Source: Promethearchaeota archaeon (GTDB lineage: Archaea; Asgardarchaeota; Lokiarchaeia; Sigyniarchaeales; SOKP01). Taken from it: a DNA stretch of 64,000 nt. A model generated the notes under the pieces. The model was not told the DNA's origin and made no database searches. It saw nothing but the letters and a program-made list of their open reading frames with translations. The stretch covers positions 34,420 to 98,419 of the forward strand of contig JAHPYZ010000005.1 of NCBI GenBank assembly GCA_019058425.1, read 5' to 3'. The position numbers and the translations under genes were made by a program. Positions 1 through 64,000 of this stretch are shown here, one piece after another; the first letter of the stretch is position 1, and each line of letters opens with the position of its first letter.

Positions 1-2
1 TG

Positions 3-1334
3 GTGATATTTTTCCTACTTATCATTATGTCTTTTATTAATCTTATACTATTACTAATCACTATTATCACATTTCCTTTATTTTTCATTATAGCATTATC
101 TTTTCGAAAGCTAGCACGATCTAAAACATTATTAGGCCAGAGAGCCTTAGCTTCTGTCAATGCATTTGTTAAGGAGAGTTTTTCTGGGATTCAAATAGCT
201 AAAACATTTCGCCAAGAGGCAAAATTATATAAAAACTTTAATGAAGTAAATACAAATTCTTATAAAGTTAACATGCGAAGAGCATTTGTCTTAAATGCCA
301 TTTTTCCATCATTAGGAGTTATACAAGGGATTGTGATAACCTTACTAGTTTTTTATGGCGGAAATAGTGTTTTGGGAAATACCATCAGTGTGGGTGATTT
401 GAGTTTATTTATCCAAGGTTTAACTTATCTATTTTTTCCATTATTAACTTTAGCTTCATTTTGGCCTACATTTCAAACCGGAATGGCTGCCAGTGAGAGA
501 ATTTTTGCCCTTATAGATACATTACCTCAAGTAATTCAAAAAGACAATATAAAACCGTCTAAACTTCAAGGAGAAATTGAATTTCGAAATCTTTCATTTG
601 AATATGAAGAATCAAAAGAAGTTTTCAAAAATTTTACTTTAAAAATTGAACCGGGAGAATCAGTTGCTATTGTTGGTCATACTGGTGCAGGAAAATCAAG
701 TTTAGCAAGATTACTAGCAAGATTTTATGAATTTCAAGGAGGGGATATCCTTATTGATGGAATTAGCATTCGAAATTATGACCTCATGGAATACCGTAAG
801 TATATAGGAATTATTCCACAAACACCTTTCCTCTGGGCAGATACAATTGAAAATAATATAAAATACGGGAATAAAGAAGCATCAAGAGAGGATGTATACA
901 ATGCTTTGGATGCAACTAGTGGCTCGGATTGGATAGAAGAATTATCAAAAGGATTAAGAACTAAAACTGGTGAAAGAGGTAGTTTAATCTCAATGGGACA
1001 ACGCCAATTGGTTGTATTTGCTCGTGTTCTCTTGGAAAATCCTGCGATACTAATTTTAGATGAAGCAACAGCTTCAGTTGATCCTTTCACTGAGACACGG
1101 ATTCAAGATGCATTACAGAAGACAATTGAAGGGCGTACTTCAATCATAATTGCTCATCGCCTCTGGACAGTACGGCATGTAGATAGGATTATTGTACTCG
1201 ATCATGGAAAAATTATGGAAGAGGGTAATCATGATGAGTTAATGGCTAATGGTGGAATGTATGCGGCGCTCTATAACACATATTTCCGCCACCAATCCTT
1301 AGAATATATAGAAAATGTGAAAGAATTAACTTAA
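3..1334 (+). CDS. ABC transporter, TM + ATP-binding domain (5' truncated by window edge)
   Basis: Walker A GHTGAGKS, signature SMGQRQL, Walker B ILILDEAT, N-terminal TM segments. Confidence 0.93.
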   Translation: MIFFLLIIMSFINLILLLITIITFPLFFIIALSFRKLARSKTLLGQRALASVNAFVKESFSGIQIAKTFRQEAKLYKNFNEVNTNSYKVNMRRAFVLNAIFPSLGVIQGIVITLLVFYGGNSVLGNTISVGDLSLFIQGLTYLFFPLLTLASFWPTFQTGMAASERIFALIDTLPQVIQKDNIKPSKLQGEIEFRNLSFEYEESKEVFKNFTLKIEPGESVAIVGHTGAGKSSLARLLARFYEFQGGDILIDGISIRNYDLMEYRKYIGIIPQTPFLWADTIENNIKYGNKEASREDVYNALDATSGSDWIEELSKGLRTKTGERGSLISMGQRQLVVFARVLLENPAILILDEATASVDPFTETRIQDALQKTIEGRTSIIIAHRLWTVRHVDRIIVLDHGKIMEEGNHDELMANGGMYAALYNTYFRHQSLEYIENVKELT

Positions 1335-2983
1335 AAAGTATTTATTTTTTTTAATACAGGATATCTCCTTCCAATTCCAAAAGCACTTTCACTTACTTTA
1401 ATCGTCTGAACCAATTGCCTTCGCTTATATTCTGAGTTCAGATAGAGTCTTTTTACTTTATTGATGGTATTATTATCAAATCCTTTCTGCTTTAAACTTC
1501 TATACTCAGAGTCAATACCATTTTCAATAATTTCTTCTAGTATTACATCTAGTACTTCATATGGTGGTATAGAGTCACTATCTTTCTGATTCTCACGCAA
1601 TTCTGCAGTAGGAGGTCTTTCTATAATTCCTTTTGGTATTATCTCTTTTTCTCTATTTATCCAGTTACAAATCTCATAGATTTGTACTTTTAAAAGATCT
1701 CCTGGAATATTTTTACCTCCACATGTATCACCATATAGTGTACAATAACCTACAGCGATTTCAGATTTATTTCCAGTTGATACTAATAACCAATTAAATT
1801 TGTTTGAGTAGTACATCAAGATATTCGCCCTAATACGTGCTTGAAGATTTTCATCTGCAACGTTAAATGGTTGTTTTCCAAGATTTTTTTCTATATTCTT
1901 TTCAAAAGCAGCAAAAAGATCATCTATGGGATATATCACATATTTAATATCAAGATTTTCACAAAATTCTTTGGCTAATTCAATACTCTCTTGAGAAGTA
2001 AATCTTGTAGGCATCATAATACAATTAACTTTTTCTGAACCTAATGCAGTTGCACATACATAAGCAGTAAAGGCGGAATCAATTCCACCGCTTAGTCCTA
2101 AAACTACACCGTTAAATATTCCACTCTTATGAAAATAATCATATAAGTTCAACTGAAGTGCTTTAACGACTTCATCTCTCCAATCCATTTCATATGTAAG
2201 GGGGTTCTCTAAAGGCAATCCTTCTAATTCAATGTCAACTATGGGAAAATCTTCTTCAAATTCCTTCGCCTTAAAAACAATTTGACCAAATTTATTTGTA
2301 ACAAAACTTTGACCATCATATACAATTTCATCCATTCCACCAACCATGTTAACATATATAATTGGTACCGAAAGTTTTTTGGATTTTGATTGTATTAGGT
2401 TTGCTCTTAGTTTAAATTTGTTAATATGATAAGGAGATGCATTGATTACAAATAGAAGATCAGCTCCATTTTTTACTAGATTCTCAGCAACTTTGGTATC
2501 ATAATGTTCATCCCATATATCTTCACAGATCAAAATTCCACATTCAACGCTTTTAATATTGATTGGTTCGAATTTATCATCGAATGAGAAATATCTTCTC
2601 TCATCAAATATATCATAATTTGGTAATAATCGTTTATTCTCAACATACATTATATTTTTACCTTCAATAATTAAGGCGGAATTATAGAAACATTGGATCT
2701 TTTCTTTCAATTCAGGTGGTTTCGTGAATGTCCCGAGAATAATTACAGCGTTTGAGTTCATTTTCTTTATATTTTCAATCGCAATTTCATTTTTTTCTTG
2801 AATTAAAGGGTCGAGAATATGGTCCATAAGAGGATAACCAACTAATGACATTTCAGGAAAGACAATGATGTCTGCATTTTGCTTATCTTGAATTATATCG
2901 ATAATCTTCTTCTCATTAGATTCGATATCTCCTACTATAGGGTTAATCTGAGCAACAACTATTTTTAATTCCATATTTGACAA
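1331..2983 (-). CDS. nadE: NAD+ synthase, glutamine-hydrolysing (nitrilase domain + NadE domain)
   Basis: N-terminal carbon-nitrogen hydrolase (VFPEMSLVGYP, GILICEDIWD); C-terminal PP-loop LGLSGGIDSAF. Confidence 0.93.
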   Translation of the reverse strand: MSNMELKIVVAQINPIVGDIESNEKKIIDIIQDKQNADIIVFPEMSLVGYPLMDHILDPLIQEKNEIAIENIKKMNSNAVIILGTFTKPPELKEKIQCFYNSALIIEGKNIMYVENKRLLPNYDIFDERRYFSFDDKFEPINIKSVECGILICEDIWDEHYDTKVAENLVKNGADLLFVINASPYHINKFKLRANLIQSKSKKLSVPIIYVNMVGGMDEIVYDGQSFVTNKFGQIVFKAKEFEEDFPIVDIELEGLPLENPLTYEMDWRDEVVKALQLNLYDYFHKSGIFNGVVLGLSGGIDSAFTAYVCATALGSEKVNCIMMPTRFTSQESIELAKEFCENLDIKYVIYPIDDLFAAFEKNIEKNLGKQPFNVADENLQARIRANILMYYSNKFNWLLVSTGNKSEIAVGYCTLYGDTCGGKNIPGDLLKVQIYEICNWINREKEIIPKGIIERPPTAELRENQKDSDSIPPYEVLDVILEEIIENGIDSEYRSLKQKGFDNNTINKVKRLYLNSEYKRRQLVQTIKVSESAFGIGRRYPVLKKINTF

Positions 2984-3051
2984 TATTAAATCAGTATTAA
3001 AAAAATATGATATTTTGTTCCTCTAAATAATAGATGAAAAAAAAAGAAGAT

Positions 3052-4401
3052 TTATAATCTTATGTAGCGATTTCTTTCCCATTCAGAAACTACTACTCTA
3101 TAAGCATCATATTCTTCAAGCTTTGCATAATAATAGTTTTTAAATGCCGTTTCCCCAAAAACTTCCTTCATAAGTTCAGAATTTTTAAATTCTCTTAATG
3201 CTTCATGTAGACTTCCAGGTAAAGAAACGATACCTTCCTTTTCCATTTCTTTAGAAGATAAATGATATACATTTCTATCTGTTGGTTCAGAAATTTCAAT
3301 ATCCTTGGATAAAATACCTTCTAATCCGGCAGTCAAGAGGACACTAAATTGTAGGTATGGATTTCCAGATGGATCTGGACACCTTATTTCACACCTCGCA
3401 GCATTAGGGCGCCCATGAAAATCAGGTACTCTTATAAGAGGAGATCTATTTCGAAAACCCCATGCTAGATAAACAGGGGCTTCATACCCTGGGACAAGCC
3501 TCTTGTAAGAATTAGGCCAGCTACTTAAAACTGCACACATCTCTCTAGAATGTTTTAATTGTCCTGCGATCCATTTCTTCATCAATAATGAAATATTATC
3601 TTTATCATTTTCATCATAAAACATGTTATTTCCATTTTTCCATAAAGACTGATGAACATGCATCCCAGAACCATTTATTCCATCAAAAGGTTTAGCCATA
3701 AATGTCCCAACGAGGTTTTGATTCGCCGCGACAGTTTTAACTATTGTTTTTATCGTGATTGTATTATCAGCTGTATTTACAGCTTGATCATAGCGAAAAT
3801 CAATCTCATGTTGACCATAAGCCACTTCATGATGAATACATTCCACATTAATTCCCATAGCATCGCAATAATCTGCTATTTTATACCTTATCATTTCACT
3901 AATATCATAAGGGTCATAATCGAAGTATCCTCTTAGATCTGATGGTTTAAATTCTTGTTTTGTATCAGGAGTAAGAACGAAAAATTCCATTTCTGGAGCA
4001 CAATAGTAATTAAAACCATGTTTTTCTGCCTTTTTTACCGCACGTTGTAATATATATCTAGGATCTCCTTCATAACGTTGACCATCAGGTTTATAAATAT
4101 CACATATTACTCGTGCCACCTTATTTTCCTTTCTCCACGGCAAAAGATAAAAGGTACTAGGATCTGGAAGTGCAACTTTGTCACTCTCTTCAATCGCACC
4201 ATACCCTGTTATTGAGCTACCATCGAAATTTTCTCCAATCTCAAAGACATCGTCAATCCTTTTCGAATTTATCTCAAATGATTTGATGATCCCATGAATA
4301 TCAGTAAATTGGAGATATATATACTTGATATCCTCGTCTTTAATTTTCTCTATTGCGGCTTCACATAACTCTTTCCTATTAGGATTATTTTTTTCAATCA
4401 T
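3052..4401 (-). CDS. glnA: Glutamine synthetase type I
   Basis: FDGSSITGYGAIEESD, NGSGMHVHQSLW, RCPDPSGNPYLQFS motifs. Confidence 0.95.
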   Translation of the reverse strand: MIEKNNPNRKELCEAAIEKIKDEDIKYIYLQFTDIHGIIKSFEINSKRIDDVFEIGENFDGSSITGYGAIEESDKVALPDPSTFYLLPWRKENKVARVICDIYKPDGQRYEGDPRYILQRAVKKAEKHGFNYYCAPEMEFFVLTPDTKQEFKPSDLRGYFDYDPYDISEMIRYKIADYCDAMGINVECIHHEVAYGQHEIDFRYDQAVNTADNTITIKTIVKTVAANQNLVGTFMAKPFDGINGSGMHVHQSLWKNGNNMFYDENDKDNISLLMKKWIAGQLKHSREMCAVLSSWPNSYKRLVPGYEAPVYLAWGFRNRSPLIRVPDFHGRPNAARCEIRCPDPSGNPYLQFSVLLTAGLEGILSKDIEISEPTDRNVYHLSSKEMEKEGIVSLPGSLHEALREFKNSELMKEVFGETAFKNYYYAKLEEYDAYRVVVSEWERNRYIRL

Positions 4402-4466
4402 TTCAGTTCTTCTATTTGTTAATTTCTTTTTTCATCACTCTAAAATCTAGAAATTTGAATATTAGT

Positions 4467-4859
4467 TCATTCATATATCATTGAATTACTTACTCCTTTT
4501 TTGAAAACTCTTGAATCATTTATTGGCAGATCTCTGCAATTTCTCCACTTAGAAATACCAGATCTTAATATATAAAAACTACTGGATCGTCCATTTGAAT
4601 AACAATTCCATTTTCGTTCGCTTTTTGTTTTAAAATCTGAAAATTTTGGTTCAGAAGAAATCCTAATATATCTATTACACGACTTATGTTTCCCAAATGC
4701 TAAATTATCAAATTCCAAAAAAATACTACAATTCCATTTTTGAACTGAATTTCCATCTTTAGTAATTAATTCATTTGAATTGTATTCGTTTTCACATACT
4801 TGACATATTTTTCTGTCATGTATATATTTATTTCCACAAATCGGGCATTTCATTGACAT
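4467..4859 (-). CDS. Small zinc-ribbon protein with degenerate WNC-type repeats
   Basis: CPICGN...CQVCENEY zinc knuckle; repeated KWNCS/KWNCY/KWRNC. Confidence 0.45.
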   Translation of the reverse strand: MSMKCPICGNKYIHDRKICQVCENEYNSNELITKDGNSVQKWNCSIFLEFDNLAFGKHKSCNRYIRISSEPKFSDFKTKSERKWNCYSNGRSSSFYILRSGISKWRNCRDLPINDSRVFKKGVSNSMIYE

Positions 4860-5149
4860 ATTTAACCTCTATTCAAATCTAAATATTTAAATAAAAGGGA
4901 AAAATCCCCAAAAATTAAATCTTTATATATTATTATGATCATATATATAAAAACCTTCACCATTTCTAGTTCATATGCTTACATTTATGGAAGAAAAATC
5001 TTATAAATGATCACAAACATATTTTTAAAATGATCAAATGATATAATCGAAATTTTTTGTCGAGATAAAAAATGATCAAATGGATATTTTTTCAACTGTT
5101 TTATAGACAATTGCATAATTTTATAATAATTATATAATTCTCTATTATT

Positions 5150-5647
5150 ATGACTGAGAATAATAGCGTAGAGAATAAATTTGATTTAGATATAGAGATA
5201 CTAAAGAAATTGAGTCTAGATGGCAGAATCTCCTTTCGTCAACTTGCAAAAGACCTAGGTCACAAATCACCTGTTACCATAAAAAGACATATTGAAGATT
5301 TAGAACAAAAAGAAATAATAAAAAGTTATGGTGCTCAGCTAGATTATGAAAAATTAGGTTATGAAATCATGGCTATTATTGAAGTAACAATTTCTAAGGG
5401 AAAAATGTTTGAAGTAGAGGAAAAAATAGCTGAAAATCCTAATGTTTTTGGTGTGTATGATATAACTGGAACTTATGATGCTCTTATATTAGCAAGGTTT
5501 AAAACACGAGAAGAATTAAGTAATATGATAAAGGAGATTCATAAATCTCCAAATGTAGAGCGTACTAATACTCATTTCGTATTAAATACTATTAAAGAAG
5601 ATAGTTCCTTTGTTAGTCTAATTGAAGAAGAAAATAAGGAAAAGTAA
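5150..5647 (+). CDS. Lrp/AsnC family transcriptional regulator
   Basis: N-terminal HTH (LKKLSLDGRISFRQLAKDLG) and RAM domain (VFGVYDITGTYDALILARF). Confidence 0.88.
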   Translation: MTENNSVENKFDLDIEILKKLSLDGRISFRQLAKDLGHKSPVTIKRHIEDLEQKEIIKSYGAQLDYEKLGYEIMAIIEVTISKGKMFEVEEKIAENPNVFGVYDITGTYDALILARFKTREELSNMIKEIHKSPNVERTNTHFVLNTIKEDSSFVSLIEEENKEK

Positions 5648-5873
5648 TACAAGAATCCTTCTCGTGGTCCATTAGAAAAATTCATTTAGTTTTTAATTAA
5701 GAATATAAATTTATTTATAGTTTGAAAAGCTAATTCATTTCTTCTAAATTAAAGAAGTCTTGTGGACGACATATTTTATCTATCAAATATATTTCAATAA
5801 TCTCGTAGTCTCTTAACAATTATAGCTATAATACTTTATTAAATTCATAAAATTCTATTTTAATATCAGGGCA

Positions 5874-6896
5874 ATGGAAGACAAAGAGGTATTAATAGCT
5901 CTTAATGTTGAGTTAAATCAAGTTTTTAATCTTCGTTATAGAAGACCGAAAAATCCACAAAACTATACATGGATATGTAATAATTGTAAGAAACAGGTTT
6001 ATTACAATGAATATGAAAACTGCTTCAAGCATAGGGGTTTAAAACCAGATGATTTTGAACCCGAGACTGTTGAACATAAAACAATGAAAGAATATTGTTA
6101 CAATACTTTTCCATTAGTTAATCCAATAACTTCCAGACAATTGGAATATCGGTTTGGAGATCAAATTGCAGATGTATATTTAGAGCTACGAGATGGTAAT
6201 AAAGTTGCAATTGAGTGCCAAAATTCTCCGATAACCAAGAAAAAGTTAATAAATCGAACAAAAAAATATGCTGCGAAAGATATCTATGTATTGTGGATTT
6301 TTAATGGCTCGAGTACATGTGTATCAGAAGAAAAGAAACCATTAAATATAGAAAAAGTTCGAGTTCTGGGAGAAGAAAAAAGAGTACATAATCTCTATGG
6401 TGGACGTATCTATTATATGAATGTAGTGGGAGATGAAGTTATCGACGAACCGTATGCTCTGCATTACTCCCCATATTTCGAAAACAAGCCATCTGAGACG
6501 AGTATTTATGGTCATGATAAATATTATAAAGAATATCAGAGTGTGACAGTTGGAAATATTCCTACTTATAAGATTGTATGTAATGAGTATAATGGGTATA
6601 AACTAGCACGGTTTATGGATAAAAATGTTAGTATTTCTTGCACTGATCAACTACTTACTCACATAAGAGATCTGTGTTTTAAACGAGTAGATGAAGGAGG
6701 GATAGATGAGAAGTATGAGTTTAAAATTTCGGTTGATTATATAATAGACTTGGTAAGAGAAGAATTTGGATACTTTTTACCATATTTGATTCTCAAAAGG
6801 TCAAGAAAAATCAAAAATGTTAAATTTGGAAAGACTATCGATGAGAATTATAACGTTCAAGAAATGTTGACATTTCGAACTACAGATTATTTATAG
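5874..6896 (+). CDS. CoiA-like nuclease-domain protein
   Basis: CNNCKKQ zinc knuckle followed by R..D...EL..G..VAIECQNSPI (CoiA/PD-(D/E)XK-like) and VLWIFNG. Confidence 0.6.
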   Translation: MEDKEVLIALNVELNQVFNLRYRRPKNPQNYTWICNNCKKQVYYNEYENCFKHRGLKPDDFEPETVEHKTMKEYCYNTFPLVNPITSRQLEYRFGDQIADVYLELRDGNKVAIECQNSPITKKKLINRTKKYAAKDIYVLWIFNGSSTCVSEEKKPLNIEKVRVLGEEKRVHNLYGGRIYYMNVVGDEVIDEPYALHYSPYFENKPSETSIYGHDKYYKEYQSVTVGNIPTYKIVCNEYNGYKLARFMDKNVSISCTDQLLTHIRDLCFKRVDEGGIDEKYEFKISVDYIIDLVREEFGYFLPYLILKRSRKIKNVKFGKTIDENYNVQEMLTFRTTDYL

Positions 6897-7000
6897 TTTG
6901 CATTTTGCTTTTATTATTCTAAACTAATTTTTTCTTTAAATATAATGATTAGATTTCTAATTAAGAATATCATAAAATTAAGTTTAGATAATGTAAATGT

Positions 7001-7471
7001 ATGGCTATTATGATGTGCTCCTATTATTCTCCAATAAAAACAGAGAAAACGATTCAGGATGTTACTAAAGAAATTATTAACATTCTGAGTTTCCATGAGT
7101 ATCCTGAGATCTTATTCATTACAAATAATCAATATAAACAGCTCAATACATTTGAAAGATTACAAGAAGATATCTTCTACTTTCAAGAATCAATTGATTG
7201 GTGGTATATGGATAGAAAATATGAACATTGGTATATGATATCTCAAGACTTTTCTCAACGAATTCTGGTAGCCTTAAAATCAATAAAAATACGGAAAATA
7301 CCACTTTTTGGGAAATTTGAAGATCTAACTCTTTCTAAAGAATATTATGATAATGTTCTATCATCCTTTATTAGAAAAATGAAAAAATTGTACAAAATTC
7401 TATTGGATTGGGTAAATTTTTTAGATACAATAGAATTGCACCTATATAATAAAGCTAAAATTAAATGCTGA
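7001..7471 (+). CDS. Hypothetical protein
   Basis: Open frame, starts after TA-rich spacer, overlaps next ORF by 7 nt. Confidence 0.5.
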   Translation: MAIMMCSYYSPIKTEKTIQDVTKEIINILSFHEYPEILFITNNQYKQLNTFERLQEDIFYFQESIDWWYMDRKYEHWYMISQDFSQRILVALKSIKIRKIPLFGKFEDLTLSKEYYDNVLSSFIRKMKKLYKILLDWVNFLDTIELHLYNKAKIKC

Positions 7472-7929
7472 AGCAACTAAAGGTAATGAATGAAGTTAAA
7501 GCAAAGAAAAAAAATATTAGGCATTCTCTCCGTACATTAAATCGAAAAGCGAATAAATACATGAAGCCATATAGTATAACTCGAGAAATCTATGCCCGAG
7601 GATATAGATCTTTATTAACAACAGATATCTGGAAAGAAGCAAAATTTCTTCTCCTTGAGTATAAAATTTTAAACGCATCATATCTAGAATGCCCAATCTG
7701 TCATCAAATTGTAGACAAAAACCATTCAGTCCTTCATCATAAGAAGTATAATAGGAGAAAATTATTCAAACCTAACTATACAACATTTGTACATTATAAG
7801 TGCCATGAACATATCCATCAAACTAAAAAGTTTCACCTGATTCCTAAATGTGTTAAGAGACAATTATTATTTTATAGTCTTATCTTTCTCTCCCTTATAA
7901 TTGTGTTTTTATTTTACCGATTTTATTGA
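7465..7929 (+). CDS. HNH-like zinc-binding protein with C-terminal TM
   Basis: CPICHQIVDKNHSVLHHKKYNRRKLFKPNYTTFVHYKCHEHIHQ resembles HNH/zinc fold; hydrophobic C-terminus. Confidence 0.5.
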   Translation: MLKQLKVMNEVKAKKKNIRHSLRTLNRKANKYMKPYSITREIYARGYRSLLTTDIWKEAKFLLLEYKILNASYLECPICHQIVDKNHSVLHHKKYNRRKLFKPNYTTFVHYKCHEHIHQTKKFHLIPKCVKRQLLFYSLIFLSLIIVFLFYRFY

Positions 7930-7939
7930 CTTTTTTGTT

Positions 7940-7951
7940 TTTCTTTAAATA
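7940..7951 (+). promoter_or_regulatory. Archaeal TATA-box-like element TTTCTTTAAATA
   Basis: About 22 nt before the likely ATG of the giant ORF (7973); same 12-mer recurs elsewhere in the window. Confidence 0.5.
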
Positions 7952-7963
7952 ATTTCAATAAAT

Positions 7964-10900
7964 TTGGTATTGATGGAATTAAGAAAACAAAGATTCTTGT
8001 GGATCGTAGGACTATTTGTAAGTCTTTTAATTTTTACATCATTTACTAAATCTCAATTAGACGCAAAATCAAATGAGGGATTAGATTCGCATCCAATTGC
8101 TTCAGCAAATCATTTTGATTTCGTGTCTGAAATACTTGATTCTAAATTAAACGAATATAATTCCTCGGGATATTTTTCTCAGATATATCAGCCCTCCTTA
8201 CAAGCTACATATTATGCTCTTTATATCTTAGATGTTATAGGGCGAACTTCAACTATAAACCAATCTAAAATACTTAATTTTATAATGAGTTGCTATAATC
8301 AAAGCTCAAATACGTTTACAGACGATTACTCGCAGAGGTATTTAGATATGAACGCTACAAAGACATATTATCCATATACTTCACTTTTAGAAGTAAATTG
8401 TTATGCGATTCTTTCACTTGAAATTTTAAACAGTCTAAATCAGATTGATGAGCAAGAATCGATTGATTTCATTTGGAGTTGTTATCAACCTACAACAAGT
8501 GGGTTTATTGGGCAGCCGTATGATTCAGGATTGCCTGATTATTTCAAGATATCCACGATGGACAATACATATTTCGCAATCGTAACACTAGATCTCCTGA
8601 TGAATAATTGGAACAGTTACATCACAGAAAAAAGTGAGATCGTCCAATATATACAGCATTTACAATCAACCAATACTTTCTTCTGGTACTTTGGAGGGTT
8701 TGAAAATGATATGGATCAGACAATCGATACAATAGATTTATTTGAACCAAATCTTCTCTCATCCTACTATTGCATTAAGTCATTAGATATCTTTGGGATG
8801 ATAGATGTTATTAATTTAAACAACTTCCATCAATTTCTTGATGGTTTATACGATCCGGCAACGTTTAGTTTTCAAATGTCTCATTTTGCATTTGAAGACT
8901 ATGGAAATATAGTCGGAACTTCCTTAGGTTTAACATCTGCTAATTTAACAGGCTTTACTGGAATTGATAGAACTGAAGTTATCAATTTTATATTAAATAA
9001 TCGGAATAATAAGGGTCTCTGGAACTATTCTACTGATGATATCTATTGTGAATTGATAGATACATACCAAGTAATAAGATCCTTATCAGATTCAGGTGAA
9101 TTATCTCAATTGTCAGAAAACAATAAGGATTTGATTTCGAGTGCTTTATTTATTTTCAATAGCTATCAAGGATTTTCACTCCTTTCAAAGGATTATACTT
9201 CGACTAACCTATTATATACTATAATTAATTCTTTTGATCTCTATAATAGAACGTTAGAATTAGATGATGAATATCTTTATTCCACTATTGAGAAATCTTT
9301 ATTGTACTATTCAACATCAGATTGTGAAGGATTTTTAGGAGGTTTATTCTTCGAGGAGGACTTGCGTAAGTATCGTTCATTTCCACTTGAGTATTACTAT
9401 TCAGGAAATCAACAACACTATCAAGAAGAAGGAGCCTTTTTAGTATCACATAGGAGTACATCTCAAGCATTAGCTTCATTAAAGATATTAGGAAAATTAG
9501 ATGAATTGGGTGGGACTCATAATCTCACTAAGTTATTAGATTCTATTCTCGATTCTCAATTCCTAATGATGGGATATGAAAACTATGGAGGCTTCCTTCC
9601 ATTTCTTACATTCTCTTTGGGGACTCCTGAGTATCAAAACGAAGTAATTTATCTCGATTATTCTTATTTCGGAATATCTGTTATGGAATTACTTAGTAAT
9701 TATTTAGGATTAGGAAATTTAAGTTCTCTTGCTTTTGATAAACTTGCGCTCAGTAGTTATATTCACAATAATTTTTATGAAGATGTAATATATCAATATT
9801 TTTCTCCTGGATATACTATGAATCCTGAAATTCTGATAGAAAATACGTTTTATGCTGCTTCTATCCTCAAAAGCATAGATCTGTATGATTTAGATGAGGA
9901 AAAAATAAAGAATTTTGTTTTAGATTTTATTAATTACTCGAATATAAGAAATATATATTATTCTTATAAGATATCATCAATTTTAGATGAAAAGATCCCT
10001 TTTAATTATGATCTTATTTATCAACTTATAGGAAATATCTATTCTGGAGAGTTAAAAGAGTATTTTACTACATTGGATAAAAATAAAATCGAGCAGGAAA
10101 TACTTTTATGGATAGCGGATATGATTGTAAATGATCTCGGAAATTCCTTTACATCAATACATATCGATTATCTTGAAGGATGCAAGTTCCTCTCTACAGG
10201 AAATAACATTACCTTTACAATTACTTCAAAATATACTGGAACGTATTGGTACTGGATTGATGGGATTCTTGTGGATTCCCAGACCTTCAATTCAGGAGGA
10301 GAGACCATTGTATACTCATTAGATAGCTACACTGGTACTATAAAAGATTATAATATAAAGATTAATGCATCAGTTCTGGATGGAAGTTATGAGGAAATAT
10401 CTACCATATTTAGTGTTTATTCTGATTCTAGTACTATCGTGAACATCTTATCACTGGGGAATTATGAATTTATGACAACAGGTCATAATATTACTTTCTC
10501 TTTACACTCTCAATATCCCGATTGGTATAATCTCTCTATTGACAACATTGAAGTTAGTGTTGGAAATTATACAGATGGAGAAATTTTTACCATCCCCATA
10601 GATGGCTATGAAGTAGGAGACCATAATGTTGTTATATGGAGTAGAGGTTTAGATGATAAAGAAGGAACCGCGAGTAGTAACTTTTCAGTCTATTCTACTT
10701 CTGAGACAATAATAACAATTCACTCCATTGATAACTATGTATATAATTCAACTGGGAATTTACTTAATTTTAGCATTAGCTCTGACTTTCCTGAGAACTA
10801 TACAATAGAGATAGATGGTATTCTGGTATATGAAGGAACTTACACGAGCAATTTTCCAATCTTAATTTCGATTGATGGATATATTGCAGGTGTTCATGTC

Positions 10901-12799
10901 GTAGATATCTGGGCAAATAGTTCTGATAAAAAAGAGACGAGTTCAAATACCCAATTTGACGTGTTTAGCGAGTCATTTGTAGAAATAGAAATTCGACATC
11001 TTCACAATTATGAATTTCGATTAACTGGTAATTATATAACATTCTTTATAAACGCATCATTTCCAGACTCTTTTACTTTTTCTGTCGATGGAGCTCTACT
11101 TGAATATAGTAACTATCAGTATGGAGGTGATTTCTTCAATTATTCTATTGATGGATATCCTGTAGGGGATCATAATGTCTCAATTTGGGCAAATTCAACC
11201 GATGGGAAAGAATCTATATCGGAAGCAATCTTTACCGTCTATTCACTTTCAGTCACCATAGTACATATTGAGGAGCTTACAGATTATGAATTTCAGACTA
11301 TAGGACACTTTGTTACATTTAATATTAGTTCGATGTATCCTGATTATTACATCCTTTCAATCGACGGGATTGAAGTAAATAGGTGTGATTATAATAGTGG
11401 AGTCTTTTATGACATCTCAATTGATGGGTATGATACTGGATATCATTCTCTCCTAATTTGGGCTATTGGAGAGGATGGTAAGATTGGTACCGCTTCAAGC
11501 GGATTCAATGTTTATTCCAATTCAAGCGCAATTATTATGATAAATGAAGTTCCTAACTATGAATTTATGACTACAGGACATTATATTAATTTTAGTGTAT
11601 CTTCTTACTTTAACGGAGTGTATAATGTATCAATTGATGGAGTATTGGTAGATAATGGAATATATATTATAGATAAGACTGTCATATGTGTATCCGATGG
11701 ATATTTTATAGGAAATCATAATGTTCTAATTGTCGCAAAAAGTTTTGATGGAAAAGTTGGACAGTATGAGACTGTATTCACTGTATTTTCAAATTCAACA
11801 ACATTAATTACTATTCATGGACTTGAGGGATGTGAGTTTATGTCAACCGGAAATTTTATAAACTTTTCTATAGGTTCAAGCTATCCAGATTATTATACTT
11901 TATGGATAAATAGTATAATGGTAATTTCGGGAAACTATACAAGTGAAGAAATAATTCAATATTCACTTGATAATTATACAGCGATAATAGGGAATTATTC
12001 AGTATATATCTGGGCTATTGGGTTAGATGGGAAAGTAGGAGAATTATATGCTGGATTTAATGTGTATTCAACCTCATCAACCATAATTAGTATTAATATG
12101 CTAAATGATCTTGAATTTCTTTCAAATAATAATACCATGATATTTACTATACATTGTAATCATCCAGACTATTACGAATTATGGATTGATGGTATTCTCC
12201 TGCAAACAGATATTTATAAAAATGAAAATCCAATATCTTTCTCTTTGGATAATTATACATCTATTATTAGGAATCATTCAGTCTTTATTTGGGCAATAGG
12301 GTTAGATGGTAGAATAGGAACAATCACTTCAGATTTTAGAATAATCACCTCATCAATAATAACAATTAACATCACTTGCCTTAATGATTATGAATTCAAT
12401 TCTACTGGTAACAATATATGTTTCGCTCTTTTTTCTGAGTATCCTGATTATTTTATATTCTCAATTAATGAACTTACAATTGATTCAGGAGATTTTATTG
12501 ATGGTCAAAATTTTACTTTTTCCATTGATGGATATGAAATAGGAACTCATAACATTACTATTTGGGCACGAGGGCGAGATGGAAAAGAAACTGAGGTTAT
12601 GATCGCATTTACAGTATATCTAACTAAAGAGATAGAAACTGAAAAAGGAATTGAAATGGAAATAATTTCATCTGCAATTCTTATAACCATCCTTATTAGT
12701 GGCCCAAGTATGGTCCTTATTGGCTCAAGCTTTTATATTCGAAAAAACAATGCAAATAATTCCCTCAAAAAACCATTTCAAGAACGAAGGAAAAAATAG
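7964..12799 (+). CDS. Giant secreted/membrane-anchored protein: N-terminal alpha/alpha-toroid (prenyltransferase/terpenoid-cyclase-like) repeats plus about 9 Ig-like repeats and C-terminal TM
   Basis: Signal/TM at N-term; repeated QATYYALYILD/NTYFAIVTLDLL-type helices; about 90-aa repeats (NYEFMTTGHNITFSL...IDGYEVGDHNVVIWARGLDGKEGTA); C-term SAILITILISGPSMVLIGSSFYIRK. Confidence 0.7.
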   Translation: MVLMELRKQRFLWIVGLFVSLLIFTSFTKSQLDAKSNEGLDSHPIASANHFDFVSEILDSKLNEYNSSGYFSQIYQPSLQATYYALYILDVIGRTSTINQSKILNFIMSCYNQSSNTFTDDYSQRYLDMNATKTYYPYTSLLEVNCYAILSLEILNSLNQIDEQESIDFIWSCYQPTTSGFIGQPYDSGLPDYFKISTMDNTYFAIVTLDLLMNNWNSYITEKSEIVQYIQHLQSTNTFFWYFGGFENDMDQTIDTIDLFEPNLLSSYYCIKSLDIFGMIDVINLNNFHQFLDGLYDPATFSFQMSHFAFEDYGNIVGTSLGLTSANLTGFTGIDRTEVINFILNNRNNKGLWNYSTDDIYCELIDTYQVIRSLSDSGELSQLSENNKDLISSALFIFNSYQGFSLLSKDYTSTNLLYTIINSFDLYNRTLELDDEYLYSTIEKSLLYYSTSDCEGFLGGLFFEEDLRKYRSFPLEYYYSGNQQHYQEEGAFLVSHRSTSQALASLKILGKLDELGGTHNLTKLLDSILDSQFLMMGYENYGGFLPFLTFSLGTPEYQNEVIYLDYSYFGISVMELLSNYLGLGNLSSLAFDKLALSSYIHNNFYEDVIYQYFSPGYTMNPEILIENTFYAASILKSIDLYDLDEEKIKNFVLDFINYSNIRNIYYSYKISSILDEKIPFNYDLIYQLIGNIYSGELKEYFTTLDKNKIEQEILLWIADMIVNDLGNSFTSIHIDYLEGCKFLSTGNNITFTITSKYTGTYWYWIDGILVDSQTFNSGGETIVYSLDSYTGTIKDYNIKINASVLDGSYEEISTIFSVYSDSSTIVNILSLGNYEFMTTGHNITFSLHSQYPDWYNLSIDNIEVSVGNYTDGEIFTIPIDGYEVGDHNVVIWSRGLDDKEGTASSNFSVYSTSETIITIHSIDNYVYNSTGNLLNFSISSDFPENYTIEIDGILVYEGTYTSNFPILISIDGYIAGVHVVDIWANSSDKKETSSNTQFDVFSESFVEIEIRHLHNYEFRLTGNYITFFINASFPDSFTFSVDGALLEYSNYQYGGDFFNYSIDGYPVGDHNVSIWANSTDGKESISEAIFTVYSLSVTIVHIEELTDYEFQTIGHFVTFNISSMYPDYYILSIDGIEVNRCDYNSGVFYDISIDGYDTGYHSLLIWAIGEDGKIGTASSGFNVYSNSSAIIMINEVPNYEFMTTGHYINFSVSSYFNGVYNVSIDGVLVDNGIYIIDKTVICVSDGYFIGNHNVLIVAKSFDGKVGQYETVFTVFSNSTTLITIHGLEGCEFMSTGNFINFSIGSSYPDYYTLWINSIMVISGNYTSEEIIQYSLDNYTAIIGNYSVYIWAIGLDGKVGELYAGFNVYSTSSTIISINMLNDLEFLSNNNTMIFTIHCNHPDYYELWIDGILLQTDIYKNENPISFSLDNYTSIIRNHSVFIWAIGLDGRIGTITSDFRIITSSIITINITCLNDYEFNSTGNNICFALFSEYPDYFIFSINELTIDSGDFIDGQNFTFSIDGYEIGTHNITIWARGRDGKETEVMIAFTVYLTKEIETEKGIEMEIISSAILITILISGPSMVLIGSSFYIRKNNANNSLKKPFQERRKK
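10150..12625 (+). repeat. About nine tandem Ig-like coding repeats (about 270 nt each)
   Basis: Recurring YEF.(T)TG(N/H).I.F.(I/L).S..PDYY...IDG and GDHNV.IWA.G.DGK. Confidence 0.8.
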
Positions 12800-12845
12800 C
12801 TGAGAAAAATTTTATCTGAATCTTAGATTTTTTGTTTCTAACAAC

Positions 12846-14057
12846 CTATTTTCTTCTTATAATTTCATATAATTCTGAAATTTCTCTGATAAGAAATGCA
12901 GTTAATTCTGAAAGTTCATCGTTGATTAATTTTTCAGGTTTTGTATCAAAATAATTATCAATAAGATATTCTATTTGGTCTAAATTATTTAAAATATATT
13001 GTTTAAACTCATCCCAGTTGTCAATTAGTGATGGGATAATATCAAGGGATCTCTCTTCTTTAACTGGTTCTTGCTCAAAGGATGATTTATTTTGGATTCC
13101 AATTCTTCTTAGAATTGAATTAAAGTCTGACTTATCTTCTTCCATTAATTTATATCCTGAAATTTCCATTTGGAACCATGCAGAAATGAAACCTCTTGGA
13201 ATTCCATTTTCCCAATGATGATTTCTTAAATAGTTGTAAAGCTTGTGAGGGTCATATAATTCTTCTAGCTCAAGATGGGCAGGATTAACTCGTTCACTAC
13301 GATATTTATGCAAGAGCTGGACGAATTCTTTGCCAATTTGTCTATTAAAAGAAACACATAATTCATACTCTTTGGAGAAATCTTTCATTGGAATCTTAAT
13401 TGGCTTCTTTGAATCAATAGAATGTATGTCGATTTTAGGGATATTTATATCAAAATATTTACCAGTAAACTCTAATATTTGATTCCAATACCTCTTCTCA
13501 TAATCACCTAAAATCTCATGAAGATTTTCTAAATTCTCATTTTGATTGAGTTCTGTAAAAAGAGTGGTAGCAACTAGTTTTAATTTTTGGATCTTGTCCT
13601 GTAAAATAACCTCATTCTTGGAATCGCTAATTATATCGTTTTCAAATTCTAACTCATTCTCAGTACGCTCATAATTTAAAAATTGGTTGTTTTTCTTGTT
13701 GAAAAATATGAAAGGACTCCCATTTACGAGCTCTCGGAAGTTAGAATTTTCATTAGAATTAATAATACAACGAATACCTTCCAAATTCATTATGTCTTTA
13801 ATTTTATCTTTACTTACATTTGTAATAAAAAATAATGTAGGATTCTGAGAATAGGTGTTACTTTTTTCAAACTCTAAAATCTCCCTTAAGTTATGGAGCG
13901 CGGTTGATTCTAGATCAACAATATTAAATCCAGCTGTGAATATTTCCAACGCGTGAAGGTGTTTGAGATCTACATATGGGAATATGACTAAATTTTTCTG
14001 CTCGAAAAATAGAATGTTCAAAAACTCTGGACGGATAAAATCAGAACCTGTATCCAT
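12846..14057 (-). CDS. Hypothetical 403-aa protein in GTPase/roadblock operon
   Basis: Same strand, 46 nt from GTPase gene; no motif recognised. Confidence 0.6.
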   Translation of the reverse strand: MDTGSDFIRPEFLNILFFEQKNLVIFPYVDLKHLHALEIFTAGFNIVDLESTALHNLREILEFEKSNTYSQNPTLFFITNVSKDKIKDIMNLEGIRCIINSNENSNFRELVNGSPFIFFNKKNNQFLNYERTENELEFENDIISDSKNEVILQDKIQKLKLVATTLFTELNQNENLENLHEILGDYEKRYWNQILEFTGKYFDINIPKIDIHSIDSKKPIKIPMKDFSKEYELCVSFNRQIGKEFVQLLHKYRSERVNPAHLELEELYDPHKLYNYLRNHHWENGIPRGFISAWFQMEISGYKLMEEDKSDFNSILRRIGIQNKSSFEQEPVKEERSLDIIPSLIDNWDEFKQYILNNLDQIEYLIDNYFDTKPEKLINDELSELTAFLIREISELYEIIRRK

Positions 14058-14102
14058 TGTTTCACCTTTACTTATAATTATATATTGACTAAAATTATCT
14101 AG

Positions 14103-14765
14103 TTAATCTTTGAAATAATTAAAAATCACTTGTAATATTAAATCTTTAAAACATTCTATTATATTTTTTCCTTGAAGTGCTTCTGTTGGATACACTATAT
14201 ATGTTCCATCGGGATACTTTTCTACGAGTGGTAAACCTAAATTTATCTTAAAGTCTTTTATAGGAATAGCATTCTTTAAATCTCGTTTATTCAACTGGAC
14301 TAAATATGGGATCTCCTTTGGTTTAGCGAAACTTACTAATTCTCTGAAACTTCTTTTATTTTGCTCTATTTTATCGGGATCTGAATCCCCAATAAACATA
14401 ATCCCATCTGCTCCATCCAATACATATTCACGAGTGGAAAGGAATCTCTCTTGTCCTGTGCATGTGACCACATGCGTAATAATATTGAATTTGACATCAT
14501 GCAATGTAAATTTGAACAATAAATATAAAGAATCTTCCCAAAGCGTGCGCCCCTCAGTAGTTTCTATTGAATAACCACGACTTAATTTAAGCAAGTTGAA
14601 CTTTTCACGTAACCTGAAAAAATTAGTTGTTTTTCCACTTTCTCCCGGCCCCCAATAGACTATCTTGAATTGAATCATATTCTCTGAATCATTAAAATCA
14701 AAATCTTCACTTACTTCCACTTTAATCTTATCTAAATTACTTACATCTTTCTGTTCTAATTCCAT
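14103..14765 (-). CDS. Small Ras-like/MglA-like GTPase
   Basis: G1 GPGESGKTT, G3 CTGQERF, G4 NKRD. Confidence 0.9.
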   Translation of the reverse strand: MELEQKDVSNLDKIKVEVSEDFDFNDSENMIQFKIVYWGPGESGKTTNFFRLREKFNLLKLSRGYSIETTEGRTLWEDSLYLLFKFTLHDVKFNIITHVVTCTGQERFLSTREYVLDGADGIMFIGDSDPDKIEQNKRSFRELVSFAKPKEIPYLVQLNKRDLKNAIPIKDFKINLGLPLVEKYPDGTYIVYPTEALQGKNIIECFKDLILQVIFNYFKD

Positions 14766-14788
14766 TATATCACCTATATATAGGTAAT

Positions 14789-15337
14789 TTAAGATATGGT
14801 TCCGATTTTGTCTTTGAATATCTGCTTCTTTAACTCTTTGATATGTTCTTTTATTTCTTTTTCAGGCATTTTTAGGACATTCTTCATATGTTCATTTCTC
14901 TCAATTTCTTCTTTGATTCGTTGAGAAAACTTACTCATCTGAAGAATCATTACTCCTAAATTTACATCGTTATCAGTCAGAAGAACGATTAAGATATCCC
15001 GTCTTCCTTTCTTTTGCAGTTCTATATCTCCTATAGATTTGACAAAGAGCCTCATATCGCTATAAATAATTGTAGCACGCTCTAAATCTTCCGTCTCAAA
15101 AAAGTCCTGACCTTGCCTTGCAACACCATATAATGCAGCCCCAATTGAACTTAAATCCCAATAATTTAACTTTCTATCAAACCGAGAATCTATAGCAATA
15201 ATTTTAGCATCTTGATCTATTGCAATCAATCCATAGATATACCCCTTACGGGTTAATTTACCGTAGTTATATCTAATATCATCTAACACTTCAGTAATCT
15301 TATTTTCATATAATACCTTAGGTATGTGTGTTATCAT
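14789..15337 (-). CDS. Roadblock/LC7 domain protein
   Basis: ALYGVARQGQDFFETEDLERATIIYSDMRLFVKSIGD...DILIVLLTDNDVNLGVM pattern; adjacent to GTPase. Confidence 0.72.
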   Translation of the reverse strand: MITHIPKVLYENKITEVLDDIRYNYGKLTRKGYIYGLIAIDQDAKIIAIDSRFDRKLNYWDLSSIGAALYGVARQGQDFFETEDLERATIIYSDMRLFVKSIGDIELQKKGRRDILIVLLTDNDVNLGVMILQMSKFSQRIKEEIERNEHMKNVLKMPEKEIKEHIKELKKQIFKDKIGTIS

Positions 15338-15439
15338 CTCATTTTTTCCTTTAAATAATAATTTTGTTGATAGAATTTACTGTGAGGAGTATATAAAGAA
15401 AAAAATCGTAAAATTAGACAAAAAATGTAAAGTTTCCTC

Positions 15440-16363
15440 TTAAATTATTTCTAGTTGAGTATTCTTGGTAGAACTAATCTCTTTTTCATTTGAATAGGAA
15501 TTTTCCTTCACTACAACATTAATTAATTTTACACTAGCGCCATTCTCAAGTATTTTTACATATTGTACCGCTTTCAAACCCCAAATATTTACTGTAATTG
15601 AACTGGAGTCATCACTTAGAATAAGCTTTAGTAGAAATGATTTCTCTCCACTTTTTTGCGTGAATTCTTTAAAATCATGAATTTGAATAATACCCTTCAC
15701 AAACCGAATAAAACCCTCTTTATTATAAAGTTCTTCGATAGAATGTTTAGAAGGGATGATATCAAATTGTTTTTCAGTAGATGTTGAGATCGTTTGTTGC
15801 TTCACTTCAGGGAGGATGACTCCCTTTGGAGCTAATACTAACTTTCCCTGCCGACCTAAATGCACTTCTAATTTATCATTTAATCCCTTCTTAGAATATC
15901 CGCCAATAACTTGAATAATTTCTTGCGGTTGAAAGAATCTATTGTCCATAATTTCTGTCTGATCATTCCATAGCACAACCTTTATGCATTCTGACAAGTC
16001 GCATAATTGAATCGAGCCGACTACTCCAGGAGTACCATCTTTTTTTATGAATTCTCTTCGCTCATGAATCTCAGTTAACCTTCCTGCAATGACGATATTT
16101 CTCATATTCTCCGTTATCTCAGAGATTGGAATCGCAAAATCATTATAATCTATGACTTCTTCTGTAATATGCTCCAAAATCTCAGAATTTTCCGAAGAAT
16201 CAACATTTACCCCATTTTCTTTTGCTATTAAATATAAAATTGCTTGCTTAGTCATGAATCCTTGATACTCCGTTTCTTTTTCCTTAACTTGTGCCATTAG
16301 CTCATCTTCACCAATCCCAGCATCTACTAGAGCTTGGAAAATCTCTTCAACTCGTTCAGCCAT
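15440..16363 (-). CDS. RPA-like OB-fold single-stranded DNA-binding protein
   Basis: Two OB folds: VIAGRLTEIHERREFIKKDGTPGVVGSIQLCDLSECIKVVLWNDQ and RFVKGIIQIHDFKEFTQKSGEKSFLLKLILSDDSSSITVNIWG. Confidence 0.8.
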   Translation of the reverse strand: MAERVEEIFQALVDAGIGEDELMAQVKEKETEYQGFMTKQAILYLIAKENGVNVDSSENSEILEHITEEVIDYNDFAIPISEITENMRNIVIAGRLTEIHERREFIKKDGTPGVVGSIQLCDLSECIKVVLWNDQTEIMDNRFFQPQEIIQVIGGYSKKGLNDKLEVHLGRQGKLVLAPKGVILPEVKQQTISTSTEKQFDIIPSKHSIEELYNKEGFIRFVKGIIQIHDFKEFTQKSGEKSFLLKLILSDDSSSITVNIWGLKAVQYVKILENGASVKLINVVVKENSYSNEKEISSTKNTQLEII

Positions 16364-16383
16364 TTTTCCTTCAAACCATATTG

Positions 16384-16611
16384 TTATTCAAATACAAATG
16401 GAGAATTATTCATTCGGTAACTCAGTCCAAACGATGTGGCGTTTCTTTGATGAAAAACTTTTGAATGATGGTTCCCATTTCCTAAAGAACAATTCCAACC
16501 ATAATTGTTTCTGTCATTAGTGAAAACAACACCAAATCCATTTGAATGATGAATACAGACATCAAAATTCCTTCTTCCAAAAGAATTCTCATTTCCAAAT
16601 GAAATTATAAA
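16384..16611 (-). pseudogene. Start-less open fragment with WNC/NG-rich repeats
   Basis: Minus frame ...ISFGNENSFGRRNFDVCIHHSNGFGVVFTNDRNNYGWNCSLGNGNHHSKVFHQRNATSFGLSYRMNNSPFVFE*; no ATG; not in ORF track. Confidence 0.4.
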
Positions 16612-16702
16612 TCACTTCTTTTTAGCATTTATTTTTTTAATATTTTTGAAAAATAATACCATTGAATATTTATAAAGAAAAAAAGTAGAAATCTAGCACG
16701 AG

Positions 16703-17302
16703 CTATAAATTTTTAATAAATTGTGTGGTTAATCCGATTTTATTACGTGTTCTATGAAAGGCATAGGCGGAACAACAACATAATGCTCGTAGATTAGATT
16801 GGATAATTTTTTGCGGTTTGTTCTTATCTAATAAATCAGTAATATAAATCACAACTGCAACTTGAGTCATAATTTGAGGCCAAAAGCATAAACAATCAAG
16901 CTTCTTCTTTAATCTTCGAGCATTCTCTTTAGCTCTTTTGTAATCGAATACTGGAGCTAATCGATAAATCTTACGTAAATTAATCAGCACTTTCCTCTCT
17001 TGATTCTTTGATTTCAGTGCATGTGGATATTTACTCAAAAATCGTTTAATTTGAATTAGGTTTACTAAAAACTTGCTACAATATTTATGAATAAGAACTG
17101 CGGGAAAATTTAACTTGCTCTTTATTAGATCATATTCTGCTTGAGTCAAAACATAAACTCTCTCATTTCGCGTAAAAGAGATATTACGAAATAGAAAATC
17201 CAAAATTATTGATTTAAATCCATTTTGAGATTTATAGAATTTATTATAGTAATCAGATCCACTATAGTTCTCTGTGTTTTGCTTTTTAAGTGTCTGAGTC
17301 AT
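16703..17302 (-). CDS. TFB-like cyclin-fold protein lacking zinc ribbon
   Basis: Layout parallels C-terminal cyclin repeats of the 33524 ORF (IMTQVAVVIYITDLL...RALCCCSAYAFHRTRNKI). Confidence 0.4.
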   Translation of the reverse strand: MTQTLKKQNTENYSGSDYYNKFYKSQNGFKSIILDFLFRNISFTRNERVYVLTQAEYDLIKSKLNFPAVLIHKYCSKFLVNLIQIKRFLSKYPHALKSKNQERKVLINLRKIYRLAPVFDYKRAKENARRLKKKLDCLCFWPQIMTQVAVVIYITDLLDKNKPQKIIQSNLRALCCCSAYAFHRTRNKIGLTTQFIKNL

Positions 17303-17381
17303 GGTGGTTCAGTGGTTCAATTTAATCTTATATTATGGATATAATAAGAGTATTTAAACAAAAAATGAGAATATACCTTTA

Positions 17382-18476
17382 CTATACTATATTATCAAGA
17401 CTAACCTGTTTTGATTTCGATTGCTCCCTTTCAAACATGAAATGTTTTCTACAGCTATAATAATTATTTTCAAACTTTGTTAAATTCGACTTCACACGGT
17501 CTTTATTGAGGCGATGTTCTTCACATAGTAAAGACATAACTCTCGAGTTATGAGGAGAATTCCACATTATATTACCTGTATCTTTATTGATATCAGGTAG
17601 TAAAAAAAGACTTCTTATTTTTTTTATTATCTCTGAAGTTAAATCTTTAAAATTATATGTTCGATACTCTTTCAATTTAAGCTGTTCAAGAGTCTTGTAT
17701 TTTCTAATGAGTTGTAATGCTTTTTTGGCACCAATCCCTTTGATCCCTGGAAAAAAATCAGTCCCTATCAGAATACCAATATCTACTAATTGAAAGATGG
17801 AGATTTGAAGATTATTCAAATTCCTCTTAAGATCAATTCTTATTGGTTGAATTTTTTGATATTGCCATCTCCCTTGAACTTTCCTTCGTAATGATTTTGA
17901 AAGGTTTTGAATAACATGAGGGCATCCAAATAAGAGGGAATCGAAGTCTTGTGAATTTGAGAAATTTGCGATCCCTTGTTTCACTAAAAAAGCACATTGG
18001 GATTCTGCTGAAGAAGGTGCCTCTATACACGGAATCCCTAATGCTCCGAGAAGTTGCTTAGACTCCCTAATGATATTTTGCCACATGTATTCTTTACCTA
18101 AAGCAATCTGACGTGCTAATTCATAATTATGATTTTGCTGTGCTTCTTTATACCATTGTTGTATAAAAAGAAAATCTTTGAGTTGATCCTTTGTGATCAC
18201 TCTTTTAAGCTCAGAAACTTTCCCATCAAAACAGAAAATTGGAAATATCTTCTTCGAATATAGAAAATTAACTCTATACATTAGTCCATACAAATGGGAG
18301 ATTGGTCTTTGTGTTCTGTCTAGTATTAATCCCGCATAGGTGCTATCTGGATTTTTGCGTGTAAAATTGAACAAACCCATTATTATATTTGGAGCATCAA
18401 TCGATATGATCTTGCCTTGTAAGTCGCGAAAATCAATTTGTTTCCGAACAACTATATTTTGTAATTTAACTCCCAT
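17382..18476 (-). CDS. fen: FEN1/XPG-family flap endonuclease
   Basis: MGVKLQNIV..., N-domain SIDAPNIIMGLFNF, I-domain EAPSSAESQCAFLVKQG, IGTDFFPGIKGIGAKKALQLI H3TH. Confidence 0.9.
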   Translation of the reverse strand: MGVKLQNIVVRKQIDFRDLQGKIISIDAPNIIMGLFNFTRKNPDSTYAGLILDRTQRPISHLYGLMYRVNFLYSKKIFPIFCFDGKVSELKRVITKDQLKDFLFIQQWYKEAQQNHNYELARQIALGKEYMWQNIIRESKQLLGALGIPCIEAPSSAESQCAFLVKQGIANFSNSQDFDSLLFGCPHVIQNLSKSLRRKVQGRWQYQKIQPIRIDLKRNLNNLQISIFQLVDIGILIGTDFFPGIKGIGAKKALQLIRKYKTLEQLKLKEYRTYNFKDLTSEIIKKIRSLFLLPDINKDTGNIMWNSPHNSRVMSLLCEEHRLNKDRVKSNLTKFENNYYSCRKHFMFEREQSKSKQVSLDNIV

Positions 18477-18640
18477 GATTAGATTACATTTAAATAAAAT
18501 TATAAAAAGGAAAAAAAGAAAGTAAAGTTAGATTTTAACTACCATCCCTTAATGAGATGATACAACCAGGATATTGCTTTAAAAATCTTTATCCTCATAG
18601 ATGAAGAATAAATTATTTATATTTAAACAAAAAAAAGTGA

Positions 18641-18895
18641 TTACTCATCGTCCTCTAATAGATCTTCGCTGAGGGAATTAACAAATTTCCTCATTGTTTC
18701 TTCATCTTTAAACTCGTCTTTAAATGCATCTAGAACGCCACTTTTCTCTTCTTCTGCTAGAATATTATCATCTTCAATGTCACTTTCAAGATCTTCAATT
18801 GAAAAGTTCAGATGACAATCTAAACATTCAATGTGATCATTATACGCTAAAATCTTAGATGAGTGACATCTTGGACAGTAATAACCTGAAGACAT
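18641..18895 (-). CDS. Small zinc-ribbon acidic protein
   Basis: MSSGYYCPRCHSSKILAYNDHIECLDCHLNF; internal ATG at 18895 preferred over the longer ORF, whose extension is hydrophobic and upstream of a better start. Confidence 0.6.
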   Translation of the reverse strand: MSSGYYCPRCHSSKILAYNDHIECLDCHLNFSIEDLESDIEDDNILAEEEKSGVLDAFKDEFKDEETMRKFVNSLSEDLLEDDE

Positions 18896-19153
18896 GTCTG
18901 GATTAAAAAATACAAATATGTATGTGGTAAATAATATTATGTAGATTGGGAATATAAACCTATCATCGATGTGGTAAAAGAGAAATATGATGGGGAATTT
19001 AATGGGAATTGTATTTATCACCTAACACTATGATTTGATTTCATAAAGATCGTGTACCTATTTAAATAAAAATGCCTTCTTTCGTCATTGGCTTTTTTCT
19101 TTATATATATGTAGAAACATAGAGATACAAAATTCTAATTGTGATAAGAAAAA

Positions 19154-19516
19154 ATGATGGAAAAAAAACGATATATTGAAAGGGAAAGAGCGTCAAGGGG
19201 GATTATTGGTGTATTTTTTGGAATTATTTTGTTTTTAACTATTTTTTCTCCATTCTATTTATTAACTATACGATATCACGTAGGGTATGTATTAAAGGGA
19301 ATATTTGATTGGATTGGTAAAGTTTCTTTGATGGGAGGGAGCTGTATATTAATTATTAGTGTAATGGGCATATTTCTTCGAGTAAAATTGAATATTAGAT
19401 GGGTTATTATTGGAATTGCACTACTCTGGATAGGTTTCTGGTCTACTGGAATTGATCTTCTTGGGTTATTCAATGGGAGTTCTCAAGGTTCAGGAACGGG
19501 AACAGGCTATCATTAG
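19154..19516 (+). CDS. Small membrane protein (3 TM)
   Basis: Hydrophobic segments, glycine-rich tail. Confidence 0.55.
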   Translation: MMEKKRYIERERASRGIIGVFFGIILFLTIFSPFYLLTIRYHVGYVLKGIFDWIGKVSLMGGSCILIISVMGIFLRVKLNIRWVIIGIALLWIGFWSTGIDLLGLFNGSSQGSGTGTGYH

Positions 19517-19589
19517 AAATTAATATTCCTTTTTTGAGTATTCAATCTTAGATATTAAATCTTAATTCTAGATCAATATCATGGAAGGC

Positions 19590-19808
19590 TTAATATATCC
19601 TAAAATATCTTAATCCTGTATTTATTCCGCAGACTATAAGGAGAACAAGAGAGATGACAATGACGCCTATCATTTTATGGCGTTGAAATTGTCCTAAGAA
19701 AAGCCATCCAAGAATTCCTATAATCAATCCTAGAAGGCCTATTATAGATCCTAATGCTATCAAAAATTCTATTCCATCTCCCAACATATCAAAATAATCG
19801 AATAACAT
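19590..19808 (-). CDS. Small two-TM membrane protein
   Basis: FLIALGSIIGLLGLIIGILGWLFLG and VIVISLVLLIVCGI. Confidence 0.5.
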   Translation of the reverse strand: MLFDYFDMLGDGIEFLIALGSIIGLLGLIIGILGWLFLGQFQRHKMIGVIVISLVLLIVCGINTGLRYFRIY

Positions 19809-19865
19809 TATGCTATTCTATAATTTTGGACCTTTATAAAGAAAAATTAACTCTCCTTCTCTTTT

Positions 19866-19877
19866 TTTCTTTAAATA
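19866..19877 (+). promoter_or_regulatory. TATA-box-like TTTCTTTAAATA
   Basis: Upstream of the 19918 ORF; recurrent 12-mer. Confidence 0.4.
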
Positions 19878-19917
19878 ATTGAGATTTATTTAAGGTGCAA
19901 ACAATTGAAAATCTATT

Positions 19918-20235
19918 ATGAGAAAATTAGATGAAATTGGAATCTGCCCTAATTGTGATTGTTCGATTTCTATTTTCAAAACTCAGAATTACAAGCGATT
20001 TGCTAAGTGTGAGATATGTGGTATGTCTTATGCTTTACCGAAACGGGGATCTATTAATAATTCAGCTTTAATTTGTCCAAGAAATAATTTTCCCCTTCTT
20101 ATTGTAGATAGAAAGGATCAATGCGCATATTTTTGGACTGACGGTCCTTGCTTTAACTGTGTAAAATATGACAATTGTGAAACCGTGAAAGAATTAATTA
20201 CTGAATTTACAGAATTGCAGGTGTATGGATATTAA
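19918..20235 (+). CDS. Double zinc-knuckle protein
   Basis: CPNCDCSISIF...CEICGMSYALPKRG... Confidence 0.65.
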   Translation: MRKLDEIGICPNCDCSISIFKTQNYKRFAKCEICGMSYALPKRGSINNSALICPRNNFPLLIVDRKDQCAYFWTDGPCFNCVKYDNCETVKELITEFTELQVYGY

Positions 20236-21229
20236 ACGCTTTCCTATTGTCTTGATCGGAGTACTCATAATATTCTCATCAACAATTTCGATAGCATCAA
20301 ACAATTTTAATACTGTACCTAAAAGGAGAAATGATGAAGGAAATCTACACACTAGCTCGACAGATAATATAATAATTGATAAGGTTTTTAATTTTACCAT
20401 AGGAGATCCAAAACACACATTTCATAATAATATCTTTTTTGAAAAACCATATTATTATGAATTCATTATGGCTGTAGTTACTCCTCATAGATGTGATATG
20501 AATATAACTCTGCTAGATCCTGAAATCGGTTTATATGAGATAACATATGAAACAAATATGACACAAGATGATTATAGGACGATTCCATTTGGTACGGCAC
20601 TTACAGGTAATTATACAGTTATTTTTACAGCAAATCTTACCAGAAATCTTAATGTTCATATTATACTAAAACAAGGTTTTAAATGCTTATATGACATTAT
20701 CCCCCCTGCTGAGCAACAGAAAATAGACTTTTATGATGTACAAAAATTCAAGAAGGGTGGAGAGACATTATTCTTTAATACAACCTTCAAAAGCGACTGG
20801 TATTATAAATTTTATTTTCAGAGAGTTTCTCCTATATCAAAAATGAGGAGTAGCTTTGTGGTTATGGATCATGACATATTAAGCTCTAATAGTATACCAT
20901 ATATAATTTTTAGAGATGAAAGTCTTGGGATTGCGATATACCGGTTTGGTACTGCTGTCGAGGGGCTATATACTATGAACATTACCATTCAGTGTGTTGT
21001 ACCTTGTGTAAATATTGCTTTCGCTGTAGTAGAACGATATCGTATAGCAGATGAGATCAATCCAAATAATCCAGAGCTTCCTCCAGTTGAACCAACAAAC
21101 AGCAATCAAAGTGGAATTGTAGTCTCTATCCCTCCTGAGTTTATGGTAGGAACAATTGGGTTTTTTGGGTGTGTTGTTGGCATTCCAATATTGATAATAG
21201 TAGTTCGAAAGCGAAAAAATTCAATGTAG
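20225..21229 (+). CDS. Secreted, C-terminally TM-anchored protein
   Basis: N-terminal signal, several N-glycosylation sequons, C-terminal TM + RKRKN. Confidence 0.6.
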   Translation: MDIKRFPIVLIGVLIIFSSTISIASNNFNTVPKRRNDEGNLHTSSTDNIIIDKVFNFTIGDPKHTFHNNIFFEKPYYYEFIMAVVTPHRCDMNITLLDPEIGLYEITYETNMTQDDYRTIPFGTALTGNYTVIFTANLTRNLNVHIILKQGFKCLYDIIPPAEQQKIDFYDVQKFKKGGETLFFNTTFKSDWYYKFYFQRVSPISKMRSSFVVMDHDILSSNSIPYIIFRDESLGIAIYRFGTAVEGLYTMNITIQCVVPCVNIAFAVVERYRIADEINPNNPELPPVEPTNSNQSGIVVSIPPEFMVGTIGFFGCVVGIPILIIVVRKRKNSM

Positions 21230-21362
21230 ATTCAATTTTTTTTATTTTACTATTTTTTTAAATACGCATTGTAGAAAGAAAATTAGAACATACGAAGATT
21301 TATTAACAAAAATTATTGTGTAGATCTTAGAAATTCCTATAAATATAATTAATTGATTAATT

Positions 21363-21941
21363 ATGAGCGAACTAGAATCCATATCTCAAAATAATGAAGA
21401 AAAATCAAAGAGAAGTATGTCTGAATTAATCGATATTTCTATGGCGATATTAAATTCTATAATTATAATAATATTTTTTGCTCTAATAAGAAATGGAATA
21501 TTATTATTGAACATTTTTGGGTTAATCTTGCTTACAGCATTATTCCTGGGAGCCATTATGACATTTTTGAAAAAAAATCCTTTTTACATAATTTTTTGCT
21601 ACGGGCTTACATTATGTGGTGTTTTAGGAAATTTTCTTGATTTTATAGAAAATCCATACTTTGGGATAATCTTTATCTTTCAAGGTCTTTACATATATAC
21701 AATTATTCCCTATGATGTTTTAATAGAAGGGCGATCTTCTGACTTATATTCTGTGAAACCATCAAATTATTATATTTTTCAAAGGAAAAATCAAAAACAG
21801 GTTTCAGAAGAAAAACGGAGACAGGAATTTGTAGACAAGCATAGAAAAAAAACTAAGAAAGAATGTAAATTCAATTCGATTGCTTTGATATCTATTGGGT
21901 GTTCTATAAGCCTATTTTTAACATTAATAATTTCAGCTTAA
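21363..21941 (+). CDS. Four-TM membrane protein, tandem paralogue A
   Basis: Strong similarity to next ORF (NPFYIIFCYGLTLCGVLGNFLDF). Confidence 0.65.
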   Translation: MSELESISQNNEEKSKRSMSELIDISMAILNSIIIIIFFALIRNGILLLNIFGLILLTALFLGAIMTFLKKNPFYIIFCYGLTLCGVLGNFLDFIENPYFGIIFIFQGLYIYTIIPYDVLIEGRSSDLYSVKPSNYYIFQRKNQKQVSEEKRRQEFVDKHRKKTKKECKFNSIALISIGCSISLFLTLIISA

Positions 21942-22027
21942 TTAAAAAAGAATCTATTAATTTAAGCCAGAACTATATGAAAATAGACAGTTATATTAAA
22001 TTTGATAAAAAAAAAGAAAAAAAAAAT

Positions 22028-22591
22028 ATGAGTGAACAAGATTCCACCTCCAAAAGTGGAGCAAAAAACTCCAAAAGAAGTTTATCTGAATATCTCGATT
22101 TGGGTATGGCGGCAATAAATACCATAGTAATCATATTTATATTTGCTTTAATAAGAAATGGAATAATTATACTGGTCGTCCTAGGATTAATTCTACTTGC
22201 TGTTTTAGTTTTTGGGATAATTCTCACCTTTGTCAAAAGAAATCCATTTTACATTTACTTCTGCTATGGACTTACATTATGTGGTGTTTTAGGAAATTTT
22301 TTGGCATTTACAACAACTGCGATCCTCTGGATAGTCTTTATCCTACAAGGTTTCTACGTGTATAGATTAATTGATATTAATTTATTCTTATACTCGCGTG
22401 CTGCTAAAAGTTCAAAATATTATGTAACTATGAAGAAATCTCAAAAACAAGTTTTAGAAGAAAAACGCAGAGAAGAACTTTTAGAAAAGCATAGGAAAAG
22501 TATCGAACAAAAGTTCAAATTCAATTCGATCGCTGTAATATCCCTTTGTTGTTCAATAGGACTGTTTTTGTCATTGATATTTTCAGCTTAA
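22028..22591 (+). CDS. Four-TM membrane protein, tandem paralogue B
   Basis: NPFYIYFCYGLTLCGVLGNFLAF; ATG at 22028 preferred over 21899. Confidence 0.65.
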   Translation: MSEQDSTSKSGAKNSKRSLSEYLDLGMAAINTIVIIFIFALIRNGIIILVVLGLILLAVLVFGIILTFVKRNPFYIYFCYGLTLCGVLGNFLAFTTTAILWIVFILQGFYVYRLIDINLFLYSRAAKSSKYYVTMKKSQKQVLEEKRREELLEKHRKSIEQKFKFNSIAVISLCCSIGLFLSLIFSA

Positions 22592-22810
22592 TCTTATGAT
22601 ATAGATGACCAATCAGATTTTGGAGATGTCATTACATCAAAAGAAATAATTTTGGACAATGATGATTTCAACAGACTTTACCTAGAGATGTTTAATAGGG
22701 TCTTTTGATGAATTTTTATAATCTTTAAACTACCTTTAATTCTTTATACATAACATTAATCAATAGTTTAAACAATCTTATAATTAACAAATTAAAGGAG
22801 AAAGTATGAA

Positions 22811-23041
22811 ATGGCTATAGTTAAAAAAAAAATAACCCCTTTTTTGAAAGAATTCCCTAAATACAAAATTTTAGAAGAAATAGAAAAGAAAGCAAAACAC
22901 GAAGTAAATTTCTTTACTAATATAGAAACTGACTCAGATCCAATACAAATGCAAAGGAATCTGAAAAACTGGAAAAAATCGATGAGCTACTATCTTTTAC
23001 ATCCTGAAAAGTTTAAATTTAATTTAAGAAATTTAAAATAA
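22811..23041 (+). CDS. Small hypothetical protein
   Basis: 76-aa ORF. Confidence 0.4.
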   Translation: MAIVKKKITPFLKEFPKYKILEEIEKKAKHEVNFFTNIETDSDPIQMQRNLKNWKKSMSYYLLHPEKFKFNLRNLK

Positions 23042-23055
23042 TCAAATTTTTATTT

Positions 23056-23971
23056 TTATTTTTCTATCTCAGAAGTTTCTTCATATTTTTCATCATCTGA
23101 GAGTGCTGTTCCTTCTTCAACACCTTCAACTAATATTGCTTTTACAGGTTTAGACTTATCAATAGGTTCATCACATACCCAACAGACATTATCAATTTTG
23201 GTTAATGCTCGAGCACACTTTTCACAGTACATTACGTCACACCCAGTACAGATATAATTATTAAATCCTCCCAGCTTTCCTTTACAGACAATACAGATTT
23301 TTTGCTCCTTGTAATAGGTAACCTCTTCCTCGGTTATTTGAGTAGGACGTTCTCTTATCCTAAAAAGAGAGTCCTCAACTTTTATTCCATTTTCAGTTTT
23401 GATTCCTTCAATCTTTATTGGCTCTTCTCTCAAGCCAAAATAATAAAGCCAAAAAAGCAATATAAACCCTGCTCTAGAGAAAAATAGGTTAACCCCCACA
23501 ACACCGAATCCTTCTAGCATAGCAAATAATGATGATAAAAAGTTTCCTATTGATAAATATAAGTATTTCTTTCTTAACGCATCTTTTGACTTTCTACTCT
23601 TAATTAGATATCCTAAACCCATAAAGTATATGCCTAGGAGTAAGTATACATTAGCATTGAGAGATACAATACCACCTAAGATCATATCTTCATCAACTAA
23701 ATCTGTTCCACGTTCAGGAGGTATATATATAGATATTGAATCTAATGGATATAAAAAAAGAAAAAATTCCCATATGAGAGATGAAATAACCATATAACCT
23801 ACGAGATACCATTTGATTCTTGGAGTAATATGTGAAGCAGCTACATAGGTGTAAAAAAATCCAAAAAACACCGATTATAATTCTAAGATAATCTCTAATA
23901 GGAATTTTAATGAGAAATGAGATGGCAAATGGAATTATGCTAATTGAAGCAATCAAGTTAGAAACCTTCAT
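23056..23971 (-). pseudogene. Multi-TM protein with C-terminal RING-like C4C4 zinc domain, split by a frameshift
   Basis: N-terminal TM ORF (23714-23971) runs in another frame into the 271-aa ORF near 23860; C-term CIVCKGKLGGFNNYICTGCDVMYCEKCARALTKIDNVCWVC. Confidence 0.6.
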
Positions 23972-24227
23972 TTAAACTCACAATTTACCTCTATTTTAAA
24001 TTGAACTTCTTTATATATAAGAATTTTGAAGACCTATGGAATAATTGATTATAATATAAATAAATAAATAAATTTCTTCCACTTTTCATTCTAAATATGG
24101 AAAATCTTGGAGCTATCTTTACAGAATTAAAAATGATAATTGAAAAACACTCAAACACCTATATACGCTTGTAAATATTTATATATATCATTCTCAAATT
24201 ACAATTTAAATTACTTCATATTGGAAT

Positions 24228-24677
24228 GTGATAATGAAAAGAAGCACACAATTGAGTATTAGTTTGATAGCTATTTGCCCTATAGGAGTGATTTTAATAA
24301 TTACAGGCATATTTATTATATCTAATCCAATGGGCGTCGCGATTTTATTTTTTATTTATTTACGGATATTCATTTCAAACGAACTAATGGAAATTATATT
24401 ATTAATTGGTACAATTTCTTTAATTATTGGAATAGTAGTCTTATCTTTGAGTTTAGCAATAGGAATTCCAAGAATTATAAAAATACTTGCTGAGGAAAGA
24501 TAAAAAGAAAAGGAAGAAAATAAGGAAAAGGAAGATTATAAAGATTTAGACTGGTTGAAGCATCAGTATTATGATTTAGGGAAAAGTATTCAGGACATTA
24601 CTGATGAACAAAACGTTAACATGATAACAATTAGTAAATGGATCGATAAACTCAAAAATACATCTCAAGAGTCTTGA
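24228..24677 (+). pseudogene. Two-TM protein followed, after one in-frame TAA, by an HTH-like tail
   Basis: 24228-24503 ORF then in frame KEKEENKEKEDYKDLDWLKHQYYDLGKSIQDITDEQNVNMITISKWIDKLKNTSQES*. Confidence 0.5.
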
Positions 24678-24746
24678 AAGCGTTAGATATTAAAATTTAG
24701 ATCTATAGAAAAACATAATAAAAAATAAGAGAAAAAAAAGTAAGAT

Positions 24747-26000
24747 TTAAGAATTCATTAACGCTTTTGCATTATTTTGCCATTCATTAACGGTTTTTAC
24801 CGAAGCGCCTGAGATACTTGCTGAAAGTTCTTCTGGATTTGCTGAAAGTAAATCTGATACAGTCTTTATTCCTTGAGCGCTCAAATTCTCTACAGTTCCC
24901 TTTCCAATTCCTTTTACTTGAATTAAAGGAAAGGGTTCACTTGACTGTTGATCTGAAATTTCATCTGATTCTTGACTATTATCATCATCTTCGTATAGAG
25001 TCTCCACTTCAAAATCTAATCCAGGTGATTCGGGAAGTTCTACTTTATCTGTATCAGCAACACCCGCTCCTGTTATAAAAAATTCACACTCTTCTGGTGG
25101 TAAATCAGGAGCATCTACGATTACAGCTCTACGCTTTAATGAGTTGTTTGATGAAAATCCCTTAGTCTTAAACATGACTCGAAAGTGACATCCATGAGCA
25201 ACGATATTGCCACCAATGGCATCATCCGCTGAAAACATCCCCATCATTTTAACTGCTACTTGATTTGTTAGTAAAACAGCACAATTATACGTTTCAGCTA
25301 CTCGTGATAATCCATGAATCATATTATTAAGGACAGCTTGTCTTGGAGCTAACTTTCCAATACCTATATATTCTGCTCGAAGTAGCGCCATTAAGCTGTC
25401 TATTATGATTAGACGCACTCCTCGAGTTTTACACAGAGTCTCAGCTTTCTGAATCATTTGAGCTTGATGATCTGAAGAGTAAATCCTGGCATGAAAAATC
25501 CTTGAAAGGATATCCTTTGGATTTAGTTCAAATCGCTTAGCAATTCGCTTAATTTTTTCTTTTGAAAATGTGTTTTCCGTATCTATGTAAGCAACCGCAC
25601 CATCAATTCCACCCTTTTTTTGAGGCAACTGAATAGTAACAGATATTGTATGTGCCAATGCTGTTTTTCCAGATTTAAATGGCCCATACACTTCGGTTAG
25701 TTTTCCGGTCTGAAAACCTCCTCCTAAAATCCGATTAAGCTCAGCAGAACCAGTGGTAAAATATTCTACATTATCATCGATCTTGGCAGCAGGAGTAAAA
25801 TCTGTCATGCCTAATGCGTTCCTAGCATTCCATATGATCTTTTTTGCGGTTTTTTCTCCAAGTCCGTCAATACTGGCTACAGTAGAAAGAGGTGTCATAG
25901 CGAGAGCTTCAGCAGTGCTTATTCCATTCTCCTGTAGCAATTTAATTTGCCGCGCATTGATTCCTTTAACTTGGTCTAAATCTGACATTCTTTTTTTCAA
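24747..26000 (-). CDS. radA: RadA recombinase with additional C-terminal HhH domain
   Basis: N-terminal HhH, Walker A YGPFKSGKTALAH, Walker B LIIIDSLMALLRAEYIG, C-term VKGIGKGTVENLSAQGIKTVSDLLSANPEELS. Confidence 0.9.
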   Translation of the reverse strand: MKKRMSDLDQVKGINARQIKLLQENGISTAEALAMTPLSTVASIDGLGEKTAKKIIWNARNALGMTDFTPAAKIDDNVEYFTTGSAELNRILGGGFQTGKLTEVYGPFKSGKTALAHTISVTIQLPQKKGGIDGAVAYIDTENTFSKEKIKRIAKRFELNPKDILSRIFHARIYSSDHQAQMIQKAETLCKTRGVRLIIIDSLMALLRAEYIGIGKLAPRQAVLNNMIHGLSRVAETYNCAVLLTNQVAVKMMGMFSADDAIGGNIVAHGCHFRVMFKTKGFSSNNSLKRRAVIVDAPDLPPEECEFFITGAGVADTDKVELPESPGLDFEVETLYEDDDNSQESDEISDQQSSEPFPLIQVKGIGKGTVENLSAQGIKTVSDLLSANPEELSASISGASVKTVNEWQNNAKALMNS

Positions 26001-26073
26001 TCATCTCTTTTTAGGTAATTTAGTTAAATGTTTTATCTTGATTAGATTATTTAAAGAAAAAAATGAAACCTAG

Positions 26074-26292
26074 AGCTTTTTATTTGGGAACATCATAATT
26101 TCTTATTATGACACATATGAGATTGCTGAAAATGAAAGAAGAGTTAAACATTATATTGAGTCAAGTTTATTTCCCAATTGGGAGGGAACAATTCAAGAAC
26201 GTATTTTCAAATTTACAGGGGATCAGTTAGAATTAAGGCCATTAATCCCTACAGAAGAAATCGAATATGTCCTAATATGGAAACGATTATAA
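26074..26292 (+). pseudogene. C-terminal remnant of lipocalin-like domain protein
   Basis: Frame reads FGNIIISYYDTYEIAENERRVKHYIESSLFPNWEGTIQERIFKFTGDQLELRPLIPTEEIEYVLIWKRL*; no start codon. Confidence 0.5.
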
Positions 26293-26294
26293 TA

Positions 26295-26954
26295 TTATTC
26301 CTCGAGTCTATCTACATTTTTATCTTTCTCTCTTCTATATTTGAATAATTTATTCCAACCTACAGCAACAAATCCTAATATAATTCCAAATAGCATTATA
26401 TAAAAACCTAGTGATAATACCATAGACATATCATTTAACGACGCCGTATATCCAACACGAGTAGTAAAAAAGCTTTTTTGCGTCATGATTATACTCATAC
26501 CTAGAATTAGCATAGAAGTATCGATTATTGAAAGAATTAATATCTGTAAATCCCAATTACCTACTTTTTCAGCTCTAAGATTATATGAATACTTTAATAA
26601 TAACGCACCGGATATCAATAAAATAAATCCAGGTATTACTAAACCAAAATGAGTGAATACAGCGATTCCCCCTCCGATATATGTTGAACTCACTCCATAA
26701 ATTGTAACCATTATCAATGAATAAGCAGTATCTTCGAATATGATATCAACGGCAGACAATAATGTTCCACCCATTATACAAAACCCACAAAAAGCGCCAA
26801 AGAACCAAGAGATATTCCTTTTTTCTCTATGCTCTTTCTTGTTCTTCTTCTCATGATCTTTTTCGAGTTTTTTTCTATGTTTCCTATGTTCTAGTTCTTT
26901 TTCAGAAACCGATCTCTGCCTTCTATACCAGATTGCTTTACCTACTGAGCTCAT
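26295..26954 (-). CDS. Membrane protein, tandem paralogue 1
   Basis: Highly similar to 27342-27971 ORF (NISWFFGAFCGFCIMGGTLLSAVDIIFEDTAYSLIMVTIYGVSSTYIGGGI). Confidence 0.65.
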   Translation of the reverse strand: MSSVGKAIWYRRQRSVSEKELEHRKHRKKLEKDHEKKNKKEHREKRNISWFFGAFCGFCIMGGTLLSAVDIIFEDTAYSLIMVTIYGVSSTYIGGGIAVFTHFGLVIPGFILLISGALLLKYSYNLRAEKVGNWDLQILILSIIDTSMLILGMSIIMTQKSFFTTRVGYTASLNDMSMVLSLGFYIMLFGIILGFVAVGWNKLFKYRREKDKNVDRLEE

Positions 26955-27027
26955 TTTATCAAAAAAAAGTAAAATAAGTTTAGATTTTAGTTAGACTCAT
27001 TTTTATTTAAATACACACTAGACAGTT

Positions 27028-27346
27028 TGGAACTGTCTTAATATATCAAATAGTTTAAATATTTGTTCTTTTTTAACAATGAGAGTCGTCATCCCATCAA
27101 CTGAATTATAACTTAATTTTCTACAATTCTTTTTAAATCGGAGAGATTTTTAATGGGAAACATATATCCAAAACAAAGTTATGAGGTTTCAGATAGAGAG
27201 TCTTTATATTTTTGTATCCAATGTGTCTTTCCTCTCCAATATTTCCTCCTGAAACTGATGCTGTGGCTTGTACAAGTTCACTAATAGTAAAGTTACCTTG
27301 TGCTATAATTCTTTGATTGCTGATAAAGATTACTACTAAACTTACC
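27028..27346 (-). pseudogene. Decayed C-terminal fragment of the 28396-29076 gene (copy 1)
   Basis: Nucleotide-level colinear match to 28399-28731 with stops/frameshifts. Confidence 0.75.
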
Positions 27347-27971
27347 GTTCATTTATTTTCTTTCGAAAAATAATATCCCAACTTGCCGCAACAAATCCTA
27401 GAATGGTTCCGATCAATATTATATAAAATCCCAGTGATAGTATCATACTCACATCATTTAAAGATGCCGTATATCCAACACGAGTTGTAAAAAAGCTTTT
27501 CTGCGTCATGATTATGATTATGCCTAGAATCAACATCGAAATATCAATTATTGAAAGAATTAATATCCGTAAATCCCATTTTCCATATTTTTCTTGTCGA
27601 AGATTAAAGGAATACTTTAATATTAACGCACCCGATATCAATAAAACAAATCCAGGTATAATTAAAGCAAAATGAGTAAATACGCGGATTCCCCCACCAA
27701 CATATGTAGAACTCACTCCGAATATCGTTACCATTATTAATGAATAAAATACATCTTCGAAAATAATATCAACGGCAGGTAATAATGATCCTCCCATTAT
27801 ACAAAAAGCACTAAAGGCACCAAAAAACCATGAGATGTTCCTTTTCTCTATTTCTTTACCTTCCTTTTTTTTCTTTTTTTGGTCTTTCTCGAGTTTTTTT
27901 TTATGTTTCAAGTGCTTTAGTTCTTCCTTAGAAACAGGTTTTTGCCGTTGATACCATACTGCACTACTCAT
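27342..27971 (-). CDS. Membrane protein, tandem paralogue 2
   Basis: See paralogue 1. Confidence 0.65.
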   Translation of the reverse strand: MSSAVWYQRQKPVSKEELKHLKHKKKLEKDQKKKKKEGKEIEKRNISWFFGAFSAFCIMGGSLLPAVDIIFEDVFYSLIMVTIFGVSSTYVGGGIRVFTHFALIIPGFVLLISGALILKYSFNLRQEKYGKWDLRILILSIIDISMLILGIIIIMTQKSFFTTRVGYTASLNDVSMILSLGFYIILIGTILGFVAASWDIIFRKKINER

Positions 27972-28041
27972 TTTATCAAAAAAAAAAATAATAAGATTAG
28001 ATTTTAATTAGAGTAATTTTTATTTAAATATACGTAAAACA

Positions 28042-28350
28042 CTTTGGAAGTGTTTTAATATATCAAAAAGTTTATCTACCTATTCTTTTTTTATATTTAG
28101 GGTCGTCTTCCTTTCATCTATGCTATAACTTAGTTTTCGCCCATTTCTTTTTAAATCAGAAAGATTTTTAATGGGAAACGTATATCCAAAACATCGTTCT
28201 GAGGATTCAGATAGAGAATCTTTATCTTTTTTGTATCCCTTTCGTCTCTCCTCTCCAATACTTCCTCCTGAAGCTGATGTTGTAGTTTATATAAGGTCAC
28301 TAATAGTAAATTTACCTTGCGCTCTGTCTCATTTATTCTGGATACAATCA
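28042..28350 (-). pseudogene. Decayed C-terminal fragment of the 28396-29076 gene (copy 2)
   Basis: Colinear nucleotide match; the + strand ORF 28171-28380 is antisense to it. Confidence 0.75.
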
Positions 28351-28395
28351 GAAAAGATTAGAAAAAAGGTACACGCTTAAAGAAGAAGAGAAGGG

Positions 28396-29076
28396 TTATT
28401 GGAACTGCTCTAATATATGAAAAATTTTATCGATTTGTTCCTTTTTAGCAGTGAGAGTTATCCTCCCACCAACTAGATTATAGCTGAGTTTTTTTCCACT
28501 CCTTTTTAAATTAGAAAGAGGTTTAATTGGAAACGCGTATCCAAAACACAGATCTGATGTTTCAGATAGATATTCTTTTGCGGTTTTACGTTCTTTATGT
28601 CTTTCTGATCCAGAAGTACCTCCTCCTATAGTAGTCGGAGCTGATCTAGCTTGCAAGAGTTCTTCAACAGCTAGTTTACCTTGTGCTATAATTCTGTGAT
28701 TAGTAATAAAAACTACTCCCATACTTACTGATATTTTAAGTGTCGGCTTCTGTAATGGTCTTTTTTTCTTAATTGCTCCCTCATATTCATATAGAATTTG
28801 TTCTCCACCGCGTAAGCAATAATTTTCAACTATGTATCGTCCTGCTCGATTTCTCCCTCCTTTTCCTAGTAGTTTCCCCATTTTTTTCCATATATTTGAA
28901 TACAGTATTCTCATAAAAAATAAAGGGTTAAGCTTATATGTCTCACCAATAAGATTGAGAAATTCAAAATCATACAATTGTAAATCATATAAATAATTTA
29001 GAATTTTTTTTTTCGAGGGATTCGTCTTTTTAAGTTCTTCTTCAATTCTATTCGTAGCTAGAGATACTTCACTCAA
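28396..29076 (-). CDS. GRAM/PH-like domain protein
   Basis: GGEQILYEYEGAIKKKRPLQKPTLKISVSMGVVFITNHRIIAQGK pattern of GRAM/bPH-type domains. Confidence 0.5.
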   Translation of the reverse strand: MSEVSLATNRIEEELKKTNPSKKKILNYLYDLQLYDFEFLNLIGETYKLNPLFFMRILYSNIWKKMGKLLGKGGRNRAGRYIVENYCLRGGEQILYEYEGAIKKKRPLQKPTLKISVSMGVVFITNHRIIAQGKLAVEELLQARSAPTTIGGGTSGSERHKERKTAKEYLSETSDLCFGYAFPIKPLSNLKRSGKKLSYNLVGGRITLTAKKEQIDKIFHILEQFQ

Positions 29077-29169
29077 TATGAATTCCTTCCTAATAAATCG
29101 CTAAAATTTGTAGGTTGCATTATATAAAATTATAAGGTAATTTTTATACATTTTGGCATCACTAAATTT

Positions 29170-29242
29170 AAACCCAAGTCCTTTGCAAGGATAATCATCC
29201 AATAGCTACCATTTTTCTAATGGAATCATCTTTTTTGGGTTT
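29170..29242 (-). promoter_or_regulatory. SECIS-like RNA element 1 (core 29194-29229)
   Basis: Core AUGAUUCCAUUAGAAAAAUGGUAGCUAUUGGAUGAU; outer helix AAACCCAA/UUGGGUUU; side hairpin UCCUUGCAAAGGA. Confidence 0.7.
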
Positions 29243-29453
29243 ATAGTTTCTTTTGTATGATCAAGAACCAAACGCATAATAGAGATAATGCTAATGCGAC
29301 GAAATCACTAATCAATGCTGGAATCTCGATATATATAATATTTCATGACAACATCGGATATAATTGCCAAGATAGAATGTGTAAAACTACGCTTGCAGCT
29401 ACAAATGCTAATGTGAGACATAGCATGATTTTTTTAGTTTTTTTAGTTGCCAT
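29241..29453 (-). CDS. Candidate small two-TM selenoprotein 1 (in-frame TGA at 29343-29345)
   Basis: MATKKTKKIMLCLTLAFVAASVVLHILSWQLYPMLS-U-NIIYIEIPALISDFVALALSLLCVWFLIIQKKL*; 71 codons, single TGA. Confidence 0.6.
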
Positions 29454-29492
29454 CTGTTCTTTGCCTTCCGTCTATGAAAAGTATTATTAATA

Positions 29493-29687
29493 TTATAAAA
29501 ATAACCCTGCTAAACCTAAGTAGATATAAAAGCCATAATAGTATATTAATGGAAAAGCAGGAACGAAAATCGGTCCGACTCCTCATCCACCTGTGAAAGT
29601 ACGGAATTAATACCCACTAATACGAAACTAAATGAAAGTATAAGCACTATTCCTTTTGCAATGTTATTTTTTCCTATTAGTTATCAT
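29493..29687 (-). pseudogene. Candidate small two-TM selenoprotein 2, with two compensating frameshifts (TGA at 29583-29585)
   Basis: Composite MITNRKNNIAKGIVLILSFSFVLVGINS...TGG-U-GVGPIFVPAFPLIYYYGFYIYLGLAGLFL*; start, TGA and stop are all in one frame (65 codons), middle is shifted. Confidence 0.42.
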
Positions 29688-29721
29688 CTCCTTTATTTTT
29701 AAATTATAAATTCTATAATGT

Positions 29722-29788
29722 CCCGAATCCCTTGCGGGGATAATCATCCACTAGCTATCATTTCTATAGTGAAATCATTTTTCTCGGG
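29722..29788 (-). promoter_or_regulatory. SECIS-like RNA element 2 (core 29743-29778)
   Basis: Core AUGAUUUCACUAUAGAAAUGAUAGCUAGUGGAUGAU; outer helix CCCGA/UCGGG; side hairpin UCCCCGCAAGGGA. Confidence 0.7.
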
Positions 29789-29825
29789 TTTAAACTACTA
29801 TTTTTTTTAAATCTCTATTGGTAGA

Positions 29826-30020
29826 TTAATCATTTTCTGTGAGTATGTAAATAATGATTAAAATCGCAACAACAATAAAACATAATCCTGCTGGTATACC
29901 AAAACCAATTAACTGGGTTCCTCAAGCTGATATACTAGTACTTAAAAGAAATATTAAACCTGCAGCTGTTATCACAACTATGAAAAATAAGATGCCCACT
30001 TTTTTATTGATACCTTTCAT
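29826..30020 (-). CDS. Candidate small two-TM selenoprotein 3 (in-frame TGA at 29922-29924)
   Basis: MKGINKKVGILFFIVVITAAGLIFLLSTSISA-U-GTQLIGFGIPAGLCFIVVAILIIIYILTEND*; 65 codons, single TGA. Confidence 0.65.
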
Positions 30021-30050
30021 TTGAATCCACACTCTTTGATTTTATCTTCT

Positions 30051-30249
30051 TTAGCGTTCTTGATAGATTAAGATTATCGACACTATCGGAAAAACTCCCG
30101 CTAAAAGCAAGCTTATAAAAGCTGAGTCTTCACCATCTATTAAACGCATACCTCAAGCAGCAAGATACAATATATAAGCCAAAAGCGATGATGATAAAGA
30201 CGACGCTAAAAAATGCTAGAATTATGGCTTCCAATCCCACCTCTCTCAT
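30051..30249 (-). pseudogene. Candidate small two-TM selenoprotein 4, one frameshift (TGA at 30153-30155)
   Basis: MREVGLEAIILAFFSVVFIIIAFGLYIVS(fs)AA-U-GMRLIDGEDSAFISLLLAGVFPIVSIILIYQER*. Confidence 0.42.
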
Positions 30250-30333
30250 TTTAATTCCCTTTTTTTTTTGTAGTTTTTAATAATGACGATATTCAATTTT
30301 ATACTTTTTAATAATTCATAAGATATTTCACAT

Positions 30334-30397
30334 CCAATCCTGTGCTAGGATAATCATCCACTGGCTACCATTTTTCTAGTGGAATCATTTTATTCGG
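30334..30397 (-). promoter_or_regulatory. SECIS-like RNA element 3 (core 30353-30388)
   Basis: Core AUGAUUCCACUAGAAAAAUGGUAGCCAGUGGAUGAU; side hairpin UCCUAGCACAGGA; outer pairing weaker (CCgAAU/AUUGG). Confidence 0.7.
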
Positions 30398-30411
30398 GGA
30401 AAAGATAAATA

Positions 30412-30645
30412 TTACATCCATTTGGGGATTTCAACTTTTTTGCGATCTTCCCGAGTTATAAGTATTAATACTATTATCAAAAATCCTGCTATAAAGAAAA
30501 ATATGCTCGGGAGTAAGGGATTAACAATTGGTTCACTCCCTCAACCACTGATCCCAGATGCTATATATGAGCCAATACCTATAATTATGAAAATCACAAT
30601 TAAAGCTTTTAAAGCTCCTTCTCCTTTGATGTTCTTCTCTTTCAT
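30412..30645 (-). CDS. Candidate small two-TM selenoprotein 5 (in-frame TGA at 30541-30543)
   Basis: MKEKNIKGEGALKALIVIFIIIGIGSYIASGISG-U-GSEPIVNPLLPSIFFFIAGFLIIVLILITREDRKKVEIPKWM*; 78 codons, single TGA. Confidence 0.65.
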
Positions 30646-30849
30646 TTTAATTCCTTATTTTGATTTTCTATTAAAATTCAAATTTTAATGAATTACATTC
30701 ATTATAACTATTTAAGGATAACCATCGAGGATCCTACACTTTATAATATTTCATAATAAAGAGTAAATAAGGAAAAAAGAGCTGGCGGCTAAAATACTCC
30801 TTTTTCCTTACTGAGATGCTGTTATGAATTAGGAGGAAATAATTTATAA

Positions 30850-31242
30850 TCATTCGAGTAAGATCCTTAGACCTTGAATAAACTGTTTGGGGGTAACACC
30901 GTTTAACAAGGCGTGATGCATATATTTAATATGTAGTTCCTCGACATTTTCTTTGTTTTCTACTTTAGAAACGATTTGATCCAGTAGCTTATATAGTGAA
31001 AAATCTGGGTTCTTTAATTTACCAAAATAACCACCATATGCCAAGAACATGTTGGCCATAAGCTCGATATCTTCAGGTGAATTATTCACGTAGCATTGTT
31101 TGCATACCACACCGAAATTGAATCCTTCTTGATAAATGCTTGCTGAACTAATGATTTCACCGTGACAAATTCCACACTCTAATTTAGCACGCCTTTTATG
31201 AGGAATTTCAATATTATTTGGACTAATTGTATTTATTTCCAT
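30850..31242 (-). CDS. Zinc-binding hypothetical protein
   Basis: CGICHGEI...VVCKQCY. Confidence 0.55.
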   Translation of the reverse strand: MEINTISPNNIEIPHKRRAKLECGICHGEIISSASIYQEGFNFGVVCKQCYVNNSPEDIELMANMFLAYGGYFGKLKNPDFSLYKLLDQIVSKVENKENVEELHIKYMHHALLNGVTPKQFIQGLRILLE

Positions 31243-31297
31243 GAAATACTAAAAAATCAGAAATATTTAAACAAAAAATAATGAAATCAGGTATCAG

Positions 31298-32020
31298 TTA
31301 ATTTATTGAAATTCCACTTTGTTCTAAGGTATATGAAAAATTTTTAGTAAATTCAGTTGTTGTGATAGTAATTTCTTTTTCATGCATATTATACTTATTA
31401 CTTAGTATAATGTCAATTGTTTTTATCCTATCATATAACTTATAAAAGAATGATCTTAGCTTCGAAGATTTCGGATCAAAAGTAACTTCATGGATTAATA
31501 TTAAACCAATATTGGACCTCCTACAAAAAAGCATGAGTGGTAGAAGTTGGTTTTCATAAAATGAATCTAGAAATGCAGTAACATCTGAAATATTAGTAAA
31601 ATGAGTAATTCTATAGCGGAGATGGTGTGAAATGTTATCTATGACGATAAATCGCAAATCAGAGGGCAAAATTGTTGTAGGAGATATAATATTTCTTACG
31701 ATATCGCCTTGCGCTTTATAAGTATGAATAATATGACTTTGAGGAGTAATTAAAATATTCTCTTTTAAATAGCGTAATTTTTCAGGATAGTCTTTAAATA
31801 TTTGGTCTAACCGTTTAATAGGGAAAAGTTCACTTGCTTGAATCCAAACACATGAGCCATTACATTCCACCTCACTAGTCAATAAGTTTCCAATTAAAAA
31901 AAGAGCAAGAGTGGTCTTACCCGTTCCAGATTCTCCTGAAATTGATATAGGCAATTTATTCAAAAAAAGATGTTTGAACGCATCAATCAGTTTGGATTCA
32001 GAAATCATACTACTCTTCAT
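31298..32020 (-). CDS. RecA/Rad55-like P-loop ATPase
   Basis: Walker A SGESGTGKTTLALFLI; Walker B LRFIVIDNIS. Confidence 0.65.
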   Translation of the reverse strand: MKSSMISESKLIDAFKHLFLNKLPISISGESGTGKTTLALFLIGNLLTSEVECNGSCVWIQASELFPIKRLDQIFKDYPEKLRYLKENILITPQSHIIHTYKAQGDIVRNIISPTTILPSDLRFIVIDNISHHLRYRITHFTNISDVTAFLDSFYENQLLPLMLFCRRSNIGLILIHEVTFDPKSSKLRSFFYKLYDRIKTIDIILSNKYNMHEKEITITTTEFTKNFSYTLEQSGISIN

Positions 32021-32345
32021 CTAACAACTCAAGTATTTCATTTTTGATTTTATCGATATTCACTTTATTTTCTCGTTCTTTTTCATTTCGGGCATGTTCT
32101 CTGTTTCCGTTGGAGTTCATTAATTGTTGAAGCATCATCAAAGTGATTAAATTATCAATTTGGGTATTATGCTGTGATTGATTTCCACTGAAAAACGAAA
32201 ATGGTCCACCCCCAGTTGATTTCCGAGATTTAAAAAATAAATAGACTCCTAGAAATAAAACAATAATAATAATTGCATAAAGTGGATTTTGTTGATAAAA
32301 AATAAAAAATCCAATAATCAATGCGATATAACAGAATCCTTTCAT
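32010..32345 (-). CDS. Small membrane protein
   Basis: N-terminal TM segments, polar C-terminus. Confidence 0.5.
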   Translation of the reverse strand: MKGFCYIALIIGFFIFYQQNPLYAIIIIVLFLGVYLFFKSRKSTGGGPFSFFSGNQSQHNTQIDNLITLMMLQQLMNSNGNREHARNEKERENKVNIDKIKNEILELLDEE

Positions 32346-32355
32346 GTTTTTTTAA

Positions 32356-33096
32356 TCACCATTTAGTATGTGGTTTTTTTGGTTTATACTGTCTCCTTGT
32401 AATAGGCTTCATTTTTACTTTATGTGGTTTTGTATAATCTCTTGCAAAGACTTTATTTATGCCTAGGTTAATACCAAGAATACTAAATCTTAATAGATGA
32501 TAGATCCCTGCAATAGATATATAGTAAAAGAACTCTATTACAAAGACTAATTGAAAAATTACTAAGATTATCCATAAAATACCGATCGAAAGTGAGATTA
32601 AGAATACTTGATATAGTGTATGTCTTAAATTATATCTAAAGGAACCTGTTAAAACTTTAAGGTCTCCTGCAGAGGGAGCTGCTGTTATTAACAATGAAAA
32701 TCCTATAAATACAGCTATTACTTTAAGTACCACATGGATACGAGGATCTACTGGTACCACAAACCACAAATAAAAAATCAACCACGTACTAATATAGAGA
32801 GGAGCTAAAGCGATTAAAAACGCTTGAAGGAAGGTCTTTCGTTTTTTAATCTCCACTTCTCCATGTGGATTTCTAATACCAAAGTATTCATCACGCCATT
32901 TTATCTTGATATGCTCAGGAATATGCCCAACTACTAAACTCATAACATAATGAGCTAATTCATGAAAGATTACTCCGATAAAAAATATTCTCATGGCAAT
33001 AGGTTTTAAAATTCCCGCATTCTCTCGGAATAAAATATATTTTAAAACAAGAGAAATGATTAAAATACCAAGAAATATAAAAGGCTCCTGTAGCAT
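32356..33096 (-). CDS. M50-type/DUF3267-like membrane metalloprotease
   Basis: FHELAHYVMSLVVGHIPEHI (HExxH in TM), multiple TMs. Confidence 0.65.
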   Translation of the reverse strand: MLQEPFIFLGILIISLVLKYILFRENAGILKPIAMRIFFIGVIFHELAHYVMSLVVGHIPEHIKIKWRDEYFGIRNPHGEVEIKKRKTFLQAFLIALAPLYISTWLIFYLWFVVPVDPRIHVVLKVIAVFIGFSLLITAAPSAGDLKVLTGSFRYNLRHTLYQVFLISLSIGILWIILVIFQLVFVIEFFYYISIAGIYHLLRFSILGINLGINKVFARDYTKPHKVKMKPITRRQYKPKKPHTKW

Positions 33097-33163
33097 AGAA
33101 TCTTTTATTTTTGATAAATATAAAGAAAAAATTTGAGAATTTTTTTAAATTAAAAAAATTGTT

Positions 33164-33175
33164 TTTCTTTAAATA
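33164..33175 (+). promoter_or_regulatory. TATA-box-like TTTCTTTAAATA
   Basis: Same 12-mer as at 7940 and 19866, but about 350 nt from the nearest + strand CDS. Confidence 0.4.
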
Positions 33176-33523
33176 GTTTCGATAAAATATAGGTAGTGTA
33201 AAGAATTTAAAAAAATCATCCCTGCGATCCGCAGACTCTCTACCTTATTCTATGTTAACATGAATTCAAATTCACTTATTCTTTTCTGTAACTATACCAC
33301 TCGAACTCTGGGATATATTAAGAAATAGAAAGTATTTAAACTCCATGATTTTTATATGCATAAAAATGTGGGTGATCGATAAAATGCAAAAATTGCAAAA
33401 ATTTTGAAAATGCAAAAATCTAATTTGTGTTTAGAGCCCTTCTTCTCATAAAATCGACCTTTGAGGATAATATTTAAAAGGCAAACTGGTTCCCATATAT
33501 TTCTTAGGTAAATTAAAAAAATA

Positions 33524-34816
33524 GTGATCAAAGCATTGGCAACTTATAAAGTTCAAGAAAATGTACTCTTTCGTGTTTTATCTGATTTTAAATGTGATAT
33601 TTGTGAATCTACGGATATAATCGAAACACGAGAAGGGTATGTATGTCGTGAATGTGGGCTTGTATTAGAAATTAAAAAACTCCAGTACGATAGACCTTAT
33701 AATGAAGACATTATTCAATACGCAAAGGGTTTAAGTACAACTCAAATTGGTACAAGACGAGAAAGAATAACCTCTCCTCAATCTGCCAGATTGCAAAGAT
33801 TAAATAAATATAATTCCATAAAAGACAATGAAAGAGCAGTATTTGAGAAAGTCCGTATTGAATTATCGAGAATTTTTAACGCATTAGATTTAGCTAGCTG
33901 TGATTCTGTGAAAGAAATGATCTTGACCAAATTCAAACAAATCAGACCTCAATTGGATCCAGGTACTAAGTTTAGGAGTCCTGAAAAGTTAATAGCGACT
34001 ATTGCTCACTTTTGCTTGAAACTTCGAAATATTGCTGTGAATTCAGCTGATCTTGTCGAAGTATCTAAAATTACAAAAAAGGAGTTTAATGTCTTTATTT
34101 TACAAATACAGAGATTTTTTCCTAAGTATGCTAAGAGAGAATATAGAAAGAAATATATTCTTCAACGAATATACGAGATTTCTGAGCATTTTGGATTAGG
34201 AACTGATTTCTATAAATTAGGAAAAAGAACTTTAAATAGATTATGGAATGGTGTAAAAAATACCACTGACAATGCTTTATCGGCTTTAATTAGTTCGATA
34301 TCACTTATTTGTTTGGGAAATACTAAAGTTAGTGTAAGTGCCATTTGTTCAAGACTTGGTGTGAGAATGTCAACCATTCAATCCCAAGTAAAAAAGAGAA
34401 TTTTTGACCAATTTCACGTAAATGGATTTGTAAGTCTCATAAAATCATCTGATCTACTTATTAAAATTATGGAGAAATTAGGGCTGTTAGAATTAGCTCA
34501 TTCTACTGAAGAATCTATTAATAGAGCAGATTCAGAAGAGCCTGTTGAGTTGGTCATGGGTAATGCTGTCGAGATTTTCAATCGTCATAACACTCTTGAT
34601 TACTATTATTTTGCGCTAAAAGATAACAACAGGTCTCCAGTTGCTATTACATTAAATGCACCAGAAAAAATAAAAAAAAGTAGCATTTTAAAATTAGCTT
34701 TAAGTCTAAACACAAAAAAGATTAGAATATTAAAAGAACAGAAAAATATACAACCAGAATTGGAGATACTAAGGTATCATTGTAGCAAAGGACCTCCTCT
34801 AATACATCCTGGATAA
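33524..34816 (+). CDS. tfb: Transcription initiation factor TFB-like (GTG start)
   Basis: CDICESTDIIETREGYVCRECGLVLE zinc ribbon plus two cyclin-fold repeats. Confidence 0.82.
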   Translation: MIKALATYKVQENVLFRVLSDFKCDICESTDIIETREGYVCRECGLVLEIKKLQYDRPYNEDIIQYAKGLSTTQIGTRRERITSPQSARLQRLNKYNSIKDNERAVFEKVRIELSRIFNALDLASCDSVKEMILTKFKQIRPQLDPGTKFRSPEKLIATIAHFCLKLRNIAVNSADLVEVSKITKKEFNVFILQIQRFFPKYAKREYRKKYILQRIYEISEHFGLGTDFYKLGKRTLNRLWNGVKNTTDNALSALISSISLICLGNTKVSVSAICSRLGVRMSTIQSQVKKRIFDQFHVNGFVSLIKSSDLLIKIMEKLGLLELAHSTEESINRADSEEPVELVMGNAVEIFNRHNTLDYYYFALKDNNRSPVAITLNAPEKIKKSSILKLALSLNTKKIRILKEQKNIQPELEILRYHCSKGPPLIHPG

Positions 34817-34963
34817 GGAAGTTAGTTTAGAATTAATTTAATTTTTAATTTCTCTTTCTCTCTTTTTTGGTATTCTCTTCTAATAATGCATCTCATTCTA
34901 TTTTGTGTTTTATTTCAATTTTTTGTTTATAAGTGGTGGGAATAAATAGCAATAACTCATTAA

Positions 34964-37891
34964 TTGTTAACATTTGTGCGAGTAAAAATGAAGTCAAAAA
35001 CATATTGGTTAATTGGAAGTGTTCTATTAATTATTATTGGTAATCTTATATTACTCCCTTCTGCTTCTTCTATTCAATCTAATTTTTTTCTACCAGATCA
35101 ATCGGAACACATGAAATTATCTTCATCAAGTAATAATGATCTGCTCAATTCTATCGTCGATAATAAGATACAGGATTATAGTGATTTGGCATATTTTCCA
35201 CAGATTTACGAATCATCATTACAAGCGACATATTATGGCCTCTTTATTTTTGATAGCATAGGAAAGCTGGATAATATAAACAAGACAGCAATACGAGATT
35301 ATATAATGTCTTATTATAATCCCAGCACAAATCGGTTTATGGATACATTGGCATATCGATATTTAGATTCGGATTTCTCATTCAAATTAGTTCCCCTCAG
35401 TAGTGTATTGGAAGTGAACTGCTATGCGGTCCTTGCTTTAGATATACTCGAGTCACTTCATCTTATTGATATCCCAGAAATGATTTCCTTTATTTGGAGT
35501 TGTCATAACAATATATCGAGTGGATTTATTGGTCGAACATACGAACCTAGTCTTGATGACGAATTCAAGATTTCGACCGCAGATAATACGTTTTTTGCGG
35601 TCTCCACCTTAGATTTATTGATGGACGATTGGTTAGGTTATTCAACTGAAAAACAGGCAATTATCCAATTTCTAAATAATCTACAAGATTCTTCTGGTGG
35701 ATTTAATAATGCTGATGATCTTGAATTTGTGAGTATGAATCCTCTACTAGAACCTAATTTACTCACATCATACTATTGTATTAAAGCACTAGAAGTATTC
35801 GGAGTGGAAGGAAGTATTGATGTTAGCAATTTCCATCAATATTTAACCGATCTCTATGATTCAAATTATGACTATTTTCGAATGTCCATTTGGGATTATA
35901 ATTTAAACTATACAAATATTGTAGGTACCGCACTCGGATTAGAACTCTCAGATATTTCATTGTATACCGGAATAGATAGAAATGAGGTTATTAATTTCAT
36001 AGTAGGAAACCGGAATTCACTTGGTAACTGGGATCAGTCAACAACTGTAGGTATTCATGAGTTAATTGACACTTACCAAATCCTTCGTTCATTAAATAAT
36101 TCAGGTATATTAACTCAATTAACCTTGGAAGAAAGAAATGAGATAGGAAACGCTACTCTTATGTATTATAATGACAATGGATTCTCACTGCTTTCAGTGG
36201 ATTATACTTCAATGAAGCTAGTGAATACAGTAGTATCCGCATTCACCCAATATGATAGAATCTCTGATTTAGAGATTCATCAACTTTATACCCGAATCAA
36301 GGATTCTTATGTCGATTATGCGGATTTTGGAATTTCACGATTTTTCTATGGATATCTATTGTCAAACACTCATCTCTATTGGTTTCGGTCTCATCCTATT
36401 GAATACTATAGTATGGGTCATAAATTTTATCTTGATGAAATTACTCAATTAAATTCCCATGAGTCCACATATTATGCATTAAATTCATTAAAAAATATGT
36501 TTAAACTAGACGACTTAGCAGCTTCATTTAACCTTAACAATTTGCTCTCAGATATTGTCGATACTCAATTTTTAAATGACTCTTATTATCAGAACTATGG
36601 CGCATTCTCATCCCTCGTAAAATTTGACAGCGCTCGTTCGGAATTTATTAATATACTTATCCATATTGAATATTCCTATTATGCTATAAGATGTTTGGAG
36701 ATACTTACTGAACAATTATCACTTAATTTCACTAATATAGGTTTTGATATGAATGCTCTTTATACTTACATTGATAGGAATGTAATCGAAACTCCATCAA
36801 CTTTATATTTTACTCCTCGCCCTACTTCGAGCATCGAAACCATTTTACAAAATACCTATTACATGATTTATATATTGAAAGCTTTAGATCTATTTGATAA
36901 AGATACGGGAAAAATCGAAAATTATCTCATCCAAAACTTAGATTATACTAATATTAAAAATGTGTATTACTGCTACAAAATTTCCGAAATATTAGAACTT
37001 GATATTGAGTTCAATTCTATTCTGATTCAAAATTTAGTAAACACACTTTACTCTGAAGAGTATGAGGAATTCTATATGGCTATAGATAGAAAAAATATTG
37101 AACAAGAAGCGTTTTTATGGATCTGTGAAATGGCAAGAAATAGCCCAATAGAAATTGAGGCATCTTACTCAAGTACGGTTGAGTTGGGTGGAATTAATTC
37201 GATGGAAGTATCTTTACAGAATCTGGTGTTGAGAGATTTCGGGGCCTATATTACATTCAAATTTGAAAGTGATCAAATTGGGACATTTACTTTCAGTAAA
37301 GTTGGTGATAATACATACGTGAGAGATATTCCTATTCCCTTAGATTTTCAATATTGCCCTATAATTGAGGGGAAATTGTGTGCCTATGAAGGAGTTCAAA
37401 AAAAAGCAGAATTAGATATCCAATTTCATACCACTTATTCCATTATCCATAATCTCTACATTAATAACACCGACTCACCAATTGATCTTAGAGTTAACAT
37501 ATCACTTTTAGCAAATAATACCAAATTCCCTCTAAGTTCCGGGAATGTTTTTACCAAAATTTACAAGGATGCTTTAATGTTTGACGAGATTGATTTCTCA
37601 AAAGTTGAATTTAATTATTCTAGTGTATTTACACTAACATATTCACCACCTGAGGAAGGAGAATATTTCTTCGAAATCTTTCTTTATGATCAGATTCGAG
37701 ATCTGACCAGTATGATAGGAAATTCTTCATTTACCAATATTGGTGAAGTTGATCAGAAACCAAACCCTCAAAACTATGATAATGAAATCACATCTGCTAT
37801 TCCTCTGATGGTAGTTTTTATCGGAGTACCTGGAATTGTTATAGGGATTTCTACGCATCAACTTAAAAAAGATAAAAAAGGTCTAAATTAG
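34964..37891 (+). CDS. Secreted/membrane-anchored alpha-toroid protein, paralogue of the 7964 ORF N-terminal half
   Basis: YFPQIYESSLQATYYGLFIFDSIGKL matches YFSQIYQPSLQATYYALYILDVIGRT; C-terminal TM. Confidence 0.7.
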   Translation: MLTFVRVKMKSKTYWLIGSVLLIIIGNLILLPSASSIQSNFFLPDQSEHMKLSSSSNNDLLNSIVDNKIQDYSDLAYFPQIYESSLQATYYGLFIFDSIGKLDNINKTAIRDYIMSYYNPSTNRFMDTLAYRYLDSDFSFKLVPLSSVLEVNCYAVLALDILESLHLIDIPEMISFIWSCHNNISSGFIGRTYEPSLDDEFKISTADNTFFAVSTLDLLMDDWLGYSTEKQAIIQFLNNLQDSSGGFNNADDLEFVSMNPLLEPNLLTSYYCIKALEVFGVEGSIDVSNFHQYLTDLYDSNYDYFRMSIWDYNLNYTNIVGTALGLELSDISLYTGIDRNEVINFIVGNRNSLGNWDQSTTVGIHELIDTYQILRSLNNSGILTQLTLEERNEIGNATLMYYNDNGFSLLSVDYTSMKLVNTVVSAFTQYDRISDLEIHQLYTRIKDSYVDYADFGISRFFYGYLLSNTHLYWFRSHPIEYYSMGHKFYLDEITQLNSHESTYYALNSLKNMFKLDDLAASFNLNNLLSDIVDTQFLNDSYYQNYGAFSSLVKFDSARSEFINILIHIEYSYYAIRCLEILTEQLSLNFTNIGFDMNALYTYIDRNVIETPSTLYFTPRPTSSIETILQNTYYMIYILKALDLFDKDTGKIENYLIQNLDYTNIKNVYYCYKISEILELDIEFNSILIQNLVNTLYSEEYEEFYMAIDRKNIEQEAFLWICEMARNSPIEIEASYSSTVELGGINSMEVSLQNLVLRDFGAYITFKFESDQIGTFTFSKVGDNTYVRDIPIPLDFQYCPIIEGKLCAYEGVQKKAELDIQFHTTYSIIHNLYINNTDSPIDLRVNISLLANNTKFPLSSGNVFTKIYKDALMFDEIDFSKVEFNYSSVFTLTYSPPEEGEYFFEIFLYDQIRDLTSMIGNSSFTNIGEVDQKPNPQNYDNEITSAIPLMVVFIGVPGIVIGISTHQLKKDKKGLN

Positions 37892-37955
37892 TTTAACTTA
37901 ATTAATTTTTAGGGTAAATTCAAAATTTTTCCTTTTTATTTACTCATTTTATATT

Positions 37956-38564
37956 TTGTCAATGACTTCAGGTGTGGATTCTTATGATTCAACAGGATCA
38001 TCTCGGAATATGATCCTAGTCTTCACTCAAATTGTCGATATATTAGAAAAATATAAAGATCAATTTGATAAAAAATTAAACTTTACAGAGCTACTTAAGC
38101 GATTAAAAATACCCACCTATGAAATTGATGAGATAATATCTTTCATATTAAAATTCCAATATATCTTTAAAAATATATTTCAGGAGCATGAATTGAAAAA
38201 ACAGAGAAGTAATAACACCGTCTACTTAGTGGCTGAAAGGATTTTTCGGAATGATATCCCAATGACGGTTGAAATCCTTCAATCACACATTAAATTGATA
38301 AATGATATTGTATATACCTTTAAGTTTGTAAAACGAGGGAAGGGATTTGATGTTACAAAGACCGGCTCTGATTTAATATCTAATCTAAAAAAAGTAAGAT
38401 CTGAGCATCCTTATCTATTCGAAAGTCATGGAAATGGAGCTATATATCCTTCGAAATTAGGATTAAGACTAGGGGAACTCATTATTTCCTATAATAAGAG
38501 TAATAAGGATATCAAGACGATTGAAATTGATAATTATACCTTTCACATAAGGAGTGATGAATAA
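37956..38564 (+). CDS. Hypothetical protein, probably helical/HTH
   Basis: 1-nt overlap with the Hef-like helicase gene. Confidence 0.5.
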   Translation: MSMTSGVDSYDSTGSSRNMILVFTQIVDILEKYKDQFDKKLNFTELLKRLKIPTYEIDEIISFILKFQYIFKNIFQEHELKKQRSNNTVYLVAERIFRNDIPMTVEILQSHIKLINDIVYTFKFVKRGKGFDVTKTGSDLISNLKKVRSEHPYLFESHGNGAIYPSKLGLRLGELIISYNKSNKDIKTIEIDNYTFHIRSDE

Positions 38565-40681
38565 TGGGCGAGATAAAGGAAGAGATGGCTGTTTCAGCCG
38601 CAATCAAGTCTAAGGAGCTCCAAATAAGACAGTATCAAATTAAAATTGCAAATGAATGTACTGACAAAAATTCATTAGTAGTAATCCCAACAGGTTTGGG
38701 AAAAACAATAATTGGAGTATTAGTAGCAAGTAAAGTATTAGAACGATTCCCACCAAAGAGTAAGATAATCGTGCTTGCCCCTACACGTCCACTTATTAAT
38801 CAACACTTTGAAACATTTATAAGATTTCTAAAAGTTCCTAAAGAGAATTGCGCTATTTTAACTGGTATGATTAAGCCGGAGGATAGAAGTGTAATTTTTA
38901 ATAACACTCAGTTATTGTTTTATACTCCCCAGACATTACGGAACGATTTGGTTCACAAGAAATATACTTTAAACAATACGGCATTGATAATTTTCGATGA
39001 AGCTCATCACACATCTGGAGATTATGCATATGCAATGATCGCTGATGAGTTTATCGACCATAATCCAGATGGAATTATCCTTGGTCTTACTGCATCACCA
39101 GGATCATCGAAGAACAAAATTAAGGCTTTATGCGAAAATTTGCATATTCCTCTCGAGAATATTCATATTCGGACACGAACGGATGATGATGTAAAGACTT
39201 ACCTCAAATCGATGGATATATACAAAATAGGAGTTGATATCACTCCGCTTATGGAAGATGTATACAAATTAATTACAGTAGTATTAGAGGAAAGACTTCA
39301 TTATCTTTCTCAGGTGAATTTCCTTGAAGCGAGAGGAAATCAGTTATATACAAAAATTATCCGGAAGGACCTTCTAAAATTGAATACAGAATTAGTAAGT
39401 CTACTAAAAGATAATGGAGATAAAACAGGAATATACAGTGCATTATCTATCAACGCACAAGCATTAATATTATATCACATGCTCGAATTAGTGGAGCAAC
39501 AGGGATTAAACGTATTATTGGACTATTTTAATAAGTTACATAAAGATGCTAAGAAGAAGAATAGCTCAAAAGCCAACAAAATATTGGCATCAGATAGTCG
39601 TTTGAACCGAATCTACCTTGAGCTAAAAAAAAATGCTGATTTCTCTCCTGAAAATTTATTCCATCCGAAATATAATATATTAAAAAAAATTCTCTTGGAG
39701 GAGCTACAAAGGAACCCTACATCAAGAATATTAGTATTTGTAAAATTGAGAAACTCGGTAAAAACTATTACAAATAAGCTTAAAGATATTAAGCTTATAA
39801 GACCTATACGTTTTGTAGGACAAGCAACAAAGTCTCAAGATGATAAAGGACTCTCACAGAAACGGCAAATAGAAATCCTTGAGGAGTTTAAAAAAGGAAT
39901 ATATAACACGTTAATTGGTACAAATGTCGCAGAGGAAGGCTTGGATATAGCTGAATGTGATCTTGTCATCTTTTATGATGTGGTTGCTTCAGAAATTCGA
40001 TATATCCAACGGAAAGGAAGAACTGCACGACATCGTCAAGGAAAAGTGGTAATACTATATAGTAAAAAGACTCGTGATGAGATATATTTACGAATTGCAT
40101 TAAGTAAATTAAAGCGGATGAATGTGAATTTAAAAGAACCTCACCATTCAAATAATCAATTAATTCCAGATAAAGTAGAAATTAGAAAGGAACCTCATAA
40201 AGATACAGCTCACATTCAATCCTTCACACCCCAGAGAAAAAGATTCACAAAACAACATCAATCAAAGTTGACAGGTTTTATCGACCAAAAACCTCAAGAG
40301 TATCCAATAAAGATAAGTAAGTTTCTACCAATGAAATTTGGATTGCGAAAACGATTTCAGGATGATAATATTGCATATGGTATTGGTGATTCTGATCTCC
40401 ACATAATAATCTATAATAAAGTTCTTATCCAAATCTACAATCCAGAACAATTCAATTCTGAGAAGCTAATGCAAGACATCAGTGACTTTACCCAAATCTC
40501 TTCATTAATTATAATAATTTTTGATTTTATAGATTTTAAGGAATCCATTGAAGGAGAAAAAAGGATCTTAAAAAGAAATATCCAAGCAATGGCAAAAAAA
40601 AACCACATTCAAGCAATAACTATTGATAATGAAGAGGAATTGTACTTTATCATCAAAAATATAATAGAAAATCCTAACTAA
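38564..40681 (+). CDS. Hef/FANCM-like superfamily 2 helicase
   Basis: PTGLGKTIIGVLVA, FDEAHHT, TASPGS, EEGLDIAECDLVIFYD, QRKGRTAR. Confidence 0.87.
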   Translation: MGEIKEEMAVSAAIKSKELQIRQYQIKIANECTDKNSLVVIPTGLGKTIIGVLVASKVLERFPPKSKIIVLAPTRPLINQHFETFIRFLKVPKENCAILTGMIKPEDRSVIFNNTQLLFYTPQTLRNDLVHKKYTLNNTALIIFDEAHHTSGDYAYAMIADEFIDHNPDGIILGLTASPGSSKNKIKALCENLHIPLENIHIRTRTDDDVKTYLKSMDIYKIGVDITPLMEDVYKLITVVLEERLHYLSQVNFLEARGNQLYTKIIRKDLLKLNTELVSLLKDNGDKTGIYSALSINAQALILYHMLELVEQQGLNVLLDYFNKLHKDAKKKNSSKANKILASDSRLNRIYLELKKNADFSPENLFHPKYNILKKILLEELQRNPTSRILVFVKLRNSVKTITNKLKDIKLIRPIRFVGQATKSQDDKGLSQKRQIEILEEFKKGIYNTLIGTNVAEEGLDIAECDLVIFYDVVASEIRYIQRKGRTARHRQGKVVILYSKKTRDEIYLRIALSKLKRMNVNLKEPHHSNNQLIPDKVEIRKEPHKDTAHIQSFTPQRKRFTKQHQSKLTGFIDQKPQEYPIKISKFLPMKFGLRKRFQDDNIAYGIGDSDLHIIIYNKVLIQIYNPEQFNSEKLMQDISDFTQISSLIIIIFDFIDFKESIEGEKRILKRNIQAMAKKNHIQAITIDNEEELYFIIKNIIENPN

Positions 40682-40695
40682 AAGGGAATTTAAGT

Positions 40696-41217
40696 ATGGA
40701 AGAAATTGCATGGAAAAGTGATGAGACACCATATCTAGTATTCTCGTGTAAGAAATGCAATCAATATACCTATGCAAAGACTACTCGAAAGTCTAAGAAA
40801 TGCGCTCGTTGCAGTCATTTAAATATAATTGAGGAAGTTAAGGTTAATGGAGAAGTGGTAAATGGGATATCTATTGCTGTAGAAGTGGTAAAGTTAAGAC
40901 AAAATCAGTTCGCAATTGAAGAGTTAGGAACTTCACCTGAATTCAGAACAGTAGATGATTTTAAGATAACAACTACCTCTCAAAAAGAGTTTTCTATAAT
41001 TAAGGATGATAAAGACGAGGATTATTACAGTAAATTCAGCTTAGGGCTTCAGGAGTTACATGGATTGTATAAAAAATTTCCAATTTATATGATTGAACTT
41101 ATAGCAGAAAAATATAGCATACCTGAATCTGAAATAAAATTATTGATAAAGACTTTTCAAAAAGAAAGGAAACTGATAAAAACTAACGGAAATTTGTATA
41201 AGTTAAATTTAAATTAG
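40696..41217 (+). CDS. Zinc-ribbon (DUF1922-like) + winged-helix-like protein
   Basis: FSCKKCNQYTYAKTTRKSKKCARCSH. Confidence 0.6.
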   Translation: MEEIAWKSDETPYLVFSCKKCNQYTYAKTTRKSKKCARCSHLNIIEEVKVNGEVVNGISIAVEVVKLRQNQFAIEELGTSPEFRTVDDFKITTTSQKEFSIIKDDKDEDYYSKFSLGLQELHGLYKKFPIYMIELIAEKYSIPESEIKLLIKTFQKERKLIKTNGNLYKLNLN

Positions 41218-41223
41218 AATATA

Positions 41224-41457
41224 TCATCTCAAGTTTCTAATAGTATCAGCAAACTCATACCTAAATATCGTCTGATATTCAGGATGTCGCTCATGAAAAG
41301 GTATTCTTTCTTCTCCTGTATAGATGAATCTCGTTGTTGAATCTCCAGCAAACTGAGAGAAAGAAACTACAGCCCTATGAAAATTTATATGATTTTTGGT
41401 CTTACTACTAGAATTGGCCAACTCCTCATGGATTTTTTGTTCTGATTTTGAACTCAA
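41224..41457 (-). CDS. Small protein, paralogue of 41562-41777
   Basis: INFHRAVVSFSQFAGDSTTRFIYTGEERIPFHERHPEYQ. Confidence 0.5.
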   Translation of the reverse strand: MSSKSEQKIHEELANSSSKTKNHINFHRAVVSFSQFAGDSTTRFIYTGEERIPFHERHPEYQTIFRYEFADTIRNLR

Positions 41458-41561
41458 TTTTAATCATTAATTTTTTAGTTTATATTAAGTAGTTTTAAAA
41501 ATATTTAAAGAAAAATGATAAGTCTAAAGTGATTTTATGATTTCTACATAATAGTAAGCTT

Positions 41562-41777
41562 TTATTTAACAAACTCATCCAATAAAAGTTTTCGATATAC
41601 AGGGTACCTTTTCTTGAAACAAATATCTTCATCACCCTTGTAAATATATGAAGGCTTTTTAGATTCGCCAAGTTCTGAAAAAGGAATTATAATACCATTA
41701 AAATTAATAGAGCCCTCTATATATGTATTATAAATAGGGAAAATTTGTTCCTTCTTTTCTACAGTTTGAGAACTCAT
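41562..41777 (-). CDS. Small protein, paralogue of 41224-41457
   Basis: INFNGIIIPFSELGESKKPSYIYKGDEDICFKKRYPVYR. Confidence 0.5.
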   Translation of the reverse strand: MSSQTVEKKEQIFPIYNTYIEGSINFNGIIIPFSELGESKKPSYIYKGDEDICFKKRYPVYRKLLLDEFVK

Positions 41778-41963
41778 GATTTAAACCTTTTTCCATAATT
41801 ATATTCTTACTATAATTAAATGCTAAATCTACAAATATAAAGGCTATTGGTATAAAACTGAAGTTATTCTTAATTTTTACAAAACAATTATACTTTTCTT
41901 CACTCAATTGCTTTTGTATTATTACTCTATTAAGAAATGAAGTATAGGAAGTAGTTTAGATTT

Positions 41964-43004
41964 TTAGAGTGATTTCAAATATTTTTTATATTTTTGTGTA
42001 ATAGCTCCTTTATAATAAGGTTTTCCGCCTATTTTTTGTACAAATTGCTTTTGCATTTTTAATTTCCAATGTTCAAAAGCTTTGGTTATTCTTCCACCAT
42101 ATATAGCATTCTTACCTGTTAGTTTATTATAAATTGTCGCTTCTAAATTTAATGGTTCAAGTTTTTTAGTATCTGATTTTTTTTTATCTTCAATTTGTTT
42201 TTTTAAGGGTTTTTTAACAATAGGTTTCTTTCCTTGAGGTTTTTTAGTAATTAACTTTTCGATTTTAATCTTTTTTGGTTGAGATGTTTTTGCAATAGGC
42301 TTTTTAATGAGACTATTTAAGTAGGAATCATATTTCTTAGTAATTTTTCCTTTATAATAAGGAAGACCTCCTAATTTATCCCGAAATTCTTTATGAACTT
42401 TCATCTTCCATTTTTGAAAAGAATTAGTTTCACTCCCATGCCATATAGCATTTTTCTCAGTTGATTTTTCGTAGGTTTCAATTTCTGATTTGTATGATAC
42501 TAATATTTCAGGTGGTTTTGATTTTTTTATTTTTTTAGGTGCTTGTAGTTTAAACTTAGGTATTAATTCCATTATTTCATTAGATTCATAGACATTTCCT
42601 TTAATATCACTAAAGTATGGAAGATCAAAACTATCCAAATAAATAGCAAAGTTAAAATAATTAGTATGATCAATCTCAGGTCCCATGTATTGAGCATTCA
42701 AAACAATTACATCTTTATATTTGGAAATATCAATTATATTTCTTTTATATTCAGAGTATTGATAAAAAGAGAGTTTTTCAAAATCATGGATAGAATTTAA
42801 TATTTTAATTTGAGCTTTAGCTTTAATTTGATAATCATATTCTTCATATTTCTTATTGTTTACAATTCCATTAAGGGCATTTAAGGAATATGGTGATTCT
42901 GAATCAAGCGTTAACTCCATAAGAGCTTTTATAAATTGTTTAATATGATCCCATTCCGATGTGTATGCGATTCCAATGATTTCTTTAGGGATACTTTCAG
43001 ACAT
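41964..43004 (-). CDS. Hypothetical protein with two C-terminal about 50-aa repeats
   Basis: KNAIWHGSETNSFQKWKMKVHKEFRDKLGGLPYYKGKITKKYDSYLNSL and KNAIYGGRITKAFEHWKLKMQKQFVQKIGGKPYYKGAITQKYKKYLKSL. Confidence 0.6.
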   Translation of the reverse strand: MSESIPKEIIGIAYTSEWDHIKQFIKALMELTLDSESPYSLNALNGIVNNKKYEEYDYQIKAKAQIKILNSIHDFEKLSFYQYSEYKRNIIDISKYKDVIVLNAQYMGPEIDHTNYFNFAIYLDSFDLPYFSDIKGNVYESNEIMELIPKFKLQAPKKIKKSKPPEILVSYKSEIETYEKSTEKNAIWHGSETNSFQKWKMKVHKEFRDKLGGLPYYKGKITKKYDSYLNSLIKKPIAKTSQPKKIKIEKLITKKPQGKKPIVKKPLKKQIEDKKKSDTKKLEPLNLEATIYNKLTGKNAIYGGRITKAFEHWKLKMQKQFVQKIGGKPYYKGAITQKYKKYLKSL

Positions 43005-43089
43005 AGTCTGTTAACCAAAAAAAGATGAATTAAAAAAATATGCAATTATAACCTTTTTCTATCCGTATAAAAAATAAGACTACTGTTTA

Positions 43090-43413
43090 TTATATATTTT
43101 CTTTCTGTTTCAATACCTTTTTCAAGTATAATTTCATAAAATATCGCTCGCTTTCTGCAAATTCTAACTTCTGCTTTTTGGAAAGATTAATACAATTTAA
43201 TAAAATAGCATGAATTTTTTGGAGAGTCGTTAAATTCTCATCACAGATATCCTCAATATTTTTTACTTCACTAGTATCTGAACTTGGACTAATATCTTTA
43301 GTATGCTTCAATTTTGGCTCTGATTTTTGAATCTTAATATTAGGTTCCTTAGAAGTTTTAGAATTCATAAGAAGTGAATTTACTATACTTATTTGATTGT
43401 GCAATTTAATCAA
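43090..43413 (-). CDS. Small hypothetical protein
   Basis: 107-aa ORF upstream of 41964-43004 on the same strand. Confidence 0.4.
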   Translation of the reverse strand: MIKLHNQISIVNSLLMNSKTSKEPNIKIQKSEPKLKHTKDISPSSDTSEVKNIEDICDENLTTLQKIHAILLNCINLSKKQKLEFAESERYFMKLYLKKVLKQKENI

Positions 43414-43438
43414 TATAAAGGAAAAATTTCCTTAATTA

Positions 43439-45196
43439 TCAGATTGTTGGAATATTTGGGATATAATAGGAATCAGCTAACCATAGTTTACCCATTATAT
43501 TATAGCCGACTTCACCTAAGCTTCGATGATGTACATAATAGGTCTTATCAAACCCTAATGGTACAAGAACATAGAGTTCGTTAATCGCTCTCTGCTGGAT
43601 CTTGTAGAGTAACTGTGCTTTTCTTGTAGTATTTGCGGGATCTGTCTCTTCGTATTGTTCTAGCCACTGATGGATTAAAACATCATTATGTTGGAGAAAG
43701 TCTTGACCAGATATGCTGTATGAACTAGGGACTAAGTTTTTGCTAGAGCTATTACTTAATAATGGCTCAAAAATATTGAATGGATCAAGATAATCGAGGC
43801 TCCAGTCATCATAAAAAAGCTCAAGTTTATCTGCATTATAGGGTGGTGACCAAATGGATGACTCCCAATCCCAAACATCGACTACAATTTCAATGCCAAT
43901 TGCATCCATATCACTTTGCATGGCTATATTCATCAAGATTCCTGTAATCCATCCTTCACTTTCCTGTACTGTGTATGTTACAAAATCTGCGTCAGCCCAG
44001 TTTGCATCATTAGTGGTATCGTAACCAACTGGTTCAGCTGTGAGTCCAGCTGTAGACCAACCCTCGATTGCAGCAGCATCTAACATTGCTTGCCTTGCGA
44101 TGCTGGTATTATAGTATGGGCTTTTAAATGATGTGTTGTAATAGGGAAATCCTAAGGGAAGCATTTGTTCTACCTTTACTACATGACCTTGAAATATATC
44201 TTCAATAAAGTAAGAGTAATTAACAGCATAAGCAATAGCTTTTCGAACTTGCGAATTGTTAATCTTCCTATTATTGATTCCCCAATACATAAAAATCCTA
44301 CTCGTGTCTAGTTCGACCACATTGAATTCTTCTTCAACTTTATATGTTGAAATATATGAATTTAAAGGATTGTAGATGTAATCTGCCTTATCGTCTAAAA
44401 ACGCATCGTTTGCGCTAGTTCTATCAGGGTAATAATCCCATAATATTCTATCCCAAAAAACATTGTTGCCCCAATATAATTTCCATCTATCCAAACGTAA
44501 TTCTTCCCCCGCGATGAGATGAATATATTTGAAGGGACCTGTACCTATTATTCTATCTATTCCAAGCACTAAATAATTTGTAGCATCTACGGAATTTGGA
44601 TGTAAAATTGAACAGGCTTCATAGGTTAATAACGAGAGAAAGATACCATTTGGTTCATATAAGACAAATCTAACTGTATATTCATCAATTATTCCAGTTT
44701 GGTTAATGATAGGATTATTATACATATCAAAAAAATAATCTGCAGGATCACAAACATGAGTGGTACCTGGTAAATCACCAGAATAGTTAGAGAAATACAT
44801 AATTCTATCAAAGGTAAATTTCACCGCAGTGGCATTGAATTTCGAGCCATCATGGAACCACACATTCTCTCTAAGGGAAACAGTTAACTCATCCATTCCA
44901 CTATTCCAAGAATAGTTCGTTGCCAATCGCATTTTTATGGGAAAGGCAGGATCTGTTAAATCATACTCCCAAAGCGTATCGCAAACATGTCGTATCATAT
45001 CATTTGCTCCACTATCCCATGAATCAACGGGATCCAGAACGGCGGGACTATTTGCTTTTGAACATGCAATCCTTAGTACATTCTCATCCTCATATGATTG
45101 AATTCTATTTATTGAAACTCCAAGGATAATATTCCCAATACCAGCAATGATAAGAGCACCAGCCAATATTACGATTATTAAATTTTTATTTCTCAT
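43439..45196 (-). CDS. ABC transporter substrate-binding protein, family 5 (peptide/oligopeptide type)
   Basis: N-terminal TM/signal; LTVSLRENVWFHDGSKFNATAVKFTFDRI; RKAIAYAVNYSYFI. Confidence 0.85.
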   Translation of the reverse strand: MRNKNLIIVILAGALIIAGIGNIILGVSINRIQSYEDENVLRIACSKANSPAVLDPVDSWDSGANDMIRHVCDTLWEYDLTDPAFPIKMRLATNYSWNSGMDELTVSLRENVWFHDGSKFNATAVKFTFDRIMYFSNYSGDLPGTTHVCDPADYFFDMYNNPIINQTGIIDEYTVRFVLYEPNGIFLSLLTYEACSILHPNSVDATNYLVLGIDRIIGTGPFKYIHLIAGEELRLDRWKLYWGNNVFWDRILWDYYPDRTSANDAFLDDKADYIYNPLNSYISTYKVEEEFNVVELDTSRIFMYWGINNRKINNSQVRKAIAYAVNYSYFIEDIFQGHVVKVEQMLPLGFPYYNTSFKSPYYNTSIARQAMLDAAAIEGWSTAGLTAEPVGYDTTNDANWADADFVTYTVQESEGWITGILMNIAMQSDMDAIGIEIVVDVWDWESSIWSPPYNADKLELFYDDWSLDYLDPFNIFEPLLSNSSSKNLVPSSYSISGQDFLQHNDVLIHQWLEQYEETDPANTTRKAQLLYKIQQRAINELYVLVPLGFDKTYYVHHRSLGEVGYNIMGKLWLADSYYIPNIPTI

Positions 45197-45224
45197 TTTA
45201 GGTTTTCTCCTCTTTCTTATTGAA

Positions 45225-46844
45225 TTATATTGTTGATATCCCCGGGATATAATATGAATCAGTTAGCCATAGATGGTTCATAATATTATAGCTAACTCCT
45301 CCTAAACTTCGATGGTGTACGTAATACATTTTATCGAAAGTTAAAGGCAAAAGTAAATAAAGTTCATTAATTGCTCTCTGCTGGATTTTATAGAGTATCT
45401 GCGCTCGCCTTGTGGTATTTGCAGGATCTATCCCTTCATATTGTTCTAACCATTGATGGATGAGAAAATCATTATTTTTCCATTGGCTATAATTCGACAT
45501 ATTATTCAGTATTGGTCCTAATATATTGAAAGGTTCAAGATAAGTAAGAGCATATGCATCATACCTTATCTCATAAGGACCCTCAATAGGAGGGTATACT
45601 GCCCAATCCAAAATGTGAGAATGGATGTATATACCAATTTTATCCATATCATTAATAAAAGCTTCATTCATTTGAACTCCAGTAATCCATCCCACATGTT
45701 CAAATATTCCATATGTTTCTAATTCTAAAGCAGACCAAGCAACATCATTCGTAGCGTTCTCACCAAATGGTTGTGAAGTAAGTCCAGTTGTTTTGTTAGG
45801 AAAAACCTCCATCATAATTTGTCTTGCTATAGTGGTATTATAGTAAGGAGCTTTGAATGATTCATTATAATAGGGAAATCCAGGAGCTAGGAACTGTTCT
45901 GCTTTGATTACGTACCTCTGACATAATTTTTCAATGTAATATGAATAGTTGTACGCGTAAGCTATTGCTTTTCGAATTCTGAAATCATTGATCACCTCAG
46001 TGTTAATAGCCCAATATCTAAAATTAATACTTGTATTCATTTCAATAACGATGATTTCTTCTTCAGATTGAAATGTTGGAAGAAGTTCCTTTATAGAGGT
46101 TTTAATATAGTCAACGCATCCATCCAATAAAGCATTATTAGCAGCAGTAATACCAGGAAAATACTGCCAAATAATTCTATCCCAAAAAGTATTAGAATCC
46201 CAATACAAATTCCACCGTTCAAATTGAATTTCCTCACCAGGTATGTAGTGGATATATTTGAAGGGTCCAGTGCCTACTAAAATGTCTTCTACAAGCACTA
46301 AATACTCTGTAGTGTTTGCAGAATTTGAACCTAAAATAGAGCATGCTTCGTAAGTTAATAAAGGAAGGAACACCCCGTTTGGATTGTTTAACACAAATTT
46401 AATTGTATATTCATCGATAATTTCGGTTCTATTAAGAATGGGATCTTTATTCAGATCAAAGAATAACTCTGCAGGAGCACATAGATGAGTGTATTCAGGT
46501 AAATCACCAGACCAATTGATGAAGTACATGATTCGATCAAATGTAAACTTTACAGCAGTAGCATTGAATTTTGTACCATCATGAAACCATACATCATCTC
46601 TCAATGAAATGGTGAGTTCATCAATTCCACTATTCCAGGAGTAATTCGTCGTCAATCGCATGATAAGAGGGAAGTCAGGATTTGTTAGATCATACACCCA
46701 AAGTGTATCACAAACTTGTCTAATCAAGTCATTTGAAATATCATACCATGAATCAACTGGATCCAAAACTACAGGACCCCAACCCTCTGGATATGCGATT
46801 TTAAGTACATTTTTTTCCTCAGGTGGCTTAAATCCGCTAGGCAC
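45225..46844 (-). CDS. ABC transporter substrate-binding protein, family 5, paralogue (signal peptide in a shifted or start-less upstream frame)
   Basis: LTISLRDDVWFHDGTKFNATAVKFTFDRI; clear paralogue of 43439-45196. Confidence 0.8.
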   Translation of the reverse strand: MPSGFKPPEEKNVLKIAYPEGWGPVVLDPVDSWYDISNDLIRQVCDTLWVYDLTNPDFPLIMRLTTNYSWNSGIDELTISLRDDVWFHDGTKFNATAVKFTFDRIMYFINWSGDLPEYTHLCAPAELFFDLNKDPILNRTEIIDEYTIKFVLNNPNGVFLPLLTYEACSILGSNSANTTEYLVLVEDILVGTGPFKYIHYIPGEEIQFERWNLYWDSNTFWDRIIWQYFPGITAANNALLDGCVDYIKTSIKELLPTFQSEEEIIVIEMNTSINFRYWAINTEVINDFRIRKAIAYAYNYSYYIEKLCQRYVIKAEQFLAPGFPYYNESFKAPYYNTTIARQIMMEVFPNKTTGLTSQPFGENATNDVAWSALELETYGIFEHVGWITGVQMNEAFINDMDKIGIYIHSHILDWAVYPPIEGPYEIRYDAYALTYLEPFNILGPILNNMSNYSQWKNNDFLIHQWLEQYEGIDPANTTRRAQILYKIQQRAINELYLLLPLTFDKMYYVHHRSLGGVSYNIMNHLWLTDSYYIPGISTI

Positions 46845-47026
46845 TACTCCAAGAATAATATTTCCAATACCACTTGCAATAAGTAATATCGCTAAACTAA
46901 GAATTGCTAGATTTTTTTTTCCATCCTCTAATATTTCTTTCCCATTTCACTATATAAACTTTTATGTCTAGAATTAAAGTGTTCAAAAAATTCAGTAAAT
47001 AGCTAATAATGTAGTTTATCAATTTG

Positions 47027-49465
47027 CTAATTATTTTTTTCCTTAATAATCTTCTTGCAGAGATTAAATCCTAATCCTGTTTTTTTATTAAGATTGTACG
47101 GAGTTTCTTTTTTAACTTGAGTTGAAGTGTGATATCCAGCGTTATATAATATACGGGCTCTTACGCGTGCCACATCCTGTAATCTTAATACTAAATCGAA
47201 TAATTCTTCTCGAATCCCGTACTGCAATCGAATTTCTAATGTTTCTGCCATTTCAGCGATACGAGTCAGTTTATCTTGAAGATCTCTTCCTTGCGTACTT
47301 AAGTTTTTAGCGATATATCCAATAAATACGATAATACGCTTTAGACTATCTCGTACAGAAAATAGGTCACCAGCCATAATATTATACTTCTCCAAGATCT
47401 TGTCTAAATTCTCTTCCTCTGCCCATTCTAAGATCGGATTGAGCATCTTATTATCTCTTACCCTAAACTCTGCTTTTAATATATCATAGGCTTCCTTTAT
47501 TAATTCTTGAAAACTATTCATTTCGACATTTTCAAGTTTGTTTCTAATCATTACACCGGAAACAGGATATAAATACAATCGAATAATTAACTTACCAAAT
47601 TGAGAGCATTTTATAGTTCCATCATCGTTCTTGATAATTAGACCTTTTTCAAATAAGTAATTAAGAATGTACTGATTTTTCACTGAATTGGGTATTATCG
47701 AATCAATATATTTCTGGAAATATACATCAGGGAGCTGTATTAAATAAATGAGAAAACTTGAAACATGATCGCAGAATTCAAAATTGAACTCTTCACTAGC
47801 AAAATTATCCGATATCCCATTTTCAAATCCACATGAGCATTGAATTCCATTCTCAATGTCAAACTGAGATAAATATACCCCATAGGGCGTCTTTATATAT
47901 CCTGAAATATTCGACTCACTAAATTTAGATATTCTTATCTGAAAATTTTCTTTTTTTAAAGATTTAACTTTTTGAGCATTGGAATGAAGTTTTAAAATGT
48001 TTATTGGTGTAATCTCCTTAATCATGAGGAGCTGTTCAATTGGAATTTTCTGTTCTTTCATCTTATGTTTAATACCATACCAAAAGTAAGTTTTTTCGAA
48101 AAATTGTGCTAATTGCTCTAATGTAATTTTTTTTTCCTCATAGATTCTTAGAAGAGTTTGCTCTTTAAGAGTATTTATTTTATTTAATCCAGAGTTAAGA
48201 TTATTATAACGAGGTTTCATATTTCCCTGAAGAGGAATAGTCTCAAAAAAATGATCTTCCACCCACATTTTTTCTTCGATATCCCTTACTAAAATTACTC
48301 CATATCCAACTGAATCTAATCCTGGACGACCGGACCTTCCCAAAATCTGATGACATTCATTTGCTGAGAACGGCTTGAAATAAGAAAACCCATCTCCATT
48401 CTCATGATATCCTGCAAAATTTCTGATGTTATGACCTGAGGTAATATATTTCTTATAATCTTTTAATATAACTAACCGTGCAGGTGTGTTTATCCCAGCG
48501 GATAAAGTGGTTGTACAGCATATTACCTTGATGATCCGTCTTCTAAAATTATCTTCGATGATTTTTCTTTCTTTTGGAAGTAATCCCGCGTGGTGAAACG
48601 CAACTCCTGATTTAATAACATTTCTTAAGTCTTTATGCCCTCCTTTAATTGATAATAGTCGCTTTTCTAACGCTTTACACACATTTAATTCATTTTCTTT
48701 TAAAGTCTTCTTCACTAAACTCTTAATAGTTTCAGCTGATTTTTGTGTTCCTTTTCGTTTATTGAGAAATATTAAAACTTGACCATCTTTATCAAGTGTT
48801 GCTTTTGTTAAGCGTTTTATTGTAGAATCTTTATTTTGTGTAATTTCAATTTTATAATGGAGTGGAACAGGGCGATTATCAGATGAGATTAAAATGGTCT
48901 CATTCCCAAGAGAATTCAACCAAGAATTAAAAAATTCAGCATTAGCAATAGTAGCTGAAAGAGAAATTAGTTGGGGATTATGTAAAAATTCATTTAAACG
49001 AACAATAAGAGATTCCAACCGTGGACCGCGATCAGATTCACCAATAATATGAATTTCATCAATAATAATCGTGGAAATATCGAAAATCCATTCTTTATCA
49101 TAAAAATTTCTTAAAATTGAATCCATTTTTTCATATGTAGTCACAATGATATCTGCTTTCTCTAGCTTTGTATCATTGACCTCATAATCACCAATTGATA
49201 GCTCTACTTTGACACTGAAACGTTCATATGCCTTCTTGAAATGAAAGTATTTTTCAGTAGCAAGAGCTTTAAAAGGAACTAAATATATAGATTTACCAAA
49301 CTTTTGAAATACATTATTAACCGCGCAAACCTCTCCAATTAGAGTTTTTCCACTTCCAGAAGGAGCACAAACTAAGAAAGATTTTCGAAAGAATAGACCT
49401 TTTTTTATTGTTTCTTTTTGAATTTCTCGTAATTGAAAGATCCTCCCCTCAAAAAGAACCCTCAA
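47027..49465 (-). CDS. Ski2/Hel308-like DExH helicase
   Basis: APSGSGKTLIGE, IIIDEIHIIGE, LSATIANAEFF, HQILGRSGRPGLDSVG. Confidence 0.82.
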   Translation of the reverse strand: MRVLFEGRIFQLREIQKETIKKGLFFRKSFLVCAPSGSGKTLIGEVCAVNNVFQKFGKSIYLVPFKALATEKYFHFKKAYERFSVKVELSIGDYEVNDTKLEKADIIVTTYEKMDSILRNFYDKEWIFDISTIIIDEIHIIGESDRGPRLESLIVRLNEFLHNPQLISLSATIANAEFFNSWLNSLGNETILISSDNRPVPLHYKIEITQNKDSTIKRLTKATLDKDGQVLIFLNKRKGTQKSAETIKSLVKKTLKENELNVCKALEKRLLSIKGGHKDLRNVIKSGVAFHHAGLLPKERKIIEDNFRRRIIKVICCTTTLSAGINTPARLVILKDYKKYITSGHNIRNFAGYHENGDGFSYFKPFSANECHQILGRSGRPGLDSVGYGVILVRDIEEKMWVEDHFFETIPLQGNMKPRYNNLNSGLNKINTLKEQTLLRIYEEKKITLEQLAQFFEKTYFWYGIKHKMKEQKIPIEQLLMIKEITPINILKLHSNAQKVKSLKKENFQIRISKFSESNISGYIKTPYGVYLSQFDIENGIQCSCGFENGISDNFASEEFNFEFCDHVSSFLIYLIQLPDVYFQKYIDSIIPNSVKNQYILNYLFEKGLIIKNDDGTIKCSQFGKLIIRLYLYPVSGVMIRNKLENVEMNSFQELIKEAYDILKAEFRVRDNKMLNPILEWAEEENLDKILEKYNIMAGDLFSVRDSLKRIIVFIGYIAKNLSTQGRDLQDKLTRIAEMAETLEIRLQYGIREELFDLVLRLQDVARVRARILYNAGYHTSTQVKKETPYNLNKKTGLGFNLCKKIIKEKNN

Positions 49466-49576
49466 AATTCGTTTATCTGTGATATACTTGAAGATTTCAC
49501 GGTTTTGTGTAGACTCAATCTCTTCTTTCTCAACCTTATCAGTAAAATCTGTTAATGTTATGAAATATCACCTGTG

Positions 49577-49843
49577 TTAGTAAGGATTGGTCCATTTCTT
49601 CATAAGTTGCGTAAAAGTCTCTGAATCTCTAGAGATCTCAATGCTTTTAATAATACCAATATTACGAATTTCCAGCTCAGAATTGAGATAGCAAATTATT
49701 GCATGTAGAGGATTTCCATGTAAATGAATGTGGGGAAAATTGATATCACTATTCTTGCTTTCCAAAATAAAATTTTCCACACCAATTATTATCTTTTCAT
49801 TGCAAAAAGGACAAATAATAGATTTTTTGGAACTACGCTTCAC
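49577..49843 (-). CDS. Small zinc-ribbon-like protein
   Basis: ICPFCNEKIIIG at N-terminus. Confidence 0.4.
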   Translation of the reverse strand: MKRSSKKSIICPFCNEKIIIGVENFILESKNSDINFPHIHLHGNPLHAIICYLNSELEIRNIGIIKSIEISRDSETFTQLMKKWTNPY

Positions 49844-49998
49844 TTCTTCCTTATTCTTAATTTTTCCGTAAACAACTACTATACTCTATCACACTTCTTC
49901 TTTAATATTCAGTAAACCTAACCAAGTAATATAAAAGAAAAATCCAATTTGCTAATATATCCTTTTTTTTTCTTTATAAATAGAGAACTGAATCATAA

Positions 49999-52497
49999 AT
50001 GATACCTATGACCTTATTGCAAGAAAAACCAGATCAAATTGAAAAAGAGAGTGAGAGAACTGAAACTCAATTGGATCAAGATACAAGTCTCACTCCAAGC
50101 ATTGTTAAAGAAGAAATCACTGTAGTGAAGGGTGTTGGACCTCGTACTAAGGAGATCCTACAGAATGCAGGAATTTTTTCAATAATCCAACTTGCACAAT
50201 CATCTGCAACTAAATTAATTCAAATAGGTATTGGAGAAGCAACAGCAAAAAAGATAGTTGCTGGAGCTAAAGAGCATATCCATAAAAAGAATTTAGACGC
50301 CTATGCTCAGTTTGCGGAAACATTAGATGATAATAATCCTGAAAATGAACCTTTAATACTCAAAGATGATCCTTTCTTTAATTCTGAAATTGAACAAATA
50401 GAAGATGATGATAATACTAACTCGAATTCAGATGCTTTAGATCGGAATCTAAATAGTTCTCCCGATTTAAAAAGTGAAGCTTGGTTTGATGGAAAGTTCA
50501 ATTATTCTAGGTTAACCGGTAGTAGCAATTTGGAAAGGGAATTGAAAGATGATGTTGAAATTAATTCATCAGGAAGTATTGATTCTTCATTTGAATATCA
50601 AGAATTTAATGATGAGGAAAGTCAAGATGATGTAGTTGACTTTCAGAAAAATGAAATTGAAATTTCTCAAAATTTGGACACAACATTAGAAGCTGAGAAA
50701 AGCGCCTTAAATTATAATTTAATTACAAATAGTGAAATTAAAATTGCCTTTAAGACAGCTGAGAATCTTTTTAAAACATATGAAGAGGAAGATGATGCTT
50801 CACCAATTTTAGTTCAATATAATAAAGGACTTGAAATGTTTCTAGATGAAAATGTAGCATCATTTCTAAATCACTTGGTAGAAAAGTATAAAAGAGAAGG
50901 TATTAGAAAAACAAATACTTCTCTTGAATTTCAAAAGAATTTTTGGCCGCTTGTTATAGATAAATCAATTAGTCCAGTAAGTTGGCAAATTATTCTAGAT
51001 CAAATTGAAAATAAAAAATTACCAGAAGATGTACGAGAATTTAATCAATGTCTTAAAAGCAATTTAAGCATTAAAATTCGTAAAATTATAGTTTTGACTT
51101 GTAATATAATTGCTTCAAAATCTAAAAGAAATGAAAAAACCCATAAAAAATTATGCAAAATAGAAGAATTAAGAACTATAAGAGAAGAGGCTATTCCTTT
51201 ATTAAATCAATTAATTAATATTTTCTATAATAATATTTCTCAAGAGAGTATTGAGTATGAACCAGTTGATGCAACAGAAATTTCAAGATTCCAACCTGAT
51301 AGGCAGTTAAAGGAACCAAGACCTCTTCAAGAGATGAATTCCTTTCAAAATATTAACTCTGCTATTGAGAAGTTGAATAGAAAAGTCAAGTCAGCAGAAT
51401 ATTTCGTTATTGAAAAGGATCATAAACTACGCCCTTTATTTGTGGGGATTGATACTATTGCTTTAAAACTAATTCGAGTAAAAGAATTCCTAGATATAAT
51501 TTGTATTGTTCCAATTATAATGAGTAAAATGGAAGGAGCGTTCACGATCTCAGAGAATGTAATTGATTATACTCCGATACATGAAAATGAAGGTAGACTT
51601 CAATCCAAAAAAATGGCACAAGGATATATAAACACCTTAAAGAGAGCAGAAGAAACTATCTTCAATGACCTTACAAGTAATGGTGAGCTCTCGAAATACA
51701 TAATGAAATTTCTCGATATTATGGTCTCTGTGGAAAGAACAATTACTCATAAAACATTATATCTTCATTCAGGACCATTAGAATATGAAGTGTTAATAGA
51801 ACCCATTATTGTATGCAAGAATACAGTAGGATTTACAGAAAAACTTATTCCATTTGCATATATGAAAGATCCTAATCTTCACATCGTTAATATCTCCGAT
51901 TTATCTGATTTATTATCATACTTAGATCAAAAATACTTTCTCATTGAAACTTATTCAGAAAAGAAGAATGCGAATACCTTAAATCATGAAGCTCAATATA
52001 ACTTCGCGAAACAGATTAGGTTAGCCTCCATCCCGTTTACCATATACGGATTTACCCTCCTATTGATATTTTTATTTCAGGAATTTTCGCTTCTTTCATT
52101 ACTAATCAATATTGGATACGGACTTATAGGACTCTATACGGTAGTTATCAGTTATATTTATTTGCGATTATCACATCAAAAAACTCAGATAAGGCAAAAA
52201 TTTGCTATCCCATATCATAAACGGGATTTAGGTTTAAATAATGCAAAGATGCGCTTAATCAAAGAACAGTTACCTCTAAAATTGATGGAACAATTTGGAT
52301 ACGAAACTTTAGGGAAAAATTCAAAATCCCCGGTAATGGAAGAAGTTGAGCAAGACAGTGCACAATCGTTTCTTACTAATAAAGCTATGAAAAAACGAGT
52401 AGAAGAAGCAAAGTTATTTGAAGAAGATATCGATAATTCTAGAGCTAAAATAAGTCCCGATGCAGTTGATAAATACAGTTCATTTTTGGAGGATTGA
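49999..52497 (+). CDS. HhH-domain protein with C-terminal TM segments
   Basis: VVKGVGPRTKEILQNAGIFSIIQLAQSSATKLIQIGIGEATAKKIVAGAKE; TM at SIPFTIYGFTLLLIFLFQEFSLLSLLINIGYGLIGLY. Confidence 0.7.
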   Translation: MIPMTLLQEKPDQIEKESERTETQLDQDTSLTPSIVKEEITVVKGVGPRTKEILQNAGIFSIIQLAQSSATKLIQIGIGEATAKKIVAGAKEHIHKKNLDAYAQFAETLDDNNPENEPLILKDDPFFNSEIEQIEDDDNTNSNSDALDRNLNSSPDLKSEAWFDGKFNYSRLTGSSNLERELKDDVEINSSGSIDSSFEYQEFNDEESQDDVVDFQKNEIEISQNLDTTLEAEKSALNYNLITNSEIKIAFKTAENLFKTYEEEDDASPILVQYNKGLEMFLDENVASFLNHLVEKYKREGIRKTNTSLEFQKNFWPLVIDKSISPVSWQIILDQIENKKLPEDVREFNQCLKSNLSIKIRKIIVLTCNIIASKSKRNEKTHKKLCKIEELRTIREEAIPLLNQLINIFYNNISQESIEYEPVDATEISRFQPDRQLKEPRPLQEMNSFQNINSAIEKLNRKVKSAEYFVIEKDHKLRPLFVGIDTIALKLIRVKEFLDIICIVPIIMSKMEGAFTISENVIDYTPIHENEGRLQSKKMAQGYINTLKRAEETIFNDLTSNGELSKYIMKFLDIMVSVERTITHKTLYLHSGPLEYEVLIEPIIVCKNTVGFTEKLIPFAYMKDPNLHIVNISDLSDLLSYLDQKYFLIETYSEKKNANTLNHEAQYNFAKQIRLASIPFTIYGFTLLLIFLFQEFSLLSLLINIGYGLIGLYTVVISYIYLRLSHQKTQIRQKFAIPYHKRDLGLNNAKMRLIKEQLPLKLMEQFGYETLGKNSKSPVMEEVEQDSAQSFLTNKAMKKRVEEAKLFEEDIDNSRAKISPDAVDKYSSFLED

Positions 52498-53228
52498 TGA
52501 ATATAAAAGGAGTTCATATATTTAAATTTAGCTTTCTCATTGGACTAATATTATTGTTTCTTTCCGTGTTTGTAGAGTGGTATTCTTATCAGATATTTAC
52601 CTTAGAACAGGAACTCATAGTTTCATGGAAATATAATATTTTTTGGGAATGGTCATCAATATTTAGTGATTCTCCGCTCAATGAGGCTTTACGCCCTGAA
52701 AATCTATCTATTTCAGTACCCCTAAATATAATCTTCTTATGTTTCCTCTTTTTATCTGGATATGTAATCCTTTTTAAAGATATTGAACGTGTGGATTCCA
52801 TTATAAAATATCGTCCTTATAGTTATGTACTTGGAATAACCCTTATTTTAAACATCTTTTATGTGGTTGTATTTCCTGTTATGTATTTATTTCCTCAAGA
52901 ACTTTATTTTCCCTTTATTCAAATTGTAGATTATGAGCAAGATTTTATGTATCTTTATTCTATTGATATAGGATATGTCTTACAATTAATTGCTTTTATG
53001 TTAATTTTTCCATTTCCAATTCATTATTTTCGTACAATATATACATTTGATAATGAGAAAAACAATCCTGAAACCTACTTAAAGAATAAAATTCAGGATG
53101 CTCAAGAACCGTTAGATCTTGATAAATTAATTGCTCAAGAAGAGCTCAAATTCCAAAATTCTGATAGGACTATACAAGAAGATGATCTAAACGAAATAAT
53201 TAATTTATTTATCGAGGGAGACTCATGA
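52494..53228 (+). CDS. Multi-TM membrane protein
   Basis: Four hydrophobic segments; overlaps neighbours. Confidence 0.6.
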   Translation: MMNIKGVHIFKFSFLIGLILLFLSVFVEWYSYQIFTLEQELIVSWKYNIFWEWSSIFSDSPLNEALRPENLSISVPLNIIFLCFLFLSGYVILFKDIERVDSIIKYRPYSYVLGITLILNIFYVVVFPVMYLFPQELYFPFIQIVDYEQDFMYLYSIDIGYVLQLIAFMLIFPFPIHYFRTIYTFDNEKNNPETYLKNKIQDAQEPLDLDKLIAQEELKFQNSDRTIQEDDLNEIINLFIEGDS

Positions 53229-54085
53229 GTACCGAAATATCCGAAGTAAAATTAAAAGCCTTGATTCAGATATGCAAAGAGACGAAAAATAACAAAAAAT
53301 TAGCGGTGGTGAGTTTTATTTTATCTAGTAACAAACTAGATGAAACTGGAATAACCTTGGGATTTCGAAAACGAAACAAAAATGCAGGAGAGACTATATA
53401 TGACTATATGACAACCATTAATCAGATTTTTCAAAAAAACTTACAGTTATCAATTTTTACAGACGTCCAAATTGAGGTTATAAGAGAGTGTGAGCCAATT
53501 TTTTTAATGAGTAAAGGGGATATAGCGATTCAGTATATAAAAAAGATGTTTACGCTCTACTTTGAATTATGCAAATTGAAAGTACCTAATCTTCATAAAG
53601 AGATTCCTCATGAAGGATTAACAGGATCTAGAAGCTTAAACTACCTTTCTTTTTTTTCCTCTAATAATGGGAGGAGGAAAAAAGATTCAAACACCCTAAC
53701 ACCTTTACTGCTTCAACAAATTAAATATTTAGAACGAAAAAATCAAGAAGAACTTAAAAATAAATTTGATCCAGAAAAATTTGAGAAATCCATCCACTTA
53801 CATGCTATAAAAACCACGATTGAACAGAAAGGAAGAAGAGGAATTCACATCCAAGGACCATTAAAACATAATATATCATATCAGATGGCTATTGAAAGTA
53901 TTTATACATACTTCCTCATTGGTTTAATTTTTCTCACCATTTCTCTGGGGATAATCATTTTACTGGAACTCAGTTATTTTCCCAATCAATTAGGAAACTT
54001 AAGTAATTGGTCTATTATTATTTTCGGTGTTTCAGGGCTTTTGATATTTCTTTATATTATACAATTTCGTAAGGAGGTAAGATAG
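53225..54085 (+). CDS. Protein with soluble N-terminal region and two C-terminal TMs
   Basis: YFLIGLIFLTISLGIIILLELSYF and WSIIIFGVSGLLIFLYII. Confidence 0.6.
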   Translation: MSTEISEVKLKALIQICKETKNNKKLAVVSFILSSNKLDETGITLGFRKRNKNAGETIYDYMTTINQIFQKNLQLSIFTDVQIEVIRECEPIFLMSKGDIAIQYIKKMFTLYFELCKLKVPNLHKEIPHEGLTGSRSLNYLSFFSSNNGRRKKDSNTLTPLLLQQIKYLERKNQEELKNKFDPEKFEKSIHLHAIKTTIEQKGRRGIHIQGPLKHNISYQMAIESIYTYFLIGLIFLTISLGIIILLELSYFPNQLGNLSNWSIIIFGVSGLLIFLYIIQFRKEVR

Positions 54086-54087
54086 AG

Positions 54088-57000
54088 ATGGTAAAGATTT
54101 ATGTTCCGGAGGAAAAAGAACTATACACAAGAAAAATGAAGAAGCTCCAAAAGAAAAAAGCAGAAACAAAGGAAATTGAATCTGAAGAATCTCAAGCTTA
54201 TTTTAATATATGGGATATGCACCCATCCTTTAAAGACATTAATAACGTTTTTTCAATAATTAAAACATTATCTCTTATAGCGTTAATATTGCTGGTAATA
54301 AGTGTCTCTTATATCTTTAACCAAAATCTCTTTCTCTCTTTATTAATTGGATTAGTGATCTTAAGCGTATTTATCATTGTCTTCCATGATGAGTTTTTTT
54401 TGTTAAGAAAAGTCTTTTCTTCTGCATTTTCAAAGAAACTCACATTCAATCCATTTGAACATTTAATATTTTGGTTTGATAAAGATGAACGATCTGTACT
54501 TTATTGTACCAACCGAAGTGATCTCTCTAATATAGCTATTCAAGTCTTCAGAGTAGAAGTTATTCCAGAAAAAGTCGAACCTACTATAAGACATTTTTTA
54601 CGTTCCTTAAGTATGGAAAATATAGAAAATATAAGACTCTCCTTTTCATATCAAGTGGTTCAGCGCCCTAAAATAGATTCCTTTGGAAAGGGTGCTCCCC
54701 GATATACTTCGATGCAGTCTTTGGGATCCTTTACTACTTCTATTTATTTTACTGTGTTCTGTCATAGAAAAGGAATATTAACTAATAGTAAATTAGACTA
54801 TCTTCGACATTATATAAATTTATTTTCAGTAATTTTTAGAAATAATCTCGTCGCGAACTTCCATCACTTTAAAATAAAATTACTATCGGATCTTGACTTA
54901 ATCAATGCTCTAAGGACATTTTATATTAAAAAAGATATATCTTTATCGACTGGAGTGGTAAATAAAAGAGAAATGATAAATGGCTCCAAATTCAATAATG
55001 TTGGGAGATTTCTCTTTTGTGTCATTATTGTAATCTATTTTCTATACTATCTTTGGAATAATCACATTCCATTTATCTATATTATAAGTATTAATATTGG
55101 AATTCCTACCTGCATTTTATTGATCTGGTGGCGTTCTTTATTTTTTCAAGTAACCAAAAAAAAAATTATAACCACAGAAAATATTTCTCTTGTAAACCCT
55201 TTTGAAGATGTACAATTTTACAGACTACGAGAATTTCCATATAGCTTATTTCTCCATATCAACAACAAACTTTTATTAGGTATCAAGATGGTAAATTTAA
55301 AATATATTAAAAAAAGACCATATAGCCATATGGAAGGATTTTTTGAAAGTTTGAACAGCGCTCAGATCCCTTTTAGTTATACCTTAAAAAATAGACCAAT
55401 TGGATACTACGAATTCTATCGATATGGATTAGATCATGTTCGTGAAAAGCTTCAAAAAGAATTACGCTGGAAACATATAAGAAATAAAGCTGATGAAGAA
55501 GAGTGGTTAAGTACAAGACGTGGGATGTGGTATAGTATTCTTACACTTTCCGTACATACTTATAATTTTATTACAACCGTAACCCGAGACCAGTTTTATG
55601 AGCTTGAAGAAGAGCTTATAAATAAAAATAATAGACTCAAAGGTTCATTTAATTCAGTATTCCAAAATTTTAAAATCGAGGATCTGCGATCGAAAAGATT
55701 GTTGTCTGGGTATTTATTCACATCTCTAAAAAATAACCATTTTAGGATGAATGGTACACAATTATACGAATTAATGATGCAAGGTGTTACCTTAACTCCC
55801 TTGAATACCATCGTGAATGTGTTTAAAAAGGGAATCGAGACAAAAGTCGCAGCAGAATTCAACACACCACTCTATTTAGAAAATTATATTACATATGGCC
55901 ATACAGAAAATACAGAAATATTAGAAAGTGAAGTACCTGCTGGATTTACCTTAAAACAACTGAAGAATTTACTCATTGTACAAGGTACAACCACACATAG
56001 AGATTTAATGTCTATGAAACTGGTGTCAGAGTTAATCAAAATAGATTGTCCTTGTATTGTTTTTGATTTTGATGGCACATGGTCTAAACTTATAGACTAT
56101 TTTAAAAAGACTCATCATCTTAGTAATATTCTATACTTTAAATTAGGAAGTGCATTTACTATTGATCCTCTTGTTTCAGATATTCCCTATGATACAAATA
56201 ATCCAGAATACCTTGAATATATGTTTGATGCGCTTGCACTTGCGTTTAAAAAGGACCAAAGATTCATTGATATGTTTCGAGCTTTTATTAAGAAAAATCC
56301 AGGGAAAGATTTTAAATCATTAGAATTAGAATCAGAAACTCAAAATGAATGGCAAAAGCGACCAAATGATGATTCACTTTTAACTTTATTTACAAATTTT
56401 ACTCATCAAGATCTTTCATTATTTCAAGGGTTTGCAGGTAGAGAAAATATTCATGCACACGATTTTGTAGTAAACAAAAAGACGGTAATTATAGATCTCT
56501 CCTCATTACGAGATCTTGATAAGAAACTCTTTGGCACATTTGTAATTCTCTCAAAAATTATCCATTATATTAAAAATGGAAATGAATTCCAGGATAAGAT
56601 AATTGTGGTTCCCAATATCGATCTCTTTTTCAATGCCACCTTTTTAGACTGGAAGATGAATTACGGTAAAATTAATACTTTCTTAGATCCACTTATCAAA
56701 CAAGGATTTGGATTCATATTTTCTGCAAATAAGATCCACTATCTTCATTCCCATTTGTTCAATTACTTCCATAATTTCATATCATTTAGAACTATAGAAC
56801 ATCGCAGTATCTTACTCTTAAAGAATCTAATGAATCTTCAAGAAATGTCAGGAGCGGGTTATTATTCTTCTAAGAGAAATAATGCTTATCAATTTGAATA
56901 TTTAATGAATTTGAAAAATAATGATATTTTAGTCCGAAGGGATGACATTTATCAAGCTTTTCCCGCCTCGGTAGAGTGGACTACATTACAAAATTCCCCC

Positions 57001-57927
57001 GTACACCACTACGAAGATATAGTAAATTTTATGGAAACTCAAGGCTATAACTTAGCTTATAATGAGCAAAAAATACTCCAACAAGCAAGAAAAACCATAT
57101 TTGAAAAAGATTTAGTAAATTATTTTCCATATTTACAAGAAATCATTATTTTTCTCGATGAAGTAAAAAGCATTGATCAGATTGGTAATAACTACGCTCA
57201 AAAACTTAAAAAACAACTAAAACAAATTCTGTATCCAAAAATATCCCAAAAGACCAATAATAAAGAATATATCAAAAAATTAAGAGATGGAATATTTAAT
57301 ATTTTATTGAAACATGGGTATCTGATAGAAGGGCATCCAAAACGGGCTGGTGGTTCAGAAGCGTTAAGAACTTCTTATCTTGTTGGAGATCAATACCAAA
57401 TTGCCCTCGAAGATTATTTCGAAACTACTGGAAGAGCTGCGTCTGATATTAATGTAGAAATCCTCGAAAAAGGAATACAAGGATCTGAGGAGATACCCTC
57501 TTTATTATCTCCTGAGTCTCAGTCTCGGAAATTTATCATTCAAAAGGGGAATTTAAGAGAAGCATGTGCTCGAGAATTTAGTGATTTTAATTATGAGGTA
57601 TTCAAAATTGATAAATTTATTGAGGATAATGATTTTAAAAATGCAGCGAAATTGGAGAGAGGGCTCATAAAGAAGTTCCTAGAATCAATTTATCGACATT
57701 TTTATGATATTGATCATAAAATTTCTTCTAATAAAATGGAACAATTTATAGCTGCAATAGCAGATTCAGAAGGATTTCCCTTTACAAAACAAGAATACCA
57801 AGACTATTATGAAAAATCTGATAACCTTAATTTAAATACTGAAAATTTAAAAGAAATGACCGAAGATGTATATCACCACATCTTCCAGTTCTTAGCAAAA
57901 ATGTATAATTATCTTTATGGAAAGTGA
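54088..57927 (+). CDS. Membrane-anchored HerA/VirB4-like ATPase-fold protein with degenerate Walker motifs
   Basis: LLIVQGTTTHRDLMSMKLVSELIKIDCPCIVFDFDGTWSKLI; KTVIIDLSSL; IIVVPNIDLFF; pairs of TMs near the N-terminus. Confidence 0.55.
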   Translation: MVKIYVPEEKELYTRKMKKLQKKKAETKEIESEESQAYFNIWDMHPSFKDINNVFSIIKTLSLIALILLVISVSYIFNQNLFLSLLIGLVILSVFIIVFHDEFFLLRKVFSSAFSKKLTFNPFEHLIFWFDKDERSVLYCTNRSDLSNIAIQVFRVEVIPEKVEPTIRHFLRSLSMENIENIRLSFSYQVVQRPKIDSFGKGAPRYTSMQSLGSFTTSIYFTVFCHRKGILTNSKLDYLRHYINLFSVIFRNNLVANFHHFKIKLLSDLDLINALRTFYIKKDISLSTGVVNKREMINGSKFNNVGRFLFCVIIVIYFLYYLWNNHIPFIYIISINIGIPTCILLIWWRSLFFQVTKKKIITTENISLVNPFEDVQFYRLREFPYSLFLHINNKLLLGIKMVNLKYIKKRPYSHMEGFFESLNSAQIPFSYTLKNRPIGYYEFYRYGLDHVREKLQKELRWKHIRNKADEEEWLSTRRGMWYSILTLSVHTYNFITTVTRDQFYELEEELINKNNRLKGSFNSVFQNFKIEDLRSKRLLSGYLFTSLKNNHFRMNGTQLYELMMQGVTLTPLNTIVNVFKKGIETKVAAEFNTPLYLENYITYGHTENTEILESEVPAGFTLKQLKNLLIVQGTTTHRDLMSMKLVSELIKIDCPCIVFDFDGTWSKLIDYFKKTHHLSNILYFKLGSAFTIDPLVSDIPYDTNNPEYLEYMFDALALAFKKDQRFIDMFRAFIKKNPGKDFKSLELESETQNEWQKRPNDDSLLTLFTNFTHQDLSLFQGFAGRENIHAHDFVVNKKTVIIDLSSLRDLDKKLFGTFVILSKIIHYIKNGNEFQDKIIVVPNIDLFFNATFLDWKMNYGKINTFLDPLIKQGFGFIFSANKIHYLHSHLFNYFHNFISFRTIEHRSILLLKNLMNLQEMSGAGYYSSKRNNAYQFEYLMNLKNNDILVRRDDIYQAFPASVEWTTLQNSPVHHYEDIVNFMETQGYNLAYNEQKILQQARKTIFEKDLVNYFPYLQEIIIFLDEVKSIDQIGNNYAQKLKKQLKQILYPKISQKTNNKEYIKKLRDGIFNILLKHGYLIEGHPKRAGGSEALRTSYLVGDQYQIALEDYFETTGRAASDINVEILEKGIQGSEEIPSLLSPESQSRKFIIQKGNLREACAREFSDFNYEVFKIDKFIEDNDFKNAAKLERGLIKKFLESIYRHFYDIDHKISSNKMEQFIAAIADSEGFPFTKQEYQDYYEKSDNLNLNTENLKEMTEDVYHHIFQFLAKMYNYLYGK

Positions 57928-58291
57928 GATTATGGTAAAAGAAAATAAAAATCTATCGAACCAAATCGAAAGTATTCTCTTTGATGAGACCAATCTAAAT
58001 GTATTAAAAAATTCGATTAATAGTTTGAGTAAAGGTACTCTCGCACCAAAAGTAGTGAAGGAACAAATTATTGAGTTCAGATTAAATGCTGTGCAGGAAA
58101 TTGTAAAATTGTTTAATTTCTATCACAGACAGTTAACAACAGCAACATCATTAGATAAATATACGGAGAATACAATTAACAACCAGTTAGAGCAAGATTT
58201 ATTTGAGAAAAACGATTTTCTTGAGGATGTTGGTAAACGGATTCAAAATATTCATACAAAATTAAAGAATAAATTAAAGATAAATCCCTAA
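57917..58291 (+). CDS. Small hypothetical protein, last gene of the cluster
   Basis: Overlaps the upstream ORF by 11 nt. Confidence 0.5.
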   Translation: MESEIMVKENKNLSNQIESILFDETNLNVLKNSINSLSKGTLAPKVVKEQIIEFRLNAVQEIVKLFNFYHRQLTTATSLDKYTENTINNQLEQDLFEKNDFLEDVGKRIQNIHTKLKNKLKINP

Positions 58292-58444
58292 ATTCTTCTC
58301 TACTTTTGTCCATTTTCTATTTCATATATAAAGGAAAAAAAATCCTACTTTTTTCTTTATTTTTATTTAAATATGCCTGCAAAAATCTTTATTAATTCAT
58401 TAAAAAGACCCCAAAAATGCCAATTATAAAATAAGTGGAAAGTA

Positions 58445-60367
58445 ATGTTATCTGAAGAATATACTATATCCTCAGCTGTTTCCTATAATGATATGTTTAT
58501 GACTTTCACACAACAGTTTCTTCATTCATTTCAAGAGATTGTAAAAAACGATTTTGAGACAGGTATAAGTAGCAATTTTGAAATCAAAGGGAGAAGTGAT
58601 AAAAAAAGAATTAATCCTATGATTAGATTGGCTACACCTGAAGATATAGAAGATATCATCTTTATCTACAAGGATGTTTATGATGACACTTATCCCTACA
58701 AAGAAATGGAGGATAGAGAAGAAATTCTGAAGATGTTGAGTAGCCCTAATATTGAGTGGTTAATCTTTGAAACTAAAGATCATGAAATCGTTGGATGCTT
58801 TACATTTATGCTTGACTTCAATAAAAAGATGGGAAACATTAGAGGCTTTAATTTGAAAAAGAAATTCCTTGGGAAACTCGATATAATGAAGATGGCAATG
58901 GGATCGATTATTGCGATGTATAAAAAGTACTATAACAAAATTTTTAGGTGGTATGGAGAATGCCGGACTGCTCATTCTAAATCCCAATTTTTTCTTAGTG
59001 CTTTGGGGTTTAAACCAGTTGGCTTTTATCCTTGCAAAGATGTTTTTTACAACAAAGTTGAGTCTGATTTATTAATTCTCAGTTATGATGAGCGGTCATT
59101 GACTACAATGCGAAGTAAAGAAACACCTAAAATCTTACCAGAAGCTCTGAATGGATTTTTATACTCTGATAAAAGATATAATTTAGGTTCCTATAAAATA
59201 AAACACATCGATAATCTTAAATTAAATAAATATAAAATTAGATTTCTGCAAAGATTCCTTCGAAAATCTATATCAACGGACAGATTTGGCTATGAAAATA
59301 TTAAATTCTCTTTTGAGGATTCGGATTCTTATTTCGAGTTTTTATATACTCCCACAGTTCAAAATTTTGAAAAAACTCACTATAAAGTAGATTGTTTAGA
59401 AGAACTATATATTTTTATTCGTGAATTTTTAAATTATGGGAAAGAGTTAGATATCCGTTATTGTGAGGCATTTATATCTGCTTATGAACCTTCTCATCAA
59501 AAATTATTCCACGACTTTGGATTACACCCTCATGGTTACATACCAAGTTGGAAATATAACCAGAACACAGAAATATTTGAAGATTGTATCTTGTTTAATT
59601 GGTTTGAAGGAGGAATTAGTGAAGATATTCAACTTTTACAAGAGGGGCAAGAGCTTGTAGATATGCTTGGAATTAGATATTCTTTTGAACCTAAAATTGT
59701 CCCCAAGCAAATCAGTAACACCAAACCTATGTCTTTCAAAGAAAAAGTGTCAAGTATTCTAAATTCGACAAAATTTGTCAAATCAACTATTATTGCAGGA
59801 TACTTAATCTATTTTCTTTTACTTTTTGGAGGATTTGGGAATGCCAATTTGAATGGATATAGAATTACAACTCACACAATCAGTGAGCTCGGTTCTCTGG
59901 GTACAACTCAATTACCTTTTCTATTCGATCTATCAAGTGTTATTGGGGGCTCTACAAGTATATTATTCTACTATTATCTTTTCAAAAGACTTAAAGTATT
60001 AGTTCCTCATAATAATATAATTTATCCTCATTTATTTCGTTCTGCAACGATAATAGGTATCGTGGGGAGTTTTGGGATTATTTTTGTAGGAATTTTCAGT
60101 TTAGATAGAGCTTTTGGTTCATGCCATAACATTTCTTCAATATTTGCATTTGGTGGATTTACAATCTCCCTTCTTTTAGTTGGTATTATTATAATAAAAT
60201 TCGATACAGAAATTCCTAGAATGATAGGGAGTTTTGGAATAATGCCTTTAATTACGCTTATCTTACAGTTTCTTATTCCTATTCCATTATTAGAGTGGAT
60301 GTTATTATTATCAATCCTTTCGAGTATAATGCCTATTGTTGGATGGGTTACTCTTCGCTTAGCCTGA
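58445..60367 (+). CDS. GNAT-like acetyltransferase fused to DUF998-like membrane domain
   Basis: N-term IRLATPEDIEDIIFIYKDVYDDTYPYK GNAT start; C-term TTHTISELGSLGTTQLPFLFDLSSVIGGSTSILFYYYLFKR. Confidence 0.6.
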   Translation: MLSEEYTISSAVSYNDMFMTFTQQFLHSFQEIVKNDFETGISSNFEIKGRSDKKRINPMIRLATPEDIEDIIFIYKDVYDDTYPYKEMEDREEILKMLSSPNIEWLIFETKDHEIVGCFTFMLDFNKKMGNIRGFNLKKKFLGKLDIMKMAMGSIIAMYKKYYNKIFRWYGECRTAHSKSQFFLSALGFKPVGFYPCKDVFYNKVESDLLILSYDERSLTTMRSKETPKILPEALNGFLYSDKRYNLGSYKIKHIDNLKLNKYKIRFLQRFLRKSISTDRFGYENIKFSFEDSDSYFEFLYTPTVQNFEKTHYKVDCLEELYIFIREFLNYGKELDIRYCEAFISAYEPSHQKLFHDFGLHPHGYIPSWKYNQNTEIFEDCILFNWFEGGISEDIQLLQEGQELVDMLGIRYSFEPKIVPKQISNTKPMSFKEKVSSILNSTKFVKSTIIAGYLIYFLLLFGGFGNANLNGYRITTHTISELGSLGTTQLPFLFDLSSVIGGSTSILFYYYLFKRLKVLVPHNNIIYPHLFRSATIIGIVGSFGIIFVGIFSLDRAFGSCHNISSIFAFGGFTISLLLVGIIIIKFDTEIPRMIGSFGIMPLITLILQFLIPIPLLEWMLLLSILSSIMPIVGWVTLRLA

Positions 60368-60450
60368 AAATATTTCTTTTTAATTTTTCAGATTTTTCTT
60401 TTAAATATGATAGACAAGAGTAGTTATTTAAAAAGAATGGTGGTGATAAT

Positions 60451-60609
60451 ATGACTATAACAGAGTCTCAAATGGATTACCAATCGTGCCCTAGAGTAAG
60501 GAAAAGAGAAATTGATTGGGCTCAATACTTAGATTTTACTCTTTTTATTGAACCTGGAGAAATTAAGAATGAGAAATTAAATAAATTCACTTTTGATTTC
60601 TCTTTTTAA
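60451..60609 (+). CDS. Small 52-aa ORF
   Basis: MTITESQMDYQSCPRVRKREIDWAQYLDFTLFIEPGEIKNEKLNKFTFDFSF*; TATA-like sequence upstream; absent from ORF track. Confidence 0.3.
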   Translation: MTITESQMDYQSCPRVRKREIDWAQYLDFTLFIEPGEIKNEKLNKFTFDFSF

Positions 60610-60756
60610 ATCTCGCTCATTACTTTTTTATATTTACGAGTTTCAGCTCTTATCGAAAACATAAATGTCTTAATTCTTATATGATAAGAAACAACCTTAT
60701 AACACGTATCTCACATAGAAAAAAGAATAAAAAAGTTAAAAATTAAAAAAAAATTA

Positions 60757-61920
60757 TTAGATTACTGATATAGCCTGCTTTCTTTTTCTTTTACGAAACA
60801 TCTCGATATTTTGTTTAATAGATTCACGGTTAGGATCTTCGCTTAACTGCTTTTCAATGTGTTCTAGCATTTCTTCTTGAGTAACATCTATCTGTTCAAG
60901 AAAATTATTCACTTCTCTTCGCTTAAAATTATTCTCAAGAATTAAAGGAGCTGACATTTTCAACGTTCTGAGCCATTTCTTTCTAGATTCTGGATTTAGT
61001 CGTACCAGTTCAGCGTATTGATATGCGTAAAGTATTCCACCGTATCTATTAAAATCATAAAATGTTGCTGCATGAACAACGTTGCAATTTGTTAATAGAG
61101 GATCAGCGTGTCCTTTCTTAATGTAACTTTTAGATTCGACAAGTTCTATAATCTCTTGCTCTCTATATGAGATTACATGGTATGGTAGTAAAACTCTTGG
61201 AAGATTTCCACCCTCAATTTCTTCATCATTTAAATACCACTTTGCATCATTATCATCGAAGAATGGACTGTCAAGTAAATCTGGTTTCCATTTTTTCATG
61301 ACTTCCTCTTGTGGCATTTCATAAAAATAGCGAAAAGTCTGATCAGGGGAATATCCAAACAACACATATGGAATATCTCTTCTGATCGCTTCTTTTACTA
61401 CAATACTGTGTATTAAATCTGAGCAATAATCACAAATATAGCGGGCTAGAAATGCTTCATTTGAATTATGATGAAGAAAATGATACTTGTATAATTTAGT
61501 AAAAGTAGAAATTGAGTCTTCTATTAATATATGGTCTACTTGAATTTGTTTTAATGTGTCTTTCATGTTATCCTTAGCAATATCAGTCATGAAGCCCGTA
61601 TCTGAAGTCACCGCTAATGCAGTTAATCCTAATTCATTTACTAGGTGATCGAGCAGTGCAGTAGAGTCCTTACCGCCTGAATATCCTAAAATGCAATCAT
61701 AATTTCTCCTTCTATGGTTTTTCTGCATATCTTTTACAACGGCATTCCAATCGTTAAAAGCTTCAGTTCTTCGCTCAGGACTAATTTTTGTTCGAGAATA
61801 ATTAATAGTTTTATATGTTGGGTCAGCACATATGTTACACAGATGATCTGAATTCAAATGAATTCCAAGAAATCCATCTGGTAAAATACATTTATTACAA
61901 AAATGTTCTTCTTTTATCAC
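60757..61920 (-). CDS. PP-loop ATPase, N-acetyl-sugar amidotransferase-like
   Basis: CNKCILPDGFLGI...CNICAD zinc motif and CILGYSGGKDSTALL PP-loop. Confidence 0.75.
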   Translation of the reverse strand: MIKEEHFCNKCILPDGFLGIHLNSDHLCNICADPTYKTINYSRTKISPERRTEAFNDWNAVVKDMQKNHRRRNYDCILGYSGGKDSTALLDHLVNELGLTALAVTSDTGFMTDIAKDNMKDTLKQIQVDHILIEDSISTFTKLYKYHFLHHNSNEAFLARYICDYCSDLIHSIVVKEAIRRDIPYVLFGYSPDQTFRYFYEMPQEEVMKKWKPDLLDSPFFDDNDAKWYLNDEEIEGGNLPRVLLPYHVISYREQEIIELVESKSYIKKGHADPLLTNCNVVHAATFYDFNRYGGILYAYQYAELVRLNPESRKKWLRTLKMSAPLILENNFKRREVNNFLEQIDVTQEEMLEHIEKQLSEDPNRESIKQNIEMFRKRKRKQAISVI

Positions 61921-62377
61921 TTAAATCACTCTTAATAAGAGATTTTATGTTACACGTGTTATTCTTCCTGTCATATTTAAAGGAAAAAAATCGATTGGGT
62001 CTAAAATTCAGTGATTGTGAGATGATTTTATCATATATCTCTATCACTCCGATAGTTACTTTCAGTAACAATTGCATTCTGTTCTAAAATTATTTACCAT
62101 ATCCCCTCTTTATCTGTAAAAGACCATGATTGATTTCCTTTTGAATTAACTTTATAAGGATACAAAGGTATTCTCCTTTTTTTTCCAGAATTTTAGGTAT
62201 TAATACATACTATTAAAAAGGGTATTGTTTTAATCAAAAACACCGAAATCTTACCAAAAAATTTTAGTAAATATTTTCAAATAAGAAAAAATTAAAAAAA
62301 ATTTAGTAGAAAATTATCAAATTATTTTTAATTTTATATATAATTTATTCTCAATACATAATAGGAAGAAATCTAAA

Positions 62378-62953
62378 ATGTTAAAAAATATTAAACCTAG
62401 TCAAAAAGTTTTGTTGTTGGTTATTTGTTGTTCGATACTAATACCATGCGTTTACATACCCTCTGTTAAAGCTGGCTCTTACGCAACGGAATACGCAATT
62501 ATTCAAGTAAGAACACGAGATAGTGGAGGATCACCTATGTGTACTATTCAATTATACACCCAAGCTCAAACTTATTCGCCCTATCCTGGTTTATGGCGCA
62601 TTCTTAGTTACCAGTCTGGAATTTTTAACCAATATCATTTTCAATGGGTTGGATTTGAAACGAAATTCGTATATCAAGTCCTTGACATCGATTGGTTTGA
62701 GTTTGAGGTTCCATACTTAGGAATTATTGTCGCAGGTTCTACTTGGAGATTCAAACTCTACGAGCGAAGCAATTCAAACAATTACTTCATATTCGATTTA
62801 CAAGCATATGTTGTTGCAGGAGGGGGAACTGATGTCAAATTCACACCAATTTCAAGTTCTTCTAACGGTTGGAACCACTATGTAGAAGAAATTAATTATA
62901 ATCAACTAGTAGAAGCTTTTCTCGGACAATGGCTTGAAGATAATCCTGCTTAA
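62378..62953 (+). CDS. Secreted protein
   Basis: N-terminal signal peptide KVLLLVICCSILIPCVYIPSVKA; beta-rich remainder. Confidence 0.55.
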   Translation: MLKNIKPSQKVLLLVICCSILIPCVYIPSVKAGSYATEYAIIQVRTRDSGGSPMCTIQLYTQAQTYSPYPGLWRILSYQSGIFNQYHFQWVGFETKFVYQVLDIDWFEFEVPYLGIIVAGSTWRFKLYERSNSNNYFIFDLQAYVVAGGGTDVKFTPISSSSNGWNHYVEEINYNQLVEAFLGQWLEDNPA

Positions 62954-63169
62954 ATTATAATTTTAATTTTTTTTTTTAATAATATACTGATGATATAAAG
63001 AGACAAACTTTTATTCTTACTGTTAAAAAAATTCTATTCAAAAATGCATAAAAAAATCACTAGATTTTGTATGTACCTAAAAAATGGAGTAGGATTTTTT
63101 CTTTATATAATCAAACTTTAACTGATTGCTAACTAAGTTAATGTTTTATTATTAAAGGTCAAAATAACG

Positions 63170-64000
63170 ATGGTTGAATTAATTAATAAAAATGAAATTC
63201 AAAATGTTGAAATAAGGGAAACCTATGATTTTCGAGAACTAAGAGAGGCTTTAGATTACTCATTATATGTAAAAAATACTCAAGTGAAACGTAAGATTAT
63301 TGATGAACTTTTTTCTTATTTGAAACCCAGATTCTCAGATCCGGATTATAAAATAAAGCCAATTATTAGTTATTATAATGGAAAAATATGTGGGATGATA
63401 ATATGTCAGATAGATCCTCATTACAGAAGTTACAGTAGAAGATGTGGCACTTTCGGGTGGCTTCATGCAGAGACACTGGATGCGTGCAGGAAAATGATGA
63501 GAGAATGTGAAATTTTTATCAAAGAAAATAAACTTAGAAAACTCAGGGGTCCAATTAATTTTCCTAAAAGTCTAGGAGGAATAGGGATACAGACTATAGG
63601 TTTTCAAGAACAGATACTTTATGGTGTAGCTTTTACAAGTCCAGAATCAAAGATTTTAGAATATTTGGAAGCTTTGGGTTATAAAAAGGAATCAGAATAT
63701 AGCTGCGTTTATGTTGCTCAAAAAACATGGAATAAAGGAAAAAAAATTGATAAAGACATTATATTAAGATATTTTCCTTTAGAAGAACTCTATAATTATA
63801 TTGATGATATTGAAAACCTTGCTGCTAATTCATTATATCAAATAATGCCGGATTCCTCGGGAATTAATAGAATTCATGAATTTTTTGATGCATATAGTAA
63901 ACAACCTAAGTCTTTTTATAAGATTCCATCAGATTTTAACCCAGATAACTATTCTGATATACCTGAATTTATAGAGGCATGGGAGACTTGCGATCTTGAA
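63170..64000 (+). CDS. GNAT-like/N-acyltransferase-like protein, truncated by window edge
   Basis: MVELINKNEIQNVEIRETYDFRELREALDYSLY...LRKLRGPINFPKSLGGIGIQTIGFQEQ...; open to the window end; absent from ORF track. Confidence 0.5.
   Translation, partial: MVELINKNEIQNVEIRETYDFRELREALDYSLYVKNTQVKRKIIDELFSYLKPRFSDPDYKIKPIISYYNGKICGMIICQIDPHYRSYSRRCGTFGWLHAETLDACRKMMRECEIFIKENKLRKLRGPINFPKSLGGIGIQTIGFQEQILYGVAFTSPESKILEYLEALGYKKESEYSCVYVAQKTWNKGKKIDKDIILRYFPLEELYNYIDDIENLAANSLYQIMPDSSGINRIHEFFDAYSKQPKSFYKIPSDFNPDNYSDIPEFIEAWETCDLE

Follow-up and report, generated by a model that had tools for sequence, protein, structure and literature searches.

Genes of the cluster

The window analysed here is the whole stretch of 64,000 nucleotides of DNA from a Promethearchaeota archaeon. 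It contains five tightly packed genes on the plus strand, which we designate A to E, together with a number of partner genes (Table 1). An initial annotation of the sequence had located the five genes correctly: all five ORFs are real, and their junctions abut or overlap (A/B, TGATG; B/C, ATGA; D/E, an 11-nt overlap). The GC content of the cluster equals that of the window (0.300 vs 0.306).

Table 1. Features of the cluster and of its partner genes in the window.
Feature	Position	Strand	Description
XPG/FEN1-family nuclease	17382-18476	-	Assigned by Pfam; hhalign 99.9% to gene t+5 of the f8 operon
RadA3	24747-26000	-	417 aa; third, divergent RadA paralogue; Walker A GPFKSGKT
AAA ATPase	31298-32020	-	Assigned by Pfam; GESGTGKT; hhalign 96.2%, E 2.4e-9 to gene t+2 of the f8 operon
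5-TM protein	32356-33096	-	Conserved HExxH; adjoins the AAA gene; tentatively assigned a role in the module
Hef-like SF2 helicase	38564-40681	+	
Hel	47027-49465	-	812 aa; Hel308-paralogue SF2 helicase; divergent from A-E
u88	49577-49843	-	Small protein with Cys residues, encoded between Hel and A; retained in synteny at many loci
A	49999-52497	+	832 aa; RadA-like HhH at residues 39-92, conserved core at about 445-660, two C-terminal TMs
B	52494-53228	+	244 aa; predicted 4-TM membrane protein
C	53225-54085	+	286 aa; predicted cytoplasmic domain, then 2-TM hairpin at the C-terminus
D	54088-57927	+	1279 aa; ATPase-dead protein of predicted VirB4/HerA fold; two 2-TM + NTD units and an ATPase-like domain
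D, first 2-TM + VirB4-NTD-like unit	54205-54993	+	Residues 40-302
D, second 2-TM + VirB4-NTD-like unit	54985-55722	+	Residues 300-545
D, degenerate P-loop	55984-56007	+	Residues 633-640, GTTTHRDL
D, replaced Walker B	56611-56622	+	Residues 842-845, PNID
E	57917-58291	+	124 aa; small soluble protein overlapping D

The HhH domain of A is matched by Pfam HhH_5 (2.5e-8) and is nearest to the N-terminal HhH of RadA (NCBIfam RadA, 7.4e-6), a resemblance that had already been noticed and that Foldseek recovers as a weak match to RadA/RAD51 (E ~0.02). Beyond this domain A gave no confident fold match (model mean pLDDT 62.7); its C-terminal tail, KYSSFLED, is conserved. A homologue of B was found in a second family, f2 (hhalign 96%). 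Outside f2, hhalign with the weak profiles of these proteins detected no homology of B or C to the small transmembrane proteins of other classes, nor any mutual similarity among the small transmembrane proteins of different lineages. Orthologues of E are longer in some relatives (~300 aa). Transmembrane helices are even in number in A, C and D, which places the soluble domains of these proteins on the predicted cytoplasmic side.

Predicted VirB4/HerA fold and loss of Walker A in protein D

D had been taken for a HerA/VirB4-like ATPase from the order of its motifs, a guess that was not obvious, since direct sequence searches with D returned no match in Pfam, NCBIfam or the PDB. Structure prediction agreed with it. 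VirB4/TrwK was the top Foldseek match of the AlphaFold (AF2) model (pLDDT 81.5), over ~1000 columns (E 1e-17) and covering both the N-terminal and C-terminal regions of D; HerA came next (E 4e-9), and HerA defence complexes were also among the matches. The D profile aligned to active Asgard HerA (hhalign, 94.6% and 97.5%), and DUF87 matched one D orthologue above its cut-off. By model and profile, D is predicted to possess the RecA-like core fold of HerA and VirB4, within the FtsK/HerA superfamily.

Four transmembrane helices, arranged as two hairpins, are predicted in D, and the two units to which they belong are homologous to each other (hhalign 98.5%, E 1.7e-15). The parts fused in D are separate genes in other Asgards: the counterpart of the second unit is a stand-alone gene of ~300 aa, and in the family f8 one NTD unit is separate and one is fused.

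The canonical Walker A motif reads GxxxxGK[ST]. D lacks both the Gly-Lys-Ser/Thr and the Walker B acidic pair, as the initial annotation had it: the P-loop position reads QGTTTHRDL and the Walker B region VVPNID, with PN where the acidic pair is expected. A canonical P-loop was found in 0/79 homologous ORFs, the usual replacement being G[ST]xxxR, and Walker A is lost in every D homologue examined, across the Asgards. The loss is not recent decay, because the P-loop is gone from all 79 ORFs and the replacement loop recurs. The acidic pair is also missing from the Lokiarchaeal orthologues, whereas most split forms of other Asgards retain a Walker B DD/DE.

Partner genes and conservation across the Asgards

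The five genes had been proposed to form a complex, and a search for an active partner ATPase elsewhere had been suggested. The genes belong together, but the unit is larger, including the Hel308-like helicase Hel, u88, RadA, XPG and AAA genes, and Hel, next door and catalytically intact by its motifs, is the strongest candidate for that partner. Its motifs are intact (motif I APSGSGKT; DEIH), and 21 loci besides the window have Hel308 paralogues with an intact motif I. Against NCBIfam Hel308-type models, with equivalog cut-offs of 887-1216, the paralogue scores about 325-410 bits; Hel of the window, at 305-407 bits, falls below the cut-offs (343.7 bits against 1200, and 407 against 887) and is not a canonical Hel308. 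Other Asgards carry a canonical-like Hel308 as a gene of its own (754-863 bits), whereas a search of eight or nine genomes of the Lokiarchaeal family found none.

The RadA paralogue of the module likewise exists alongside main RadAs. In the RadA tree, the module RadAs were split from all main RadAs by a single branch, of modest support (81/81) and in the presence of long branches. A second RadA clade has been reported in some Asgards (PMC12722695), for which the cluster offers a candidate genomic context.

Homologues of D were detected in 31/58 related genomes, mostly at 28-55% identity, and the arrangement of Hel308-like and u88 genes divergent from A-B-C-D-E is kept across Lokiarchaeia; with this conserved order, the cluster is more than a chance association. 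The 193/228 matches of a broad D profile were rejected as a measure of family size, because the weak ones include genomes without D (e.g. G003) and may be ordinary HerA. Within Lokiarchaeia the distribution of D is patchy (23/37 genomes of the family), and Hel, Hef and RadA3 are often missing from the same genomes; the orthologue of the Hef-like helicase is missing from most Lokiarchaeal genomes without Hel. Co-occurrence of D and Hel in this family (f1) was moderate (18 genomes with both, 5 and 5 with one, 9 with neither; Fisher p 0.015, raw counts ignoring phylogeny). In the five genomes with Hel and no D, the genes lie on small contigs or close to contig ends.

Linkage extends to other Asgards. 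In 23 of the 43 non-Lokiarchaeal loci a Hel308 paralogue is encoded no more than 10 kb from the ATPase-dead VirB4-like gene; a divergent RadA lies within 12 kb of that gene in 21 loci, and an XPG/FEN1 nuclease within 12 kb in 16. Linkage is tightest in the family f8, where Hel lies 0-51 nt from the dead VirB4 in 16/16 loci, inside a conserved operon of ~15 genes whose order is near-identical across many genera and which encodes RadA, an XPD-like helicase, the dead VirB4, Hel308, an AAA ATPase, membrane proteins, a RadA-like protein and XPG. The window carries most of this gene set within ~40 kb, with the RadA, XPG, AAA and Hel families all represented. We take A-E to be the version found in Lokiarchaeia of a membrane module that spans the Asgards and is larger than five genes.

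A candidate machine for DNA exchange at the membrane

The linkage with a live helicase, RadA and a nuclease suggests an undescribed machine for DNA uptake or recombination at the membrane. Our preferred reading, held tentatively and at somewhat under an even chance, is that A-E and their partners mediate membrane DNA import or exchange coupled to homologous recombination, in a Ced-like manner but with the motor moved to the helicase. The two hairpins of D would anchor two VirB4-like NTDs and the ATPase-like domain on the cytoplasmic face, and D would presumably form a ring at a membrane pore. The RadA-type HhH, as a DNA-binding domain, would be anchored by A at this membrane too, with B and C supplying the rest of the membrane part. 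We infer that the Hel308 paralogue docks at the D complex and pulls single-stranded DNA across or away from the membrane; it probably takes over the role of the VirB4 ATPase, standing in for the lost motor as ComFA does for ComEC. The RadA paralogue, the XPG/FEN1 nuclease and the AAA ATPase could then process and recombine the strand.

No active VirB4-like gene is present in the cluster. The genome does encode an active membrane HerA (3 TM, GATGTGKS), which we do not favour as partner motor because it is also found in G003, which lacks D, and is unlinked. The conserved partners include nothing recognised as a pilin (VirB2/CedA1), a VirB6/CedA channel, a relaxase or a large extracellular receptor. 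Pfam and NCBIfam scans annotated no pilin, and short genes with 1-3 TMs are present in other lineages; multi-TM genes are also present (B, the 5-TM protein and gene t+3 of the f8 operon), where a VirB6/CedA-like channel would have 5-7 TMs. The initial interpretation is on the whole partly supported: a membrane complex linked to DNA, with a gene order conserved beyond this genome, is borne out, and the Ced-like idea, consistent with the VirB4-like TM and NTD parts, remains tentative, since no pilin or VirB6 channel was recognised.

The chief competing explanation, which we find doubtful though serious, is a membrane-tethered hub for recombination or repair that transports no DNA, in which a ring of dead VirB4 together with A would anchor collapsed forks or chromosome ends for the Hel308 paralogue, RadA and XPG. 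The conserved partners are repair and recombination enzymes, and linkage of Hel308 and RadA fits repair without transport equally well; the RadA-like HhH of A, the predicted cytoplasmic soluble domains and the lack of a recognised channel or pilin also speak for it. However, the paralogues are dedicated ones, encoded beside main RadAs and, in several lineages, beside canonical Hel308, which points to a separate pathway, and the combination of VirB4 NTD and 2-TM unit is the architecture of transfer machines. The module might instead export DNA, as a conjugation-like donor or by loading vesicles, with Hel308 feeding single-stranded DNA outward through a VirB4-like port; the nearest structural relative of D is the conjugative VirB4 TrwK, and VirB4 of the R388 type acts in export. 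We consider export improbable, as the conserved sets contain no relaxase or VirD4-like partner, RadA and XPG suit a recipient better, and D homologues occur in 0/72,556 plasmid records (PLSDB), while no relative was confirmed among the viral contigs of IMG/VR. A viral or plasmid origin of D was rejected on the same searches; most of its viral fold matches are to generic NTPases of the VirB4/HerA-like or packaging kind.

Defence against plasmids and viruses, or a mobile element, seems quite improbable. HerA-family proteins do occur in defence complexes, the Lokiarchaeal island is patchy and Hel resembles HamB helicases (PADLOC), but PADLOC finds no match for A-E and only generic SF2 matches for the helicases, the uniform f8 operon is unlike defence islands, and the window genes scanned include no integrase or hallmark, with a cluster GC no different from its surroundings. 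Scarcely credible is a decaying relic, whose erosion would have cost D its motifs. Broken copies do exist (in G013, A-D are fused in-frame as one ORF and RadA3 is fragmented; in G017, a D copy carries a stop), yet Walker A is absent phylum-wide while the ORFs remain open and other positions are invariant, and this conservation largely refutes decay.

Returning to DNA import or exchange, a bolder form of it, which we regard as rather unlikely, would be an Asgard-wide, proto-sexual DNA-exchange apparatus in which VirB4 became an ATP-independent membrane ring and a dedicated Hel308 motor feeds a dedicated RadA. Asgard archaea are the closest known relatives of eukaryotes, and gene exchange among them bears on the origin of eukaryotic sex; the cluster supplies named candidate genes. 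Searches of the CC-licensed PMC literature turned up no description of a DNA-import or T4SS system in Asgards. It is also rare for a VirB4/HerA-family protein to have lost ATP binding in every examined homologue phylum-wide and yet to be conserved, as here, with intact ATPases (Hel308-type, RadA, AAA and XPD-like) encoded beside it.

Comparison with known systems

On the tests run, the module belongs neither to Ced nor to the T4SS. The Ced system of Sulfolobales (CedA, CedA1, CedA2, CedB, CedD and CedE) has a membrane ATPase of the VirB4/HerA-type fold and the same architecture of TM, NTD and ATPase-like domain as D. Its VirB4 NTD is in two parts, split between CedB and CedD, both of which are required in DNA import (PMC11868833), as D has two NTD units, and uptake for homologous recombination is the role proposed for Ced and module alike. 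D however lacks the Walker lysine, homologues of CedA/CedE and CedA1 were not recognised, and the module adds dedicated Hel308, RadA and XPG paralogues. In Thermoproteales, Ted similarly has a VirB4-like protein and small membrane proteins beside recombination genes, HerA and Rad50 co-occurring with Ted loci (PMC9905601), but TedB is described as a VirB4/CedB-like ATPase, a TedC pilin and TedA channel are present, and the repair partners differ.

D shares the fold of VirB4/TrwK of conjugative T4SS, from which it differs by its four TMs in two hairpins, its duplicated NTD and its missing P-loop; no other T4SS component was recognised around D, and the genes scanned in the window and the operon include no relaxase or VirD4 coupling protein family. 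As in HerA-NurA, a HerA-fold domain is tied to recombination genes, but D is predicted to be membrane-bound, is ATPase-dead and has no NurA identified in its cluster. Hel has in common with Hel308 the SF2 Ski2/Hel308 type with intact motif I and DExH, and is a distinct paralogue linked to the dead VirB4. Finally, although no homology to ComEC or ComFA was shown and the HhH of A is predicted to be cytoplasmic, the module resembles bacterial natural transformation, with its HhH receptor ComEA, channel ComEC and helicase ComFA, in concept: both combine an HhH DNA binder, a membrane part, a helicase motor and a recombinase.

The cluster and the fold of D

The initial annotation had described five ORFs, A-E, as a membrane gene cluster, and these were found at their reported coordinates, with neighbours overlapping or abutting; the window forms the end of contig C99 in the 4.6-Mb genome. 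Pfam places a single HhH_5 domain close to the N-terminus of A (2.5e-8). Transmembrane (TM) segments were predicted in A (two, near the C-terminus), B (four), C (two) and D (four, as two hairpins), and none in E. At the extreme C-terminus of A, a short KYSSFLED motif follows a variable linker and is conserved in most of 16 orthologues; this tail is a probable docking peptide.

The D sequence gave no match in Pfam, NCBIfam or PDB sequences. An AlphaFold model of residues 100-1279 was built with 29 sequences (mean pLDDT 81.5), and Foldseek searches of the PDB with this model returned VirB4/TrwK at the top (E 1e-17, ~1000 alignment columns) and HerA second (E 4e-9). By hhalign, active Asgard HerA matched both the ATPase-like region of D (94.6%, E 6.5e-8) and the split forms of D (97.5%, E 6.5e-12). 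The two N-terminal units of D, each consisting of 2 TMs and a beta domain, are mutually homologous (98.5%, E 1.7e-15) and homologous to stand-alone ~300-aa genes of other Asgards (99.2%). D is almost certainly an ATPase-dead VirB4/HerA-fold protein, and its membership of the HerA/VirB4 superfamily is by fold, not by catalytic motifs.

Broken Walker motifs had been noted in D from the start, and this description was right: the P-loop position reads GTTTHRDL, and Walker B is PN or similar in the fused Lokiarchaeal forms. GxxxxGK[ST] occurred in 0/79 ORFs homologous to D and in 7/10 HerA-type controls. Since DD/DE is retained at Walker B in most split forms and the loop is G[ST]xxxR in most other Asgards, Walker A was probably lost first, or early, with an Arg-containing loop retained. 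The motif loss in D would then be neofunctionalisation rather than decay.

Conservation in relatives

Homologues of D were present in 31 of 58 related genomes, the carriers among named relatives being nearly all Lokiarchaeota. The commonest layout of complete loci has Hel and u88 on one strand and A-B-C-D-E, usually with F, divergent from them; synteny extends in part to the flanking genes. Among 37 family genomes, D and Hel were both present in 18, both absent in 9 and discordant in 5 and 5 (Fisher p 0.015, uncorrected for relatedness), so that genomes lacking D often lack a Hel orthologue. In all five cases of Hel without D, the gene is on a small contig or close to a contig end, and in one of them a fragment of A adjoins Hel. 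The Hef-like orthologue and the third RadA are absent from most genomes without D/Hel.

In one relative (G013, L037:11039-14725), a single ORF fuses the HhH start of A in frame to the C-terminal part of D, RadA3 is fragmented and the Hef-like gene is reduced to a piece; this module is a broken remnant, decaying or remodelled. A full Lokiarchaeal-type Hel-u88-A-B-C-D-E cluster on a 12,387-base contig (L219) of a Heimdall-type MAG, filed as Candidatus Hodarchaeum mangrovi, reflects either horizontal transfer or a misbinned contig. Additional D paralogues occur in other gene contexts (L042, L043, L044, L047, L051, L054), for example with a 186-aa and a 368-aa gene upstream, and one copy carries an internal stop.

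The helicase and the wider module

The module helicase is a Hel308 paralogue, since canonical-like genes elsewhere in the same genomes (G054, G056, G060) score far higher, 754-863 bits against ~325-410; in G124 the canonical-like gene is in two pieces of one frame. Canonical Hel308 was not found in the Lokiarchaeal-family genomes searched, and some of these also lack the paralogue. Helicase motif I is intact in the window and in all 21 loci checked. We are confident that D and the Hel308 paralogue are functionally linked.

Beyond Lokiarchaeia, the equivalent of D is encoded by separate genes, a 2-TM NTD protein and a ~530-aa dead ATPase with a weak winged-helix match at its C-terminus, adjoining a Hel308-like helicase. 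The helicase was found no more than 10 kb away in 23 of 43 such loci, and a distance of up to 12 kb takes in a RadA in 21 and an XPG nuclease in 16; several of the remainder are on contigs <11 kb. In family f8, the helicase lies 0-51 nt from the dead VirB4 in 16/16 loci examined, most within a ~15-gene one-strand operon comprising RadA (354 aa), an XPD-like helicase, a 2-TM NTD protein, dead VirB4 (~785 aa), a Hel308-like helicase, a 2-TM protein, an AAA ATPase, a multi-TM protein, a RadA-like protein and XPG. Counterparts of the operon's RadA, XPG and AAA genes are present in the window (hhalign percentages in the table). In the RadA tree, which has long branches, a single branch with 81/81 support divides the module RadAs from every main RadA. 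At two loci from different families, the dead-VirB4/Hel308 genes continue, overlapping as one string, into NifH-like (L195) or nitrogenase-component-like (L196) genes.

Other genes of the window include a 5-TM protein that looks like an intramembrane metalloprotease and adjoins the AAA ATPase and a 1-TM protein. Alpha-alpha toroid (Prenyltrans) domains occur in two large proteins that are related to each other. Both have a hydrophobic segment at the N-terminus and a TM at the C-terminus and are probably anchored at the cell surface; the 975-aa protein keeps synteny with A-E in many relatives. The CoiA-type nuclease gene, CoiA being the name of a competence protein, showed no conservation with the module among relatives checked.

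Features of the window
Feature	Position	Strand	Remark
CoiA-type nuclease domain	5874-6896	+	Pfam PF06054, 4.4e-11
Prenyltrans-domain protein	7964-12799	+	
XPG	17382-18476		f8 operon match 99.9%
RadA3	24747-26000	-	f8 operon match 100%
AAA ATPase	31298-32020		f8 operon match 96.2%
5-TM protein	32356-33096	-	HExxH in 7/7 orthologues
Prenyltrans-domain protein	34964-37891	+	
Hef-like SF2 helicase	38564-40681	+	
Hel (Hel308 paralogue)	47027-49465	-	
u88, small Cys-containing protein	49577-49843	-	
A-E	49999-58291	+	
KYSSFLED tail of A	52462-52494	+	
F	58445-60367		

Possible function and comparison with known systems

The VirB4-type membrane protein, devoid of a P-loop, is linked to an XPG nuclease and to three proteins whose ATPase motifs are intact: the helicase, the AAA ATPase and RadA (GPFKSGKT). 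Ced and Ted, both derived from T4SSs, import DNA; their VirB4-type NTD can be shared between two proteins (CedB and CedD), and their genes are linked to recombination genes or regulated together with them (PMC11868833, PMC9905601). Because the nearest systems are importers of this kind, we tentatively favour DNA import for recombination. At the membrane, D would assemble as a VirB4-like ring or platform, and A would present DNA via its HhH domain; the pulling force lost from VirB4 would now come from the Hel308 paralogue, and RadA and XPG would handle the strand. A repair hub tethered to the membrane, without transport, would account for the gene linkage almost as well as import, and we consider it somewhat less likely than import. 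We give a similarly modest chance to the cluster being a separate machine in which the motor role has moved.

PADLOC did not class the cluster as defence, and no description of it was found in openly licensed PMC papers. It differs from Ced and Ted, as defined, in having no active VirB4, and no pilin or channel was recognised; it differs from a T4SS in that neither relaxase nor coupling protein was recognised. The cluster was rated as belonging with the VirB4-based membrane DNA machines, and it may still work like Ced.
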